Source of the DNA: Bifidobacterium subtile
Lineage (GTDB): Bacteria > Actinomycetota > Actinomycetes > Actinomycetales > Bifidobacteriaceae
Assembly: GCF_000741775.1 (NCBI RefSeq)
Contig: NZ_JGZR01000009.1
Span: 37,269-101,268 of the forward strand
Direction of reading: 5' to 3'
Length of the DNA: 64,000 nucleotides
Shown here: piece by piece, positions 1 to 64,000 of the stretch
How positions within the stretch are numbered: the stretch's first letter is position 1
How the letters are laid out: the number at the start of each line of letters is the position of its first letter
Position numbers and translations under genes: made by a program
The notes under the pieces: model-generated
The model's database searches: none
What the model was told of the DNA's origin: nothing
Seen by the model: only the letters and a program-made list of their open reading frames with translations

Positions 1-1986
1 GATCTTGATGCCGAGCAGGTCGACGAGCAGACGATCACGCAGGCGGTGGGGGACTTCTTTACCGAAGACCACTTCGATTTGAGCGTCGACCCGGACGACC
101 CCAAGGTTTTCGCTGATAACGTTGATATCAGCGAGGAGATTCGATCCTCCGAAGTTTCCTCGCATGTTTCGGCGGTATCAGGCATCATCCCGGTGCGGCA
201 CGTGCTTATCGCCGCGCAGCGGTCGTTCATCGAACGCGAAGGCTCGCCCGATTCCTATTCGAAAGGCGCAGGAGTCGTCGCCGAAGGCCGTGACATCACC
301 ACGGTCGTCTCGCCCGACGCCGAAGTGCGCGTGCTGCTTACCGCGCGTGAAGAGGTGCGTCAGGCGCGTCGTGCCGGACAGAGCGTGCAGGGCGTCGGCG
401 CGGAGAACGTCGCCGCCCGAGACAAGGCGGATTCGAAGGTGACGAGCTTCCTGAGCGCAGCCGAAGGCGTGAGCACGCTCGACAATTCGGATCTGACTTT
501 CGAGCAGACTCTGGATGCGCTGATCGCACTGGTCGAACAGGCGATCGAAGAGCAGGAATACCGCCAGTACGCTGCGAATCTTGAAGGCTACGAACTTGAT
601 GACGAGGACCAGTCGCTGCTGGACGCCGATCGCATCGCAGGAGCCAGCCGACAGTCCGGTCCCAAGCCAGTGGGCGTGCTGGCCGTGGTGGGGCGCCCGA
701 ATGTCGGCAAGTCCACGCTGGTCAACCGCATCCTCGGCCGCCGCGTCGCCGTCGTGGAGGACACGCCCGGCGTGACCCGCGACCGCGTGAGCTACGACGC
801 CGAATGGGCCGGCAACGATTTCAAGCTGGTCGACACCGGCGGCTGGGAGGCCGATGTCGAAGGCATCGAATCGGCGATTGCCTCGCAGGCGCAGGTCGCT
901 GTCCAGCTCAGTGACGCCGTCGTATTCGTGGTCGATGCGCAGGTTGGCCTGACTGACACCGACCAGCGCATCGTGAAACTGCTGCGCGAATCAGGCAAGC
1001 CCGTGGTGCTGGCCGTCAACAAAATCGATGATGCTGCCGGCGAATACATGTCCGCCGAGTTCTGGAAGCTTGGCATGGGGGAGCCGTACGCGATTTCGGC
1101 CATGCACGGCCGCGGCGTCGGCGACCTGCTTGATGTGGCCATCGAGGCGCTCAAGAAGGCCGACAAGACCTCCGGATTCCTTACTCCCAGCAATCTGCGG
1201 CGGGTGGCCTTGGTAGGCCGCCCGAACGTGGGCAAATCCTCGCTGCTCAATCAGTTGGCGCAGCAGGAGCGTGCGGTCGTCAACGAGCTGGCCGGCACGA
1301 CTCGCGACCCGATTGACGAGGTCGTCGACATCGACGGCGAGGACTGGCTGTTCATCGACACCGCCGGCATCAAACGGCGCGCGCACAAGCTTTCGGGCGC
1401 GGAATACTATTCCTCGCTGCGCACGCAGGCGGCCATCGAACGCAGCGAGCTGGCCCTGGTGCTGTTCGACGCCTCGCAGCCCATTGCGGATCAGGATCTC
1501 AAGGTCATGAGCCAGGCTGTGGACGCCGGGCGCGCAATCGTGCTGGTGTTCAACAAATGGGATGTGCTCGACGAATTCGACCGGCAGCGCCTCGAACGGC
1601 TCTGGAACACGGAATTCGACCGCGTCACCTGGGCCGAGCGGGTCAATCTCTCCGCGAAGACCGGCTGGCATTCCAACCGGCTGGCCAAGGCCATGCGCAC
1701 CGCACTCGAATCATGGGACAAACGCATCCCCACCGGCAAGCTCAACGCCTTCCTCGGCCGCATCCAGTCCGCGCACCCGCACCCGCTGCGCGGCGGCAAA
1801 CAGGCCCGCGTCCTCTTCGCCACGCAAGCCTCGACCCGCCCGCCGCGCTTCGTGATCTTCGCCACCGGATTCCTCGAACACGGCTATCGCCGCTTCATCG
1901 AGCGCTCGCTGCGCGAGGAGTTCGGCTTCCAAGGCACGCCGATTCAGGTCTCCGTGCACATCCGAGAGAAGCGCAAGCGCAAGTAG
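1..1986 (+). CDS. der: Cytidylate kinase-GTPase Der fusion (5' partial)
   Basis: The reading frame is open from the first base, so the start lies outside the window. The first ~180 visible residues look like the C-terminal part of cytidylate kinase, with the [12 protein letters not shown] segment, which phosphorylates CMP/dCMP. The rest is the double-GTPase Der (EngA): first G domain with GRPNVGKST near residue 220 (counted from the ATG at 46), second with GRPNVGKSS near residue 390, then a KH-like basic C-terminus ending in KRKRK. Der acts in 50S ribosome maturation. A fused Cmk-Der protein is a known arrangement in bifidobacteria and relatives. The acidic linker around residues 180-200 joins the two parts. 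A hairpin 130 bp downstream may end the transcript. Confidence 0.95.
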
Positions 1987-2116
1987 TCGATCCGACTTTA
2001 TGTGTTTTGGCTCGCATCTCATGGAGCCTTGGTTTGGAGCTATGACTCAAAATGGCTGATCTATGGGGCAGCGTCGTGGTCTGATTCGTTGGTACCTACC
2101 TACTGGTTGCCCTTGT

Positions 2117-2158
2117 GTTGTGGCCGTCATCACCATTCATTGTGATGACGTCCACAAC
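2117..2158. terminator. Hairpin downstream of der
   Basis: A 17-position stem with one mismatch: GTTGTGG and GTCATCAC on the left pair with GTGATGAC and CCACAAC on the right around an 8-nt loop. Weaker complementarity (CCTACC with GGTAGG) continues outward. No T-run follows, so it is either an imperfect terminator of der or one of several palindromic elements in this gene-poor stretch. Confidence 0.4.
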
Positions 2159-2289
2159 TGATTTGTGGGGAGGTAGGTTAGGTGCACGTTAGCGGAGGCA
2201 ATAATGCGATCGTGGGATGAATCGCCTCGCTCGATGGCGTTTGCCCGTTGAAGTTTGCTCATTTGGAGTTTGTAATTCGGCATCTCGCT

Positions 2290-2480
2290 TATGTGAGGCG
2301 TTATCAGGGTGCTGCGGAGGTCTATCTGCGTTATGTGAGGCGCTAATCCCATGGCACCCCGAGTATTGCTGCTTGAAAACGGCGGTTTCTTGCCACCCGA
2401 TACATGGTTTTCCAAGAAATAGCGCCTCACATAATGCAGATAGATCTCCGCAAGGCCGGATTAACGCTACACACAAGGCT
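2290..2480. repeat. Long imperfect inverted repeat (MITE-like)
   Basis: The arm at 2314-2345 and the reverse complement of 2420-2451 agree at 30 of 32 positions. Weaker similarity extends each arm outward to about 60 bp (2290-2345 and 2420-2480). Between them lies ~74 bp. The sub-motif TTATGTGAGGCG occurs twice in the left arm (2289-2300 and 2331-2342) and once inverted in the right arm, so the arms themselves hold a direct repeat. No convincing gene covers it. It could be a miniature inverted-repeat element or the remnant of a transposon end. Confidence 0.6.
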
Positions 2481-2603
2481 GATATACCCCCATTCCTGCG
2501 CCCTAGGGGATAATGCAAGGCTGAAGAGTCGCTTCGCATAATCGTGCATATTTCAAAGCATGTCCGCGATGGCGCAAGTTTGAACAAGGGACCCAACATT
2601 TTG

Positions 2604-2677
2604 TCGGGCTGACAGGATTTGAACCTGCGACCCCCTGACCCCCAGTCAGGTGCGCTACCAAACTGCGCTACAGCCCG
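2604..2677 (-). tRNA. tRNA-Pro (anticodon GGG)
   Basis: On the minus strand the acceptor stem CGGGCTG pairs with CAGCCCG and is followed by discriminator base A (complement of T2604). The anticodon arm is CCTGA-CTGGGGG-TCAGG, giving anticodon GGG, and the T arm is GCAGG-TTCAAAT-CCTGT. All four arms fold without mismatch. No CCA is encoded. Confidence 0.95.
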
Positions 2678-3092
2678 AACGGTGTGTAAGCACCAAGGAG
2701 ATAATCTACCACATCCCCTGACTTTTGGCGACACGGTGTGGTCGAGCCGGTAAATTCCATATGCGGCGGTATCTCTTGACGTTGGTGGCGGCTCACATGA
2801 TTAGGATTCCATTATCTGGGTCAATGAAACCTCACGCAATGCGGGAAATGGGAGTATTTGCATTCAGTGAGGTTTTCAAGCCATCTCGTGCATTTCATTT
2901 CGTTGATCTTCCGCCATTCTTGGCGAGGATAGGAATTCCGTTCCCCTCATTGAACGAAATAAAGACATTTAGCTTACATCATATAGATATGCATTAGGTA
3001 TTGATTTGATTGCACTATGGTCTCAGACGCAATGTGGCAACAGAAAACTATTTTTCGCCACCCGCACTCTCGCTGCGAGCTGAAAGTCTGGT
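2678..3092. other. Gene-poor AT-richer stretch with a palindrome
   Basis: No supported gene. A possible 90-residue frame (2725-2997) and an 81-residue frame (3017-3262) show no family features, and the second overlaps the TetR control region and gene. An inverted repeat pairs 2825-2842 with 2860-2878 (core AACCTCAC/GTGAGGTT). The last ~150 bp before the TetR promoter is visibly richer in A and T than the surrounding genes. Confidence 0.5.
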
Positions 3093-3151
3093 TTGACGTC
3101 GGTATCTCATGTGTTACTGTTAGCAGTGCTTACATAGTTAGCACTGCTAAC
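3093..3151 (+). promoter_or_regulatory. Promoter with tandem TetR-type operators
   Basis: A -35-like TTGACG (3093-3098) is followed, 16 bp later, by TACTGT (3115-3120). Two 15-bp sites with the pattern GTTAGCA-N-TGCTAAC sit at 3119-3133 (last three bases TAC instead of AAC) and 3137-3151 (complete), with centres 18 bp apart, and the first touches the -10 box. This is where a TetR repressor would block its own promoter. The assignment to the adjacent regulator is inference. Confidence 0.7.
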
Positions 3152-3221
3152 AACATGGCAGCACTCAACACCACAGAGGAGGTGCGCTACGGATACATCT
3201 ACGACGAGGCAGCACAGCGAT

Positions 3222-3794
3222 TTGCGCGAAACGCTGATTCGTTCAGCGTTGCAGATGCTTGAAAGTGGCGAGCCGTTTTCGCTGCGGGCGCTGGCCCGAG
3301 ATGCCGGGGTGTCAACCGCTGCGCCGTATCGGCATTTCGCCGACCGCGAGGAGCTTGAATCGGCGTTGGCTGTCCACGGCTTGCAGGAGCTCATGCGCGA
3401 GCTGACTGCCGATCGCGAGCCACCGACCACAGCAGAAGACATAGGTGAGGTCGCGGTGCGCTATGTGCGGTTCGCGATGCGACGCCCGGCGCTGTTCCAT
3501 CTGATGTTCGGGCAGCCATGCGACGACCAGAACGACGAGCGGGTACGCGCGGCCGCTGCGCTACGCGGCTATCTCAGGGAAGTGATGGCGCGGGTTTTCC
3601 CGCAATCCGAACCCGACGCACTCGCCACGGCGGGATGGTCGCTCGCGCACGGGCTCGCCTTCCTCCACCTTGACGGCAAGCTGCCGAACGCTGACCCTGA
3701 GAAAATCGATGAGCGGGTACGCGCGGCTTTCGCTGCGGTTTTCCCGCCAGTCACTCGCGCTAAGACCAATAGCCGCAGAGCCAATCAAGCGTAA
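3222..3794 (+). CDS. TetR family transcriptional regulator
   Basis: 190 residues. The N-terminal helix-turn-helix is visible at about residues 5-50 (IRSALQMLESGEPFSLRALARDAGVS followed by APYRHFADREEL), and the rest is an all-helical ligand-binding domain resembling the WHG/TetR_C families (RPALFHLMFG, AGWSLAHGLAFLHLDG). The only in-frame start near the DNA-binding domain is TTG at 3222. A good AGGAGG lies ~45 bp upstream at 3176-3182 and fits a different frame, so the true start is uncertain. It probably represses itself and the two downstream genes through the tandem operators at 3119-3151. Ligand unknown. Confidence 0.85.
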   Translation: MRETLIRSALQMLESGEPFSLRALARDAGVSTAAPYRHFADREELESALAVHGLQELMRELTADREPPTTAEDIGEVAVRYVRFAMRRPALFHLMFGQPCDDQNDERVRAAAALRGYLREVMARVFPQSEPDALATAGWSLAHGLAFLHLDGKLPNADPEKIDERVRAAFAAVFPPVTRAKTNSRRANQA

Positions 3795-4021
3795 TCCAAT
3801 CATGCCAAGCGCAACATTGTCAACGCCCGCATCGCAAAATCCGATCATATTGAATCTGACCGTGCAGCATCGAACGCCACAGACTCCAACCACACCGAAG
3901 CTGAACACGGTGCAGCCGCGCACAGGACAGCCAACCACGCGGTAAACCTCAACCACACAGCACCCAACCACATCGCAAACCCCAATTACAGTACTTCCAA
4001 TCACACAGAATCGAGCATCCG

Positions 4022-4720
4022 ATGAGCAAGAACGCCAAGAAAGTACTACTCGTCGTCACCAACGTCAGCCACTACGACGTCGACCCATCGCATCCGACTG
4101 AGCTGTGGCTGTCCGAGCTGACCCATGCCTATGACATCTTCGAGAAGCACGGCTACGAGCAGACCATCGTGAGCCCGGCTGGCGGCAAGTCGCCGCTGGA
4201 ACCGCGTTCGCTGAAATTCCCCAACTACGACAAATCCGCGAAAGCATGGCATAACGATCCCAAGAGAATGGCGCTGCTGGAGCACACAGCCAGTCCGGAG
4301 GATATCAATGCGGCGGATTATGATGCGATATTCTTCACCGGCGGCCACGCTGTGATGTTCGATTTCCCCGGCAGCGAAGGTTTGCAGCATATTACTCGCG
4401 ACATCTACGAGAACGGGGGAGTCGTTTCCGCGGTCTGCCACGGCTACTGCGGCTTATTGGAAACGAAGCTTTCCAACGGCAGCTATCTTGTCGCAGGCCG
4501 CAATATCACCGGGTTCTCCTGGCGCGAGGAAATCCTCGCCCGCGTGGACAAGCTCGTGCCCTATAACGTCGAGGATTGCATGAAGGAGCTCGGTGCCAAC
4601 TATTCGAGGGCGTTGCTGCCGTTTGTCTCGAACGCGGTTGTCGACGGCAAGCTCGTCACCGGCCAGAACCCCGGCTCGGCCAAGGAGACCACTACCAAGG
4701 TCGCTGAACTGCTGGGCTGA
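4022..4720 (+). CDS. DJ-1/PfpI (Hsp31/HchA-like) family protein
   Basis: 232 residues, the usual length for the stand-alone class I glutamine-amidotransferase-like fold. The nucleophile elbow AVCHGYCGL places Cys139 next to His140, and a conserved Glu lies near residue 27 (PTELWL). The segment DAIFFTGGHAVMFDFP is typical of the Hsp31/HchA branch. Members act as glyoxalases, deglycases or chaperones; which of these applies cannot be read from sequence. It follows the TetR gene with a 227-bp gap and precedes an epimerase-like gene, so the three may form a stress or aldehyde-response unit. Confidence 0.85.
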   Translation: MSKNAKKVLLVVTNVSHYDVDPSHPTELWLSELTHAYDIFEKHGYEQTIVSPAGGKSPLEPRSLKFPNYDKSAKAWHNDPKRMALLEHTASPEDINAADYDAIFFTGGHAVMFDFPGSEGLQHITRDIYENGGVVSAVCHGYCGLLETKLSNGSYLVAGRNITGFSWREEILARVDKLVPYNVEDCMKELGANYSRALLPFVSNAVVDGKLVTGQNPGSAKETTTKVAELLG

Positions 4721-4824
4721 ATCGGCCGCACGTATCTTCAGCCGCGTACTTTCAGCCACCTATCTTCAACCAGTACGCAATCCAACCCCAAACCCAACCA
4801 AAACGCACGCAAGGACATACGCAT

Positions 4825-5760
4825 ATGCAAACCATTCTCGGCGCAGGCGGCCAGATCGCCGACGAGCTCACCCGCGAACTGTATCGCAATCACACGCACG
4901 ACATCCGCTTGGTCAGCAAGCACCCGCGCAAGGTGCACGACACCGATCAACTCGTATCCGCCGACCTCATGGACGCCCAGGCCACTGACAAAGCCGTAGC
5001 GGGCAGCGAAATCGCGTATCTCACGGTGGGCTTGCCCGCGAATTCAGGCATGTGGGAGGAGAAATTCCCGACCATGATGGCGAATGCGATCGCGGCCTGC
5101 GAAAAGCATGGCACCAAGCTCGTCTTCTTCGACAACACCTACATGTACCCGCGCACTGCGGAAATGCAAACCGAAGACATGCATTTCGAGCCGGTCGGAC
5201 GTAAGGCACGCGTGCGAGCGCAGCTTGCGACAATGATGCTCGATGAGATGACTGCGGGCCGAATCGAGGCCGTAATCTGCCGCGCTCCGGAGTTCTATGG
5301 CCCGGGCAAGACCCAGAGCGTGACAAATTCCATGGTGCTGGGTCGCATCGCGCAGCATAAACGCCCCTTCGTGCCAATCAGCGCCCACGCCAAGCGGACG
5401 CTGATCTGGACGCCTGACGCCAGCCATGCGATGGCGCTTATCGGCAACACGCCCGACGCCTATGGGCAGACCTGGCATCTGCCGGTCGACCACGAACGGC
5501 TGAACTATCGGCAGATGATCGAAATAGCTTCGGAAGTCACCGGCCGCAGCGTCGGCTACACGACCGTGCCGAGGTGGGCGTTCGGCATCGGCGGGTGGAT
5601 GAATCCGACGGTCAAGGAGATCGAAGAGCTGCTGCCGCGCTACCGGCAGGACAACATCTTCGACTCCACCAAATTCCAGACGCGGTTCCCGGATTTTCCC
5701 ATCACCACCTACCGCGAGGGCATCACGCAGCTGCTGAGCCGATCCGGCAATAAAGCCTAA
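4825..5760 (+). CDS. NAD-dependent epimerase/dehydratase family protein
   Basis: 311 residues. The N-terminus reads MQTILGAGGQIADEL, a Rossmann nucleotide-binding start of the extended/atypical SDR type (GAGGxxG). A usual YxxxK is not obvious; GRKARVRAQL occupies the matching region, so this is probably an atypical NAD(P)-binding protein of the NmrA/epimerase-like group. AAGGAC lies 8 bp before the start. It follows the DJ-1/PfpI gene in the same direction and a shared TetR control is likely. Substrate unknown. Confidence 0.8.
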   Translation: MQTILGAGGQIADELTRELYRNHTHDIRLVSKHPRKVHDTDQLVSADLMDAQATDKAVAGSEIAYLTVGLPANSGMWEEKFPTMMANAIAACEKHGTKLVFFDNTYMYPRTAEMQTEDMHFEPVGRKARVRAQLATMMLDEMTAGRIEAVICRAPEFYGPGKTQSVTNSMVLGRIAQHKRPFVPISAHAKRTLIWTPDASHAMALIGNTPDAYGQTWHLPVDHERLNYRQMIEIASEVTGRSVGYTTVPRWAFGIGGWMNPTVKEIEELLPRYRQDNIFDSTKFQTRFPDFPITTYREGITQLLSRSGNKA

Positions 5761-5776
5761 GCGTGAGGCGGTTCTG

Positions 5777-7015
5777 CTATTCTCTCTCGCGCGAAGAGTA
5801 GATGGTTCCGGTGATCGCCGCGAAGGCGCCGAAGGCGATCGCCGAAACCGGCCAGATGATCCAGGTGAAATCCCAATCTCCGGTGATGAAGCTCCATGCC
5901 AGATAGATGCCTGTGACAATCAGCCAGAATCCGGCGTAAATCGCCCTCACCCATACGGGATAGTGAGCCGAATCCTCGTCGTAATCCCGTTCGGCGATCG
6001 CTTCGGGCGAGGTCTGCGTCAGGTGCACCTGCGCGGAATCCATCCAATTGGCAGGGAGGAAAACCAGCAGACCAAGACTGACGAAAGCCAGCGTAAGAGC
6101 CATCCCCAAACCCAGCAACGGATCGGCTTGGGCCTGCGCCCAGTTCTGCGTGAAGATTCCCGCGCCGATAAGCGGAAGCGCGGAGACGATCCACAGCATC
6201 ACCGCGATGACCAGAGCCAGCGTACGCTTCGACGACTCCTGCTGCTGCTGCTCAGCGTTCGCGTAGGCTGCTATTTCGGGAGTGCAACGGTCAAGTCCCG
6301 AAGTGATACGCCTGAAGGGCGAAAGCTGCTGGCTTCGATACACCAGCAGGCCAACGCCTACGCCAATCAGCAGTAGACTCAACGCGAATCCAAGCAGCAA
6401 GCTGAGATTTTCGCGCGTTCCTCCGACGCTGCCGTATGCGGTCGCCAGTCCAAGGAACGGAGCCGCGCCGAGTACGATCAGCGCAACGCCGATTCCCAGC
6501 AGCCAACGGGATCTTTTCATCGCGGCAATGTAGTTCCGCGCCTGCGCCATGGTGATGGAACGCTTCTCGGGCACGGGATATGCCGAAGCAGGTGCTTTGC
6601 CATGGGCAGATGCGCCGGCTCTGCCATGCGGAGCGGTCTGCCGTGCCGCGTACGAGACATTCGCGGCGGCAGCAGAAGGTGCGTCTGAGTCTTCGGGGGC
6701 GCCTGCGCTTTCGTTCAAATCCGTGTTCTCACGCAAAGCTGTATTTTCCTGAAAGCCGGTGCTCTCATGAAAATCTCGGGACCTCGCGAACGCCGGTTCG
6801 GTATCCACCAGCCCCAAAGCGGGCGCGATCTCTTCTAAGTTGCCGAATTCGGATATAGCCTGCCCTATGGCCTCATTTCTGGAGTGGCCGGCAGCGAGCG
6901 CACCGTTGTAGGCGTCCTCCATCATGGCCCGCAGCTCCCGCTTCGCCTCTTGGGTTCTGGGGGTCAGCGGATAACGAGAGAACATGGTGTCCAAATAGTT
7001 GTCGAGGATATTCAT
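5777..7015 (-). CDS. Permease-prefix/DUF1700-like membrane protein
   Basis: 412 residues from ATG at 7015. The first ~70 residues (MNILDNYLDTMFSRYPLT, then a helical segment with EAIGQAISEFGNLEEIA) match the cytoplasmic prefix domain often found next to PadR regulators. A Ser/Ala/Glu-rich linker follows (about 80-150), then several hydrophobic segments (WLLGIGVALIVLGAAPFLG, LSLLLGFALSLLLIGVGVG, and four more) mark an integral membrane protein. Its ATG overlaps the PadR stop in TGATG, so the two are translationally coupled. It is probably the PadR target, a membrane-stress or transport-related protein. No enzymatic motif seen. Confidence 0.8.
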   Translation of the reverse strand: MNILDNYLDTMFSRYPLTPRTQEAKRELRAMMEDAYNGALAAGHSRNEAIGQAISEFGNLEEIAPALGLVDTEPAFARSRDFHESTGFQENTALRENTDLNESAGAPEDSDAPSAAAANVSYAARQTAPHGRAGASAHGKAPASAYPVPEKRSITMAQARNYIAAMKRSRWLLGIGVALIVLGAAPFLGLATAYGSVGGTRENLSLLLGFALSLLLIGVGVGLLVYRSQQLSPFRRITSGLDRCTPEIAAYANAEQQQQESSKRTLALVIAVMLWIVSALPLIGAGIFTQNWAQAQADPLLGLGMALTLAFVSLGLLVFLPANWMDSAQVHLTQTSPEAIAERDYDEDSAHYPVWVRAIYAGFWLIVTGIYLAWSFITGDWDFTWIIWPVSAIAFGAFAAITGTIYSSRERE

Positions 7016-7344
7016 CAGACGATTCCTTTCACGAAGCGGTCGACAAGGGCTTTTGTTTGCTCCCACTCCTCGCATTTGGCGGCCAGCAGCTCGCGGCCTG
7101 CGTCGGTGAGTCGGTAGTAGGTTCTGGGCTTTCCGGATTTCGATTGACCGGGGAACGATTCGACGTGCCCCGTGCCTTCGAGGCGCTTGAGCGCCGAATA
7201 CAGCGTGGTTTGCTTGATCGAGTACGACCCCTCAGCCTGGCGCGAGATCTCCTTCGCCATGTCATAGGCGTAGGAGGATTCGCGGCGCAGTATCGACAGC
7301 AGCATGATGTCGATATAACCGCGAAGGGCATCGGCGCTTATCAT
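7015..7344 (-). CDS. PadR family transcriptional regulator
   Basis: 109 residues from ATG 7344, preceded by GGAAAGGA at good spacing; a start further upstream is open but has no such site. The winged helix is clear: ILRRESSYAYDMAKEI, then IKQTTLYSALKRLEGTGHVE and the wing KPRTYYRLTDAGRELLA. This is the short PadR-like subfamily that dimerises through the C-terminal helix. The gene overlaps the membrane-protein gene downstream, and hyphenated palindromes at 7398-7429 are probable binding sites, so it likely represses its own two-gene operon. Confidence 0.92.
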   Translation of the reverse strand: MISADALRGYIDIMLLSILRRESSYAYDMAKEISRQAEGSYSIKQTTLYSALKRLEGTGHVESFPGQSKSGKPRTYYRLTDAGRELLAAKCEEWEQTKALVDRFVKGIV

Positions 7345-7397
7345 GACGTATCCTTTCCGGCCGAGGTACAGCAAATAGGAATCACTCCCATTCACAT

Positions 7398-7429
7398 AGT
7401 ATGTACAGTATACTACGTATGAAGTAGTA
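7398..7429 (-). promoter_or_regulatory. Overlapping palindromes, probable PadR operator
   Basis: AGTAT-N7-ATACT (7398-7414) overlaps TACTAC-N7-GTAGTA (7411-7429). They lie 54-85 bp upstream of the PadR start codon in an AT-rich patch, where the promoter of the padR operon should be. Assignment to PadR is inference from position. Confidence 0.55.
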
Positions 7430-7535
7430 TATGCAATAAATGCGAGCGGACATGTCGCGGGGATGCCTTTGCCGCGCGAAGCGGCTAGAATGAGTGGAAT
7501 TGATTCGTAAACCTACGTATGGAAAGGCGACAACC

Positions 7536-8963
7536 ATGACGGATGTCTTCGACGAATCGGCCGCAAAGATGCGCAGCCAGGATATGAGCGAAACGGCTAT
7601 TGCACAGTTCAAAAGGCTGTACGACGTGTGGCGCGGCGAGGAGGACACCAGCTGGATTCGCGAGTCCGACGTCGAGCCGCTTGACGATGTGCCCAGCTTC
7701 CACGACGTATACGAAACGATCGATCACGACAAGGCGGTCGGGGCCTTCGAGAAGACGGCTTTTCTCAAGCTCAACGGCGGGCTGGGGACCTCGATGGGTC
7801 TGGACAGCGCCAAATCGCTGCTGCCGGTGCGTCGCCACAAGGCTCGGCAGATGCGCTTCATCGACATCATCATCGGGCAGGTGCTCACCGCCCGCGCCCG
7901 CCTTAACGTGCCGCTGCCGCTGACCTTCATGAACTCCTTCCGCACTTCGGCCGATACGATGAAGGTCTTGGAGCGCAACCCCAAGTTCGTCCAGGATGAC
8001 ATCCCCATGGAGGTCGTTCAGCACCAAGAGCCTAAAATCGAGATCGAAAGCGGCAAGCCGGCGAGCTTCCCGGCGAATCCGGAGCTGGAATGGTGCCCGC
8101 CGGGTCACGGCGATCTGTTCTCGACAATCTGGGAATCCGGGTTGCTCGATACCCTGCAGGAGCAAGGCTTTGCCTACCTGTTCATCTCCAACTCCGACAA
8201 TCTCGGGGCGCGGCCTTCACGCACGTTGGCGCAGCACTTCGAAAACACCGGCGCTCCGTTCATGGTCGAAGTCGCGACCCGCACCTACGCGGACCGCAAG
8301 GGCGGGCATATCGTGCGCGACAGGAAGACAGGGCAGCTCATGCTGCGCGAAATGAGCCAGGTGCATCCTGACGACAAGTCCGCCGCGCAGGATATCGCCA
8401 AACATCCGTACTTCAACACGAACAGCATTTGGGTTCGCATCGACGCGCTGAAGGAAAAACTGGCCGAATACGACGGCGTGCTGCCGTTGCCGGTGATTCG
8501 CAACGAGAAGACCGTGGACCCGACCGATCCCGATTCCACCAAGGTCATGCAGCTGGAAACCGCCATGGGAGCGGCCATCGGCGTATTCGACGGAGCCATC
8601 TGCGTGCAGGTCGATCGCATGCGCTTCCTGCCGGTGAAGACGACCAACGACCTGTTCATCATGCGATCCGACCGTTTCCATCTGACCGACTCCTACGAGA
8701 TGGAGGACGGCAACTACATCTTCCCCAGCGTCGATCTCGATGAGCAGTACTACAAGAACATCAATGATTTCAATGAGCGCTTCCCGTACTCCGTGCCATC
8801 CCTGGCCGCTGCCAACTCGGTAACGATCAAAGGCGACTGGACCTTCGGCCAAAACGTGGTCATGTATTCGGACGCAACCCTTGCGGACAATGGCAGGCCG
8901 AGCTATGTGCCGAACGGCGAATACGTTGGGCCACAAGGCATTGAGCCCGATGACTGGGTGTGA
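7536..8963 (+). CDS. ugpA: UTP-glucose-1-phosphate uridylyltransferase, eukaryote-like
   Basis: 475 residues from the ATG at 7536, which has GGAAAGGCGAC just upstream. It makes UDP-glucose from UTP and glucose-1-phosphate. The nucleotide-binding loop LNGGLGTSMGL is at residues 79-89, followed by KSLLPVR; later YLFISNSDNLGA and a left-handed helix C-terminus (VTIKGDWTFGQNVVMYSDATL) are seen. These are features of the eukaryotic UDPGP type 1 family, not the GalU family, as is known for bifidobacterial UGPase in the galactose and lacto-N-biose route. It stands alone between the PadR unit and the WYL gene. Confidence 0.95.
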   Translation: MTDVFDESAAKMRSQDMSETAIAQFKRLYDVWRGEEDTSWIRESDVEPLDDVPSFHDVYETIDHDKAVGAFEKTAFLKLNGGLGTSMGLDSAKSLLPVRRHKARQMRFIDIIIGQVLTARARLNVPLPLTFMNSFRTSADTMKVLERNPKFVQDDIPMEVVQHQEPKIEIESGKPASFPANPELEWCPPGHGDLFSTIWESGLLDTLQEQGFAYLFISNSDNLGARPSRTLAQHFENTGAPFMVEVATRTYADRKGGHIVRDRKTGQLMLREMSQVHPDDKSAAQDIAKHPYFNTNSIWVRIDALKEKLAEYDGVLPLPVIRNEKTVDPTDPDSTKVMQLETAMGAAIGVFDGAICVQVDRMRFLPVKTTNDLFIMRSDRFHLTDSYEMEDGNYIFPSVDLDEQYYKNINDFNERFPYSVPSLAAANSVTIKGDWTFGQNVVMYSDATLADNGRPSYVPNGEYVGPQGIEPDDWV

Positions 8964-9102
8964 GAGGCAATTCAGCCTAACAAAGAAAACGAACGATTTT
9001 GCCAAATTGGTGCCGTAAACCGCGCAAAGGCATCTAGTATAGAGAGAAGTGCGCATTCATATCGCGCACTATTACGAAGACAATAACGATACGCGAGGAC
9101 CA

Positions 9103-11151
9103 ATGGCAGAGGGCAGCAACGGAAGGCGACGTTTTTCCGACAAATGGGGCAAGCACGAATTGGATGTGCTGGCCGTATTGTCATCCGCGTTCCCCCAATG
9201 GCTCACGTCACGCCAGATCGCGCAGCGTGTGAAGGCGTATGCCGATTCATACGGCGAGCTGGGCGATCAGGCCGCCAAGGCGGCGTTCGCGAAGCAATTC
9301 CAGCGCGACCGCGCGAAACTGGCCGCCATGGGCATTGCCATCGAATCGCGCCAGCCTGAATACTCCTCGAAGTCCGAGGGGCAGGATTTCGCCTCGTACC
9401 GGCTGCAGCTCGGCGACGAGCCGCGCGTCCGCCTGCGCTTCGAACAGGAGGATCTGCCGGTACTGGCCGCGGCGAACTATCTGGCCCGGTCGATGTCGAT
9501 CTCCTCATCCGCATCGCATCAGGAGGAGCAGCATGCTTCGCGCACTGCCCCGCGCGTGCCGCAGACCCCGATTCCAGGACTCGGACTCGATTCGATAGCG
9601 CCCGGACTCGGCACGCAGACGATTCCCGACGATCTGGTCAAGGTGATCGATTCGCGTCGCTTCGCCGCCACGGTCGATGTCGATGGCGAGCACCTGAATG
9701 TCGCCTATGCGGATTCTGACGATCTGGCTACCTTCGTGCTCGAGCACCCGGGCGCCTATGTCGTCAGTCCCAAAGAGGCAGTGGATGCGCTGAACCGGCG
9801 CCTGCACGCCGCAACCCAATTCCAGCTCGCCGACGAGACGAAGAACGGCGCAAGCGCGACGGTCGTTCCCGGCACCATCAGCCGCAGGGACGACGAGACC
9901 GAGGATCCCGAGACACGGAAAGACGCTCAGAAGAAAAGTCCTTCTTCCTTCCAGACCGGCAGCGAAGTCGATCGACGGCTGCGGCTGATGCTGTTTCTTT
10001 CGGCCCATCTGGGCGAGGAATTCTCGCTCGCCGAACTCGCCGAACGCTTCATCGGCACGCCCAAGTCGCCGGAGGAGCTCAAGAAGTTTGTCGCGGTCAT
10101 CCGCAAGGACATCAACACGCTGACGACGGTTTCCGACGATGGCGAGATGGCCGGCAGCCAGTTCTTCGACATCGACTGGTCGCTGCTGGACTCCGAGGGC
10201 ATCGTGTCGGCGACGAACTCGCTGGGTCTCGAACGTCTGGCTGGCATCTCGCAGCAGTATCTGAGCATGCTGACCGCATCGGTGAGCTATCTCGCGCATT
10301 CGCCGCTGCTGCCCGACGCACAGCACGAGCAGGCCCAGTCCCTGTACATGCGTCTGCGCCAGCATGTCGTGCCCGGCCAGACGCCATGGCTGAGTCTGAC
10401 CGGATACGAGATGGAGCCGCGCAGCTTCACCGTCGTCAACCGCGCGATTTCCACCGACTCGCTGCTGGATATGGAATACACGGACGGCGCAGGCCGCACG
10501 CGCCGCAAGCTCGTCGCGCCGGCGAAGATCTACGTGGATGAGGGCGTGTACTACGTGGCCGTCTGGACCGATGTCGAAGCCGCCACGCCGGACGACAAAC
10601 GCCGACTGGTGGCCAAGGACACGACGATCAACAAGGTGACCGGCCAGCCCCGCATCTGGCAGGTGCTCAGACTTTCACGCATCGACCACGCGGAGATCGT
10701 TGCGCCGAGCGCACCGGTGGACGTGCCCGACGTGCCTGTCAGCGAGCTGCGCAAATGGAGCTTCGACAACGGCACCGCCGCAGTGTTCATCACCGATCAG
10801 CAGCAGCTGCCGTTCATCACGACGCTGTCCGATGCGACGGTGGAGCCGTGCGGGAAAGGGGAGAAGGTGCATCTGACCGTGTCCTCCGACTCCTGGTTCG
10901 TGGCATTCTGCATCGCGCATGCCCGGCACATCACGGCAGTCGCCCCCGAGACGCTGCGTTCCATGATCATCGCCCGCGCCGAGCGGGAGCTCAGCGTTGC
11001 GCATAATGACGTCGAATCCGGGGATGCTCAGACTCCGAACAGTCAGGAGACCGGCGCTGTCACGGGGCCTGACGCCCAAGCATCCGGCGCTGACGCGACA
11101 GTTGACACTGAATTGAACGCTGCGTCATCGAACGCTGTGTCATCGAACTGA
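9103..11151 (+). CDS. WYL-domain regulator, PafB-PafC-like fusion
   Basis: 682 residues, about twice the usual PafB or PafC length. The first half has a helix-turn-helix like region (residues ~10-60: VLAVLSSAFPQWLTSRQIAQRV, then FQRDRAKLAAMGIAIES), the middle has a second copy (RLRLMLFLSAHLGEEFSLAELAERF, then FVAVIRKDINTLTTV), and both halves carry WYL-type segments. PafBC is a transcription activator of the actinobacterial DNA-damage response. The downstream order, a small membrane protein then a HelY helicase, matches the actinobacterial pafB-pafC-tatA-tatC-helY neighbourhood with the Tat genes replaced or lost. Fusion of PafB and PafC is inferred from duplicated architecture. Confidence 0.82.
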   Translation: MAEGSNGRRRFSDKWGKHELDVLAVLSSAFPQWLTSRQIAQRVKAYADSYGELGDQAAKAAFAKQFQRDRAKLAAMGIAIESRQPEYSSKSEGQDFASYRLQLGDEPRVRLRFEQEDLPVLAAANYLARSMSISSSASHQEEQHASRTAPRVPQTPIPGLGLDSIAPGLGTQTIPDDLVKVIDSRRFAATVDVDGEHLNVAYADSDDLATFVLEHPGAYVVSPKEAVDALNRRLHAATQFQLADETKNGASATVVPGTISRRDDETEDPETRKDAQKKSPSSFQTGSEVDRRLRLMLFLSAHLGEEFSLAELAERFIGTPKSPEELKKFVAVIRKDINTLTTVSDDGEMAGSQFFDIDWSLLDSEGIVSATNSLGLERLAGISQQYLSMLTASVSYLAHSPLLPDAQHEQAQSLYMRLRQHVVPGQTPWLSLTGYEMEPRSFTVVNRAISTDSLLDMEYTDGAGRTRRKLVAPAKIYVDEGVYYVAVWTDVEAATPDDKRRLVAKDTTINKVTGQPRIWQVLRLSRIDHAEIVAPSAPVDVPDVPVSELRKWSFDNGTAAVFITDQQQLPFITTLSDATVEPCGKGEKVHLTVSSDSWFVAFCIAHARHITAVAPETLRSMIIARAERELSVAHNDVESGDAQTPNSQETGAVTGPDAQASGADATVDTELNAASSNAVSSN

Positions 11152-11174
11152 TTAAAGAAGACAGGGAGCTGCTC

Positions 11175-11489
11175 ATGCCATGGTGGATCTGGTTGCTGCT
11201 GGCGCTGTTCATGCTGGCCATGCTGATTATCGGTGCGGCCTATGTGGCCATGCACGCGTTCAGAGCATTCCGCGTGGTCTCCGATATGGGTTCGACAGTC
11301 ACAGACCGGATTGCTGCGGCAGAGGACGATGATCAGCCGCAGGGCAACGAGCCGCCCATATTCACCCAGCCCCTGCGCCATGCGGGGGATCGGTACGCCG
11401 AGGCGCATGCGGATGTCGTCAGGCGTCGCATGCGCAGGCATGATCGTCACGCTGAGCAATGGGCGCAATGGCGGCAGTTCAATCAGTGA
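11175..11489 (+). CDS. Small single-span membrane protein
   Basis: 104 residues. MPWWIWLLLALFMLAMLIIG begins a strong N-terminal membrane helix, followed by a short helix (AFRAFRVVSDMGSTVTDRI) and a charged His/Arg-rich tail. AGGGAG precedes the ATG. It sits where tatA lies in related actinobacterial clusters between pafC and helY, and the topology is TatA-like, but I see no TatA signature such as the conserved FG after the helix, so I do not call it TatA. It probably belongs to one operon with both neighbours (24-bp gaps). Confidence 0.7.
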   Translation: MPWWIWLLLALFMLAMLIIGAAYVAMHAFRAFRVVSDMGSTVTDRIAAAEDDDQPQGNEPPIFTQPLRHAGDRYAEAHADVVRRRMRRHDRHAEQWAQWRQFNQ

Positions 11490-11513
11490 GACAGCCAATT
11501 ATCTTAGGGGATT

Positions 11514-14174
11514 ATGACTCATCATCGTCATCATAAACGTCGTACGCAGCCTGAAGCAGCCGTGACTTCCGCCACATCCACGGCGAAGCGGCGCACGGGT
11601 GCGGCAGGCACCCCGGCTGAACGCTATGCCAGCTTCCGCCGTCGTCAAGCGCAGGACGCCTCGGCCGTGACCCGCTTCGCAAGCACAGTGCCCTTCGAGC
11701 TCGACGACTTCCAGATCGAGGCGAATCAGGCCCTTGAAGATGGACGGAATGTGCTGGTCGCCGCGCCCACGGGGGCAGGCAAGACGGTGGCGGCCGATTT
11801 CGCGATGTTCCTCGTCCAGGAGCGCAATGTCAAAGCCTTCTATACGACGCCCATCAAGGCGCTGAGCAATCAGAAATACCATGATCTGGTGGCCGTGTAC
11901 GGCCCTGACAAGGTCGGTCTGCTCACGGGCGACACCTCGATCAACCCGCAGGCCGATATCGTGGTGATGACCACCGAGGTGCTGCGCAACATGCTGTACG
12001 AGCGCTCTTCGACGCTTGACGCGCTGCGCTATGTGGTGCTGGACGAGGTGCATTATCTCGCCGATCATCTGCGCGGGCCGGTCTGGGAAGAGGTCATCAT
12101 CCATCTTCCCGAATCAGTGCGCATCGTCGCGCTGTCCGCCACGGTTTCGAATGTCGAGGATTTCTCCTCGTGGATCGCCTCAGTGCGAGGCGACACCCGA
12201 CTGGTCGTGTCGGAACATCGCCCAGTGCCATTGGAACAGCACGTCATGGTGCAGGCCGATCCGAAGACAGAGCCTGAGCTGATCGATCTCTACCGCCGCA
12301 ACGCCGCGGGAGAGCAGACGATCACCATCAATGCAGGGCTTATCGACCGTCTCGATCAGCTCAACCGCCGCGCCGCACGGCACGCCGGACTGGAGCATGA
12401 AGCGCGAGGGCGCCGCGGCGGCAGACGCGATGGCGGCCGGGGGGACGTCAGGCACGCATCGAAGCATCATACCCGCGGGATCGCCGACAAGCCGCAGCGG
12501 CACACGCCGCGACGCTGGGCGGTCGTCGACGAGCTGAATTACATGGGCCTGCTGCCCGGAATCTACTTCATTTTCTCGCGCAACGGCTGCGATCAGGCCG
12601 TGCAGCAATGCCTTGAGGCCGGTCTGCGACTGACCGACGACGATGAAACAGAGCGTATACGACAGGTCGTTGACGCGATGGTGGACGGACAGATGTCCTA
12701 TGAAGATCTCAAGGCGCTGTCCTTCCCGCGATTCCGCTTCGCTTTGGAGCAGGGCTTCGCGCCGCATCATGCCGGCATGATCGCACTCTTCCGGCAAATC
12801 GTGGAAACGCTATTCGAAATGGGTCTGGTGAAAATGGTCTTCGCCACTGAGACGCTGGCGCTGGGCATCAACATGCCGGCACGCAGCGTGGTGGTCGAAA
12901 AGCTCGAGAAGTTCAACGGCGTCGAGCATGTGAGTCTGACGCCGGGGGAGTTCACCCAGCTGACCGGCAGAGCCGGGCGCCGCGGCATCGATACGATCGG
13001 GCATGCTGTTGTGGTCGATCATCGAGGCTTCGTGCCCGCCACTGCGGCGTCGCTGTCGAGCAAGCGCGTCTACCCGCTGCACTCGAGCTTCAAGGCGACG
13101 TTCAACATGGCGGTCAACCTGCTCAATGCGAGCGATTACGACACCGCCCGGGTCACCCTCGACCATTCCTTCGCGCAATGGGAGGCGAACGAATCCGCAT
13201 GGGAACTCGAATCACGGGTGACGACGCTGCGACAGGCGATCGAAGGATACGAACAGGCCTTCGCCTGCGAGCACGGCGATTTCCGCTCGCTTATGGATAT
13301 CCGCATGCAGCTGGTAGATCTGCAAAAGGACGGCCGGCGACAGCTCAAGCGTCGCAAATTCCATTCCGAAGAGGAGCGCACCAAGGCCTTCCGGCAATAC
13401 GGCGAACAACTTGCTCGACTGCGCAAGCTCGACCGGGAGCATCCTTGCCGCAGCTGCCCGGACTTGGCTCAGCATATGACCTGGGGCCATCGGTGGATGC
13501 GCGAAAATCGGGAGCTTCGCCATGCGCAGGCACGCTATGATGCCAGAACTGGGTCCGTGGCACGTCAGTTCGACCGCATCTGCAGCATTTTGCTGGCAAT
13601 GGGCTATTTGAAGCGTCATGCCGAGGCAGACAACGATCTGCTGCTCACCGATCGCGGTCAGCTGCTGCGGCACTTATACGGCGAGCAGGATCTTGTTCTG
13701 GCGCAGACGATCGTCGACGGCACGCTCGACTCCTTGACCCCGCGGGAGATGGCTGCGACGCTTTCCGCATTGGTGTACGAGTCGCGTCGCGGCGGCATGG
13801 GGGAGCCGAGCTACTATCCCGGTGGTGCGCACGGCACCGTGGCACAGGCGTGCGACGCATTGCGCGAACAATGCACCCATATCGACGAGCTATGCCGCGA
13901 CTATGGACTGGAGGCGCTGCAGCAGCCCGACTTCGGCGTTGTCGACATCATGGATGCATGGTCCAGCGGCGCTGATCTCGGCGAAATCCTGCATGGCAAC
14001 GAACTGACCGGCGGCGACTTCGTGCGCACCGCAAAACGCCTGTCCGACATGCTGCAGCAGATTGCCATCGCCGCACCCTACATCGGCGAACGCGGCGAGG
14101 CGCTCGCCCGCAATGCCATGGCGGCGAACCACAGCGTCAACCGTGGCATCGTAGCGTATTCCGGTGTTGGCTGA
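11514..14174 (+). CDS. helY: DEAD/DEAH-box RNA helicase, HelY/Mtr4-like
   Basis: 886 residues. Superfamily II motifs are in order: Q-like region DDFQIEANQAL, motif I APTGAGKT (residues ~84-91), motif Ia TTPIKALSNQKY, motif II DEVH (~178), motif III SATVSN, then motif V/VI ETLALGINMPARSVV and QLTGRAGRRGID. The long C-terminal part resembles the Ski2/Mtr4 DSHCT domain (LTPREMAATLSALVYESRRG). HelY proteins are actinobacterial 3'-5' helicases thought to act on structured RNA or DNA. The N-terminus is His-rich (MTHHRHHKRR). An Arg/Gly-rich insertion lies near residues 295-320. Probably co-transcribed with the WYL gene. Confidence 0.92.
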   Translation: MTHHRHHKRRTQPEAAVTSATSTAKRRTGAAGTPAERYASFRRRQAQDASAVTRFASTVPFELDDFQIEANQALEDGRNVLVAAPTGAGKTVAADFAMFLVQERNVKAFYTTPIKALSNQKYHDLVAVYGPDKVGLLTGDTSINPQADIVVMTTEVLRNMLYERSSTLDALRYVVLDEVHYLADHLRGPVWEEVIIHLPESVRIVALSATVSNVEDFSSWIASVRGDTRLVVSEHRPVPLEQHVMVQADPKTEPELIDLYRRNAAGEQTITINAGLIDRLDQLNRRAARHAGLEHEARGRRGGRRDGGRGDVRHASKHHTRGIADKPQRHTPRRWAVVDELNYMGLLPGIYFIFSRNGCDQAVQQCLEAGLRLTDDDETERIRQVVDAMVDGQMSYEDLKALSFPRFRFALEQGFAPHHAGMIALFRQIVETLFEMGLVKMVFATETLALGINMPARSVVVEKLEKFNGVEHVSLTPGEFTQLTGRAGRRGIDTIGHAVVVDHRGFVPATAASLSSKRVYPLHSSFKATFNMAVNLLNASDYDTARVTLDHSFAQWEANESAWELESRVTTLRQAIEGYEQAFACEHGDFRSLMDIRMQLVDLQKDGRRQLKRRKFHSEEERTKAFRQYGEQLARLRKLDREHPCRSCPDLAQHMTWGHRWMRENRELRHAQARYDARTGSVARQFDRICSILLAMGYLKRHAEADNDLLLTDRGQLLRHLYGEQDLVLAQTIVDGTLDSLTPREMAATLSALVYESRRGGMGEPSYYPGGAHGTVAQACDALREQCTHIDELCRDYGLEALQQPDFGVVDIMDAWSSGADLGEILHGNELTGGDFVRTAKRLSDMLQQIAIAAPYIGERGEALARNAMAANHSVNRGIVAYSGVG

Positions 14175-14256
14175 GCATTTGCATCGATGGAATAAAACAC
14201 TCGTCCGAACTGTTCTGTAGCTTGGATAGTTGGATTGAATTAGGAGGAGTCAAGGA

Positions 14257-14604
14257 ATGGCTGAACGTAGTCTGCGCGGCATGAGCATCGGCGCGAAATC
14301 ACTGGAATCCGACGATAATGTGGATTTCGCCGCCCGCAGCGATGTCGCCTACATCTGCCCGAACGGACATCGCACGATTCTGCCGTTCGCGGAAGGCGCA
14401 GAGGCGCCGAACGAGTGGGAATGCCGCTGCGGTGCCATGGCTCATCGCGAGGGCGAAGGCGATGCCGAGGCCGATGAGATCACCAAACCGACTCGTACGC
14501 ATTGGGACATGCTGTGCGAGCGTCGCAGCGAAACCGAGCTCAAGGAGCTGCTCGCCAAGCGTCTCAAAATGCACCACGAAGGATGGATTCCCGATTACGA
14601 ATAA
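14257..14604 (+). CDS. rbpA: RNA polymerase-binding protein RbpA
   Basis: 115 residues, the family length. N-terminal tail MAERSLRGMSIGAKS and core domain with CPNGH (34-38) and WECRCG (Cys56, Cys58), then the sigma-interaction domain ending in KTRTHWDML-type residues (TRTHWDMLCERRS) and ELLAKRL. RbpA binds RNA polymerase and the principal sigma factor and stabilises open complexes in Actinobacteria. AGGAGG lies at good distance upstream. The gene follows helY by 82 bp, so it could have its own promoter. Confidence 0.96.
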   Translation: MAERSLRGMSIGAKSLESDDNVDFAARSDVAYICPNGHRTILPFAEGAEAPNEWECRCGAMAHREGEGDAEADEITKPTRTHWDMLCERRSETELKELLAKRLKMHHEGWIPDYE

Positions 14605-14612
14605 GGTTCTGA

Positions 14613-14654
14613 CATAATGCCCGGTTATGGTCATGCGACCGACCGGGCATTATG
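14613..14654. terminator. Hairpin after rbpA
   Basis: A perfect 13-bp stem, CATAATGCCCGGT against ACCGGGCATTATG, closes a 16-nt loop directly after the rbpA stop. No T-run follows, so termination is plausible but not certain. Confidence 0.5.
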
Positions 14655-14694
14655 CTACAAAGTGATAAGAAACATGACAGGGGAGTAGTAGCAC

Positions 14695-15408
14695 ATGAAT
14701 GCAGCGCCAAGGAATATTGTTTTGCTTGATCTCGACGGCACGCTGACCGCATCAGCTCCAGGAATCATCGCCAGCGTGAGAAAAGCCTATGCCGATATGG
14801 AGCTGCCAGTACCTGACGACGCAGAACTGCAACGGTTCATCGGCCCGGCGATCATCGAATCCCTGCAACGCAACCATGTGCCCGACGATATGCTGCAGCA
14901 GGGCGTCGACGCCTACCGCAGCTATTACTCCGACATCCCCGCCTTCGACGACCCGAACGACCCGGGGCACAAAGTCCCCGGACACTTGTGCTGCACCGTG
15001 TTCGATGGCATACCCGAGCAGCTGGCCGCGCTGCGGAGCGACGGCTTCATGCTGGCGCTTGCCACGGCGAAACCCGAATACCAGGCGAAGCCAGTATGCG
15101 CGCATTTCCACATCGATCACATGATCGATGAGATCTACGGCGCCAGCCGTGATTTCTCACGCTTGAAGAAGGACCAGGTAATCCGCTACGCCTTCGACAA
15201 CATCGGCTTCGACCCCGCCAACGGCGACAGGGCGCTTATGGTCGGCGACCGCTGGACCGACGTAGACGGTGCCATCGCCTGCGGCCTAGACTGCCTGGGC
15301 TGTCGCTGGGGCTACGCCGAGCCGAACGAACTCGAAGAGCACGGCGCCTACCGCGTCATCGACCATGTCGATCAGCTGCACGACGCCGTGAGCGAATACT
15401 TTGGTTGA
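14695..15408 (+). CDS. HAD-family phosphatase, phosphoglycolate phosphatase-like
   Basis: 237 residues. Motif I LLDLDGTLT (Asp11 and Asp13), a helical cap, and motif IV MVGDRWTDVDGA define a HAD hydrolase with subfamily I cap, of the Gph/PGP type. GGGGAGTAG precedes the ATG. Substrate is not readable from sequence; phosphoglycolate or another small phosphate ester is likely. It lies alone, with a hairpin upstream and the 80-bp repeat array downstream. Confidence 0.88.
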   Translation: MNAAPRNIVLLDLDGTLTASAPGIIASVRKAYADMELPVPDDAELQRFIGPAIIESLQRNHVPDDMLQQGVDAYRSYYSDIPAFDDPNDPGHKVPGHLCCTVFDGIPEQLAALRSDGFMLALATAKPEYQAKPVCAHFHIDHMIDEIYGASRDFSRLKKDQVIRYAFDNIGFDPANGDRALMVGDRWTDVDGAIACGLDCLGCRWGYAEPNELEEHGAYRVIDHVDQLHDAVSEYFG

Positions 15409-15506
15409 ATTTACGAAATTTGTTGCTTGCTACTGATTTCTTTTGATACATGTGTCATTATTCATTCCTCAATAGAATATAACTACTACATACATCCGAT
15501 AATGTA

Positions 15507-15537
15507 CGTTATGTCAGATTAAAAATCTGACATAACG
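15507..15537. repeat. Perfect 14-bp hairpin preceding the array
   Basis: CGTTATGTCAGATT and its exact reverse complement are separated by AAA. The outer sequence TGACATAAC is the same as the right arm of the three long palindromes that follow, so it looks like the leading member of the same array. Confidence 0.75.
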
Positions 15538-15538
15538 T

Positions 15539-15746
15539 CGATTGGTTATATCGCAAAGAACAGCCCTTTGCTGACATAACCAATCGCGTTTAGCAGTGGC
15601 ACTATCTTGACACAGTGTCGTGTGGTTATATCGCAGGAAACGTCCTTTGCTGACATAACCACACGCACTTTAACGCTGGTGTAAGGCTAACATAACGTCG
15701 ATTGGTTATATCGCAAGGAATGGCACCTTGCTGACATAACCACACG
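15539..15746. repeat. Three 47-48-nt palindromes with 80-bp period
   Basis: Units at 15539-15586, 15619-15665 and 15699-15746 start exactly 80 bp apart. Each reads GGTTATATCGCA, a variable centre with a short inverted GCAA(A/G)G/CTTTGC or GCAAGG/CCTTGC stem, then TGCTGACATAACC, forming a long stem-loop. Outer arms differ: unit 1 pairs CGATT with AATCG, unit 2 CGTGT with ACACG, while unit 3 has the left arm of unit 1 and the right arm of unit 2. The ~32-bp spacers share a weak TTAGC(A/G)NTGG-like start. Function unknown. Confidence 0.85.
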
Positions 15747-15838
15747 CGGCCTTAGCATTAGTAAGGAACAAACAGCTTCCATGTACCGACAATAACTAAG
15801 CGCTTTCGTTTCTTCGGAGGACGTTTTGCTCCACATAT

Positions 15839-15872
15839 CGGTTCACACTGGTATCTCAAAAAGTGTGAACCG
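15839..15872. terminator. Hairpin at the end of the minus-strand membrane gene
   Basis: CGGTTCACACT pairs perfectly with AGTGTGAACCG (11 bp, 12-nt loop). The stop codon of the gene at 15856 lies inside the loop. There is no T-run on the minus strand after it. Confidence 0.45.
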
Positions 15873-16239
15873 CGCCTGAGAGCACCTCATCGATGTGGCT
15901 GCGTTCGGCGCGACGTGATTGAAGAATCAGCAGCAGCACGTCGGCAATGATCAAAGCAGCGAGCACGATCGCGGAGACAAAGCCGACCTGCGTGTACAGC
16001 TTTTGCACGTGTTTGGCATAGCCTGCGCCAATCACCAAATACACGAGGTATGCCAGCAATCCTGTAATCAGTGAAAGAATATGGCATTTGGCCACGTTCC
16101 AGCCTACCGGACGAACTGGTTTGGACGAGCGGCCGTAATGGCTTCGGACAACGCTCAATACGGCGATGCCGATGCAAATCAATGCGGAAAGCACCCAAAG
16201 CGCCGCCGGTATCGCTTCAAACCACATATGTGCCGACAC
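15856..16239 (-). CDS. Small membrane protein of unknown function
   Basis: 127 residues with three clear hydrophobic segments: about 10-30 (AIPAALWVLSALICIGIAVL), 55-75 (ILSLITGLLAYLVYLVIGAG) and 88-110 (GFVSAIVLAALIIADVLLLI), and short charged ends. I recognise no family. It lies downstream of the ftsR-like gene in the same direction with a 14-bp gap and so may be co-transcribed with it. GGGGAGTGTCGGCAC lies before a possible internal start; the first ATG is used here. Confidence 0.6.
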   Translation of the reverse strand: MSAHMWFEAIPAALWVLSALICIGIAVLSVVRSHYGRSSKPVRPVGWNVAKCHILSLITGLLAYLVYLVIGAGYAKHVQKLYTQVGFVSAIVLAALIIADVLLLILQSRRAERSHIDEVLSGAVHTF

Positions 16240-16253
16240 TCCCCTGCCTTGGC

Positions 16254-16901
16254 TCAGGCCGCCTGCCGTGCAGCTTTCTGCGCCTCAAGCTTCTTGCGCA
16301 TGCGCATTGCGGTCAGTTCGTCGATCGGTCGGCCTGCAGCCCGGGTCGCAGGTGCGGCGGTGAGGTCGACGTAGTCCTCGCCTTCAAGCGCGGTCTCGAT
16401 CTGGTGCCATAGCGAATCCACCGACACGCTGAAAAGCGCCTTGCCGCTGTGCACCAGTTTGATGATCTGCTCGGCGCTGACGCACTGGTAGACCTGCTCG
16501 CCGTCGCACATGATCGTGACACGAGCCAGTTCCTGCGTGCCTACGGCCGACAGGAAGCCGATGGCGGCAGTCACGTTCTGCAGGTTCACGCCGGCGTCGA
16601 GCAAGCGTTTGGAGACCGCGAGAATGACCACGTCCTTGAAGGAGTACAGGCGACGCGAACCGGAGCCGTGCGACGGGGTGATGGATGGCTCGACGATTTG
16701 CTTGCGTGCCCAGTAATCAAGCTGACGATACGTTATGCCCGCGATCTTCGACGCGACAGTGCCACGATAGCCACGGCTGATCTCCTCGCCGTCGCCAAGG
16801 GAGAACAGCTCGCCCTGCACGGCATCCTGAGCTGAAAGGTCCATGCGATCCTCCAGCCTGACATGCAGCTTCAACGCGTTCGCGCCCATCTGTTCGGCCA
16901 T
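16254..16901 (-). CDS. ftsR: MerR-family regulator, FtsR-like
   Basis: 215 residues from ATG 16901, which has AGGGGAGTG in front. The MerR-type winged helix is at about residues 45-110 (YRGTVASKIAGITYRQLDYWARKQIVEPS, SGSRRLYSFKDVVILAVSKRLLDAGVNLQ). The C-terminal half is the domain seen in the actinobacterial MerR proteins encoded next to the FHA protein GarA/OdhI; in Corynebacterium the protein at this position, FtsR, activates ftsZ. Here too the FHA gene is immediately upstream. The symbol rests on this synteny and not on any binding site I could see. Confidence 0.8.
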   Translation of the reverse strand: MAEQMGANALKLHVRLEDRMDLSAQDAVQGELFSLGDGEEISRGYRGTVASKIAGITYRQLDYWARKQIVEPSITPSHGSGSRRLYSFKDVVILAVSKRLLDAGVNLQNVTAAIGFLSAVGTQELARVTIMCDGEQVYQCVSAEQIIKLVHSGKALFSVSVDSLWHQIETALEGEDYVDLTAAPATRAAGRPIDELTAMRMRKKLEAQKAARQAA

Positions 16902-16982
16902 GACACTCCCCTGGTTCACATTGGTGTAACCACACACCTGCAATTTCTGTTTTCCAGTGTATCGCGCGTTGGCTCGGCAATC

Positions 16983-17420
16983 TTACGAGAGAACGGCAGA
17001 TTTTGTGAAGAACACGAGCCGAAACTTGCCGATCATGATCTCGTCGCCGTTCTTGAGCTCTTGCCGATCGACGCGTTTGCGATTGACATACGTGCCGTTG
17101 AGGCTGCCTGAGTCGACCACGGCGTAGGTATCCCCCGCTCTCCGGAACACGGCGTGTGCGCGAGACACCGTCGAATCGTCAAGCAGAATATCGGCCCTCG
17201 GGTCCCTGCCAACGCTGACTTCGTCCTCGTCTAGCAGATATCGTGATCCGGAAACCGCGCCTCGCGTCGATATGAGCAGCGCAGTGCCCGGGGAAAGCCG
17301 GGTGATCGTTTCCAGGTCTTCCTGGGTCAGGGGACGATCCCCTGTAGTGGTGATGGGTATGTTGATGGCGGGCATGCCAATGATGGTGGTTTCGCCCGCG
17401 CTTGGAATCGGATCAGTCAT
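16983..17420 (-). CDS. garA: FHA-domain protein, GarA/OdhI-like
   Basis: 145 residues from ATG 17420. The N-terminal tail carries ETTIIG with Thr11 and Thr12, matching the ETT phosphorylation motif recognised by PknB/PknG kinases in GarA and OdhI. The FHA domain follows at about 60-140: VSVGRD, STVSRAHAVF, SGSLNGTYVN. GarA/OdhI regulates 2-oxoglutarate metabolism; bifidobacteria have an incomplete TCA cycle, so the target here may differ. It lies between DUF881 genes and the ftsR-like gene, a conserved actinobacterial neighbourhood. Confidence 0.88.
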   Translation of the reverse strand: MTDPIPSAGETTIIGMPAINIPITTTGDRPLTQEDLETITRLSPGTALLISTRGAVSGSRYLLDEDEVSVGRDPRADILLDDSTVSRAHAVFRRAGDTYAVVDSGSLNGTYVNRKRVDRQELKNGDEIMIGKFRLVFFTKSAVLS

Positions 17421-17425
17421 AAACG

Positions 17426-18295
17426 TTATTCTACCGTCTTCGCATACTTGTACTGGCGAGACTCGTGAATCTCGGTGATTCGAACTTGATCGGAGGAGGT
17501 CACGCGCACGTTCGCGCCGAATTTCACCTTGAGTCGAGAGCCGACTCCTCCGGCGATATTCACCGCGTTCTGCAGGTTCTGCGGGTCTCCGATGGCCTTC
17601 AGCGTATACGGTGTGCTCAGTTCCTGCCCATCGCATTGCAGCCCGTTCTTCGTGTCGCTGATGTAGGTCGAGGTCACGACACGCACGCTGTTGAGCGCCA
17701 TCACCTCGACTCCGGCGTTGCGCAGCTCCTCGACCAGCTGGAACATCGTCGATGCGTCGATTCTGCTCTTGGGGTCCTCGCTGATCGAGATGATCACGCC
17801 CTCGCCCTCAGCGGGAAGCCGACCGGAGAGAATGCCGCTGGTCTGCTCATTCTCCTTGGCGATGCGTTCGGCCTCCTGCTGCTTGTTGGCCGCGGCCTTG
17901 AGGGAATTGAGCTGACTGGTCAGCTCGCCTTTGCGCTGTTCGAGGTTCTGCACCTGCGTGCTCGTTTCGGTGATCAGCCGGGTCAGCTCCTCCTCGCTCA
18001 TCGTCTCATACGACGATGCGGGATTGTTGAGCTGGATGGCGTACCCGAAGCCGAGCAGGGCGCACAGCAGCGCTATGAGAAAACTGGTCGCCAGCCTGGC
18101 GCGAACGCCGCTCTCAATGCGCGGCTTCTTCGACTTGCGTTTGACGACGGGGAATGAGCCGGTCTGCGTTTGGTCGTTTTCTTTGTCCTGCTTGCTTTGC
18201 GCAAGCCGAATGCGCATATCGTCCGGTTCGCCGTCCAATTCGTCGCGCGATTGTTCGTCGCGCGCGCCGTGTGCCTCATGTGCCATGCCGGTCAT
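17426..18295 (-). CDS. DUF881 family membrane-anchored protein
   Basis: 289 residues (an alternative start, MAHEAHG, is four residues in). An acidic/basic cytoplasmic N-terminus, one membrane helix at about 70-90 (LATSFLIALLCALLGFGYAI), a coiled coil (LTRLITETSTQVQNLEQRKGELTSQLNSLK), and the extracellular DUF881 domain (GEGVIISISEDP, VVEELRNAGVEVMALNSVRVV, TPYTLKAIGDPQNLQNAV). DUF881 proteins flank DUF1290 in Actinobacteria and are linked to cell division/sporulation-like loci. Its start overlaps the DUF1290 stop by four bases. Confidence 0.9.
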   Translation of the reverse strand: MTGMAHEAHGARDEQSRDELDGEPDDMRIRLAQSKQDKENDQTQTGSFPVVKRKSKKPRIESGVRARLATSFLIALLCALLGFGYAIQLNNPASSYETMSEEELTRLITETSTQVQNLEQRKGELTSQLNSLKAAANKQQEAERIAKENEQTSGILSGRLPAEGEGVIISISEDPKSRIDASTMFQLVEELRNAGVEVMALNSVRVVTSTYISDTKNGLQCDGQELSTPYTLKAIGDPQNLQNAVNIAGGVGSRLKVKFGANVRVTSSDQVRITEIHESRQYKYAKTVE

Positions 18296-18624
18296 CCCCG
18301 GAAGATGAAGCGCCGGATGGCCGACACATTCGAGAAGATGCGGATGCCCAGCACGACGATGACGGCGGTCTGCAGCTGCGAGCCGACGCCGAGCTGATTG
18401 CCCAGCAGCACCAGCAGCGTGGCCGTGAGCACATTCGAAACGAAGGATATGACGAAAACCTTATCGGAGAAGCTGCGCTCGAAATACGAACGCGCTGCGC
18501 CCAGCAAGGCGTCAAGCGCGGCAACCACCATGATCGGCAGATACGGCTGCAGCACGATGGGAATGTCGGGGCGCACGAAAATGCCCACGACGACACCGAG
18601 AATCAAACCGAGCACTGCTGCCAT
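18292..18624 (-). CDS. DUF1290 (Sbp-like) small membrane protein
   Basis: 110 residues with three hydrophobic helices: MAAVLGLILGVVVGIFV, PYLPIMVVAALDALLGAARS and ISFVSNVLTATLLVLLG, followed by LQTAVIVVLGIRIFSNVSAIRR. The segment DALLGAARSYFERSFSDKVF is characteristic of DUF1290. It overlaps the following DUF881 gene by four bases and directly abuts the preceding one, so the three are coupled. Confidence 0.9.
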   Translation of the reverse strand: MAAVLGLILGVVVGIFVRPDIPIVLQPYLPIMVVAALDALLGAARSYFERSFSDKVFVISFVSNVLTATLLVLLGNQLGVGSQLQTAVIVVLGIRIFSNVSAIRRFIFRG

Positions 18625-19629
18625 CTAGTTGCTCCTCTTCGCATAGGTCAGGTCACCAGAATCGGCCGCCTCCAAAGCAAGCGCGTCCGATTTTCGGATC
18701 TGCGGGTATATTCCCGCCTTCTTGAATGAATCATACAGCGCGGGCTGCGTCTTGGCGTCCAGCGCCTGCGCGAGGATGTCGCGATCGCCGATCGCCTCGA
18801 TCTTGTACGGACTTTCGATCTGGTCGACGCCGACGAGAATCGACTGCCCCGCCGTTCTGATGGAGGTCTGTGGGCCGAGGCGGCGGCCATTGATCGAAAT
18901 CGCCTCCGCACCCGAATTCCAAAGCAGCGAAACGAACTGCTGCAGATCGGCATCGGTGATGACGCGGAGGCGACCTGTCTGTCCTTCGCGCGGGCCGGAG
19001 CCTGAGGCCGAATCGGATTTGGCCGCGATGGGGTCCGCCAGGGTGAGCGTGATGCCCTCCCCTTGCACTGCGCTCAGCCCATTGACCAGGTCGTCATTGC
19101 GCTGGACCTGGCTGTCGCCATACGAGCCGAGCTTCTTGGACTGATCGTCCACGCTGGCACGCAGCGTTTTGTTGTCTGCCGAGAGCGTATCGACGCGGTC
19201 ATTGAGCTGATCGAGCTGGCTGATCAGCGTGTCGCGGACCTCTTTGCGCGGATCGGTGTGCAGCTGGCGGACGAAAAGGAATCCTGCGAATCCCACCCCC
19301 ACGCAGATGAGGAACACAATCGCATGCGACACCCAGACGGTGAGCCGCGATTCGGGCTTTCTGGCGAGTCGAGCGTCGGAGAACATCGGGTCGAGCGGAC
19401 GGTTGGTCAGATCGTCGATCAAGCGCAGGGAATCGTCGTCGACGATTCTGCGGCGCCGGGTGCGCCGGTCCGAGCCGGGCTGGTGCACGGCGGCAAGAAC
19501 CGTCTCAAGACCGGCTGCGGACCGGGAGAACACCGCACGGCGCCTGCGCACCGTATCCTGTGCGGAAACAGGGTACGAGGGAGGCTGCGCATGCATAGAC
19601 GATGCGAAAGGGGAACGCGGTGCGGTCAT
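18625..19629 (-). CDS. DUF881 family membrane-anchored protein (first copy)
   Basis: 334 residues from ATG 19629; a longer open frame upstream overlaps pgsA and is not used. Arg-rich cytoplasmic N-terminus, one membrane helix at about 105-125 (VSHAIVFLICVGVGFAGFLF), a coiled coil (LISQLDQLNDRVDTLSADNKTLR) and the DUF881 domain (GEGITLTLADPIA, LLWNSGAEAISINGRRL, SPYKIEAIGDRDILAQAL). Paralogue of the gene at 17426. The start lies 5 bp after the pgsA-like stop. Confidence 0.88.
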   Translation of the reverse strand: MTAPRSPFASSMHAQPPSYPVSAQDTVRRRRAVFSRSAAGLETVLAAVHQPGSDRRTRRRRIVDDDSLRLIDDLTNRPLDPMFSDARLARKPESRLTVWVSHAIVFLICVGVGFAGFLFVRQLHTDPRKEVRDTLISQLDQLNDRVDTLSADNKTLRASVDDQSKKLGSYGDSQVQRNDDLVNGLSAVQGEGITLTLADPIAAKSDSASGSGPREGQTGRLRVITDADLQQFVSLLWNSGAEAISINGRRLGPQTSIRTAGQSILVGVDQIESPYKIEAIGDRDILAQALDAKTQPALYDSFKKAGIYPQIRKSDALALEAADSGDLTYAKRSN

Positions 19630-19633
19630 AGGC

Positions 19634-20233
19634 TCACTCGGTCTCGCGCAAGAGCGCGAATCCTTGGCGGAAGTATATGAAGCCGGCCAGCCAATAGACG
19701 CCGACTCCCCAGATCCCCACGGCCAGTGCGGCCATATGAAGCATGTGGGCGAAAGGGTTGTCCCATACATCGGCCACAATCAGCGCCACGATGGCGACCA
19801 TCAGCAGCGCAGTGCCGGTTTTGCCCACGAAGTTGACAGGCAGCGGTCCGTAATCATGCTGCGCGAGTATCAGCACCAGCACGCCCATAAGCAGGTCGCG
19901 TATCGCCACGATGATAAGCATCCACATGGGAATGATGCCCGCCAGTCCGAGCGCGAGCACGCTGCACAGGATGAGCAGCCGATCGGCGATCGGGTCGAGC
20001 AGCTGACCGATTTTGCTGACCTGGTTGAAGGAGCGCGCGATCAGACCATCCATGCCGTCGGATATCGCCGAAAGGGCGAGCACCGCCAGCGCCGGAATCA
20101 TGCGGTGATGCGACACCAGCTCCGCGACGATCGGAATGGAGACGATGCGCAGCAGGCTGATGAGGTTCGGCACCGTAAGGTACACGTCCCTCGGTTCAGG
20201 GCTGTACTGCGGCGTGTCTACGTGGTCGTTCAT
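19634..20233 (-). CDS. pgsA: CDP-alcohol phosphatidyltransferase, PgsA-like
   Basis: 199 residues. The signature D-x2-D-G-x2-A-R-x8-G-x3-D-x3-D is visible as SDGMDGLIARSFNQVSKIGQ followed by LLDPIADR. Six or so membrane segments. It transfers a phosphatidyl group from CDP-diacylglycerol, most likely to glycerol-3-phosphate (phosphatidylglycerophosphate synthase), though other actinobacterial members use other alcohols. It lies 11 bp after hisG and just before the DUF881 gene. Confidence 0.85.
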   Translation of the reverse strand: MNDHVDTPQYSPEPRDVYLTVPNLISLLRIVSIPIVAELVSHHRMIPALAVLALSAISDGMDGLIARSFNQVSKIGQLLDPIADRLLILCSVLALGLAGIIPMWMLIIVAIRDLLMGVLVLILAQHDYGPLPVNFVGKTGTALLMVAIVALIVADVWDNPFAHMLHMAALAVGIWGVGVYWLAGFIYFRQGFALLRETE

Positions 20234-20244
20234 CGCGCGGGACA

Positions 20245-21096
20245 CTAGATCCTCGAGGCCTGCAGCGCAGTGACGATGATGCCCCGGGCGCCCACGGAGT
20301 AAAGCCGGTCCATGAGCTGATTTACCCTCTCGCGCGGCACCATCACACGCACCGCGCACCATTGCTTGTCGTGCAATGGCGAAATGGTGGGGCTTTCGAA
20401 GCCCGGAGTGACGGCAACAGCCGCAGCGACCTTCGAGACCGGGATATCGTAGTCCATCAGCGCATAGCGCTGCGCCGTGAGCACGCCCTGCAGGCGGCGT
20501 TCGAGCACGACGAGCCGTTCGTCCTGCTGACTCACGCGCGGAGAGCGGATGAGCACGGCCTCTGAATGCAGAATCGGATCGCCAAACACGCGCAGTCCGG
20601 CATTGCGCAGCGTCGTGCCGGTCGAGACGACATCGGCGATCAGATCGGCGACGCCCAGCTGGACTGAGGATTCCACGGCCCCGTCCAAGTGGATGATCTC
20701 GGCATGGATGGAACGTTCGGCCAAATAATCTGCGACCAGCTTGTCATAAGAGCTGGCCACGCGCTTGCCATCGATGTCTTCCAAGCGCGTGATCGGCGAG
20801 GCCTCGGGCGCGGCGAAGCGGAAGGTCGAAGCGCCGAATCCCAAGGCAAGATGCTCGGCGGCCTCGGTCTGGGAATTGAGCAGCAGATCGCGCCCGGTGA
20901 TGCCCACGTCAATCGTGCCATGGCCTACATAAACCGCAATGTCGAGCGGACGCAGATAGAAGAGCTCAATCTCGTTGTCCTGGTCCTCCACGACGAGCTG
21001 ACGCGGATTGCTGCGCAGACGGTAGCCCGCCTCGGCAAGCATATTCCATGCCGGCTCTGAAAGCATGCCCTTGTTGGGCACGGCGATTCGCAACAT
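20245..21096 (-). CDS. hisG: ATP phosphoribosyltransferase, long form
   Basis: 283 residues, the long (hexameric, HisZ-independent) form with a C-terminal regulatory ACT-like domain. First step of histidine synthesis: ATP plus PRPP to phosphoribosyl-ATP. Visible: [30 protein letters not shown], the PRPP-binding segment [18 protein letters not shown], and the regulatory end [31 protein letters not shown] precedes the ATG. hisE lies 63 bp upstream, so the pair is likely one transcript. Confidence 0.96.
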
Positions 21097-21159
21097 ATTT
21101 CCTCCTCGAATCCAAATGCAATGCGCTATTCGTCATAACTGCCGCATCGCGAATAACGC

Positions 21160-21423
21160 TCACAGATAGCGATACACGTCGTTTAGCGTGATGCCGCGGT
21201 CGATCATCATGACCTGCAGATGGTAGAGCAATTGGCTCATTTCCTCGGCCGTGCGGTCGGCTCCTTCGTATTCGGCGGCGATCCAGACCTCCCCCGCTTC
21301 TTCGATGATCTTCTTGCCGATGAAATGCGTGCCCTTGTCGAGCTCGCCGACAGTGAGCGAGCCTTCGGGCCGGCTGGCCGCCTTTTCGCTCAGCTCGGTA
21401 AACAGTGATTCGAATGTCTTCAT
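21160..21423 (-). CDS. hisE: Phosphoribosyl-ATP pyrophosphatase
   Basis: 87 residues, a stand-alone HisE of all-alpha MazG-like fold. Visible: [25 protein letters not shown] followed by [20 protein letters not shown], with the metal-binding Glu residues of EEAGEV and the E of AEEMSQ. It hydrolyses phosphoribosyl-ATP to phosphoribosyl-AMP and diphosphate, the second step of histidine synthesis; HisI, which takes the next step, is encoded separately at 28065. Operon with hisG. Confidence 0.94.
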
Positions 21424-21533
21424 AATTGTGCTCCATGGAATGGCAGCATCGCACGTTATTGCAGCTGCGCAAACTTATGTTTGTTGTATTTTTCCGCTCC
21501 GGCGTTGTTGTCCGCCATCGCCGCGGAATATCT

Positions 21534-22208
21534 TCAGTCCTTGTACGCAGCCTGGGCGCGGTCGCGGATGTCGTCGATCGCGCCCGCCGGACTTGGCGCT
21601 CCGTAGACGGCGGATCCGGCCACCATCACGTCCGCTCCCGCTTCGGCGACGATCGGCGCGGTCGAGGGGCTGACTCCACCGTCGACCTGAATATGAGTGG
21701 AAAGGCCACGGCGTGTGATCTCGTCGCGCAGCCGGCGCACTTTGCCCATCTGGTTGGCGAGGAACTTCTGCCCGCCGAAGCCTGGCTCGACCGTCATGAT
21801 AAGCACCATGTCGAACTCGTCGAGAATGTCGAAGATCGGCTCGACCGGTTCGGCCGGACGCACTGCGTAGCAGGCCTTGCAGCCCATCTCGCGCAGTTGG
21901 CGGGCCAGCCGCACGGGGGCATGGGTGGCACCCATATGGAAACTGACCGACGCCGCGCCGAGCTTGGCGTATTCGGGGGCCCAGCGGTCCGGGTCCTCGA
22001 TCATGAGATGCACGTCCACCGGCAGCTCGGTGACCTCGCAGATGCGCTTCACGATGGGTTCGCCGAGTGTCAGATTAGGCACGAAATGATGGTCCATTAC
22101 ATCGACGTGGACCAGATCGGCGTTGGATATGGCGTCCAGATCACGTTCGAGATTGCAGAAATCGGCTGACAGGATGCTGGGGGCGATTTGAATGGTCATG
22201 GCTTTCAT
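21534..22208 (-). CDS. rpe: Ribulose-phosphate 3-epimerase
   Basis: 224 residues (a start at 22199, MTIQIAPS, is equally likely). TIM-barrel motifs: PSILSADFCNLERDL, VHVDVMDHHFVPNLTLG, DVHLMIEDP, VLIMTVEPGFGGQKF, IQVDGGVSPSTAPIVAEAGADVMVAGSAVYG. It interconverts ribulose-5-phosphate and xylulose-5-phosphate, feeding the fructose-6-phosphate phosphoketolase route of bifidobacteria. It lies between lgt and hisE. Confidence 0.96.
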   Translation of the reverse strand: MKAMTIQIAPSILSADFCNLERDLDAISNADLVHVDVMDHHFVPNLTLGEPIVKRICEVTELPVDVHLMIEDPDRWAPEYAKLGAASVSFHMGATHAPVRLARQLREMGCKACYAVRPAEPVEPIFDILDEFDMVLIMTVEPGFGGQKFLANQMGKVRRLRDEITRRGLSTHIQVDGGVSPSTAPIVAEAGADVMVAGSAVYGAPSPAGAIDDIRDRAQAAYKD

Positions 22209-22306
22209 TCTATTGAGGGTGAACGACTTGGGGCATGCTCCCTGAGGATGAGTTGCAGGGCCTCAGCGTGCGCACCTATCATACCCCGGACAGTCAGCAA
22301 GGCGCG

Positions 22307-23278
22307 TCATCGCCTCGCGGACCGCGTTTCCTCATCTGCGGGTCGCTTGGTCCCCGCGGATTCCATGGACTCCGCCTCGCTCACCGTGCGCAGGCGTTCG
22401 GTCAGCGAGGCGGTTGCGCTGCCGAAGCGCTGCACGAGGATGAACGCGACTGCTCCGGCGACGAAGACGGCGATGGAGACCCACACATTGATGCGCACGC
22501 CGAGGAACTCGTGGGCGAAATCGATGCGCAGGGCCTCGATCCATGTGCGCCCTGCGGTGTACCACATGACGTACATGGTGAACTGCGAGCCGGCATTGAG
22601 TGCGCGAACCGTTTTCCGGCCGAGCCAGATGATGAGCGCCGCGCCGATAAGGTTCCAGATCAGCTCGTACAGGAAGGTCGGATGGAAAAGCGTGCCGGTG
22701 GGGCATGACGCGCCGTCATAGCAACGCTCGCTCTGGCCGATTGCGGAGCCGACATTGTTGAGCTTGAGTCCCCAAGGAAGCGTCGTGGGCGCCCCGTACA
22801 GCTCCTGGTTGAACCAGTTGCCCAGGCGGCCGATCGCCTGCGCGACCAGCAGGCCCGGCGCGATGCTGTCGGCCAGCAGCGCCATCGGATAGTGCTTATG
22901 CCGGCACCAGGCCCATGCGGCCAGGGCGCCGAAGGCGATGCCGCCCCAGATGCCCAAGCCCCCGTTCCAGATGCGGAACATATCGACCCAGTTGCCGGTG
23001 GGGCCGAAGAAGCGCTCCGGGGTGGTGATGATGTGGTAGATCCTGGCGCCGATGATGCCGGCCGGCACCGCGCACAGCGTGATGTCGAGGATCTGGTCGA
23101 AGTTGCCGCCCAGTTTTTTCCACCGTTCCGTGCCGATCCAGACCGCGGCGATGATGCCGGCGAGGATGCACAGCGCGTAGAAATGGATCGTCAGCGAGCC
23201 GATCGAGAACTGCGAAACCGTGGGCGAAGGGATATACGCCAGCGGCAGATAATCCAAGGATAAGGAATTCAGTGTCAT
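22307..23278 (-). CDS. lgt: Prolipoprotein diacylglyceryl transferase
   Basis: 323 residues from the ATG at 23278; a GTG two codons earlier is possible. Moves diacylglyceryl from phosphatidylglycerol to the lipobox Cys of prolipoproteins, at the membrane. Visible: HFYALCILAGIIAAVWIG, the signature RIWNGGLGIWGGI, and the Lgt motif GRLGNWFNQELYGAPTTLPWGL. Seven hydrophobic segments. The protein has a Glu/Thr/Arg-rich C-terminal tail. A hairpin (23339-23376) separates it from trpA. Confidence 0.95.
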   Translation of the reverse strand: MTLNSLSLDYLPLAYIPSPTVSQFSIGSLTIHFYALCILAGIIAAVWIGTERWKKLGGNFDQILDITLCAVPAGIIGARIYHIITTPERFFGPTGNWVDMFRIWNGGLGIWGGIAFGALAAWAWCRHKHYPMALLADSIAPGLLVAQAIGRLGNWFNQELYGAPTTLPWGLKLNNVGSAIGQSERCYDGASCPTGTLFHPTFLYELIWNLIGAALIIWLGRKTVRALNAGSQFTMYVMWYTAGRTWIEALRIDFAHEFLGVRINVWVSIAVFVAGAVAFILVQRFGSATASLTERLRTVSEAESMESAGTKRPADEETRSARR

Positions 23279-23338
23279 AATCACCTGATGCTAGTGCGTT
23301 GCGGCGATAAAGGCCACCGGGGATCGGCTTCATGAATT

Positions 23339-23376
23339 CAACGCAGGCGGCTGCGCATTGTCCGCCGCCTGCGTTG
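23339..23376. terminator. Hairpin between trpA and lgt
   Basis: CAACGCAGGCGG (23339-23350) pairs perfectly with CCGCCTGCGTTG (23365-23376). It follows the trpA stop by 17 bp. No T-run on the minus strand, so read-through into lgt is possible. Confidence 0.5.
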
Positions 23377-23393
23377 ATTCGGCAGGCCTTCAG

Positions 23394-24317
23394 TCAGCGG
23401 CGAGCTTCATGGATGCCCTTGGACAATGCTGCAGTCGTGGCCGTCAAAGCATCCAGTCCTTCGCGCAGGTCGCGCACTTTGGTGCCCGTGTCGTCAAGCA
23501 GAGTGTGCACGAGCGCCGAACCGACGATGACGCCGTCGGCATACGAGCCGACTTGTGCGCCCTGCTCGGGCGTGGACACGCCGATGCCGACGCAGACGTT
23601 GCTGACGCCCGCCTGCCGGGTGCGGCGCACGAGTTCTTCCGGCGAAGCGCTGAGCGTCGCCCGCTCGCCGGTCACGCCCATGCGCGAGGCGGCGTAGACG
23701 AAGCCGCGAGCGTGCTTGGCCACTGCTGCGAGACGCTCGGCGCTGGAATCGGGTGAAACGAGGAAGATACGGTCCAGACCGTGGCGCTGCGAGGCCTCGA
23801 TCCATTCCCCCGCCTCATCGGGAATCAGATCCGGCGTGATAAGTCCTGCGCCGCCAGCAGCTTCGAACTCGGCGGCGAAGCGTTCGACGCCATAATGGAA
23901 GATCAGGTTCCAGTAGCTCATGATGAGCGGGATTGCGCCAGCCTGTGCCACCGTGCGCACCGCTTCGAACACGCCTTCGAGGCGTTCGCCTTGGGCGATG
24001 GCGATCTGCGAGGCGGATTGGATCACCGGGCCGTCCATGACTGGGTCGGAGTACGGCAGACCGATTTCGACGATGTCGACGCCGTTCTCGACGATGCAGC
24101 GCAATGCCTCCAATGAGCCCTGCGCGTCGGGGAAGCCGTACGGCAGGTAGCCGATGAAGGCCGGCGTGTTCTTGGCCTTGAGACTCGCCAGCAGCGTTTC
24201 GGTCGGACTCGGCCGGTGGCTGATGCCTAACGGTTGGAAATCAGCCTGTGAGCCTATCTGGCTGCCTGACTGAGCGTTGGGCTGGACGTTGTTCGTGCGT
24301 ATTGCGGTCATAATCAT
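23394..24317 (-). CDS. trpA: Tryptophan synthase alpha subunit
   Basis: 307 residues, ~35 longer than usual at the N-terminus (Asn/Gln-rich). Cleaves indole-3-glycerol phosphate to indole, which is passed to TrpB. Visible: [32 protein letters not shown] (catalytic Glu in the EIGLPYSDP motif), [37 protein letters not shown]. Its ATG overlaps the TrpCB stop in ATGA, so translation is coupled and the subunits are produced together. Confidence 0.95.
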
Positions 24318-26449
24318 TCCCCATCCGTGCTGTTCTGCTCGGCAGCGATATCAGCAGACGCGCCGTCGGACGATGTGCCATGCGCACCGTTGGCTTCCAG
24401 AGCCTTGCTTTGCTCGTCGGTCAGGTAGCCGAACCATTTGCCGGCCGTGGCCACATCCTTGTCTCCGCGCCCGGAGATGTTGATGAGCATCACCGGATTG
24501 GCGTAGCCCTTCGCCTTCAAGTCGACGGCGGCCTTGTACGCGCCGGCGAGGGCGTGGGAGCTTTCGATGGCGGGGATGATGCCCTCGGTCTCGCACAGAT
24601 CCTTGAAGGCGCTCATCGCCTCGTCGTCGGTGGCCCAGGAGTAGTTGACTCGGCCGATGTCCTTGAGCCAGGAATGCTCGGGGCCGACCGAAGCGTAGTC
24701 GAGGCCTGCGGAAATCGAATAGGTGTCAAGGGTCTGGCCTTCCTTGTCCTCAAGCAGATACGAGCGCGTGCCCTGGAACATGCCGACCTCGCCGGTGCCC
24801 GGCGCGAATCTGATCGCGTGCTCGCCGGATTCCGGTCCGTTGCCGCCAGCCTCGTAGCCATAGAGGTTCACGCGGTCATCGTCTAGGAAGGCGTTCATGA
24901 CGCCGATGGCGTTCGAGCCGCCGCCCACGCAGGCGCATACCACGTCAGGATGGTCGATGCCATACTCCTCGCCCAGCTGCCGCTTGGCTTCCTCGCCGAT
25001 GATCTTCTGGAAGTCGCGCACCATCGAGGGGAAGGGATGGGGGCCGGCGACCGTGCCCAACAGGTAATGCGTGTTCTCGACGTTGGTGACCCAGTCGCGC
25101 AGCGCCTCGTTAATCGCGTCCTTCAGGATTCGCGTGCCTTGCGTCACTTCGACGACTTCGGCGCCGAGCAGTCGCATTCTGGCGACGTTGAGCGCCTGTC
25201 TGCGGGCATCGATCTGACCCATGTAGATGCGGCATTTGAGGCCGAACAGAGCGCATACGGTCGCCGTGGCCACGCCATGCTGACCGGCTCCGGTTTCGGC
25301 GATGACGCGGGTCTTGCCCATGCGCTTGACGAGCAGGGCCTGGCCGAGCGCGTTGTTGATCTTGTGCGCGCCGGTATGGTTGAGGTCCTCGCGCTTGAGG
25401 AAGACCCGGGCATCCAGTCCGGTTTTGGCCTTGATGCGCTCGGCGAAGCGCGGGGCTTCGGTCAGTGAGGAGGGCCTGCCGACGTACTGGCGGTTGAGCC
25501 GGGCGAATTCCTTGTGGAATTCCGGGTCGGCCTTGGCCTGTTCGTAGACCGTCTCAAGCTCGTCCAGTGCGCCCACCAACGCCTCGGGGACGTAGCGGCC
25601 GCCGAACTGTCCGAAGTACGGCCCTTCATGTGTGGACAGCGGACGCTGCTCGGAGGCTTTGACTCGGGCGCCGGCGGCAACGAGCGTGCGCACGGCCTCC
25701 TCGTGGTCGTCGGCCGTGGCGACGCCTTCGCCCACCAGCACGGTGTCGGCTCCGGCGCGGGCGTAGTCGTCGACTTCGACGCTGCCGAAGACGCCGGATT
25801 CCGCTACGCGAATGACGTTGCTCGGCAGGTCGGCCGCAAGCTCGCCATAGGTGGACACATCGACGTGCAGATTCTTGAGGTTTCTGGCGTTGATGCCGAT
25901 GACCGTGGCTCCCACGGCTACGGCACGCGCGATCTCCTCGCGGTTGTGCGCCTCCACCAGCACGGTCATGCCCAAAGACTCAGAGAGCTTGAGCAGCCGG
26001 GAAAGCGTGTCGTCGTCAAGCGCGGCGACGATGAGCAGCACGATGTCGGCGCCATGCGCACGCGATTCCCAGACCTGGTACTCATTGACCATGAAGTCCT
26101 TACGCAGCAACGGGATATGCACTGCGGCACGCACCTGATCGAAGTCGTCAAGCGAGCCGAGGAAGCGTCGCCCCTCGGTCAGCACGGATATCGCGCTGGC
26201 GCCGCCTGCCTCGTATTGCCGTGCCAAAGCGGCCGGGTCGGGGATGTCGCCCAGATAGCCTTTGGACGGCGAGGCGCGTTTGATCTCGGCGATGACGGGC
26301 ACGCCGTCCTCACGCTTGAGCCATCGGCGCACGTCAATGGGCGCCGGAGCGTCGGCGGCCATCCTCTTGATCGTCTCAAGGGGCAAGGCGCGTTCGCGCG
26401 CCTGCTGATCCTCGAGTGCTCCCGCCACCAACTCGTCAAGTACGGACAT
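24314..26449 (-). CDS. trpCB: Indole-3-glycerol phosphate synthase-tryptophan synthase beta fusion
   Basis: 711 residues in one uninterrupted frame. Residues 1-~270 are Trp[79 protein letters not shown]. Residues ~285-690 are TrpB with the pyridoxal-phosphate lysine in [29 protein letters not shown], and the phosphate-binding [10 protein letters not shown]. It thus holds two non-adjacent steps, producing indole-glycerol phosphate and using indole, with TrpA between them. Such TrpC-TrpB fusions are known in bifidobacteria. A Ser/Ala/Glu-rich tail ends the protein. Confidence 0.95.
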
Positions 26450-26505
26450 AGTAACCCTTTCCGATGGTTGTCATACGTCACTGTAGCAATGTCTGTGCCC
26501 AGCGC

Positions 26506-28068
26506 TTACGCCTGCACGTTGCGCAGCTGCGCCGCGATCTGGATGGCCTCCACGCTGGCCTCCGCCTTGTTGCGCGTCTCCTGCCATTCCTGGGCGGGCA
26601 CCGAGTCGAGCACGATGCCCGCACCTGCCTGCACCGAAGCCTCATGATCGCACAGGTACGCCGTGCGAATCGCGATGGCCATATCCATATTGCCCGAGAA
26701 GTCGAAATAGCCGACGGTGCCGCCGTAGATGCCGCGGTCGGCGGGCTCCAACTCGTCGATGATCTCGATGGCGCGCGGCTTGGGCGCTCCCGAAAGCGTG
26801 CCCGCGGGGAAGGCCGACATGAACACGTCGAAGGCGCTCATGCCCTGCGCGACGCGGCCGGTGACCGTAGAGCAGATATGCATGATATGGCTGAAGCGCT
26901 TGATGTTCATCAGCGACACCACTTCGACGCTCTGCGGCTCGCAGACACGGCTCAGGTCATTGCGCGAGAGATCGACCAGCATGATGTGCTCGCTGCGCTC
27001 CTTGGGATCGGCCAGCAGCTCCTTGGCCAGCCGCTCGTCCTCTTCGATCGTCTTGCCGCGCGGTCTGGAACCGGCTATCGGGAAGGTAACGGCCTGGCCG
27101 TCGTCCACTTTGATGAGCGTCTCCGGACTGGACCCGATTACATTGAAATCCCGGCCCTGCGCGTCGGTGAGCGCCAGGAAGTACATGTAGGGGCTGGGGT
27201 TGAGCGTGCGCAGCACCCGATAGACGTCGAAGGGATCGGCCGGCGAATCGATTTCGAGACGCTGCGAGATCACGACCTGGAACACATCGCCGTCCACGAT
27301 ATGCCGCTTGGCGGCTTCCACGGCCTGCTCATACGTGCCGCGCTCGCTGCGGAAGCGCAGCTCGGGCTGCGGCTTGCCTCCGTCGAGCACGCTGACCTTC
27401 GATTCTCCGGCAGCGGGCGTCGCGGCGGCGCGCTGCATCGCGTCCAGCCGCGCCGAGGCGCCGTCATAGGCGGCATCGGCACGGGTAGGTCGGTCGTCCA
27501 TATTAACGGCATTGGCGATCAGCCATACGGATCCGGTCAGGTGATCCACCACCGCCAGATCGGTGGCCAACGCGAGCACCAGCTCCGACTGCGGAGTCTC
27601 CACAGGGGCCTGCGCTCGCAGCGTCGGCTCCCAGTGGCGCAGCGCATCCCAGCCCACGGAGCCGACTAGTCCGCCGGTCAGATTGGGCAGCCCGGCGATG
27701 TTCGGTGCCCTGAGATTGCGCAGCACGGCGTGCGCCACTTCGAGCACGTCGCCGTGCTGCGGTATGCCGGCCGGGACCTTGCCCAACCAGTCGGCCTGGC
27801 CGTCATTCGAGCGCAGCTGCGCCATCGAATTCACGCCGATGAAACTGTAGCGGCTCCACGAACCGCCGTATTCCGCGGATTCGAGGATGAAAGTGCCGCT
27901 TCGCCCCCCCGCGAGCCGCCCGTAAAGCCCGACCGGGGTGAGCGAGTCGGCCAGCAGCCGACGCACGATGGGAATGATGCGGTAGCCCTTGTCGGCCAGC
28001 TCGTGGAACTCCTCACGACTCGGCCACGTGCCGCCCCACTGCAGATGCTCGACGCTGCATGGCTTCAT
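26506..28068 (-). CDS. trpE: Anthranilate synthase component I
   Basis: 520 residues from ATG 28068, which overlaps the hisI stop in ATGA. Makes anthranilate from chorismate with glutamine amidotransferase TrpG, which is not encoded nearby. Visible: N-terminal [15 protein letters not shown], an inhibitor-site-like LESAEYG region, and the chorismate-binding core [79 protein letters not shown]. 56 bp separate it from trpCB. The coupling to hisI ties tryptophan and histidine synthesis together. Confidence 0.95.
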
Positions 28069-28571
28069 CGTTTCATCTCCATTTCCACAGTATCCATTTC
28101 CAGAGTGCTCATTTCCGCAGTGCGTGCCCGCCCTGCGGTTGTGTGTGCAAGATTTGGCGCTTTCGACGCTTCGCTTTCTGCGGCTTCGACCGACCCAATC
28201 ACGACGGGCAACGGACCTCCGGCGTCGAAGCAGCTGCGTGCGCCGGTGTGGCAGGCGGCTCCGATCTGGTCGACCTGAATGAGCAGTGCGTCGCCGTCGC
28301 AGTCGATGGCAGCGCCTTTGACGTATTGCACATGGCCGGAGGTGTCGCCCTTGCGCCAATATTCCTGCCGTGAGCGCGACCAGAAGGTCACCCGGCCGGT
28401 GCTTAGGGTGCGGTGCAGCGCCTCATCGTTCATATAGCCGACCATGAGCACCTCATGCGTGTCGTATTGCTGGATGACGGCGGCCACCAGCCCTTTGTCA
28501 TCGCGCTTGAGTCGTGCGGCGAGGCGCGGATCCAATTGGCCCTCGTTGTCGTACACCGTATCCGATTCCAT
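28065..28571 (-). CDS. hisI: Phosphoribosyl-AMP cyclohydrolase
   Basis: 168 residues, about 35-50 more than a minimal HisI. Opens the adenine ring of phosphoribosyl-AMP (third histidine step). Visible: [19 protein letters not shown], the metal site [13 protein letters not shown] and C-x7-C-type CHTGARSCF. The extra C-terminus (after PLPVVIGSV) is low-complexity and ends in MEMKR, with repeated [10 protein letters not shown]; it is not part of the enzyme fold and may have grown by small duplications. Overlaps trpE by four bases. Confidence 0.94.
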
Positions 28572-28745
28572 GATTACCTACCGTCTTCTTCCCTGTTGTC
28601 TCGTTCGCCGCATCGCCTGTTCGGTCGTATGCTGCCGCTTGCAGCGGCCAAACATTGCCAATCATTACGATAATCGACGTATTGCATAATGGTCGCATGC
28701 GATGCGCCAGGTGATGCATCCCTGCACGCGCAACCCTTGAGGCGA

Positions 28746-29516
28746 CTATCTGACGAGATACCCTGCCCGGCGCAGCTCGTCCTTGACCTCGCGGATGCTG
28801 GTCTTGCCGTAATGGAAAATCGAGGCGGCGAGCACGGCGTCCGCGCCCGCGTCGATAGCCGGCGGGAAATCCTTGACGCCGCCCGCTCCCCCGCTGGCGA
28901 TGATCGGAATCGACACCTCGCGGCGCATGGCTCGGATCATCTCGAGATCGAAGCCCTGCTCGGTGCCGTCCGCATCCATCGAGTTGAGCAGCACCTCGCC
29001 GGCTCCGAGCTCCTGCGCGCGTTTGGCCCACCACACCGCATCGATGCCGGTGGACTGCCGTCCGCCCATCGTGGTGACCTCGAAACCTGACTCGGTATGG
29101 CTTTCGCCGCGTTCGCGCCGCGCGTCGACCGAGAGCACGAGCACCTGATTGCCGAAGCGCTGCGCCACCTTGCTGATGAGCGTAGGATCGTTGATCGCGG
29201 CGGTATTCACGCTGATCTTGTCCGCGCCGCAGCGCAGCAGCGAATCGACGTCCTCGACCGCGCGCACGCCGCCGCCGACGGTCAGCGGGATGAACAGCTG
29301 CTCGGCGGTGCGTCCTACGACGTCGACCATGGTCTGGCGATGCCCGCTGGAAGCCGTGACATCGAGGAAGGTGAGTTCGTCGGCCCCCTGCCGGTAGTAC
29401 TCGGCGGCGAGTTCGACCGGATCGCCGGCATCGCGCAGATTCTCGAAATGCACGCCTTTGACCACGCGTCCTTCATCGACGTCCAGACATGGGATGACTC
29501 GCACAGCCAACGACAT
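28746..29516 (-). CDS. hisF: Imidazole glycerol phosphate synthase, cyclase subunit
   Basis: 256 residues. TIM barrel with [18 protein letters not shown], the first catalytic Asp in CLDVD, the second in [16 protein letters not shown], and phosphate sites [10 protein letters not shown] and [11 protein letters not shown]. It works with glutaminase HisH, not encoded in this window. CAGGAG precedes the ATG. 174 bp separate it from hisI, enough for a promoter. Confidence 0.97.
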
Positions 29517-29612
29517 TGCAACTCCTGTTCACAGCCAGCTTATTCGTTACCTAGGGTAGCGGCCCCCGAGGTCAAGCGCGCATGTGTCGCTCGGATTGCC
29601 TTCAGGAGTTCT

Positions 29613-30809
29613 TTATTGGTGCTTCGCAGCCAGCTGCCCGCACGCTCCGTCGATGTCGGAGCCGCGCGTGTCGCGCAGCGTCGCCGCGATGCCCGCACGG
29701 TGCAGAATGTCGAGAAACTGCCGCTCGTCCTCGGGCTTCGAAGCCGTCCAGCGCGAGCCCTCGATGGGGTTGAGCGGAATAGGATTGACATGCGCCCAGT
29801 CGTCGCCGTAATGGTTCAGCCGCTTCGCCAGCTCACGGGCGTGCTCGGCCTGGTCGTTGATGCCGCGCATAAGCGCGTATTCGATGCTGACGCGCCGCTT
29901 GCTGGACAGATAATACGCATGCGCGGCGTCGAGCACCTTCGTGGTGTTGAAGCGCTTGTTCATCGGCACCAGCTCGTCGCGCAGCGCGTCGGTCGGGGCG
30001 TGCAGCGAGACGGCGAGACGGACGGGAAGCCCCTCTTTGGCCAGCTTGTTGATGCCGGGCACCACGCCGACCGTGGAGACGGTGATATTGCGAGCGGAGA
30101 TGCCGAAGCCTTCCGGCGGCAAGGCGCTCATCTGGCGCACGGCGGCCATCACGGAACGATAGTTGCCCATCGGCTCGCCCATGCCCATGAAGACCACGTT
30201 GCTCAGCCGCCCCGGTCCTCCCGCGATGTCGCCGTCGCGCGTGGCTTTGGCGGCGATGCGCACCTGTTCGAGGATCTCGCCAGTGGACATATTGCGCGTC
30301 AGGCCCAGCTGCCCGGTCGCGCAGAAGGGGCAGCCCATGCCGCAGCCGACCTGGCTGGAGATGCACAGCGTCGTGCGCTTGGGGTAGCGCATGAGCACCG
30401 ATTCGATGCGGGCGCCGTCGAACAGCTCCCACAGGGTCTTCACCGTGGTTCCCTCATCGGCGGTCTGTCGCGTGACCTCGCTGATCAGCGGCGGGAAGAA
30501 CGCGCTGCTCGCACGTGAACGCATATCCGCAGGAAAGTCAGAGAAATGCTCCGTGTCAGTGTCGTAATGCGCGAAGTAATGATTCGCCAGCTGCTTGACG
30601 CGGAAAGGCTGCAGATTCAGGCGCTGCGCGGCTTCGCCGCGTTGTTCGGCGCTCATATCGACCAGGTGCAGCGGCGGCTTGCCGCGACGCGCATGGTCCT
30701 TGGCCAGCACATCGCGGAACGCCCCCGTGGTGCCGCCCGGCGTGATCCCGCTGGATGCCGCGTCGTGCGGCACAGTGTCTTGCGCCATATCATCATTGCT
30801 GATTGTCAT
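29613..30809 (-). CDS. rlmN: Dual-specificity RNA methyltransferase RlmN
   Basis: 398 residues. Radical-SAM cluster motif Cx3Cx2C in GCGMGCPFCATG. Methylates A2503 of 23S rRNA and A37 of some tRNAs. Also visible: N-terminal QPFRVKQLANHYFAHYDTD, NVVFMGMGEPMGN, RNITVSTVGVVPGI, RLAVSLHAPTD, and the C-terminal ATLRDTRGSDIDGACGQL holding the catalytic Cys of the DxxxACGQL motif. Conserved actinobacterial order frr-cdsA-rlmN. Confidence 0.96.
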   Translation of the reverse strand: MTISNDDMAQDTVPHDAASSGITPGGTTGAFRDVLAKDHARRGKPPLHLVDMSAEQRGEAAQRLNLQPFRVKQLANHYFAHYDTDTEHFSDFPADMRSRASSAFFPPLISEVTRQTADEGTTVKTLWELFDGARIESVLMRYPKRTTLCISSQVGCGMGCPFCATGQLGLTRNMSTGEILEQVRIAAKATRDGDIAGGPGRLSNVVFMGMGEPMGNYRSVMAAVRQMSALPPEGFGISARNITVSTVGVVPGINKLAKEGLPVRLAVSLHAPTDALRDELVPMNKRFNTTKVLDAAHAYYLSSKRRVSIEYALMRGINDQAEHARELAKRLNHYGDDWAHVNPIPLNPIEGSRWTASKPEDERQFLDILHRAGIAATLRDTRGSDIDGACGQLAAKHQ

Positions 30810-30830
30810 AATATGCTTAGGCCTTTGCCG

Positions 30831-31790
30831 TTAGAGTCCCGTAGCCCACAGCAGCGCCGCAAGGAAGGGCGCGCATAGGAGAATCGAATCGACTCGGTCC
30901 ATCACGCCGCCATGGCCTTTGAGCAAATGGCCCATGTCTTTGATGCCGATATCGCGTTTGAGCATCGAGGCGCACAAATCGCCGAAAGTGCCCACGATGC
31001 CTACTATCGTGCCCATGATGATCGGCACCCACCATCGTGTGACCCATAGATTCGAGTAGGTGCCGGCGAAGATGGCGTAGGCTCCTGCGATCGAGAACAG
31101 AATCGAGCCGAGCAGCCCTTCGACCGACTTCTTCGGGGAGATGCGCGGCGAGAGCTTGTGCTTGCCGAGCCAAGCGCCGGCGAACAGTCCTCCGGTATCG
31201 CTGATGGCCGGGAGGAACACGACGATGACCGCATGCGCCACAGGATGGTCGTTGAAGGTCAGCGGCAGCACGATGCATGAGGCGAGCAGCGGTATGTAGA
31301 GCACTGTGAAGATCGATACGGCTACGTCATCCAGACGGCTGCCGTGTTCCTGAGCGGGTTTGACTGCGGCGGCTGCGGACGGATCCGTCTTTTTCGATGC
31401 GGCCGCGCTCAGCCGTGCGCCCGGCGCGAAGTCCAGGCTTGCCGCGATGACGATCAAAGGCAGGGAGACTGCGATGCATACGGCGACGGCAAGAATATGC
31501 CGGTCGGAGTAATAGGTGGCCAGCAGCGTGATACTGGAGCTCAGGACCATCAGTATCAGCGGGAAGCGCAGATTTGCTGCGGCGAAATCGACGCGCAGCT
31601 CCCACAGCGCGAGAATCATGAACACGACGATGAGTACGACGAAGGCATCGATGCGAACAAGCAGGCACGCCAGAATCAGCACGATCAGCACGACAGCAGT
31701 GGCCACCGCCTGCGGCATGTTGCGCCCGGTCTTCTTGTTGATGTCCTGCAGCGCCTCTTCGGCTTCGCTGCCATGATGTCCTGTATGCAT
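30831..31790 (-). CDS. cdsA: Phosphatidate cytidylyltransferase
   Basis: 319 residues from the ATG at 31790 (an ATG two codons earlier sits too close to GAGAAGG). Makes CDP-diacylglycerol from phosphatidate and CTP. About eight hydrophobic segments, and the family signature near the C-terminus: the SKKSVEGLLGSILFS-type motif (PKKSVEGLLGSILFSIAG) followed by FGDLCASMLKRDIGIKDMG and GGVMDRVDS, where the conserved Asp residues bind Mg2+. Part of frr-cdsA-rlmN. Supplies the substrate for the PgsA-like enzyme at 19634. Confidence 0.95.
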   Translation of the reverse strand: MHTGHHGSEAEEALQDINKKTGRNMPQAVATAVVLIVLILACLLVRIDAFVVLIVVFMILALWELRVDFAAANLRFPLILMVLSSSITLLATYYSDRHILAVAVCIAVSLPLIVIAASLDFAPGARLSAAASKKTDPSAAAAVKPAQEHGSRLDDVAVSIFTVLYIPLLASCIVLPLTFNDHPVAHAVIVVFLPAISDTGGLFAGAWLGKHKLSPRISPKKSVEGLLGSILFSIAGAYAIFAGTYSNLWVTRWWVPIIMGTIVGIVGTFGDLCASMLKRDIGIKDMGHLLKGHGGVMDRVDSILLCAPFLAALLWATGL

Positions 31791-31834
31791 CCGCATCCTT
31801 CTCGATTGATGGTGGTCCCGCGAGCCGGAAGGCT

Positions 31835-32389
31835 TCAGACCTCCATGATCTCCTTCTGCTTGCTTTCCAGCAGGACATCGAGTTCGTCGGTGGTGCGCTT
31901 GGTGACTTTGTCGAGCTCCTTGAGCAGACGATCGCCTTCATCCTCGCCCATCTCGCCGCCTTTGACGGCCTTGTCGATGGATTCCTTGGCCTTGCGGCGA
32001 ATATTGCGCACCGCGACCTTGCCGTCCTCGGCCTTGGTCTTGGCGAGCTTGACATACTCCTTGCGGCGGTCCTCGGTCAGCTCCGGCATCGTCACGCGGA
32101 TGACATTGCCGTCGCGGCGCGGGCTGACGCCGAGATCGGAATCACGGATGGCCTTCTCGACCGCATTCGCCTGCGAGGGGTCGAATGGGGTAATCGACAG
32201 CGTGCGCGGCTCGGGAACGCCGATCGTGGCGACGGCCTTGATGGGTGTGGGCGCGCCGTAGTAGTCGACTATCAGGCCGTTGAGCAGCGCCGGATTGGCG
32301 CGCCCGGTGCGGATGCCGGAGAAATTCTCCTTGGTCGCTTCGACGGATTTGCCCATCTGGGCATTTGCTTGATCAATGACGGATGCCAT
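31835..32389 (-). CDS. frr: Ribosome recycling factor
   Basis: 184 residues from ATG 32389, with AAGGAGTG in front; a GTG two codons earlier is part of this site. Visible: TKENFSGIRTGRANPALLNGL, VDYYGAPTPIKAVATIGVPEPRTLSI, VIRVTMPELTEDRRKEYVKLAK. Splits post-termination ribosomes together with EF-G. Confidence 0.97.
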   Translation of the reverse strand: MASVIDQANAQMGKSVEATKENFSGIRTGRANPALLNGLIVDYYGAPTPIKAVATIGVPEPRTLSITPFDPSQANAVEKAIRDSDLGVSPRRDGNVIRVTMPELTEDRRKEYVKLAKTKAEDGKVAVRNIRRKAKESIDKAVKGGEMGEDEGDRLLKELDKVTKRTTDELDVLLESKQKEIMEV

Positions 32390-32594
32390 GTTCACTCCTT
32401 GTGGTTGCTTGGCGGTTATGCAGAGGTTCGTGGTGTGCAGGGACTCGACGCGGATTGCGATGCGTCCTCGTTGCCGTGCTGCGTGCTGACGTTGTGCAGA
32501 TGGTTAATCTCAGCCAACCTTAGTCAACAATAGTCGTTGTTGCTGGAGGACTTGTGGATGCGGGCGAAAGCTCTGGCCTTGCGCGACGTCGTCG

Positions 32595-33344
32595 CTATGC
32601 GGCGATGCTCGAGTCGGCGTTCGATACCAGCGTGCCGATTCTCTCCCCCACCAAGGCGCGGGTGACGTTGCCCTCGCCTTCCAAGCCGAAGACGCGGATG
32701 GGGGTCGCGTTGTCCCGAGCCATCGACAGGGCGGAAGCATCCATCACCGCGAGGTTGTCGACCAGTGCGCGGCTGTAGTCCAGCGTGTCGAAACGCTTCG
32801 CTCCGGCGTCCTTGCGGGGGTCCGCTGTGTAGACGCCATCCACGCCGTTCTTGCCCATCAGCACCTCGTCGCAGTGGATCTCCAAGGCGCGTTGAATCGA
32901 GACGGTGTCGGTCGAGAAGTACGGCATGCCGGCGCCTGCGCCGAAGATGACCACCCGGCCTTTTTCGAGATGGCGGATGGCTTTGAGCGGAATGTATGGT
33001 TCGGCGACCTGACCCATGACGATGGCGGTCTGCACGCGCGTCGCCTGTCCCTCCTGCTCCAGGAAGTCCTGCAGCGCCAGGCTGTTCATCACCGTGCCGA
33101 GCATGCCCATGTAGTCGCCGCGGCTGCGATCGATGCCGGCCTGCTGCAGTTCGGCGCCGCGGAAGAAGTTGCCGCCGCCGACCACGATGGCGACCTGCAC
33201 GCCACGCTGCACGGCCGGGACGATCTCCTCCGCGATGCGCCGGACCACCTGCGTGTCGATGCCGACGGCGCCGCCGCCGAAGGCCTCCCCCGAAAGCTTG
33301 AGCAGAACACGTCTGGGCTTGGTTGTTGCTTCTTCGCCGGTCAT
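32595..33344 (-). CDS. pyrH: UMP kinase
   Basis: 249 residues from ATG 33344 (preceded by GAAAGGCTG). Amino-acid-kinase fold: [71 protein letters not shown]. Makes UDP from UMP. Standard rpsB-tsf-pyrH-frr order. Confidence 0.97.
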
Positions 33345-33431
33345 AGACAGCCTTTCTTGCCATGCATCGTGCATATTTTCCGCTCTATAGGGTATCCGCC
33401 AACACAGACAGCGCAAAACCCCAGATACGAA

Positions 33432-33471
33432 CAATGGGCCGCTGATGCATTGCTGCATCAGCGGCCCATTG
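33432..33471. terminator. Perfect 18-bp hairpin between tsf and pyrH
   Basis: CAATGGGCCGCTGATGCA and its exact reverse complement close a 4-nt loop. It follows the tsf stop and would end or attenuate the rpsB-tsf transcript before pyrH. Confidence 0.7.
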
Positions 33472-33523
33472 CCGTAAATTCCACCTGTTTTGTCACCTAT
33501 TCGATAAAACGGCTATCGTGAAA

Positions 33524-34375
33524 TCACTGTTCGTCACCCTTGCCGACTTCGAGACGGGCGAAGGCCAGAGCCTTGCCGCCCACCTTCTTGAACAGATCGC
33601 CGACGGTCTTGGAGGGGTCCTTGACGAACTCCTGCTCAAGCAGCACGTTCTCCTTGTAGAAGGCGTTGAGGCGGCCTTCCACGATCCTGGGAACAATCTT
33701 CTCGGGCTTGCCTTCGGCCAGGGACTTCTCGGTGGCCACGCGACGCTCGGACTCGACCACATTGGCCGGAACGTCCTCGCGGGTGAGCCACTGGGCGCCG
33801 AGTGCGGAAATCTGCAGTGCGGCCTCGTGCGCCACCTGTGCGCCGGCCTCGTCGGTCGCGATCATGGCCACGATGCTCGGCGGCATCTCGACGGAGCGCT
33901 TGTGCGCGTAGATCTCGACGTGCGGACCCGCGATCGTCGCGAACTGGCCGAGCTTGACGTGCTCGCCGAACAGGGCGGCCGCCTCTTCGACGGTCTCCTT
34001 GACGGTGGCTTCGCCATCGGCTGTCGCCAGCAGCTCATCCACGGAAGCCGCCTTGGCCGCGATGGCCTTGTCGACGATGCTGTCGGCGAATTCGACGAAC
34101 TTCGGGGTCTTGGCCACGAAATCGGTTTCGGAATTGACTTCGACCGCGTAGCCGATCTGGCCTTCGGCGGACTCGATGACCTTGGAGGCGATCGTGCCTT
34201 CCTTGGCGTTGCGGCCTTCGCGCTTGCCTGCGGCCTGAATGCCCTTGGCGCGGATGATCTCCTTGGCGCGCGCGACATCGCCCTCGGCCTCGGTCAGGGC
34301 CTTCTTGACGTCCATCATGCCGGCGCCGGTATCCTCGCGCACCTGCTTGATCAATGCTGCGGTTATTGCTGCCAT
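33524..34375 (-). CDS. tsf: Elongation factor Ts
   Basis: 283 residues. Visible: N-terminal UBA-like ALIKQVREDTGAGMMDVKKAL, the EF-Tu contact TSE/TDFV-like VNSETDFVAKTPKF, and VAMIATDEAGAQ; ends with the dimerisation region and GKALAFARLEVGKG. Exchanges GDP for GTP on EF-Tu. AGAGGAGACACAC precedes the ATG. 89 bp after rpsB. Confidence 0.97.
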   Translation of the reverse strand: MAAITAALIKQVREDTGAGMMDVKKALTEAEGDVARAKEIIRAKGIQAAGKREGRNAKEGTIASKVIESAEGQIGYAVEVNSETDFVAKTPKFVEFADSIVDKAIAAKAASVDELLATADGEATVKETVEEAAALFGEHVKLGQFATIAGPHVEIYAHKRSVEMPPSIVAMIATDEAGAQVAHEAALQISALGAQWLTREDVPANVVESERRVATEKSLAEGKPEKIVPRIVEGRLNAFYKENVLLEQEFVKDPSKTVGDLFKKVGGKALAFARLEVGKGDEQ

Positions 34376-34464
34376 TGTGTGTCTCCTCTGTTGGATTGCA
34401 TGTGGCCTGCGCCTAGCCGTTGGTCTCTTTGCCAGCAGCCGGGCACAGGCCGGTACGCACTTGC

Positions 34465-35316
34465 TCAGGCCTGTGCGGGAGCCGGGGTCTCAGCTTCGGC
34501 TGCCGGCTGCTCGGTCGCTGCCGGAGCATCGGCTTCAGCGGCGGGAGCGTCCTTGGTCAGGAGCTCCTTTTCCCAAGCGGCCATCGGCTGATCGGCGGTT
34601 TCGCCCTCGGCCTTGGCGGCCTTGCCGGAACGCTCGAGCAGGCCATCGGCCACGGCGTCGGCCATAAGGCTGGTGAGCAGTTCGATGCCGCGAATGGCGT
34701 CATCGTTGGCCGGAATCGGGTAGTCCACGGTCTCCGGATCGGTGTTGGTGTCGACGACGGCGACGACCGGGATGCCCAGCTTGTGCGCCTCTTCGACAGC
34801 CAGCGCCTCCTTGTTGATGTCCACGATGAACATCGCCGAGGGGGTGCGGCCCATGTTGCGGATGCCTCCGAGCTGCTTGTTGAGCTTGTCCTTCTCGCGC
34901 TCGAGGAGCAGCAGCTCCTTCTTGGTCAGGCCCGAGCCGCGCACGTCGGAGAAGTCCATCTCCTCAAGCTCCTTGAGGCGGGTGACGCGCTTGGAGACGG
35001 TCTGGAAGTTGGTCAGCATGCCGCCGAGCCAGCGTTCGCTCACGTAAGGCATGTTCACGCGGGTGGACTGCTTCTCGACCGCTTCCTGCGCCTGCTTCTT
35101 CGTGCCGACGAACAGGACGGTGCCGTTGTGCGCGACAGTCGTCTTGATGAAGTCGTAGGCCGTGTCGATCATGTCGAGCGACTTGAAGAGATTGATGATA
35201 TGAATGCCGTTGCGCTGGGTGAGGATGTACTGCTTCATCTTCGGGTTCCAACGACGGGTCTGATGGCCGAAGTGCAGTCCTGCCTTCAGCATGTCACTCA
35301 TGGTGATCTGAGCCAT
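34465..35316 (-). CDS. rpsB: 30S ribosomal protein S2
   Basis: 283 residues from ATG 35316. Visible: [57 protein letters not shown], and [27 protein letters not shown]. The C-terminus is an Ala/Glu/Pro tail common in bifidobacterial S2. Heads the rpsB-tsf-pyrH-frr-cdsA-rlmN block. Confidence 0.97.
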
Positions 35317-35642
35317 AATAGTGCTCTTGCCTTTCATGTCGGTTATTGCCTGGCCATGCGCATCCGCGTGCAGCACTCGGCAAGGAGCACCGACCGACAC
35401 GGACCGTCGCGGGCATGACGCGATTTGTGGTGTGCCGGTTGGAATTCTTGGTTGGATTCAAGCACCGCACGACCGTGCATGAATCCGGTTGGCACACGAT
35501 TTCCGATGATACTACAGGGATAGTACTAAAACATCATATTGACGCATCCGGCGCATGCCTTGCCGGCGCTCACTGCCGGCTAATGGTCAGGTTCCTGCGT
35601 TTATGCAGGCTCAAACGTGCGAATCCGACCAGTAAGCCTCGT
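35317..35642. other. Upstream region of rpsB
   Basis: About 325 bp without a gene between rpsB and def, both on the minus strand. It must hold the rpsB promoter and leader. A GCCGGC-N7-GCCGGC inverted repeat near 35563-35582 sits closer to def and could be its terminator. I see no clear -10/-35 pair. Confidence 0.4.
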
Positions 35643-36125
35643 TCAGCGCTGGGCGCGCAGCCGGCGCATGGCCTCGCGGCGCACCTGCTTTTCGAGCCGG
35701 TCGAGGTAGATATGACCGTCGAGATGATCGTATTCGTGCTGCAGCATGCGGCCCATCATGCCATGGCCCTCCAGCACCACCGTCTTGCCGTCCAGGTCGA
35801 TGCCCCGCACGCGGGCGTAATCGGCGCGTCGGGTGGCGTACCATAATCCCGGAACCGACAGGCAGCCTTCGTCGCCGTACTGCTCGCCGCTGGTCTCTTC
35901 CATCACCGGGTTCAGAATATAGCCGACAGTGCCGTCGATATTGTAGGAGAAAGCTCGCAGGCTCACGCCGATCTGATTCGCGGAAAGCCCTGCCCTGCCC
36001 GGATCGTCGACCGTTTCGAGCAGATCCTCGACCAGTCGGCGCACTGCTGGGGTGATCTCCTTGATGGGTTCGCACGGCGTGCGCAGCACCGGATCGGGTA
36101 TCACACGAATCTCGCGTATCGTCAC
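35643..36125 (-). CDS. def: Peptide deformylase
   Basis: 160 residues starting at GTG 36125, which has AGGAGAGAAGAA in front; the open frame extends further but without such a site. All three deformylase motifs are present: [17 protein letters not shown] and QHEYDHLDG (metal-binding Cys and two His). Removes the formyl group from nascent proteins. Confidence 0.95.
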
Positions 36126-36276
36126 TTCTTCTCTCCTCGTATAGTTCGTATTCGCGTTCGGACACGCCAACATCGTGCCGGTGTCCCGGCATAGCCGACC
36201 GCCGTTGAGATCAGCCTAACGTAGCCCAACGGCGGAGCGAACATGCATCTGGTCGTCTGCAAGGACGCCCCAAACC

Positions 36277-38376
36277 TTATTCCGCCTTGGAACCCGATCC
36301 AGCGCCTTGCGCAATCTGCGCGTCCTGTTCAGGTTCCTCCTGGACATCGGCATTCGCCGAGGCCTCAGCGGGAAGCGAAACCGGCATCGCATCGCCATCC
36401 TGGGCCTGCGGACGCGTGATGTAGGTTTTGGCCTGATCGAAAGCCTGACGTACGCGAGGGCTGACCGTTTCCGAGGCCTGCTTGGCTGTTTCGGACGCCT
36501 GCTTGACGGTTTCCGTGGCCCGATCGAAGATCTTAACCGTCGTCGTAGGCTGCGGCGAACGGGAACGAGGCGCGTAGAGCACGTTCTCGATCAGATCGGC
36601 GTAGTGCTGCAATACCTTGGGGCGAACGACTTTGAGGCTGGCTGTCAGCGTGCCGTCCTCCTGATTGAAGTCTTGGGGCACAATGGCGAATTTGCGCACC
36701 GATTCGGCGCGGGAGACGCTGCTGTTCGCCTGATCGACGTACTGCTGGATGAACGCGCGCACGGCTTCGCTTTTCGCGATCTGCTCCAAGGGCATATCCC
36801 CGTCCATGCCGCGCTGAATCAGCCAGGAGTAGACCATGTCCGGATCCAACGTGATCAGCGCGGAAACGAAGGGCTTGCCGTCGCCGAGCACCACGGAGTG
36901 CGCGACGATCGGGCAGGTGTTGATCGTATCCTCCATCGGGGCAGGACTGATGTTCTTGCCGCCTGCGGTGATGATGATGTCTTTCTTGCGACCGGTGATG
37001 TACAGGAAACCGTCGTCGTCGATCTGCCCCAGGTCGCCGCTGCGCAGCCAGCCGTCCTCGCCGAGCACTTCCTTGGTGAGCTCAGGCTGCTTGTAGTAGC
37101 CGAGGAAGACGTTCTCGCCTTTGATCATGACCTCGTCATCGTCACCCAGCTTGTATGCGATGCCAGGTCCAGGACGCCCTACAGAGCCGACGCGGTTCGC
37201 GTTTTCGAAGTTCACCACGCAGGGCGCGGCCGTTTCGGTCATGCCGTAGCCCTGAATGAAGGTGATGTCGTCAAGGCCGTTGAAGAAATGCGCCAGATCG
37301 GCGTTCATCGGCGCACCGCCGCAGGCCAGATAACGCAGATTCGGGCCGAGCGCGGAGCGTATCTGCGAACCGATGGTGCCCATATAGAAGGAATGGGCCA
37401 TGCGAGCCATAAGCGAATGGGCTTTGCCGTCGCGCTCGTCCTTGGACCATTGCACGAAATGCTTGAAGCCGCCGGCGAAGATTCTGCCCTTCATGCCCGC
37501 CCCGGCTTTCTGCGAGGCCGCATTGTAGACCTTTTCAAACACGCGCGGCACGCCGAGCAGATAGGTCGGCTTGAAGCTGCGCAGGTCCGCAAGCAGATGT
37601 GCGGCGCTGGGAACGTAGCCGACCACGCCGCGCGAGCCGATCGCCACGTATTGGATGTAGCGCGCGAAGCAGTGGGCCAGCGGCAGGAAAAGCATCAGAC
37701 GGCTCGGCTGATACAGCATTTCATCGAGCACGTCATAGCCGGCGAACACGATGGTGGTGAAGTTGCGATGCGAAAGCATCGCCCCCTTGGGTTTGCCTGT
37801 GGAGCCGGACGTATAGACGATGGTGGCCATATCGTCGGCGTGCACGCGGCTGATGGCCTTGTCGAGCTCCTCGTCATCGATGGATTCGCCGAAGTCGGCC
37901 ACTGCGTCCAGGCCTTCGGCCATGAAGTTGAACACATAGTTCAGATTCGGGCTGTTCTGGCGAATCTGCTCCAAGGTCTGGGCATGCGCATAATCGCCGG
38001 CGAAGGCGATCATCGGTTCGACTTCCGCGACGATCGAGGAGGCCTGCACCGCGGAATCGGTTTCGTAGATCGGCACGGATACCGCGCCGATGGCGGCGCA
38101 GGCGAAGTCCACGATTCCCCACTCGTAGCAGGTGGCGGAGTAGATGACGACCATGCTTCCGGCCTTGACCCCTATGCCGAGCAGCCCTTTGGCCACCTGC
38201 CGCACACGGTCGAGCATCTCGCCCGACTTCACGTCATGCCATTGACGGGTGCGCTCGTCCTGCCACTGCGCGATGAGTTCATCGCGGTCGCGTGCGGCAC
38301 GATTCGCCAGCAACGAGTAGATGGTGTCCTTCTCAGTGGTGGGATGGATGATATCCACCGCAAATTCTCGCAACAT
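36277..38376 (-). CDS. fadD: Long-chain acyl-CoA synthetase (AMP-forming)
   Basis: 699 residues from ATG 38376. AMP-binding motifs: TSGSTGKPKGAMLSHRN, GYGMTETAAPCVVNF, GENVFLGYYKQPE, the hinge WLRSGDLGQIDDDGFLYITGRKKD, and ITAGGKNISP. Activates fatty acids to acyl-CoA for lipid synthesis. After about residue 600 a low-complexity tail rich in Ala, Glu, Gln and Thr (KQASETAKQASET) replaces catalytic sequence. A second paralogue is at 44013. Starts with MLREFAVDIIHPTTEKDT. Confidence 0.92.
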   Translation of the reverse strand: MLREFAVDIIHPTTEKDTIYSLLANRAARDRDELIAQWQDERTRQWHDVKSGEMLDRVRQVAKGLLGIGVKAGSMVVIYSATCYEWGIVDFACAAIGAVSVPIYETDSAVQASSIVAEVEPMIAFAGDYAHAQTLEQIRQNSPNLNYVFNFMAEGLDAVADFGESIDDEELDKAISRVHADDMATIVYTSGSTGKPKGAMLSHRNFTTIVFAGYDVLDEMLYQPSRLMLFLPLAHCFARYIQYVAIGSRGVVGYVPSAAHLLADLRSFKPTYLLGVPRVFEKVYNAASQKAGAGMKGRIFAGGFKHFVQWSKDERDGKAHSLMARMAHSFYMGTIGSQIRSALGPNLRYLACGGAPMNADLAHFFNGLDDITFIQGYGMTETAAPCVVNFENANRVGSVGRPGPGIAYKLGDDDEVMIKGENVFLGYYKQPELTKEVLGEDGWLRSGDLGQIDDDGFLYITGRKKDIIITAGGKNISPAPMEDTINTCPIVAHSVVLGDGKPFVSALITLDPDMVYSWLIQRGMDGDMPLEQIAKSEAVRAFIQQYVDQANSSVSRAESVRKFAIVPQDFNQEDGTLTASLKVVRPKVLQHYADLIENVLYAPRSRSPQPTTTVKIFDRATETVKQASETAKQASETVSPRVRQAFDQAKTYITRPQAQDGDAMPVSLPAEASANADVQEEPEQDAQIAQGAGSGSKAE

Positions 38377-38543
38377 AGCATCCACTATAAACCCTGACCA
38401 AACGGCATGGCCTCGCATGGGCGCGGTTCGTGGCGCACGTGAGTCATATCACACGCAGGTATGGCCACATGCAACCGCATCGACCGGCCTGCACCATGGG
38501 CAGCCGGCAACGTGTCATTCGCAGCGCGCAAGTCCTGCGAATG

Positions 38544-39083
38544 CTAGCCCATGTCGGCGTACACGCATAGCCAGCGACTTCCGGCGAGGCGAAGAATCAG
38601 ATTGACCCAGTAATTGCTCTGTCCGATGCCCAAGTGCACTGCCATATCGAGTTTCGTCTCCGAGACGAACACGCCGTGCATCGACAGCGGCACTGCAGGA
38701 AGATAGCGCAGCTGGGCCTTGAGATCCTCGTGGGTGCGCATGTGGTTATCCAGCAGATATGAAACGGTTTCCAGCCGTTTGAGACAGCTGTCGGTGACCG
38801 AACGCTGCAGACTGGAAGAAACCGGACGCCCTCGAATCATGTCGGCGATCAGGCAAGCCATTCTGCACGAGCGCGTGGCCAGCTCATTGCAATCCATGCT
38901 CTCGACTGCGTCTGCTGCCGCGCCGAAGCACCAGGAGATGTGATAGCTGACCGGCTCTCCAGAGAGCTCGAGCCTGATGAATCCGTCCTTGGCCGCAGGC
39001 CGGTCTCCGATCTTGGGTCGAGGCGCGTCTTTGACTGGCGCAACCGTGATGTCGTGATGCATGTGCTGGGTCATGGCAGCCAA
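38544..39083 (-). CDS. Rv3235 family-like protein
   Basis: 179 residues, no membrane segment. The arrangement GRPVSSSLQRSVTDSCLKRLE and, at the end, MHGVFVSETKLDMAVHLG followed by LRLAGSRWLCVYADMG resembles the actinobacterial Rv3235/DUF6459 proteins (R-P-x2-Q-L ... V-x-RLGxRWRxxxL). Function of that family is unknown; in mycobacteria it lies by secA2-type genes. The match is by eye, so it stays tentative. Confidence 0.6.
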   Translation of the reverse strand: MAAMTQHMHHDITVAPVKDAPRPKIGDRPAAKDGFIRLELSGEPVSYHISWCFGAAADAVESMDCNELATRSCRMACLIADMIRGRPVSSSLQRSVTDSCLKRLETVSYLLDNHMRTHEDLKAQLRYLPAVPLSMHGVFVSETKLDMAVHLGIGQSNYWVNLILRLAGSRWLCVYADMG

Positions 39084-39427
39084 CCCCTTTGGTCGAGTTC
39101 GCGCGATCTTCCTCCGTTGGAGAACCGCGCCTTAGGCCAAGCTCAGCACATCAGGACGAACACGTCAACCGAGACTCCAGAGATTGTGGATATGTGGATA
39201 ACTCATGAAGCCATGCGATGCCGTATGCGTCTGCACGCGGCCGCCACGCGACCCTTGCATTGTTTACGACGGCAGACGGCGCCAGCAGTCAAACAATGCA
39301 GAACCCCTGACGTTGGCGCGCTGCCTGCAGCGATGAATTCGGAAAATCGTCACAGGCAACTACGCCAACGGCAGGGGTTTCAAGCCCGTGCGCGTCGCGC
39401 TGCGGATTGCGAAAGCAGCGCAGCGGC
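39084..39427. repeat. Gene-free stretch with two inverted repeats
   Basis: TGCATTGTTT (39256-39265) pairs with AAACAATGCA (39291-39300). A second, larger pair has 17-bp arms with one mismatch: 39302-39318 against 39363-39379 (AACCCCTG-CGTTGGCG type), 44 bp apart, directly after the guaB3 stop on the minus strand. The second probably folds as the guaB3 terminator or is a transposon-end-like palindrome. The rest shows nothing. Confidence 0.55.
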
Positions 39428-40552
39428 TCACAGGTAGCGGTCTGGGGTAACCACGACCTGGCAGCGCTGGAAGCTTTTCACATCGACGTAGCCGGTCGTC
39501 GCCATCGCGCGCCGCAAGGCGCCGATGAAATTCGTCGTGCCATCGGCCTGATGGCTGGGACCGTAGAGAATCTCCTTGAGCGATCCCACGGTGCCCACGT
39601 CGCTGCGGAAGCCGCGCGGCAAGGTCTGATGGTGCGCCTCCGAACCCCAATGCTTGCCTTTGCCGGGAGCCTCGGCGGCCCGGGCCAACGCCGAACCGAG
39701 CATCACGGCGTCAGCGCCCATCGCCAGCGCCTTGACGAAATTGCCGGAGGTGCCCATGCCGCCGTCGGCGATGACCTGCACATAGCGCCCGCCGGATTCG
39801 TCCATATAGTCGCGGCGGGCCTCGGATACATCGGCTATCGCCGTGGCCATAGGGGCCTCGACGCCCAGCGTGTCGCGCGTGGCGGAGACCGCGCCGCCGC
39901 CGAAGCCCACGAGGACTCCCGCCGCGCCGGTGCGCATCAGGTGCAGGGCCGCCGTGTAGTTCGCCGCGCCGCCGACGATGACCGGCACATCGAGTTCGTA
40001 GATGAATTTCTTGAGATTGAGCGGCTCATGGCTCTTCGACACGTGCTCGGCCGAAACCACGGTGCCTCGAATGACGAAGAGATCGACGCCCGCCTCGACC
40101 ACCGTGGACGTGAATTCCTGCGTGCACTGCGGGGAGAGCGAGGCGGCGACGGTTACGCCGGCATCGCGTATCTCATGCAGCCGCTGCGCAATCAGCTCGG
40201 CCTTCATCGGCTCGGCATAGATCTCCTGCATGCGGGCGATAGCCTTATCAGCCGGAAGCTGCGATATCTCGTCCAGCAGCGGTTCAGGATCCTCGTAGCG
40301 CGTCCACAGACCTTCGAGATCCAGCACGCCCAACGCGCCAAGCCGGCCCATCTCGATGACGGTCGCCGGGCTGCTCACCGAATCCATCGGCGCGCCAAGT
40401 ACCGGAACGTCGAACTCGTAGGCATCCACCTGCCATGCCGTCGAAACGTCCTCTGGATCGCGCGTGCGCCGAGACGGCATGATGGCCACATCATCCAGAG
40501 AATAGGCCAAGTGGCCCTTTTTGCCCAAACCGATTTCAATTTCCTGAGACAT
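39428..40552 (-). CDS. guaB3: GuaB3-family IMP dehydrogenase-related protein
   Basis: 374 residues from ATG 40552. TIM barrel of the IMPDH/GMPR superfamily without CBS domains: IEIGLGKKGHLAYSLDDVAI, VLGAPMDSVSSPATVIEMGRLG, DVPVIVGGAANYTAAL, VIADGGMGTSGNFVKALAMGADAVMLG, GALRRAMATTGYVDVKSFQ. The loop that carries the catalytic Cys in canonical IMPDH (GxGSICTT) reads GFGGGAVSATRD here and has no Cys. GuaB3 is widespread in Actinobacteria; its exact reaction is not settled for this lineage. Confidence 0.9.
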   Translation of the reverse strand: MSQEIEIGLGKKGHLAYSLDDVAIMPSRRTRDPEDVSTAWQVDAYEFDVPVLGAPMDSVSSPATVIEMGRLGALGVLDLEGLWTRYEDPEPLLDEISQLPADKAIARMQEIYAEPMKAELIAQRLHEIRDAGVTVAASLSPQCTQEFTSTVVEAGVDLFVIRGTVVSAEHVSKSHEPLNLKKFIYELDVPVIVGGAANYTAALHLMRTGAAGVLVGFGGGAVSATRDTLGVEAPMATAIADVSEARRDYMDESGGRYVQVIADGGMGTSGNFVKALAMGADAVMLGSALARAAEAPGKGKHWGSEAHHQTLPRGFRSDVGTVGSLKEILYGPSHQADGTTNFIGALRRAMATTGYVDVKSFQRCQVVVTPDRYL

Positions 40553-40716
40553 ATGAGCCAAGGCTAATGCCGGGTTGTGACGAAGTCGCGGCGCGTGTCC
40601 ATGCGCGGGAGGAAACAGCCTTGGAAACAGCGGTCATGATATCGTGCACGTATTCGTTACGCCGATGCGCTATGACTGTAGCGAATATGTACAACTCCTA
40701 GGAAGGGCACACAGCT

Positions 40717-41934
40717 ATGTCCAAAATCAAGGTCGAAGGGTCCGTCGTCGAACTCGACGGCGACGAGATGACCCGCATCATCTGGAGCGATATCCGAGAG
40801 CGGCTCATCAAGCCGTATCTCGACGTCGATCTCGAATACTACGACTTGGGCCTCGAAAACCGAGACGCCACTGACGATCAGGTGACCATCGACGCGGCCG
40901 AGGCGATCAAGCGCACGCATGTGGGCGTCAAATGCGCCACGATCACGCCGGACGAGGCGCGTGTCGAGGAGTTTGGGCTCAAGAAGATGTGGAAGTCGCC
41001 CAACGGCACGATCCGCAACATTCTCGGCGGCACGATCTTCCGCGAGCCCATCGTCATCTCGAACATCCCGCGGCTCGTTCCCGGCTGGACCAAGCCGATC
41101 ATCGTGGCCCGCCACGCCTTCGGCGACCAGTACAAGGCCACTGATTTCAAGATCGACCGGCCGGGCCGCCTCACCGTCTCCTTCACCCCCGAGGACGGCA
41201 GCGAGCCGATCGAGCACGTGGTCTTCGACTACCCCGGCGGCGGCGTCGCGCAGGTGCAGTACAACCTCGACGAATCCATCCGCGGCTTCGCCCGCGCCTG
41301 CTTCAACTACGGCCTGCTGCGCCACTACCCGGTGTACCTGTCGACGAAGAACACGATTCTCAAAGCCTATGACGGCGAGTTCAAGGATATCTTCGCAGAA
41401 GTTTTCGAGACCGAGTACAAGGCCCGTTATGAGGCCGAAAGCTTGAGCTACGAGCACCGGCTCATCGACGACATGGTGGCCAGCTCGCTCAAATGGCACG
41501 GCGGCTACGTGTGGGCCTGCAAGAACTACGACGGCGACGTGCAGTCCGACACCGTGGCGCAGGGCTTCGGCTCGCTGGGCCTGATGACCTCGGTGCTGAT
41601 GACCCCTGACGGGCAGACCGTCGAGGCCGAGGCCGCGCACGGCACCGTGACCAGGCACTATCGCCGCTGGCAGAAAGGCGAGCAGACCTCGACCAACCCG
41701 ATCGCCTCGATCTACGCATGGACCGGCGGCCTCAAGCACCGCGCCAAGCTCGACGGCACGCCCGAAGTCGAGCGCTTCGCCTCGACGCTCGAACAGGTCA
41801 TCATCTCCACCGTCGAATCCGGCAGGATGACCAAGGACCTGGCGCTGCTCGTCGGCCCTGACCAGCCGTGGCTCGACACCGAAGGGTTCATGGATGCGCT
41901 GGATGACGAACTGGCGAAGGCCTTGTCGGACTGA
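40717..41934 (+). CDS. icd: NADP-dependent isocitrate dehydrogenase
   Basis: 405 residues, the dimeric eukaryote-like NADP type. Oxidative decarboxylation of isocitrate to 2-oxoglutarate, the main source of 2-oxoglutarate for glutamate synthesis in organisms with a broken TCA cycle. Visible: [71 protein letters not shown] (metal-binding Asp residues), [20 protein letters not shown] precedes the ATG. A strong terminator follows. Confidence 0.96.
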
Positions 41935-42002
41935 CGGCATCGTCTCGTAGAGAGCTTCGTCTCGCCGGTTATGGTAAGTCGTTGCTGATGGCAGTGGAAT
42001 AT

Positions 42003-42053
42003 GCCGGATCGGCTGGCTCGATGCTTGGGCATCGTGAGCGGATCCGGCTTTTT
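42003..42053 (+). terminator. Rho-independent terminator of icd
   Basis: GCCGGATC (42003-42010) pairs with GATCCGGC (42041-42048), with an inner CTCGATGC/GCATCG stem, and is followed by TTTTT (42049-42053). Confidence 0.8.
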
Positions 42054-42313
42054 CATGCCATGCCATGCTTCGATATTCTCTTTTCGGGATCGCAATGGCG
42101 CACTCTCTGTATCCGTCTGCCCGTCTGCCCGTCTGTCTATCTGCAGGTTAGGTTTGGCCGCGCAAAACGTCTTTCCCGTGAGCGTTTCCATGCAGCCGAC
42201 TTTTTAGAAAGTGACTTCCGGGAGCGCTGCGGCTAGACTCGATATGGTCATATCGCGCCGGGAAATTGGCACTGGGCGAAAGACGACGACATTATGGGAC
42301 GACTGGGTAAAGG
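42054..42313. other. Region upstream of the lipoprotein gene
   Basis: About 260 bp, no gene. A run of short repeats (CCCGTCTG, three times near 42118-42140) is visible. The promoter of the lipoprotein gene probably lies here; I cannot place it. Confidence 0.4.
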
Positions 42314-43939
42314 ATGATCGTGCGAAGGAAGACCGTGCAGAAGAAGATCGTGCGAACGCTGGCAGCCGCACGATGCCGCATGAGCCGGCTCGTGGCATTT
42401 CTCGTCGCTGCGGGGATGATGGCTGGTCTTGGGGCTTGCTCGCCGTCCAACGGCACGACCACACAGGTCACGCATACATCGTCGCCGCTCGGCTCGGTGG
42501 CAGTTTTTCTTCCATCCGATGGACTCACCGTCTCGCAGCATACCCCGCTGAATAAATGGACGAAACTCGCTCCGGAGCTGACCAAATCACTTGAAGACAG
42601 AGGATTCTCCCGTGATGCCGTTACCGTCACGACTTCAGATAGCTTCGACAGGCAGAGCCGTGACATTCAGGATTATGTGGTGAACACGTTGTCCGCTACG
42701 GGCAGCAGCGCCAAGAAGCCGTCAGCATCGAAACCGTCGGCATCATCGCAATCGGCACGGCAAGACGCTTCCAATGCGACGCTTATCGTGGCACCAGTCG
42801 TGCAGACGGAAAACGCGGACACCCAATATGGCGACTATGCCAGCCATTCGGTCGCATGGGATGCCGACAGCGGTAAATCGGGCGGGTCCGGCAGCTCAGG
42901 CAAATCGGGTGATGCCGACGCCGCGGCCGCTCTTCGGCAGTCTGGCGATCGCTTGGTTTCGGCACTCAAGCTGGCCCGTGAATCCGGCGTGCATGTCATG
43001 GTGCTGTCGAATCCGATACAGGGTTTCACGCCTGATGTTTTCGTGCAGATGTCCACTGCCGAGCAAATTGGCTCTATCCAGGCTCGGCTGCTGGTCAACA
43101 AACTGCAGCTGGACAAGGTCTCCCGAGACAATCCTAAATCGGTCGAGGTGCTGCTGCCTCGCACTGCCGCGGGAGATGACGATCAGGATGATTTCGCCGC
43201 CGAGGCGTTCAGCGGCATTTGGAAGGTTCTGGGTCCTTATGTCGCTGCCGGCAAGGTCGTCAGCCCGTCCGGCTCTCTGAACGCGGAAACGACGGCCAAG
43301 GATTGGCAGGACAGCGCTTTCGTCGCAAGCAAGCCGCAGCAGGTCAAGGACGAGCTTGCCGGCCGTCTGGGTATGGAGCAGAGGAAGACATCGCATACGC
43401 GCATCGACGGCATCATTGCGATGAACGATTTCGTCGCTTCAGGAGCCATGGATGAGCTGGACACGTTGCAGTACGCCGGCTCGGCTGCCGACGTCAATCC
43501 GTCGATCACGATTTCCGGCGTTCTGAACAATATGGCAGGCAAGAAGGATCTTTTGCGCAGCCCTGTGCCGGATCCTGCGAAACGGCCCACGCCGAGCGAC
43601 GAAAGCGACACGCCGCAAAGCGTCGAGAAAACCAATTCCCGCTGGCCCATCATCACCGGGTACGGCGCCTATCTTGACACGATTCCGCAAGTAGTGAACG
43701 GCAAGCTGTGGATGACTGCGCTCGAAGACCGACAGACTCTGGCCGCCGACGTCGCGCAGGCGTGCGAACGGCTCAGCCACGGGCAGTCGGCCGACAAGCT
43801 GCCATTCGTGAAGGCGACTGATGTCAACGGCGTGAAAATTCCCACGATCCAGGAGCAGCTGTTGGCCGTCAGCGCAAGCAACCTCAAGAAAACGCTTATC
43901 GACCCGGGATACATCACCCTCGCCGAGGCAGGTCTCTGA
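42314..43939 (+). CDS. Lipoprotein, periplasmic-binding-protein-like
   Basis: 541 residues. The signal peptide ends at a lipobox, MMAGLGAC, with Cys42 if the ATG at 42314 is used or Cys20 from the ATG at 42380. A Ser/Lys/Gly-rich linker near residues 130-200 is followed by a domain like type 1 periplasmic sugar-binding proteins (VHVMVLSNPIQGF, IDGIIAMNDFVASGAMDEL, WPIITGYGAYLDTIPQVVNGKLWMTAL). No transporter genes lie beside it, so its partner is unknown. The product should be lipidated by the Lgt encoded at 22307. Confidence 0.8.
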   Translation: MIVRRKTVQKKIVRTLAAARCRMSRLVAFLVAAGMMAGLGACSPSNGTTTQVTHTSSPLGSVAVFLPSDGLTVSQHTPLNKWTKLAPELTKSLEDRGFSRDAVTVTTSDSFDRQSRDIQDYVVNTLSATGSSAKKPSASKPSASSQSARQDASNATLIVAPVVQTENADTQYGDYASHSVAWDADSGKSGGSGSSGKSGDADAAAALRQSGDRLVSALKLARESGVHVMVLSNPIQGFTPDVFVQMSTAEQIGSIQARLLVNKLQLDKVSRDNPKSVEVLLPRTAAGDDDQDDFAAEAFSGIWKVLGPYVAAGKVVSPSGSLNAETTAKDWQDSAFVASKPQQVKDELAGRLGMEQRKTSHTRIDGIIAMNDFVASGAMDELDTLQYAGSAADVNPSITISGVLNNMAGKKDLLRSPVPDPAKRPTPSDESDTPQSVEKTNSRWPIITGYGAYLDTIPQVVNGKLWMTALEDRQTLAADVAQACERLSHGQSADKLPFVKATDVNGVKIPTIQEQLLAVSASNLKKTLIDPGYITLAEAGL

Positions 43940-43980
43940 TGTGACCCTGTTGCGCAGAAAGGCTCCGCAACGGCGTCACA
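43940..43980. terminator. Hairpin between convergent genes
   Basis: TGTGACCCTGTTGCG and CGCAACGGCGTCACA pair with two mismatches between the lipoprotein stop and the end of the second acyl-CoA synthetase gene. Likely terminates in both directions. Confidence 0.55.
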
Positions 43981-44012
43981 TTCGTCGCCCCGCGCTTGGA
44001 AAATAGAAAAAT

Positions 44013-45830
44013 CTAGGCCTTGCGCGGTTTGTAGATCACCGTGTCGATCAGTTCGCGGTAATGGTCGGTGATGACTTGCCGCTTTGCCTTGAGACTGGGA
44101 GTGATCATGCCGTTGCCCTCGGTGAATTCGTCGGGCACGATTTCGAATTTTCGGATGGATTCGGCCCGCGATACCAGTTCGTTGGCTTTGTTGACCGCGC
44201 GTTCCACTTCGGCGTACACGATCGGGTTCTTGCTGGCCTGGGCAAGATTCTGCACTTCCTTCGCGCCCTCTGCGCGCAGCCAAAGGTTCGTCTCGTCCAA
44301 GTCGAGCGCGATGATCGCGGCGATGAAGGGTTTGCGATCCCCCACTACGACGCACTGGCTGACCACTGGCGAGGTCATCACGCTGGATTCCATCTCGACC
44401 GGCGACACGTTCTTGCCTCCGGCGGTGATGATCAGGTCCTTCTTGCGGCCGGTCAATCTGATGAAGCCATCGTCATCGATCGTGCCCAGGTCGCCGGTAT
44501 GCAGCCATCCGTCGACAATCTGTTCTCGGGTCACTTCCGGCTGATTATGGTAGCCGACGCACACCGAACGGCCTTTGATGCACAGCTCGCCCTCGTCATC
44601 CACGCCAACGGTGACGCCTTGGAACGGAAGCCCTACCGTGCCGATGCGGTAGCCGTCCGTGGGATTGACCGCACACGGCGCACAGGTTTCCGTCATGCCG
44701 TAGCCTTCAAGCAGCGGCAGGCCGACGCCGTTGAAGAAGTGCGCGATGGAGGTGTCCAAAGGGGCACCGCCCGACACCGCGTATTCCACTTTGCCGCCGA
44801 AGACTTCCATAATCGAACGGTATACCAGCTTGTTATAGACGGCGTGCTTCACCTTGAACCACAGCGGCATCGTCTCGCCCGACTGCTGCATGCGGGACCA
44901 TTCGCGTGCGACCTGAGTCGCCCGGGAGAACACGCGCCCCGTCAGTCCGGCGCCTGCTTTCTGCGATGCGGCATTGTATATCTTCTCGAAGATGCGTGGC
45001 ACGGCCAAAATGAAGGTCGGTTTGAACGCGCCGAAATCGGCGAGGATGGTTTTGAGATTGCTGGACAGGCCGAGCGTCACGTTGCCGGCGAAGCAGACGT
45101 ACTGCAGATAGCGCGCGAAAACATGCGCCAAGGGCAGGAACAGCAACAGGCGGCGATTCGGCTTGTCTACGACGTCGGGCATGGTATGCACGCCCGAAAG
45201 CGTGATGAATATGAAGTTCGCGTGCGACAGCTCAATGCCCTTGGGAGTGCCCGTGGACCCGGAAGTGTAGACGATCGTGGCGAGATCCGAGCCTTTGACC
45301 GCCTGCTCGCGTTCGTTGAACTCCTCGTCGCTTATTCCGTGACCAAACGCCGCAATGGTGTCGAGTGCTCCGAAGTCAAAGACATATACGTCCTTCAACG
45401 CCTGGCAATCCTGACGGACCAGCTCGATCTTGTCTCGTTGCGTGTCATCCTCAGCGAAGGCCATGGACACGTTCGCGTCGTTGAATATCGTTTTCACCTG
45501 CATCGGCGAGTTGGTCTCATACACCGGCACCGTGAGCGCGCCGATGGACATGATCGCCATGTCGAGCGCCGTCCACTGCCATGAGGTATGCGCGATGATA
45601 GCCACTGAGTCCCCCGGCATGATGCCGCGTGCGATCAGCCCTTTCGCAAGCTCGATAACCTTCTGTGTGAATTCGGCGGCAGTGAAGGAATGCCATGCGC
45701 CCTCCGCCCCCGCATATTCGACCAGCGAATCGTTGGGGGCGCGCTGCGCGCGCTCCTGCAGAATCGAGAACAGGTTCCGGTCGCTATCGATCGGCTCCTC
45801 AAGGGCACGCGTAAACTCCTGCTGCATCAT
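44013..45830 (-). CDS. Long-chain acyl-CoA synthetase (AMP-forming), second paralogue
   Basis: 605 residues (start could be the second ATG, 45827). Motifs: TSGSTGTPKGIELSHANF, GYGMTETCAPCAVNP, WLHTGDLGTIDDDGFIRLTGRKKD, ITAGGKNVSP, and C-terminal VPDEFTEGNGMITPSLKAKRQ. It is of normal family length, without the long tail of the paralogue at 36277, and about half of the visible motif residues agree. AGGGAG lies upstream. Likely membrane-lipid precursor activation. Confidence 0.92.
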   Translation of the reverse strand: MMQQEFTRALEEPIDSDRNLFSILQERAQRAPNDSLVEYAGAEGAWHSFTAAEFTQKVIELAKGLIARGIMPGDSVAIIAHTSWQWTALDMAIMSIGALTVPVYETNSPMQVKTIFNDANVSMAFAEDDTQRDKIELVRQDCQALKDVYVFDFGALDTIAAFGHGISDEEFNEREQAVKGSDLATIVYTSGSTGTPKGIELSHANFIFITLSGVHTMPDVVDKPNRRLLLFLPLAHVFARYLQYVCFAGNVTLGLSSNLKTILADFGAFKPTFILAVPRIFEKIYNAASQKAGAGLTGRVFSRATQVAREWSRMQQSGETMPLWFKVKHAVYNKLVYRSIMEVFGGKVEYAVSGGAPLDTSIAHFFNGVGLPLLEGYGMTETCAPCAVNPTDGYRIGTVGLPFQGVTVGVDDEGELCIKGRSVCVGYHNQPEVTREQIVDGWLHTGDLGTIDDDGFIRLTGRKKDLIITAGGKNVSPVEMESSVMTSPVVSQCVVVGDRKPFIAAIIALDLDETNLWLRAEGAKEVQNLAQASKNPIVYAEVERAVNKANELVSRAESIRKFEIVPDEFTEGNGMITPSLKAKRQVITDHYRELIDTVIYKPRKA

Positions 45831-45951
45831 TCTCCCTGACTATAGAATAGATAAGTCCTCTTGTATGCTACCCCAAGGTATCGGAATTCGTCGTCTTTGA
45901 TTATCTCCCGTTCATGGTCTCGCCCCTTTTACTGCCGCCATGCACGCCGGG

Positions 45952-46860
45952 TTATGGCAGCAGCCCGATTCTGCGGCCCTGCACCATCGCCGCCGGATCC
46001 ACATACTTGCCTTTGCCTCGCTTCAGACCCCAATGGACGCATACCGACAAGCAGTGATCTGATTCGCCTTGCACTTGGGCGAAGACGTCACCGCGCCTGA
46101 CGCTCGCTCCTACTGCACGGCTGCTTACCGCCGGCTCGAAGGTGGAGGTCAGCGCTCCGTGCCGGATGGTGACCACTGATTTGCCGGCTACGCTGCCCGC
46201 GAAGGCGATGACCCCATCAGCCGGCGCCATCAGCTCGTCATGCATGTCGGTGCGCAGATCGATTCCTCGATGCCCGGCATCCCAGTCATGCTCGAGTTTG
46301 TCGAATCCTCTGAGGATCTCCGGATTCTTCACTGGCCAGCGATATCGCACCGGACACCGTCGCAGCGCCGCATGATATTCGACCAGCAGCATATCTTCGG
46401 ATAACGCCATATATTGGGATGAGGCCGCCTGTTTAGGCGGCTCCGCGTATTGAGCTGGCACTGCGTGCTTGGGTTGCGCTGCGTATTTGGATGGCACTGC
46501 GTGTCTAGGTCGCGTTGCGTATTCGGATAGCGCCGTGTATTCGGCCGCCAGGTAACTGGACGATGTCTCGCACGGCCCACCTGGCACTGTCGCATAAGCT
46601 GGCGCTATGGGCCGATTCGTCGTCAGAACCGGCAGCGGCTCGAATCCCATGCCTGATGCGGAGGCACGACCAGACGGCAACGCCAAACCTGCCAGCAGCA
46701 TCGAAAAAGTAATCACGGCGGTCGCAAGCACCGTGAGCATATGCGAGAGCCGCGCATGCTCTCGACGCTCTTCGCTGATCTTTTCGCGGTACCGTCGTCT
46801 CTTTGTTTGCCGGATCCGCTGGGTCTGCTGGCGTTTCAGCATCGTAACGCGCTTGTCCAC
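45952..46860 (-). CDS. M23-like peptidase with altered active site
   Basis: 302 residues from GTG 46860 (AAGGAG in front). Basic N-terminus, one hydrophobic segment (41-62), then an exported domain. Residues ~105-150 hold an 11-residue tandem repeat (EYATRPRHAVP, KYAAQPKHAVP, QYAEPPKQAAS). The C-terminal M23 fold shows HxxxD as H197-R-G-I-D201 and a late VHWGL, but the catalytic HxH pair is C274-V-H276. The first His is replaced by Cys, so hydrolysis may be impaired; it may serve as a cell-wall-binding or regulatory protein. EamA-type exporter on the other strand. Confidence 0.8.
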   Translation of the reverse strand: MDKRVTMLKRQQTQRIRQTKRRRYREKISEERREHARLSHMLTVLATAVITFSMLLAGLALPSGRASASGMGFEPLPVLTTNRPIAPAYATVPGGPCETSSSYLAAEYTALSEYATRPRHAVPSKYAAQPKHAVPAQYAEPPKQAASSQYMALSEDMLLVEYHAALRRCPVRYRWPVKNPEILRGFDKLEHDWDAGHRGIDLRTDMHDELMAPADGVIAFAGSVAGKSVVTIRHGALTSTFEPAVSSRAVGASVRRGDVFAQVQGESDHCLSVCVHWGLKRGKGKYVDPAAMVQGRRIGLLP

Positions 46861-47139
46861 TTCTCAACTCCTTCGCTTGCAACGGTCTGCGTGGACACCA
46901 TTGTTCATGAACTTTTGCGAGAAAGCATGCCGGGCAGGGCTATGTGGTCGAAGGCTTGGAGTTATCCACATTGCCGGAGTGTCGAATCGTGTCGGACATT
47001 GGGGAATGCCGTCGCCTCTCATGGCGAGCCATGGCGATTGCCTAGGCATGTCAGTGCGAAAACCGTGCGGACAGCGCCGTGGCACTCGAAAGGACATTGC
47101 GCCGCAGCGCACTTCCATGAGTCATGCGACAATGTTCGC

Positions 47140-48051
47140 GTGCGTAACTTGAAGAGGGCGGGCCTGCTCATGGCGTCCGCAGGTCCGTTTCTGTGGGGAA
47201 GCTCAGGAACGGTGGCGCAGCATCTCTTCGAACAGTCTCAGGTTTCCGTCGGCTGGCTAACCGCCATGCGCATGACGTTCACCGGGGTGTTCCTGCTGAT
47301 ATTCGCTATCTGCCTGCGCAAGGACATATGGTCGATCTTCACCGATTGGCGCAGCGTTGTGCGGCTGCTGCTCTTCACGGTGTTCGGCATGACCAGCGTG
47401 CAGCTGACATACTTCATGGCGATCAGCACCGGCAATGCCGCCACCGCCACGATTCTGCAATACCTCTCCCCCGTCATGATCATTCTGCTGCTCTCGCTGC
47501 GCAACCTGCGACTGCCGGGCAAGTTTGACACCCTATCCGTGGCTGTCGCAGTCGCGGGAACCGCGTTGATCGTCACACAAGGCAATGTCAACACGCTGGC
47601 AGTGCCGCCTGCGGCAATCGTTTGGGGGTTGCTCGCAGCAGTTGGCGCGGCGGCCTACACGTTGCTGCCTCGCGGACTCTTGCTGCGCTACGGCGCGCTG
47701 CCGGTCGTGGGCTGGTCGATGCTGTTCGGCGGTCTGATCACGCAGCTGGTGTACCGGCCGTGGACTCAGCATGTGCCGCTGGACGCAATCGGGGCGCTGG
47801 AGGTGTCGTTCATCGTTGTCTTCGGCACGATGGCCGCATTCCTGCTGTATCTGCAAAGCCTCAAATACATCGAGGCGACCACGGCCAGCATCCTCGGCGC
47901 CATCGAGCCGCTGTCCGCCGCGATTCTCGGATTCCTGTTCCTGGGAACGACGTTCAACTGGTATGGCATCATCGGCATCGCCATGGTCATCGCCGTGACC
48001 TTCATCCAGTTCATCGCGTACAAGAAGAGGCCGCCGCTGCAGCGGGACTGA
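47140..48051 (+). CDS. DMT-superfamily (EamA) transporter
   Basis: 303 residues from GTG 47140; ATG at 47170 is the other choice. Ten hydrophobic segments in two EamA repeats, e.g. LLMASAGPFLWGSSG, MTFTGVFLLIFAI, TILQYLSPVMIILLL, and in the second half PAAIVWGLLAAVGAAAYTLLP, FIVVFGTMAAFLLYLQSL, EPLSAAILGFLFLG. The E-P-L/S-P motif near the last-but-two helix is typical of the drug/metabolite transporter superfamily. Substrate unknown, likely an amino acid or metabolite exporter. Confidence 0.88.
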   Translation: MRNLKRAGLLMASAGPFLWGSSGTVAQHLFEQSQVSVGWLTAMRMTFTGVFLLIFAICLRKDIWSIFTDWRSVVRLLLFTVFGMTSVQLTYFMAISTGNAATATILQYLSPVMIILLLSLRNLRLPGKFDTLSVAVAVAGTALIVTQGNVNTLAVPPAAIVWGLLAAVGAAAYTLLPRGLLLRYGALPVVGWSMLFGGLITQLVYRPWTQHVPLDAIGALEVSFIVVFGTMAAFLLYLQSLKYIEATTASILGAIEPLSAAILGFLFLGTTFNWYGIIGIAMVIAVTFIQFIAYKKRPPLQRD

Positions 48052-48055
48052 GCGG

Positions 48056-48250
48056 GTGATGAGCTTCTCCCGTCTCGGCACGCAGGCGCTGCTGCAGTAT
48101 TACATGTTCCCGAGCCTGGGCTTCGGCGGCTACCGGCGCGTTCAGCAGTCCTCGCGCGGTGTGGCCACCTACGTGCCAGCGGAAATCGGCAAGCTGGACG
48201 ATTTCACGCTGCGGAATGACGGGGGGTCGGATATCCTCGTCTTCGCATAG
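48056..48250 (+). pseudogene. Short open frame, possible gene remnant
   Basis: 64 residues, MMSFSRLGTQALLQYYMF followed by a compact C-terminus (GKLDDFTLRNDGGSDILVFA). No family recognised and no ribosome-binding site. It fills most of the gap between the exporter and the ABC genes, and its composition is protein-like, so it may be the tail of a lost gene. Low confidence. Confidence 0.25.
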
Positions 48251-48303
48251 CCGCTGAGCGAACGTCCCGAGAGCCAATGGGACCTGTACGATCTGCACGA
48301 TCG

Positions 48304-49131
48304 TCATATCGTCGCACGTTGATTGACGAAATAGCCGACGATTGCGAGAACAAGGGAAAGAAGCCCGGTGCCGGCGATAAGCGTCCAAGATCCCCATGGC
48401 GTGAAGAAACGGATGACGGGATCGCTTTTCCAGATGAAAACGGCGAACAATGCCAAAAGCACGACGGCGGTTGCGATAAGCGACCAGGTCAGAGCCATTT
48501 GACCGAAGGAACGGAATATAGTGCCGAATGTCGCACCGGCCAGCAGCGACATCATCGACATGCCGAACACGACGAGAAACGCGATGCCGTAATTGCCGGA
48601 TCCTAGAATCGACACATCGAAGGCGTGGACGCCAAACCACCAATGATGGCTCAGCATCTCGCACGCCAAGGCGACGATGGTGAACAGGCCGGTGGCTAAC
48701 GAAGTTTCCAGAAAGCCGAGCATTGTGCCGAGCCAAAAACCGCGGCGTGTCGAGCCGAAGGCCAAGGCTGCGCCGAACTGACGGTTGGCGCACAGCGCTC
48801 CGACGACGATCAGGAAGCCCGGGAAGCTGAAGACCGAACCGAAGTTGCTGCTTGCGTTGTCCTCCTGAGTGGCAGCCGGCAGCGGCAAGCTCATTTTGAT
48901 GCCCATGAGCAACACAATGAGCGCACTGATGACCCAATACAATGCCAGAATATACAGCGGGACCAGCAGCGAATACTGTTTCTCTGCCATGTACTGGCCG
49001 GCTACGGCCTGGATGTTGCTGCGCTGGGCATCGGCGTCGCGTGCATGATTGCCGTCTTGCGTCCTTTGGGTTGGTGGTACGGGCAATGGCGAAGTTGAAA
49101 GTGCGGGTGCTGAGGGTGTTGCGGTGCTCAT
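48304..49131 (-). CDS. ABC transporter permease component
   Basis: 275 residues: a ~45-residue Pro/Thr-rich cytoplasmic N-terminus, then six membrane segments (LLVPLYILALYWVISALIVLLMG, VFSFPGFLIVVGALC, GTMLGFLETSLATGLFTIVALAC, YGIAFLVVFGMSMMSLLAGATFG, MALTWSLIATAVVLLALFAVFIW, SWTLIAGTGLLSLVLAIVG). Its start overlaps the ATPase stop by four bases, so both form one exporter. No substrate motif seen. Confidence 0.85.
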   Translation of the reverse strand: MSTATPSAPALSTSPLPVPPTQRTQDGNHARDADAQRSNIQAVAGQYMAEKQYSLLVPLYILALYWVISALIVLLMGIKMSLPLPAATQEDNASSNFGSVFSFPGFLIVVGALCANRQFGAALAFGSTRRGFWLGTMLGFLETSLATGLFTIVALACEMLSHHWWFGVHAFDVSILGSGNYGIAFLVVFGMSMMSLLAGATFGTIFRSFGQMALTWSLIATAVVLLALFAVFIWKSDPVIRFFTPWGSWTLIAGTGLLSLVLAIVGYFVNQRATI

Positions 49132-50183
49132 AGTGAGGCTCCTTGCAGGTTGGCAGTTGAATTCGCTGTTGGTTCGGGTGTTGGTTCGGCGGCCTTGTTG
49201 GCTGTTGAGCCAAGCCGCATATCGGCTTGCGGTTCAACGGCGCCGATGGCCGAGACGAGCTCCTGCAGCGTGGCATGACGCAATTCTCCGGAGCCGCCGG
49301 ACCGCAATGCAGCTGCTTGGCCAGCATTGGGCGTTCCGCGGAATATAATCGAGTACATCGCGCCAATCGAGGACTCGGAGAGGATATCCATGCCGGAAAG
49401 CGCTTGATGCGCTTGCGACTTCATCCCCGTGAAGCACCATGCTGTGGCAAGCGCATCCTCCACGCTGCTCGCGATGACGACATGGCCCTGATGCAGGATG
49501 GTCACGGTTTCCAGCAGGGCGGCGCATTCGTCGATCAGATGCGTCGACATGATGAAGGTGCGTGGATCCTCGGCTTGCGTTACTGCCAATGCTTCATAGA
49601 AGATTCCGCGGGCCGTAGCGTCCAGGCCGAGATATGGCTCGTCCAGGAACGTGTATTCGGCGTGTGACGACAGCCCTATGATGACCGCTAGGGCCGAGCG
49701 CTGCCCGCGGGACATTTTCTGTGCGCGCGTTGCACGGGGCAGTTCGAAGCGCTGCACTAGGGTTTGTGCCTGCTGTTCGTCCCATGTCGGGTAAAATCGG
49801 CGCGCCGAGGCGAGGATCATGCCGACGGTGTAGACGTCATGCCAGCGCTGGTTCTCATGGATGAAGCAGGTTCGGCCCAGAATCTCGGCGTTCTCCGTCG
49901 GATCGGCGCCATCGATGAGTACGGTGCCCGATGTTTTGAAGCTATGGTTGCACACGATGGACATGAGCGTGGTTTTGCCGGCGCCGTTTCTGCCGAGCAG
50001 ACCATGGATTTTGCCTTGCTCGAACGTAGCGGTCATATGGTCGAGCGCGTTGGTTCGCCCGTAGCGTTTCGAGCATTCGGTAACGGTTATGCCTGATGAC
50101 GTTGCAGTGGATGCTGTTTGCGTTGCGTCGGACGATGCGGTTGGTCGCGCGCCGCCGTCCCCGCGGTTCGATGTGTCTGTCAT
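49128..50183 (-). CDS. ABC transporter ATP-binding protein
   Basis: 351 residues, longer than usual at both ends. Walker A GRNGAGKTTL, a degenerate signature MSRGQRSALAV in place of LSGGQ, Walker B YTFLDEPYLGLD, switch His in FIMSTHLID. A ~50-residue Ser/Thr-rich N-terminus and a C-terminal extension of ~110 residues are of unknown use. GntR-family YtrA-type regulators typically control such exporters, and one lies 2 bp upstream. Confidence 0.9.
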   Translation of the reverse strand: MTDTSNRGDGGARPTASSDATQTASTATSSGITVTECSKRYGRTNALDHMTATFEQGKIHGLLGRNGAGKTTLMSIVCNHSFKTSGTVLIDGADPTENAEILGRTCFIHENQRWHDVYTVGMILASARRFYPTWDEQQAQTLVQRFELPRATRAQKMSRGQRSALAVIIGLSSHAEYTFLDEPYLGLDATARGIFYEALAVTQAEDPRTFIMSTHLIDECAALLETVTILHQGHVVIASSVEDALATAWCFTGMKSQAHQALSGMDILSESSIGAMYSIIFRGTPNAGQAAALRSGGSGELRHATLQELVSAIGAVEPQADMRLGSTANKAAEPTPEPTANSTANLQGASL

Positions 50184-50185
50184 GA

Positions 50186-50647
50186 TCAGTCTCTTTCTGA
50201 AGGGTATGAAGGTCGTGAAAGCTGTGCGTTGTCCGGCTGTGCCGTGTTGATGACGGCAGCTGGGTTCTTGTTGCTTCGCATATCGGCATCGCGTTGCCGT
50301 ATGGTCGCGACAATGTCGTCAATCGGGATGTCGAGCAGTCGTATCTCTTCGATCAGCGGGTCGACGTACGCCGCGGAAAGGCCTTCGATGCGCTCGCGTC
50401 GCAGCAGTTCCACGGCATCGGCCGTGACGAAGGTGCCGATGCCGCGGTGTTTCTCCAGCACTCCCCGCTCTGCAAGCTCGTTCAGGGCTCGGCCAGCGGT
50501 GATGGGATTGATCTTGAAGAACCCGGAAAGCTCCGTAGTTGACGGAACCTTGCTCCCCGCCGGATACGCTCCGCTCAGTATGCCGTTGGCGATGAATCTC
50601 GCCACGGCGAGAAATATCGGCTCCGACGATTGGGAGAACTCGTGCAT
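50186..50647 (-). CDS. GntR-family regulator, YtrA subfamily
   Basis: 153 residues from ATG 50647, with AAGGAGGA at ideal distance. The GntR winged helix spans ~10-75 (AVARFIANGILSGAYPAGSKVPSTTELSGFF, then ITAGRALNELAERGVLEKHRGIGTFV), and the short C-terminal dimerisation part is typical of the YtrA subfamily, which regulates ABC exporters encoded next to it. The stop is 2 bp before the ATPase start. The palindrome at 50692-50715 is its probable operator. Confidence 0.93.
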   Translation of the reverse strand: MHEFSQSSEPIFLAVARFIANGILSGAYPAGSKVPSTTELSGFFKINPITAGRALNELAERGVLEKHRGIGTFVTADAVELLRRERIEGLSAAYVDPLIEEIRLLDIPIDDIVATIRQRDADMRSNKNPAAVINTAQPDNAQLSRPSYPSERD

Positions 50648-50691
50648 GCCGTCCTCCTTCCTTCTGAGACGAGATTGCGGCAAACCTCAGT

Positions 50692-50715
50692 GGTTCACTA
50701 GTTGACTAGTGAACC
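50692..50715 (-). promoter_or_regulatory. Perfect palindrome, probable GntR operator
   Basis: GGTTCACTAGT and its exact reverse complement are separated by TG. It lies 45 bp upstream of the GntR start codon, where the operon promoter should be. Confidence 0.75.
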
Positions 50716-50848
50716 ATAGAAGTAGGGCATTGTCAACTCCATTGTCTCCCGATTGCCTGCCACAGGCAGTCTGCCCAACACGCTTTCAACCTCGCGATAG
50801 GCTCCGCCGACACGCCGATTTGACTGTGACGCGGCGTCAACGCATACG

Positions 50849-51622
50849 GTGAGCGACATGGAGCATTCAGCACATGATGTGTCGAAGTTAGCGGGCATCA
50901 GCACCCGCACGCTGCGGCACTATGACGCTATCGGGCTACTGCCGCCCAGCAGCGTTGGGGTCAACAAATACCGTTTCTACGATGACGCGGCGCTGGTTCG
51001 ATTGCAGCGTATTCTGCTGCTCCGGGAATTGGGATTCGGTCTGCGCCAAATCGCGACAATCCTGGACCATCAGAGCGACGTGGCGGCCGCGATGAAGACC
51101 CATGTGCAGCTTCTGCGCCGCGAGCAGCAGCGCTTGACCGAACAAATCGCCGCAGTCGAAAGGACTTTGGCGAGCGTGCAACAAGGAGGAACCCTGATGA
51201 CGGATACGATGTTCGCCGGCTTTGACCGGCACGCCGACTACAAGGACGAAGTAGAGCGGCGCTGGGGCAAGGATGCGTACCAACGGTCTGATGAATGGTG
51301 GAATGCGCTGAACGACACCGAAAAGGGCGACTGGAAGCAGCAGCTCGCATCACTCAATCAGGGATGGATCGCCGCGGCGCAGGATCCGAAAATCGCTCCG
51401 AATTCCGAGCTGGCGCAGAATCTGGCCCGTCGGCATATCGCATGGTTGCATTCGATTCCCGGCACTCCGGCGCATGATTCAACCCAAGACGGTGTCGAAC
51501 GCGACTACGTCCGTGGACTTGCCCAGATGTATGTCTGCGACGAACGCTTCGCCGCCAACTACGGCGGCATCGAAGGCGCGAAGTTCGTGCGCGATTCCCT
51601 GCTGACGTATCTTGGCGACTGA
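50849..51622 (+). CDS. MerR-family regulator with TipAS domain
   Basis: 257 residues; the ATG at 50858 is an alternative to the GTG at 50849. MerR helix-turn-helix at ~8-75 (VSKLAGISTRTLRHYDAIGLLPPS, RFYDDAALVRLQRILLLRELGFGLRQI), a coiled-coil linker (~80-115), then the TipAS antibiotic-binding domain (EVERRWGKDAYQRSDEWW, ARRHIAWLHSIPGTPAHDSTQDGVERDYVRGLAQMYVCDERF). TipAS proteins bind thiopeptides or other drugs and activate resistance genes. Divergent from the GntR-ABC unit. Confidence 0.92.
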   Translation: MSDMEHSAHDVSKLAGISTRTLRHYDAIGLLPPSSVGVNKYRFYDDAALVRLQRILLLRELGFGLRQIATILDHQSDVAAAMKTHVQLLRREQQRLTEQIAAVERTLASVQQGGTLMTDTMFAGFDRHADYKDEVERRWGKDAYQRSDEWWNALNDTEKGDWKQQLASLNQGWIAAAQDPKIAPNSELAQNLARRHIAWLHSIPGTPAHDSTQDGVERDYVRGLAQMYVCDERFAANYGGIEGAKFVRDSLLTYLGD

Positions 51623-51683
51623 GGGGGCTGCGCCTACCGCGCAGCGTTCTTTACCGCTCAGCGCCCCTACTACTCGACGTTCT

Positions 51684-52523
51684 TTACCACTCGATGCCGA
51701 GCATGGCGCAGCTGCGCTGCCAATGCTCGCTGATGATATTCGAATCGTAGGCCATTGGGTTCGTGCGGCCGATTCTGCGGGGCGAGATGTAGTATTCGCC
51801 CGATTGCCATGTTGTGCCGGCTTGTCCTGCGATAAAATGCCGCAGGCGCGCGCCGCCCTGGTCGGGCGTGCTCAGGAATCTGCGCAGCACGCTGTGATAA
51901 ATCTGTTGCATGTAGTTGTTGGAGTTAGCTGCGAAATTCGTGGCGACCACGCCCGGGTGGAAGGCGACCGCGGACAGACCGGATTCGTGGAAGCGCTCGT
52001 ACAGGCCCTTAGTGAACAGGATATTGGCGAGCTTGGCGTTGCCGTACGCCCTGTTGGCGGTGAAGCCGTGCCATGTGTTCAGGTCGTCGATGTCGAGGTT
52101 TCCATACATGCGGGCCGCGATGCTTGACGTGTTGATGACGGACGCGCGGCTGCCCACCAGCAGGTCTTTGAGCAGGAACGTGAGCAGGAAGGAGGCGAGG
52201 TGATTGACTTGGAAGGTCTTCTCGAAGCCGTCCACGGTAGTGACGGGGCCGGAGAACATGCCGCCCGCGTTGTTCGCCAGCACGTCGATGCGGCCGCAGC
52301 TCGACTGCAGCTCGGAAGCGAGTCTGCGCACATCATCCAGCCGAGTGTAATCGGCGATGTGATATTCGGCCCCGATGCCGTCGGCGACCGCCTTGGTTTT
52401 CTGCGGCGAGCGACCGACCAGAATCAGCCGTGCGCCGCTCGTGGCAAGCTGACGGCTCGCCGCCGCCCCGATGCCGTCGCTGGCACCGGTGATCACGATG
52501 GTTGCAGTGGAAAGATCGGTCAT
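51684..52523 (-). CDS. Short-chain dehydrogenase/reductase
   Basis: 279 residues from ATG 52523. Classical SDR: nucleotide motif TGASDGIG, NNAGG, and the catalytic YGNAK in NRAYGNAKLANIL. Resembles the retinol-dehydrogenase/WW-oxidoreductase type. Substrate unknown. Confidence 0.88.
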   Translation of the reverse strand: MTDLSTATIVITGASDGIGAAASRQLATSGARLILVGRSPQKTKAVADGIGAEYHIADYTRLDDVRRLASELQSSCGRIDVLANNAGGMFSGPVTTVDGFEKTFQVNHLASFLLTFLLKDLLVGSRASVINTSSIAARMYGNLDIDDLNTWHGFTANRAYGNAKLANILFTKGLYERFHESGLSAVAFHPGVVATNFAANSNNYMQQIYHSVLRRFLSTPDQGGARLRHFIAGQAGTTWQSGEYYISPRRIGRTNPMAYDSNIISEHWQRSCAMLGIEW

Positions 52524-52649
52524 ATGCGCCAGCGTTCTACGAGTACGAGTCAGTCGTGGAGCCGAACCTGACAAGTTCGGCTTGATGCTGTCCCCTATCG
52601 TAACAAGCGGGAGCGAACGATGATTTTCTTGTTCGACAGCCGGCAGTCC

Positions 52650-53366
52650 TCACTCTTGGTGACGAGACCGGCCCCGGTACTCAGCTAACGTTGAGCGTTG
52701 ATGTCCCTCAGTGTCGAAGTTGTCAGGCGAGAGCCAAGCCTCCAGAGCGGACCGGCACCCAGGCCAGTCAGCGTCGGTTATCGCCAGCCAGTCGGTGTCT
52801 CGGCTGCGCTGCTTGTACACGTGCGCGCTGCGGAAGGTTCCTTCGTACACGAAGCCGAGGCGTTCGGCCGCATGCCGCGAGGGGCCATTCAGACTATCGC
52901 ATTTCCACTCGCACCGCCGGTATCCGAGCCTGTCGAAGACGAGGGCGAGAAGCAAGGCGTGCGCCTCGGTGGACAGCCGAGTGTGCTGCATCCGCGGCGA
53001 GAAAGCGACCCATCCGATCTCGATGACCCCGCTCTCCGAATCCTGTCGCTGCAAGGAGAGTGTTCCGACCGGAGTATCGTCAACCCGGTCGATGACGGCA
53101 AAGAACAGCGGGTCGGCGGAATGCTCGACCGATCGCACATAACGCGCGTACTCGGCCTCGTCGGCGAACGGACCGATCCCAAGGTAAGTCCACAGGGCAC
53201 CGCCGGCAGGCTGATAGGCGGCGAACAGTCCCGCCGCATGCCGGTCGGCCGCGAGCGGTTCCAATCGGCAGTATTGCCCTTCCAGCGTCTCGCGCGTCGG
53301 CCGAGGACGGGGCGTCCAGCCGGGCAGCGCCTGCCCGATCTGCTGGCCATATTCGTTGACGGGCAT
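52650..53366 (-). CDS. GNAT acetyltransferase, RimJ/RimL type
   Basis: 238 residues. Visible RimJ/RimL features: LEGQYCRLEPLAADRHAAGLF, EIGWVAFSPRMQHTRLSTEAH, and the acetyl-CoA end LGYRRCEWKCDSLNGPSRHAAERLGFVYEGTFRS. Transfers an acetyl group to an unknown amine, protein N-terminus or drug. This is the last ordinary-looking housekeeping-type gene before the accessory region. Confidence 0.85.
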   Translation of the reverse strand: MPVNEYGQQIGQALPGWTPRPRPTRETLEGQYCRLEPLAADRHAAGLFAAYQPAGGALWTYLGIGPFADEAEYARYVRSVEHSADPLFFAVIDRVDDTPVGTLSLQRQDSESGVIEIGWVAFSPRMQHTRLSTEAHALLLALVFDRLGYRRCEWKCDSLNGPSRHAAERLGFVYEGTFRSAHVYKQRSRDTDWLAITDADWPGCRSALEAWLSPDNFDTEGHQRSTLAEYRGRSRHQE

Positions 53367-53586
53367 ATGCTGGGCTCCTTAAAAGTACGGCGGACGGATG
53401 GCCCCAAGCCTAATCATGTCAGCGGACGCATTTGCGACTGGCGGCTGCCTCGGGGGCAAAATCCAAAATACTCGCTGTCGACGCAACCGCTTTCATTAAT
53501 TCATGCAGGGCAACGTAGCGCATGGAGCGATGTCTTCATTCGTTAGGACTGCTGTTAGAGCGTGGGCCTCTTGCTACCGATTCGGC

Positions 53587-54309
53587 CTATGCGATGAACA
53601 CGTCAATATACGAGGGGTTGTGTTCGATGACATCTCGGATGTTTGTTCGGAGGTTCTCCAGTTTTCTTGTCACCGGCGAGTTCGGGTCATCGACGTCCGG
53701 CATGTACACGTCGATAAGAAAGTTCATGAGTCTGCCTACAGCCTGCAGATCATCGAGGCTTTCCCACGCCGGTATCGTGTTCCTAGTCACCCGGGCGGCG
53801 TCGCCCAGCGTCATATCCTCGTCGATGAGTTGCCCATAGCCTTTCAGATATGGAAGAAACTCGGTTTTCATATACACGACATAACCGTGACCGCTGTCGG
53901 TTCTGAAAGCGTAAGGCGGGGCGAACAGGCCGCTGATGAGGGTGAGCAGCTTGTTCCTGGTTTCGCGGTGCCCCTCCGACTCCGGTTTGTTCTTCGGAGT
54001 GTCCGAAAGTCGGCGTACGAACCAAGAGAACTGCTGCATCTCGGGTGCCGAAGGGGAATACAGGAAATCGGTGATCTTCTTCCAGGCCTCGGGTTTTTCG
54101 TGAGCCGCACCGTTCGCTTTCACCGCCATCCCTGTACTGCCTTTCCGCCCATAGCTTGAATATGCTTCATACGATATACTGCCTGGCTGAAGAAAAGACA
54201 ATACTGCGCTGACCCCGAAACCAACAGCATGCAAAAAGAGCCCAGCACGCACGTTTGCGTTCATCGGCGGAATTTCTCCCTTAACCCCATTGTCGCGTGT
54301 TTTGCTCAT
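53587..54309 (-). CDS. Hypothetical protein at the edge of the accessory region
   Basis: 240 residues, not recognised. A hydrophobic patch near residues 25-42 could be a signal or membrane anchor, and the rest is hydrophilic and helical (QQFSWFVRRLSD, LLTLISGLFAPPYAF, LDDLQAVGRLMNFLIDVYMPDV, LENLRTNIRDVI). No catalytic motif seen. It directly precedes the integrase-remnant module, so it may be cargo. Confidence 0.6.
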   Translation of the reverse strand: MSKTRDNGVKGEIPPMNANVRAGLFLHAVGFGVSAVLSFLQPGSISYEAYSSYGRKGSTGMAVKANGAAHEKPEAWKKITDFLYSPSAPEMQQFSWFVRRLSDTPKNKPESEGHRETRNKLLTLISGLFAPPYAFRTDSGHGYVVYMKTEFLPYLKGYGQLIDEDMTLGDAARVTRNTIPAWESLDDLQAVGRLMNFLIDVYMPDVDDPNSPVTRKLENLRTNIRDVIEHNPSYIDVFIA

Positions 54310-54361
54310 CCGAGCACGTTCTTCAACGCCATAATCTCAAAAGCTCGCAGCAGGTACAAAC

Positions 54362-54663
54362 GAAAAAGGCCGCCGGGGAACCGGCGGCCTTGAAGCTCCC
54401 GCAGCTGGGCTTGAACCAGCGGCATTTCAATTACCGGTTACCGACCATCGGCGTCTTCAGCCTGATGATTCATTGATGGACGCTTAAAAAGACAGTTGGC
54501 TCCTGCTTTCAATAATTTGCTATTAAGCCGGACTTTGATCCACTCCTGCATTAGCAAGCAGAAGTGGGCGGGCATGATCATTTGGAATACTAGATACACA
54601 ATCGCACACATAGGCCCCGGACCGGACCAGCAGCAGGCCATAGACTCGTGGATTGAATACCTC
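54362..54663. repeat. Direct repeat, copy A (putative att plus integrase 5' end)
   Basis: About 300 bp closely similar to 56045-56347: terminator, T-arm-like sequence, a conserved leader, and the first ~30 codons of the integrase. The two copies mark the ends of tandem modules. Attachment-site role is inferred. Confidence 0.85.
54363..54389 (-). terminator. Terminator at module 1
   Basis: GGCCGCCGG pairs with CCGGCGGCC across GGAA, followed on the minus strand by TTTTT. Next to it (54392-54424) lies a tRNA T-arm-like GCTGG-TTCAAGC-CCAGC sequence on the minus strand. The same pair occurs at 56046. Confidence 0.8.
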
Positions 54664-54711
54664 CTGCAACCTTCTCCTGGTCTTGCGCATGCGCGACAAA
54701 AATCAGGGTGA
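54574..54711 (+). pseudogene. Integrase remnant
   Basis: The first ~30 residues (MIIWNTRYTIAHIGPGP then QQQAIDSWIEYL) match the intact integrase at 56259. Then the sequence departs (LLQPSPGLAHARQKSG) and stops. All catalytic residues are missing. The upstream GC-rich ribosome site resembles that of the intact gene. Confidence 0.9.
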
Positions 54712-54821
54712 GCAACATTGATACGAGAGAAGGCCTGGCAATAGCTCCTGTGTCCCAGATAAGCAGCTAAGACGCAGAAGCAGCACACTGCAATATGGAC
54801 GGGCGGAACACTTTTCGTGCC

Positions 54822-55676
54822 CTATTGTCGTGAGCTGCGTCCGCGTCGCTTCAAACCGCTCTTCATTGAGTCAGAAAGCCTCATCTCCGCATTCTGCTGC
54901 ACTTGTTTAGTTGGGGCCTGTTTGAGAGTTTTATCCGTGCCGGCTGGTTCTAGGGAGTATTTCCTGTCGAGGCGCTGGTATTCCTCCGCGTTTAACGTGC
55001 GCCCGACGTTCGACTGCGTCCGGTACTCATCGTCCGACAGCATGCGCAGATCGGGGCCAGCCAGCAACGGCTCATCCAAAGGCCTGACAATCGTGTAGAA
55101 CATGCTCTCAAGCTTCGAATAATCAAGATTCTCCGCCGCCGCGATCGAAGCCATGTCATTGATCTGCCTGTTCACCAGACCCCAGTCGAAGTGCCATCCG
55201 GCATCATACAGCACGAGCTCCCAGAACAGGCGTTGCGTGCGACCGTTGCCCTCGCGAAAAGGGTGCAGCGTATTGAAATTGTCATAGTTCACGCTCAATC
55301 GCTCGATCAGCTGGTCTCGGGTCATGCCCTTGAACAGATTGTCCACGCGCAACGTGCTCTCGCAGTAGGCGATGCCCATATCCATGCGCTCAACGTAATG
55401 GAACGGCTGGCCGCCGCCCTTCGACATGTTGATCGTGCGAATCTCGCCAGCCCACGGGTAGACTCTGCGAAACAAAATGCGATGAATCCGCTGAAGCTGC
55501 GCGACAGTGCCCTCAGCCCGAGGAAGATCCCGGCGGATCCTCGCGACAGCAAGCGCAGACATTTCGCTTTCGAAATCAGAAAGAACCTGCCGGTCTTGGG
55601 TGCCAAGCAGGTTCTTCAACACTCGCGTCCCAGGAATGAGATACGGATCGAACGGCTCATCAAGGAAATCGGTCAC
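54822..55676 (-). CDS. Fic-family toxin (AMP/phosphate transferase)
   Basis: 284 residues from GTG 55676, overlapping the antitoxin stop by four bases (GTGA). The Fic motif H-P-F-x-E-G-N-G-R is at residues 138-146 (HPFREGNGRTQR), preceded by the helical Fic core (YPWAGEIRTINMSKGGGQPF, the flap FHYVERMDMG and DQLIERLSVNYDNFNTL). Fic toxins attach AMP to target proteins such as DNA gyrase. The C-terminal ~80 residues are charged and low-complexity. Intact here, unlike its paralogue. Confidence 0.92.
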   Translation of the reverse strand: MTDFLDEPFDPYLIPGTRVLKNLLGTQDRQVLSDFESEMSALAVARIRRDLPRAEGTVAQLQRIHRILFRRVYPWAGEIRTINMSKGGGQPFHYVERMDMGIAYCESTLRVDNLFKGMTRDQLIERLSVNYDNFNTLHPFREGNGRTQRLFWELVLYDAGWHFDWGLVNRQINDMASIAAAENLDYSKLESMFYTIVRPLDEPLLAGPDLRMLSDDEYRTQSNVGRTLNAEEYQRLDRKYSLEPAGTDKTLKQAPTKQVQQNAEMRLSDSMKSGLKRRGRSSRQ

Positions 55677-55861
55677 GAGACTTTGGCCTTGAACCGCGCA
55701 AGGGTCTTTCCCTCCCACTGGTCGATGTCAATCAGACCATTCACATAATCCCTGGCATCGCCCATAAACTCCGGGCTGACGCGGCCGCCCTCCATCTCCA
55801 CGGAATGCACGGCCTGATACACATCCTCGGCAAGCTTCTCCCTGGTCAACTGCACAGTCAT
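55673..55861 (-). CDS. VbhA-like antitoxin of Fic
   Basis: 62 residues from ATG 55861 with GGAGACAGG in front. The inhibitory helix motif (S/T)xxxE(G/N) appears as SVEMEG near residue 19-24 (QAVHSVEMEGGRVS). Such class I antitoxins place Glu over the Fic active site and block ATP binding. Co-expressed with the Fic gene by overlap. Confidence 0.9.
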   Translation of the reverse strand: MTVQLTREKLAEDVYQAVHSVEMEGGRVSPEFMGDARDYVNGLIDIDQWEGKTLARFKAKVS

Positions 55862-55963
55862 AAGCCTGTCTCCTCCATTCGGTTTCAACACAGTAGCGTC
55901 GATTATCTTCCTGCGGTCGGGAGCACTGCCTCAATTATGCACACCCCCTGAAAACATGCCTCT

Positions 55964-55969
55964 ATTATA
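55964..55969 (-). promoter_or_regulatory. -10 box of the antitoxin-fic operon
   Basis: Perfect TATAAT on the minus strand, ~100 bp before the antitoxin start. A palindrome (GGTTATAGGC ... GGCCTTTAACC, 55985-56010) lies just upstream and could bind the antitoxin or another repressor. A -35 box is not clear. Confidence 0.5.
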
Positions 55970-56044
55970 CCGTAGGAACCTTGGGGTTATAGGCAAATGG
56001 CCTTTAACCCACGATTCCTTGATGTCACAAATGGGCATAGATAT

Positions 56045-56347
56045 GAAAAAGGCCGCCGGGGGACCGGCGGCCGTGAAGCTCCCGCAGCTGGGCTTGAACC
56101 AGCGACATTTCGATTATCGATTGGTCACCATCGGATTTTTCAGCCTGCTGATTCATTGACGGGCGCTTGAAGTGATAGTTGGCCTCCGCTTCCAATAATT
56201 TGCTAGTAAGCCGGATTTTTGGTCCGTGGCTGCATTTGCAAACAGAAGGGGGGCGGGCATGATCATTTGGAATACCCGATACACAATCGCACACGTAGGT
56301 CCCGAGGCAAGCTGGCAGAAAGCCATAGACTCGTGGATCGAATATCT
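56045..56347. repeat. Direct repeat, copy B (putative att plus integrase 5' end)
   Basis: Second copy of the ~300-bp repeat at 54362, here continuing into the intact integrase. Differences are scattered substitutions, so the duplication is not recent or was gained independently. Confidence 0.85.
56046..56072 (-). terminator. Terminator at module 2
   Basis: GGCCGCCGG/CCGGCGGCC hairpin, TTTTT on the minus strand; same as 54363-54389. It lies 3' of a T-arm-like sequence at 56075-56107. Confidence 0.8.
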
Positions 56348-57170
56348 CAAAGGCCTGGGACACACACCGGAGACCATCAGGACCCGGTGGTATCAGATCA
56401 CAAGATTCTCCCGCATAGTCGGCATTCCTGCGGAGAACGTCATCGCTGACGACCTGATCTCATATCTCGCTGCTGCGGAACTGGGGCCGGAAGCGCGTCG
56501 CAGCCTGGTCAGCTGCATCCGAAGCTTCTACAAATGGGCGGTGACGCACAGTCTCGCCTGCGTCGATCCCACCAAGGACATCCCGACCATAGCGGTTCCC
56601 GAGCCCTCCGGTCTTATATGCCCGGAAAACGCCATCGAGAAGGCGCTTGCCTCGCCGGACGAGGACACGGTGCTCGCCGTCATGCTCGGCGCGTACTGCG
56701 GGCTGAGACGCCAGGAGATGACGCTGGTGAATCTACGAGACGACATATCCGACGACGACTACGGCATGACGCTGCTCATCCACGGCAAAGGCCGCAAGAA
56801 CCGCACGATGCCGGTGCCTAAGACACTGGCAGCTAAAATGGCGCAACGGCCGAAGGGCTTCCTTTTCCCCGGCAGAATAGACGGGCACGTGGGCGTTGAC
56901 TACGTGGCCAAAAGAATCAAACTCGCGACCGGATATCCCCCGCACAGCCTGCGTCGCCGGTTCGCTACCATAAGCTACTACCGTTCCGGCTGTAACCTTC
57001 TGCTGGTGTCACGCATGCTCGGCCACTCCAATGTGACCACCACCATGCGCTACATCGGTCTGCAGCAGGAACAGATGCGCAACACCGTCGAGGCGGCGAC
57101 CCGAATCGGCCTGCCGGAACTCGACGGCAGAAAGAACGAGACAGCAGCAACGATGTTCAGCATCGGCTGA
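56259..57170 (+). CDS. Tyrosine recombinase/integrase
   Basis: 303 residues from ATG 56259, with a GGGGGGCGGG site before it. N-terminal SAM-like domain 15-95, catalytic domain 120-285 with Arg150 (GLRRQEM), Lys in HGKGRKNRT, H229-x-x-R232 (HSLRRRF), His256 (LGHSNVT) and nucleophile Tyr265 (MRYIGL). All catalytic residues are present. Next to the repeated T-arm/terminator, it likely integrates the module by site-specific recombination. The fic and antitoxin genes follow convergently. Confidence 0.95.
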   Translation: MIIWNTRYTIAHVGPEASWQKAIDSWIEYLKGLGHTPETIRTRWYQITRFSRIVGIPAENVIADDLISYLAAAELGPEARRSLVSCIRSFYKWAVTHSLACVDPTKDIPTIAVPEPSGLICPENAIEKALASPDEDTVLAVMLGAYCGLRRQEMTLVNLRDDISDDDYGMTLLIHGKGRKNRTMPVPKTLAAKMAQRPKGFLFPGRIDGHVGVDYVAKRIKLATGYPPHSLRRRFATISYYRSGCNLLLVSRMLGHSNVTTTMRYIGLQQEQMRNTVEAATRIGLPELDGRKNETAATMFSIG

Positions 57171-57178
57171 AGAACTAT

Positions 57179-58042
57179 CTATCTTCCCCCTTCCCCTTTG
57201 CGGCTTCGGGGACTACTGGGGCGGGACAGCGAGTTCTGCGCTGGGTGTGCAGCGGTTCGCTTGGCCACTTCGGCGTTGAAGAATTCCTTGGCGGTCTGCT
57301 TCTTCGGGTTATCCGGTTCTCTCGCGTATTTTCTGTCAAGCCTCTGGTATTCCTCTGCAGTGAGTTTGCGGCTGACGTTCGGCTGCGTCCGGTATTCCCC
57401 GTCGATCATTGTCCGCAAATCAGGGCCGGCGAGCAATGGCTCGTTCAGCGGCTTGACAACGGTATCGAACATGCTCTCGAGCTTCGAATAGTCCAGATTC
57501 TCCATCGTAGCAATGGAGGCAGTGTCGTTGATCTGCTTGTTGATCAGACCCCAGTCGAAGTGCCAGCCGGCGTCATGTAGCACGAGCTCCCAGAACATGC
57601 GCTGTGTGCGGCCGTTGCCTTCGCGGAACGGATGCAAGGTGTTGAAGTTGTCGTAGTTCACACTCAGCCGCTCGATCAGTTGATCGCGTGACATGCCTCT
57701 GAACAGACTGTCATCACGCAGCATGCCCTCGCAGTAGGCGATGCCCATATCCATGCGTTCCACGTAGTGAAACGGCTGCCCGTCGCCTTTCGACATGTTG
57801 ATCGTACGCAACTCGCCGGCCCATGGGTAGATATCCTTGAACAGCATGCGATGAATCCAACGCAGCTGTTCCACTGTGCCCTCGCAGTGCGAAGGATTTT
57901 CGCGGATAAGGACAGCGCCTGCGGCGGACAGCTCATTCTCGTAAGCGGCTAGCTCCTCCTAGGTCTTGGCGCCTAGGAGATTCTTCAATACCCGAGTGCC
58001 GGGAATGAGATACGGGTCTAGCGGCGCATCGAACAGGCTCAT
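57179..58042 (-). pseudogene. Second Fic toxin gene with in-frame stop
   Basis: Starting at ATG 58042 (overlapping the antitoxin stop in ATGA), the first 27 codons encode MSLFDAPLDPYLIPGTRVL and KNLLGAKT, then TAG at 57961-57959. Reading continues in the same frame through a complete Fic domain, HPFREGNGRTQR included, to the end. At the matching place the other Fic protein has a Gln/Arg-type residue, so a CAG to TAG change is likely. An ATG-type restart near 57874 would give 231 residues with the catalytic motif but no N-terminal region. Confidence 0.9.
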
Positions 58043-58230
58043 CGAGCGTACTTCGCCTTCAGCCTGCTTTTGATTCGGTCCTTCCACTGGTCGACGTTGA
58101 TCCGGCCGTTCACATATTCTTTGGCCTCGGCCATGAACTCCGGGCTAACGCCGCCGCCCTCCATCTCCACGGAATGCACAGACTGGTACACATTCTCTGC
58201 AAGCTGCTCTCTAGTCAATTGCGTTGGCAT
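58039..58230 (-). CDS. VbhA-like antitoxin, second copy
   Basis: 63 residues, similar to the antitoxin at 55673 along its whole length (QLTREQLAENVYQSVHSV, inhibitory SVEMEG, PEFMAEAKEYVNG). AAAGGAG lies before the ATG. It remains intact although its toxin has a stop codon, as expected if losing the antitoxin first is lethal. Its upstream region is replaced by foreign AT-rich DNA ~30 bp from the start. Confidence 0.9.
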   Translation of the reverse strand: MPTQLTREQLAENVYQSVHSVEMEGGGVSPEFMAEAKEYVNGRINVDQWKDRIKSRLKAKYAR

Positions 58231-58262
58231 GATTGGCTCCTTTCGTTTTCCTGCTTATTTTA

Positions 58263-58613
58263 CATACCCGATTTAAACCACGTGCAACCTTTAATGCTGA
58301 TCTAAAACGGTTAGCCAGTTTAGACAAATCTATTATTGATGAAGTTCGAGCAGCCATTGACCTGTTGCTTGAGCAACAACAATTACCACCAGAATTTGAA
58401 GATCATGAGCTTAATCGGCGAATGAGCGGTTATAATGAATTTCACTTACGAGATACCCCGAAAAACAAAACACCAAGCGAAACTAACGATGTCCTGGTGG
58501 TTTATATAATTGATAAAGATGAACTAGTCTTAATTGAAATTCGAGTCGGATCGCATGATCGTTTATTTCCTGGTCAAAATCGTTCTAAAAGGTATCGAAA
58601 AAATGACGAATAG
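58263..58613 (+). pseudogene. YafQ-type toxin without its start
   Basis: The frame reads FKPRATFNADLKRLASLDKS, RAAIDLLLEQQQLPPEFEDH, ELNRRMSGYNEFHLRDTP and ends VLIEIRVGSHDRLFPG: a YafQ/RelE ribonuclease toxin, typical of lactobacilli, with the HDRLF end. Upstream the sequence becomes that of the Fic-antitoxin leader, so the first residues and the partner antitoxin (DinJ/RelB) are gone. No ATG in frame precedes the conserved part; TTG at 58233 is unlikely. Confidence 0.85.
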
Positions 58614-58641
58614 AAGAAGTCATTTTTATAATGTGAAAATA

Positions 58642-58682
58642 AATAACCCCTAATATCTACATTATAGATATTAGGGGTTATT
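58642..58682. terminator. Perfect 18-bp hairpin
   Basis: AATAACCCCTAATATCTA and its reverse complement, with a 5-nt loop, follow the YafQ stop; T-rich sequence on both sides suggests a bidirectional terminator. Confidence 0.85.
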
Positions 58683-58688
58683 CTTTCA

Positions 58689-58803
58689 ATGTTTTTGAGG
58701 GGCGATTTTATAATTAGTGCTGGTAAAGGATGCAGTGCCATTGCCAGCGCCGCTTATAGAAGTGGTGAAAAATTATTTGATAATCTAGAAGGCCGCCACT
58801 ATT
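58689..58803 (+). pseudogene. N-terminal fragment of a MobA/TraA relaxase
   Basis: SAGKGCSAIASAAYRSGEKL and then FDNLEGRHY match the start of MobA/TraA-type relaxases of Gram-positive plasmids. After GRHY the frame runs into unrelated MFS sequence in another frame. About 35 residues remain of a protein that normally exceeds 400. Evidence that the AT-rich segment came from a plasmid. Confidence 0.85.
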
Positions 58804-59967
58804 TGGTATTTGACCAAGAAAACCGGTTCAGCAACGGTATTGAGCATTGCTACTATTTTAGGAATGCTGCCAATGGTGATTCTTAGTCCGTTTGTTGGTC
58901 CTATGGTTGATCGGTGGAACAAAAAAGGCCTCCTAATTTTCCCGGACGTTTTTGCTGCCTGTTTTGCTATTATTCTTTCCGTATCCGGAACGGTCTTTCA
59001 TGTATTTCCACTTTGGCTCATTTTTATTTGATTACTGATGCGGTCTTGTGCGCAAACCTTCCAGATGCCAACGATTCAATCGGTAAAGCCCACAATGGTG
59101 CCAGACAAAGAAATTACCCGTATGAACGGCCAACTGGGAATGGTGCAATCCGCGAATATGATTATTGCCCCAGCACTGGGCGCGTTTTTATTTGCGTTTA
59201 TCCCCATCGAGTACTTGATTCTGTTAGACGTACTTGGGGCCATCATTGGGATTTGTATTTTAACGTGGGTTCAAATTCCTAACAATGAAAAAATTGATCA
59301 GCCAATGCATGTGCTCCACAACACCCGCTTGGGGATCAAACAACTTACGAACAACAAGGGCTTGTGGTACATTACGTTGATCGGCGCCGTCTTCACACTA
59401 ACCTACATGCCTGCTGCCAGCATGTATCCACTCATGACCATGAAATACTTTCAGGGAACCGTTAGTCAGGCTGGCTTAATTGAAGCCATTTATTCAACTG
59501 GCATGCTAATCGGCGGCACTATCATTGGCCTCTTTGGTAAGTGGCAGGACCGGATGAAGCCCGTAATCATCGCGTTTTTCCTGGTTGGCATTCCAACCGG
59601 TATTAGCGGCATTTTGCAAGGTAACCAAACCGGATTTTTATGGTTCGCAGCTTTAAACATCATTGAAGGAATTGCGACCCCATTTTTTACAACGCTTTTA
59701 ATGGCAATGATTCAACAAAGTTATCCAGCAGAAGAGTTAGGGCGGATTCTAGGCGTTTTGAATTCTTTGTTGAATCTAGCTGGACCAATTGGCTTAATTT
59801 TTGCCGGTCCCCTAGCTGATGTGATTGGCATTGAACGCCTATTTGTGATTGCAGGAATCGGTGCTGCCATTTGCGGGGTGGTCGCGGTGTTAATGCCAAT
59901 TACCAGGCAATATGACATTAGGCTGAATCAAAAATTGGCGAAATTAACTGAGCAACCAGATAAGTAA
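58801..59967 (+). pseudogene. MFS transporter, truncated and with internal stop
   Basis: The frame enters mid-helix (WYLTKKTGSATVLSIATILG) and lacks the first ~30-40 residues, which are replaced by the relaxase fragment. An in-frame TGA at 59029-59031 (FI-stop-LLMRSC) splits it into 58810-59031 and 59038-59967. The downstream part keeps eight or so membrane helices (IIAPALGAFLFAFIP, LWYITLIGAVFTLTYMP, ILGVLNSLLNLAGPIGLIFAGPLAD). Family: lactobacillar MFS exporters. Not expected to work. Confidence 0.85.
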
Positions 59968-59983
59968 TTAACATGATGATCAT

Positions 59984-60029
59984 AAAGAGGAGAAAGACCA
60001 GACTACCAGCTGATCTTTCTCCTCTTTTT
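59984..60029. terminator. Rho-independent terminator between convergent MFS and copB
   Basis: AAAGAGGAGAAAGA pairs perfectly with TCTTTCTCCTCTTT, followed by TT and flanked on the other strand by A-rich sequence, so it serves both convergent genes. Confidence 0.9.
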
Positions 60030-60041
60030 GTCATCACTTAA

Positions 60042-62279
60042 TTACACGTTTTTAATCTTTTCACCAGTCAATCCCATCGCATTAATTGCCACGATAATTG
60101 TCGACATCGCCATGACCGCAGCACCAACGGCTGGGTCTAGAATGATTCCAATAAATGACAACACACCGGCAGCGAGTGGAATTGCGACAATATTGTAGCC
60201 TGCTCCCCACCAGAGATTTTGAACCATTTTCCGATTTGTGATTTTAGCCAAATCAAGAAAATGTAAAATATCGCTGGGTTCTGATTTAACCAACACAACA
60301 TCAGCGGAATCAATGGCAACATCGGTTCCGGCGCCAATTGCAATTCCAATATCGGCCGCGGCAAGACTTGGTGCGTCATTTACGCCGTCACCAACCATGA
60401 TGACGTGATTGCCCTTTGCTTGATAATCAGCAATAATCTTTTGCTTATCATCTGGTAATAGGCCTGCATGGAATTCAGTCAATCCTAGTAAGTTAGCAAC
60501 GTGTTCCGCGGCTTTTGGATTATCGCCAGTGAGCATTACGGGGGTAATTCCTCGCCTCTGAAGACCACTAATTAATTCCTTAGCACCCGCTTTGATGGTG
60601 TCGCCTTCAGCAACCATTCCTTGAACTTGGGTGCCCTGCAATAGGAAGCTGACGGAATTACCCTTAGCAGCCCATTTATCAGCAGCGGCCTCGTCAAACC
60701 TGATCCCTTGCTTCGTTAAATAGTTACCATTAACAATCGTATAGTCAGTGCCATCAACATTACCGGAAATACCAACGCCCGGAATATTTTGAGACTTTTC
60801 AGCCGCAACGACTTCAATGTCCTTCGCTTGGGCTTCAGTAATGATTGCTTGGGCCAGCGGATGAGTCGAATTATTTTCAAGGGCGGCCAGTCGGCTTAAT
60901 AACGTTGTTTCGTCGATCCCATCATTTGGAATCAATGCATTCACCGTAAATTTACCTTCTGTTAACGTGCCAGTTTTATCCAAGAGAACGTGGCTAACAT
61001 GTTGACTTGCTTCAATGGCTTGGCGATTTCGAACTAATAGCCCATTTTGAGCGCCAATCGTAGTAGAACGAGAAACCACTAATGGAATCGCTAATCCTAA
61101 TGCATGCGGGCAAGCAATCACGAAGACGGTCACCATGATCGTCATTGCAGTCGCCAATCCCTGGGGTAACCAGGCAAAGAAAGCAACAATCCCAACACCA
61201 AATGCCGCGTAAAATAGATACTTGGCAACTAAATCAGCTTTATCTTCTGCTTTAGATTTAGCTTGCTGGGCATTTTGAACCATTTTCATTACTTGAGAAA
61301 GATAGCCGGAGTCACCAGTACCACTAATTTTAACCGTTAGCGTCCCGTTATTGTTGGTTGCACCACCAATGACCTTATCGCCAACGTTCTTGGTAACGGC
61401 AGCAGATTCACCGGTTACCAGTGCTTCATTCACGGTCGACTCCCCAGCCGTAATAACACCATCGGCTGGAATACTCTCACCTGAACGCACTTGGAAAACT
61501 TGACCAACTTTTAAATCAGATACTGGCACTTCTTTTGTTTCACCATTATCTGTAACTAGATGGGCCGTCTTAGGCAACAGGGCCGCCATCTTTTGTAAGG
61601 CATCCCCAGCCCCCATCAATGCATTCATTTCAATCCAGTGTCCTAGAAGCATAATTAAAATCAGGGTTGCAAGTTCGAACGAAAAATCCATTACATGATT
61701 TTCCGGGTTCAAGAAGTTGTTGGCAATAAATGCGTACAAACTGTAGAAATACGAAACGGAAATTCCAAGGGTTACTAGCGTCATCATTTCAGGAGATTTA
61801 TCCTGAATTTCCGCTTTAGCCCCCTTTAAAAATGGCATTCCGCCATAAAAGTAAAGTGCTGTATCAAACAAAACGATGATAATGCCAACAATTAGCGGTG
61901 AACTGAAACTAAGGATGGAAACGTTTAAACCCATGATTGGTGCTAACAGTAAAACTGGAATCGCTAAGACAACGGAGACCCAAAATTTAACTTTCAAATT
62001 CCCCATATGCATCATTGAGCCACCGTGCATCATCATGTCGGTCCCAGCCATATCCATATCACCATGATTCATGTTCATTTGGCTGTGATCCATGTTCATT
62101 TGACCATGATCCATTTCGGCCATATCGTGGTCCATGTTCATTTGATTATGATCCGTTTCGGTCATATCGTGATCCATTTTCATGTCATCATGATCCATAT
62201 GACTCATATTTGATTCATTATTTTCCATATTCTTAGCACTCATGTTTTTCATGTTCATATGGTCCTCTTTATTTGCCAT
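60042..62279 (-). CDS. copB: Copper-exporting P-type ATPase, CopB type
   Basis: 745 residues from ATG 62279 with AGGGGG in front. Residues 1-93 are Met/His/Asp-rich with 14-residue tandem repeats (MDHDM-type), a copper-binding tail. Then eight membrane helices, actuator TGES (289-292), the CopB-class CPH at 390-392 (ACPHALGLAIP), phosphorylation motif DKTGTLTEG (Asp434), the nucleotide-domain HP (STHPLAQ) and hinge GDGVNDAPSLAAADIGIA. Exports copper (probably Cu+/Cu2+) from the cell. Near-lactobacillar codon use. Divergent transcription is not seen; copY lies upstream on the same strand. Confidence 0.95.
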   Translation of the reverse strand: MANKEDHMNMKNMSAKNMENNESNMSHMDHDDMKMDHDMTETDHNQMNMDHDMAEMDHGQMNMDHSQMNMNHGDMDMAGTDMMMHGGSMMHMGNLKVKFWVSVVLAIPVLLLAPIMGLNVSILSFSSPLIVGIIIVLFDTALYFYGGMPFLKGAKAEIQDKSPEMMTLVTLGISVSYFYSLYAFIANNFLNPENHVMDFSFELATLILIMLLGHWIEMNALMGAGDALQKMAALLPKTAHLVTDNGETKEVPVSDLKVGQVFQVRSGESIPADGVITAGESTVNEALVTGESAAVTKNVGDKVIGGATNNNGTLTVKISGTGDSGYLSQVMKMVQNAQQAKSKAEDKADLVAKYLFYAAFGVGIVAFFAWLPQGLATAMTIMVTVFVIACPHALGLAIPLVVSRSTTIGAQNGLLVRNRQAIEASQHVSHVLLDKTGTLTEGKFTVNALIPNDGIDETTLLSRLAALENNSTHPLAQAIITEAQAKDIEVVAAEKSQNIPGVGISGNVDGTDYTIVNGNYLTKQGIRFDEAAADKWAAKGNSVSFLLQGTQVQGMVAEGDTIKAGAKELISGLQRRGITPVMLTGDNPKAAEHVANLLGLTEFHAGLLPDDKQKIIADYQAKGNHVIMVGDGVNDAPSLAAADIGIAIGAGTDVAIDSADVVLVKSEPSDILHFLDLAKITNRKMVQNLWWGAGYNIVAIPLAAGVLSFIGIILDPAVGAAVMAMSTIIVAINAMGLTGEKIKNV

Positions 62280-62311
62280 GATTATCGACCCCCTAAAAAT
62301 AAGTGTGCGTA

Positions 62312-62408
62312 GCAAAGCGGTTAGAAGCCGGAATATAAGTTCCTTGTGTGGAAATCCCCGGGCTCGGGATTTTTCCACCAGGTTCTTATATTTAGGCTTC
62401 TGCTTTGC
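62312..62408 (-). repeat. Long nested inverted repeat between copY and copB
   Basis: GCAAAGC ... GCTTTGC at the ends, then AGAAGCC/GGCTTCT, AATATAAG/CTTATATT and GTGGAAA/TTTCCAC inside, give a ~97-nt hairpin with few interruptions. It sits between copY and copB in the leader of copB on the minus strand, so it could terminate, attenuate or stabilise the copB message; or it may be a mobile remnant. Confidence 0.65.
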
Positions 62409-62529
62409 GGAGCACCATGCCACTATATAAATGAGAATTACGACAAAAATTCATAAATTTCCGCCATCAGAAATCCCAGATTCTGGATTTTTGTGCAGCA
62501 ATCCTAAAAGTAAACAGAACACCACAGTC

Positions 62530-62961
62530 TTAACACGTTTGATCACCTGGCAAGCAGTTACACTGAACTTCCTCGGGCGCTGTTTTGGCCTTTTCAGCTA
62601 GAATCGCCTGTAAGTTCGCAATATCCGCCCGTGAGAGTTCCCTTGACTGAATAACGCCGGCAATTGTTGAACCAGCCCGCATCGCACACATATGGTCAAA
62701 CAAATCATCTGCCGCTGCCACCATTGATTCCTTCTCGCCAACAACCGGCTTATACGTGAATGGTCGACTGCCGCCATGCTGCGCAACCGCCTGTTTTTGA
62801 ATCAACCTGTGAAGTAGCGTTTTGGTTGTTGAAGCTGACCAGCCTTCTAATTCGTTCATAGCATCGATTAGTTCACGACTAGTCGCATGTCCCATTGTCC
62901 AAATTGCTCTCACAACCATCCATTCAGAATCGGTGATGGTTACATTCTTTGCATCCTTCAA
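62530..62961 (-). CDS. copY: CopY/BlaI-family copper repressor
   Basis: 143 residues. BlaI/MecI-type winged helix (ITDSEWMVVRAIWTMGHATSRELI, TTKTLLHRLIQKQAV), then a helical dimerisation part, and a C-terminal metal hook CNCLPGDQTC (CxC...C) as in CopY of lactic-acid bacteria. Copper displaces zinc and releases DNA. Cop-box-like sites lie upstream at 62993-63033. With copB it forms the copper-resistance operon of the island. Confidence 0.93.
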   Translation of the reverse strand: MKDAKNVTITDSEWMVVRAIWTMGHATSRELIDAMNELEGWSASTTKTLLHRLIQKQAVAQHGGSRPFTYKPVVGEKESMVAAADDLFDHMCAMRAGSTIAGVIQSRELSRADIANLQAILAEKAKTAPEEVQCNCLPGDQTC

Positions 62962-62992
62962 TTGGCTTCCTCCATTAATTGAATTCTAAGTT

Positions 62993-63033
62993 TACGTTTG
63001 TAGCCTCCTAACGCTTATTAGTTTACAACCGTA
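62993..63033 (-). promoter_or_regulatory. Two cop-box-like CopY sites
   Basis: Two imperfect copies of TACAnnTGTA: TACAAACGTA on the minus strand (62993-63002) and TACAACCGTA on the plus strand (63024-63033). Both have a TACA half and an altered second half (CGTA). They lie 32-72 bp upstream of copY. Confidence 0.6.
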
Positions 63034-63106
63034 GTCACAATAATGCAACCTTTCTGCCAGAAAATACCATGACATTAAAAAAAGGATCTGGTGCAAAGCC
63101 CGTTGT

Positions 63107-63727
63107 CTAGATTGAAGTGCAACACCGTGGCTGGTGAGGTAAGTTTAGCAGTTCCTGCTGGTAGGCTTCGGCGGGTGTCTGGTAGCCGAGCAGGCGCATG
63201 GGCCGGTTGTTGATCTCGTTGACGATCGCCTGCAGCTCGTCGGCCATGTCCGGGGTGATTCTGCCGCCTTTGGGCAGGTAGCGGCGTAGCATGCCGTTCC
63301 TGTTCTCGTTGCTTCCGCGCTGCCAGGAGCTGTACGGGTCGGCGAAGTAGGTCAGCATGCCCAGGGCCTCCACGAGCGTGGAGTGGCCGGCGAACTCGGT
63401 GCCGTTGTCGTATGTGACGCTCCGGCGCGCCGGGGCCGGCAGCGGCGAGAATATGCCCAGTTGGGCGACGATGGTGCCGGCCGCGCCCTTGTCGGGGATG
63501 ATGCGGGCCTTGAGGTATCGGGTCCTGCGTTCGACCTCGGTGTGCAGGTGGCAGCCGACGCTGATGACGCTGTCCGCCTCCCAGTGGCCGAACTCCCCGC
63601 GGTCGCTGGCGCATGCCGGGCGATGCCCGATGCCCACGCGTAGGCTGATGGGCGAGCCGTGCACGCGCCTGCCGCCGCGTTTCCGGCGTCTGCGGTGGGC
63701 GCGCGGCAGGTACTGTGTTTTTAGTCA
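63107..63727 (-). pseudogene. IS30-family transposase, 5' end lost to an IS21-type insertion
   Basis: The C-terminal ~200 residues of an IS30 transposase with catalytic GHWEADSV (Asp), YDNGTEF (Asp) and SNENRNGMLRRYLPKG (Glu). The frame from YLPRAHRRRRKRGGRR upstream meets a stop at 63727, just inside the neighbouring IS21-type sequence, so the N-terminal DNA-binding part is cut off. High-GC bifidobacterial codon use returns here. The stop codon is followed by a terminal-repeat-like sequence (GTGCAA ... TTGCAC type) at ~63085-63125. Confidence 0.88.
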
Positions 63728-64000
63728 AGTTGGTTTTTTGTGGTTGGTCACTTATTTTTTTCGGGTTTCGGCGTGGAGCGTGCTGTTGGTTATTGGTTGT
63801 GGATTTCCTTGCCGAACATGAGGCTTCGCTCACGCGCCGGCTTGGTCCGGTGAATTCGATGAGGCGGCCGTGGTGGACGATGCGGTCGATGATCGCGGCG
63901 GCGAGTTTGTCGTCGGCGAAGATCGTGCCCCATTTGCTGAACTCGATGTTGGTGGTGAAGATGATGCTTCTTCTCTCGTAGCTGCCGGTGATGATCTGGT
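63728..64000 (-). CDS. istB: IS21-type IstB helper ATPase (partial, continues past the right edge)
   Basis: The C-terminal part of IstB: ERRSIIFTTNIEFSKWGTIF, ADDKLAAAIIDRIVHHGRLI, EFTGPSRR. IstB helps the IS21 transposase IstA choose targets; its 5' part and istA lie outside the window. The frame does not stop at the element end and runs on through the IS30 gene to 63075. A 7-T run at 63755-63761 (seven A in the coding sense) precedes the expected stop: with six A the frame would end in TAA, so a one-base change there may have extended the protein. Confidence 0.88.

Follow-up and report, generated by a model that had tools for sequence, protein, structure and literature searches.

Here we describe a predicted copper-export operon, copY-copB, carried on a 64-kb stretch of DNA of the genus Bifidobacterium (the window, i.e., the whole of the sequence under analysis). 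This operon, placed under the control of a CopY repressor, seems to have originated in a lactobacillar plasmid; it is likely to have entered Bifidobacterium once, and then to have been passed, probably, between species by bifidobacterial insertion sequences. On all the sequence evidence at hand, the capture itself is real. Beyond what an initial annotation of this DNA had proposed, the operon is also found, with other edges, in B. mongoliense DSM 21395 and B. psychraerophilum LMG 21775. Events of this type are already known; what stands out here is the distance between the phyla, how recent the transfer is and its spread within the genus.

A Plasmid-Type Segment in a Bifidobacterial Contig

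The window is the final part of a 101,268-base contig (C9), in a genome of 2,790,088 bases and 27 contigs, and the contig stops at the window end, about 0.9 kb past the captured segment, whose limits were set by alignment to plasmids (Table 1). The mean GC content of the segment is 0.435, with a maximum of 0.466 (500-base windows, n = 17), against a mean of 0.605 (sd 0.038, n = 234) outside it in the same 64 kb, where only two such windows, 2751 and 15251, fall below 0.48. Likewise, GC3 amounts to 0.41 in copB, 0.45 in copY and 0.50 in the remnant of the MFS transporter, versus 0.74-0.88 in five neighboring genes. Both profiles bear out the AT-rich composition and the different codon use pointed out in the initial annotation; the edges that it had drawn at 58262 and 63075 are real boundaries, although the plasmid alignment puts each of them 8 bases off.

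TABLE 1. Features of the captured segment and its flanks, numbered along the window, and locations of the metal island.
Feature	Position	Strand	Remarks
XerC-like tyrosine recombinase, left flank	56226..57170	+	
Bifidobacterial Fic/VbhA locus, left flank	57179..58263	-	Fic 57179-57874, VbhA 58039-58230; 87% identity to relative G102 as far as 58263
yafQ toxin frame	58233..58613	+	residues 5-118 of plasmid toxin kept (58269-58610); first four codons and antitoxin gene gone
Lactobacillar-plasmid-type segment	58270..63083	.	98.6-98.7% over full length vs S. malefermentans, L. backii and S. paracollinoides plasmids
MobQ relaxase stub	58689..58886	+	family likeness only in first ~30-40 residues
MFS (Mef-like) transporter remnant	58717..59967	+	stop near 59.03 kb interrupts frame
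copB, CPH-type copper P1B-ATPase	60042..62318	-	758 aa, Met/His-rich N-terminus; open frame; TIGR01511 595.9 bits, cut-off 397
42-base repeats encoding the Met/His-rich N-terminus of CopB	62064..62210	-	length differs among copies
copY, copper-responsive repressor	62530..62961	-	143 aa, tail CNCLPGDQTC; open frame; TIGR02698 137.8 bits, cut-off 121.95
Promoter region, two cop-box-like sites	62993..63033	-	62993-63002 and 63024-63033, minus-strand TACAAACGTA and TACGGTTGTA
~15 bases between plasmid-type DNA and IS30	63084..63098	.	no assigned origin
IS30 fragment	63099..63713	-	terminus and C-terminal transposase 63107-63664
IS21 end, istB side	63714..64000	-	cuts IS30 at ~63714; contig end
Metal island	L027:3147-7922; L174:823-5594; L178:2322-6846; L176:228-4820		

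In a BLAST search, 375 of 72,556 plasmid records match the segment. The best match is found in Secundilactobacillus malefermentans (NZ_CP042373.1, 98.7% over 4823 bases), followed by Loigolactobacillus backii (NZ_CP014896.1) and S. paracollinoides (NZ_CP014930.1), both 98.6% identical over about 4.8 kb, and the organisms with most matching records are Lactiplantibacillus (196), Pediococcus (33), Levilactobacillus (28), Latilactobacillus (20) and Listeria (16). By comparison, CopB proteins of more distant Firmicutes, among the best 80 of 583 relatives, are 50-60% identical. Since the identity to lactobacillar plasmids lies far above family similarity, the phylum-crossing transfer from Lactobacillales-type plasmids that had initially been suggested is well supported. 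Its direction would be from Lactobacillales to Bifidobacterium, given the AT-rich composition and the many plasmid homologues.

Two other relatives deserve mention. Faecalicatena absiana, a gut organism outside Lactobacillales, has a copy (L051:9362-12272) with a CopB 94% identical and DNA 97-98% identical, and could be seen as a further distant recipient. Alloscardovia criceti (L076), which belongs to the family of Bifidobacterium, has a CopB 50% identical to the imported one, to which it is distantly related.

The segment contains the genes initially listed for it, i.e., YafQ, the start of a relaxase, an MFS transporter, CopB and CopY, but the relaxase is a stub only, the MFS frame is interrupted and yafQ is truncated. 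Indeed, damage in the window copy hits every gene but copY and copB, and the toxin, relaxase and MFS pieces would be passengers. In the plasmids, an antitoxin gene is located ahead of yafQ. The intact MFS gene of NZ_CP042373.1 encodes 416 residues, and the idea that the plasmid gene was itself some 100 residues short was dropped on that account.

Junctions and Flanking Sequences

On the left side, the Fic/VbhA locus is shared with the relative G102, which beyond the equivalent of position 58263 runs on to tRNA-Asn and tsaD, while the window has plasmid-type DNA from 58270, inside yafQ. The window genome keeps an intact tsaD site on another contig (C7), and the window itself contains two fragments of the tRNA-Asn side, at 54364-54433 and 56032-56116. 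A site-specific insertion of the segment at these att-like fragments was considered; the break falls at 58263-58270, where G102 continues, yet no crossover site was recognized there and this option was discarded. Independently of the segment, the region 54364-58263 comprises two Fic/VbhA units, 76-84% alike, with tRNA-Asn-side fragments and the XerC-like recombinase, and these units are likely to constitute an integrative element using tRNA-Asn; in G102, a single Fic/VbhA unit adjoins tRNA-Asn and tsaD. A plasmid location of the window locus is unsupported: the contig carries a trpE-like gene, and, for positions 45000-58269, the 5 matches among 72,556 plasmid records extend over just 47 bases.

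Beyond the right edge, IS30 and IS21 sequences resume as initially described, from about 63099 and 63714 respectively. The IS30 fragment shares 99% identity with B. mongoliense DNA, and its terminus is an inverted-repeat end identical to both ends of a B. mongoliense copy. The IS21 end recurs at eight other places in the genome (100% over 65-67 bases), several of them being contig starts. This repetition limits assembly and would explain why contig C9 stops at IS21.

The draft state of the assemblies, this nearby contig end, the small size of the contig holding the B. mongoliense copy (contig 15, 4222 bases), and the three assemblies, which may stem from one laboratory, could all evoke contamination or a misassembled chimera. 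Nevertheless, such an artifact is very improbable. Neither junction falls in a sequence that has a second close copy elsewhere in the window genome (for IS30, the next best is 74% identical over 229 bases), and in B. psychraerophilum 10 kb of flank are present on the same contig. Moreover, the copies differ from one another and from the plasmids and yet share private sites, a pattern that cross-contamination would not give, and the recurrence of the segment in two more Bifidobacterium genomes, both of them named, speaks against a one-off chimera.

The copY-copB Operon and Its Candidate Operator

On the minus strand, copY is followed by copB. The motifs of the ATPase are complete in the window copy (CPH, DKTGTLT, TGES, HP and GDGVNDAP, at residues 403, 447, 302, 486 and 643), copper ATPases of the PDB match it at E 2e-117 and weaker, and the CPH motif together with a TIGR01511 score above the cut-off agrees with the CPH type initially assigned to CopB. 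As for the repressor, the classical metal hook at the C-terminus of CopY/TcrY consists of four cysteines, CxCx4CxC. This hook is absent in the window CopY, whose tail, CNCLPGDQTC, presents three of the four, so that the C-terminal Cys hook previously claimed stands as a cysteine-bearing tail and not in its classical form. The same tail is found in 39 of 42 aligned copies, the remaining three being out of frame in the cut; it would thus be a property of the subgroup, rather than damage in Bifidobacterium.

The cop box consensus is TACANNTGTA, as given in the accessible text of PMC7253601. Each of the two candidate boxes is one base off this consensus in all three bifidobacterial copies, while at least one perfect 10-base box exists in 33 of the 39 other copies and none in the remaining six. 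Since all three lack a perfect box, regulation may differ in bifidobacteria. Weaker repression would be a possibility only: the same source, in its accessible part, describes the ten-base box as necessary yet insufficient by itself and, for single operators, reports KACANNYGTA (PMC7253601).

Copper export by the operon is predicted, from what is known of the family and by analogy with the CopR/CopB of Lactiplantibacillus plantarum, for which cop box binding, copper response and copper protection are reported in the accessible part of PMC5651008. Without copper, CopY, acting at the cop boxes, would keep the operon shut off; copper would lift this repression, and CopB would pump the metal out. 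In the window genome, contig C7 holds another copper-type ATPase frame, which also exceeds the cut-off of the family, and the import would therefore add to copper export, rather than found it.

Could the operon lie silent in the window strain, as a relic, and not act as a working pump? The passengers are broken, both cop boxes depart from the 10-base consensus, promoter and codon use are foreign, and 12 of the 19 changes that the bifidobacterial copies show in coding sequence, the repeat set aside, replace an amino acid, which suggests that purifying selection is weak or that the time has been too short for a signal. However, the frames of copB and copY are open in the three bifidobacterial genomes, and the ATPase motifs are complete in the window copy, where the passengers are not intact. 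We consider a relic unlikely, and a putatively functional operon remains the reading that we retain.

Copies in Other Bifidobacteria and Their Descent

In genus and class scans based on one genome per species, with at most two candidates scored per genome, a near-identical long copy was found in 2 of 112 Bifidobacterium genomes, the window's own and that of B. mongoliense DSM 21395 (G050). Some match at E <= 0.001 exists in 27 of the 112, and apart from those two they are short or 64-88% identical; across the class, at E <= 1e-30, only the window's own genome matches among 394. A scan of genome contigs with CopB, considering the best 80 of 583 relatives, among which the window's own record does not figure, retrieved B. 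mongoliense DSM 21395 (98%) and B. psychraerophilum LMG 21775 (97%), the rows L004 and L020 yielding identical figures. The search of other bifidobacterial genomes, initially recommended as a check, was thus productive, both strains having the segment. Viral contigs gave no match to the junction between ISL3 and the copper operon, nor to a copY stretch with the bifidobacterial base. Among the titles and abstracts listed, which cover few subscription journals, none reports this operon in Bifidobacterium, and the word "copper" is absent from the main text of a mobilome paper (PMC6956390).

The edges of the segment are identical in B. mongoliense and B. psychraerophilum (59370-63065/63066), and unlike those of the window. 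On the copY side lies an ISL3 element, complete in B. psychraerophilum (L027 7923-9252, with a transposase recognized by Pfam) but only partly present in B. mongoliense (L004), and on the MFS side the start of an IS3-type element; the window copy is not linked to ISL3. The 7-8 bases on either side of ISL3 in B. psychraerophilum do not match, as judged by eye, which argues that ISL3 did not simply hop into the segment. A composite transposon, with equal ends and target duplication, was ruled out, the edges being ISL3 and IS3 in these two species and Fic/VbhA and IS30 in the window.

A tree was built from 42 copies (the window's and 41 others), cut to window positions 60042-63063 (2860 of 3116 columns). 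It sets the three bifidobacterial copies on one side of a branch with moderate support (80/89), present in 82% of 200 bootstrap trees, and pairs B. mongoliense with B. psychraerophilum (100/97). Furthermore, a comparison of these three with 38 others (L039 excluded) yields 33 sites where one or more bifidobacterial copies deviate from the majority: all three at five (61702, 62457, 62913, 63008 and 63030), B. mongoliense and B. psychraerophilum alone at seven, the window alone at seven, and the window with B. mongoliense only at four, all of them in the Met/His repeat. Two of the five common bases, at 61702 (CopB A206E) and 62913 (CopY M17V), are private, occurring in 0 of the 38 others, and the rest are also seen elsewhere (62457 in 4/34, 63008 in 2/38, 63030 in 3/38).

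Altogether, the shared private sites and the tree favor a single import, rather than several, without proving it. Two separate imports from similar plasmids, one into the window lineage (58270-63083) and another into that of B. mongoliense and B. psychraerophilum (59370-63066), would account for the different edges and flanks, for the moderate support of the three-member group, and for the fact that the window copy is no farther from some lactobacillar ones (L019, with 20 mismatches over about 3.43 kb) than from that of B. mongoliense (23 in about 3.7 kb). Nevertheless, this scenario appears improbable in view of the two substitutions common to the trio and absent in 38 copies, of the frequency with which bootstrap trees keep the trio together, and of the shorter edges lying wholly within the longer ones, as a trimmed single import would give.

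After such a single import, the operon would have spread within the genus. Over about 3.7 kb, and omitting gaps, which are mostly in the repeat, the window copy differs from that of B. mongoliense at 24 bases and from that of B. psychraerophilum at 33, these two differing at 14. In turn, when tsaD is compared, the window genome shows 74% identity to both species, 73% to another Bifidobacterium genome (G049) and 90% to G102. Since the operon is about 99% identical where tsaD is only 74%, it must have moved sideways within the genus. An identity of 98.6-98.7% to plasmids of another phylum between unrelated flanks, together with this discrepancy among bifidobacteria, corresponds to recent horizontal transfer.

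ISL3 and a Heavy-Metal Island

In B. psychraerophilum, ISL3 joins the copper operon to a metal island, which comprises a P-type ATPase, a Crp-type regulator and a 195-aa protein without Pfam match. At more than 99% identity, this island is also present in B. mongoliense, on contig C4 of the window genome, and in G049; leaving G049 aside, the three copies are about 99.5% identical, with 17-23 mismatches in 4492 bases, of which 22 and 23 separate the window genome from B. mongoliense and B. psychraerophilum, respectively. Two ISL3 pieces enclose the island in the window genome, and an ISL3 end borders it on each side in B. mongoliense; in the latter, island, ISL3 and copper contig would be joined as they are in B. 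psychraerophilum. G049 has the island, and a close copper copy is absent from it in the genus scan.

These arrangements suggest the following succession: the plasmid operon of a lactic acid bacterium would have reached Bifidobacterium in one horizontal transfer, and bifidobacterial insertion sequences, with ISL3 and the adjoining heavy-metal ATPase island as the presumable carrier, would have spread it among species. A broader idea, which we advance tentatively and which may well prove wrong, is that Bifidobacterium owns a circulating multi-metal unit, in which the ISL3-associated island acquired the copper operon from plasmids of lactic acid bacteria and transports it among distantly related species, the operator having drifted and only pump and repressor being kept; in the window genome, the two halves would lie apart, on C4 and C9.

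Two more heavy-metal ATPase frames are present in the window genome, on contig C23 (L172, 60-73% GC). Four of 72,556 plasmid records match this contig, all of them actinobacterial (Corynebacterium, Cryobacterium and Microbacterium, 73-78%), and lactobacillar DNA was not found among these matches.

Significance

With about 99% identity, the gene flow from Bacillota to Actinomycetota implies an exchange so recent that food, feed and gut settings become relevant. In this regard, B. mongoliense is listed from fermented milk and B. psychraerophilum from pig caecum, according to the accessible part of PMC5449479. DNA that enters Bifidobacterium can pass on among its species, and, as lactic acid bacteria and bifidobacteria are both used in foods, transferable traits there constitute a safety question. 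The segment also provides an exact marker, testable by PCR.

Comparison With Known Systems

The cop operon of Enterococcus hirae, also covered in the accessible parts of PMC7253601 and PMC5651008, shares with the window segment a CopY repressor, a CopB ATPase and two operator boxes upstream of copY, those of the segment being candidates; the segment differs from it in having neither copZ nor copA, three cysteines in the CopY tail, and imperfect boxes. The CopR/CopB system of L. plantarum CAUH2 is similar in its CPH-type copper ATPase with a Met/His-rich N-terminus, its CopY-family repressor and its cop box, of which the window has two candidate sites; however, its copR and copB are separate and differently arranged in the accessible part of the report (PMC5651008), whereas copY and copB of the window are consecutive, on one strand, and included in a mobile segment. 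The closest system is the copYB of Lactobacillaceae plasmids (NZ_CP042373.1, pL11992-6 and pL11995-6), with the same gene order, 98.6-98.7% DNA identity, the same CopY tail and the same yafQ, relaxase stub and MFS passengers. Compared with it, the window segment is devoid of antitoxin and plasmid replication genes, its MFS is interrupted and its second candidate cop box is changed, and the whole copy lies between bifidobacterial Fic/VbhA and IS30.
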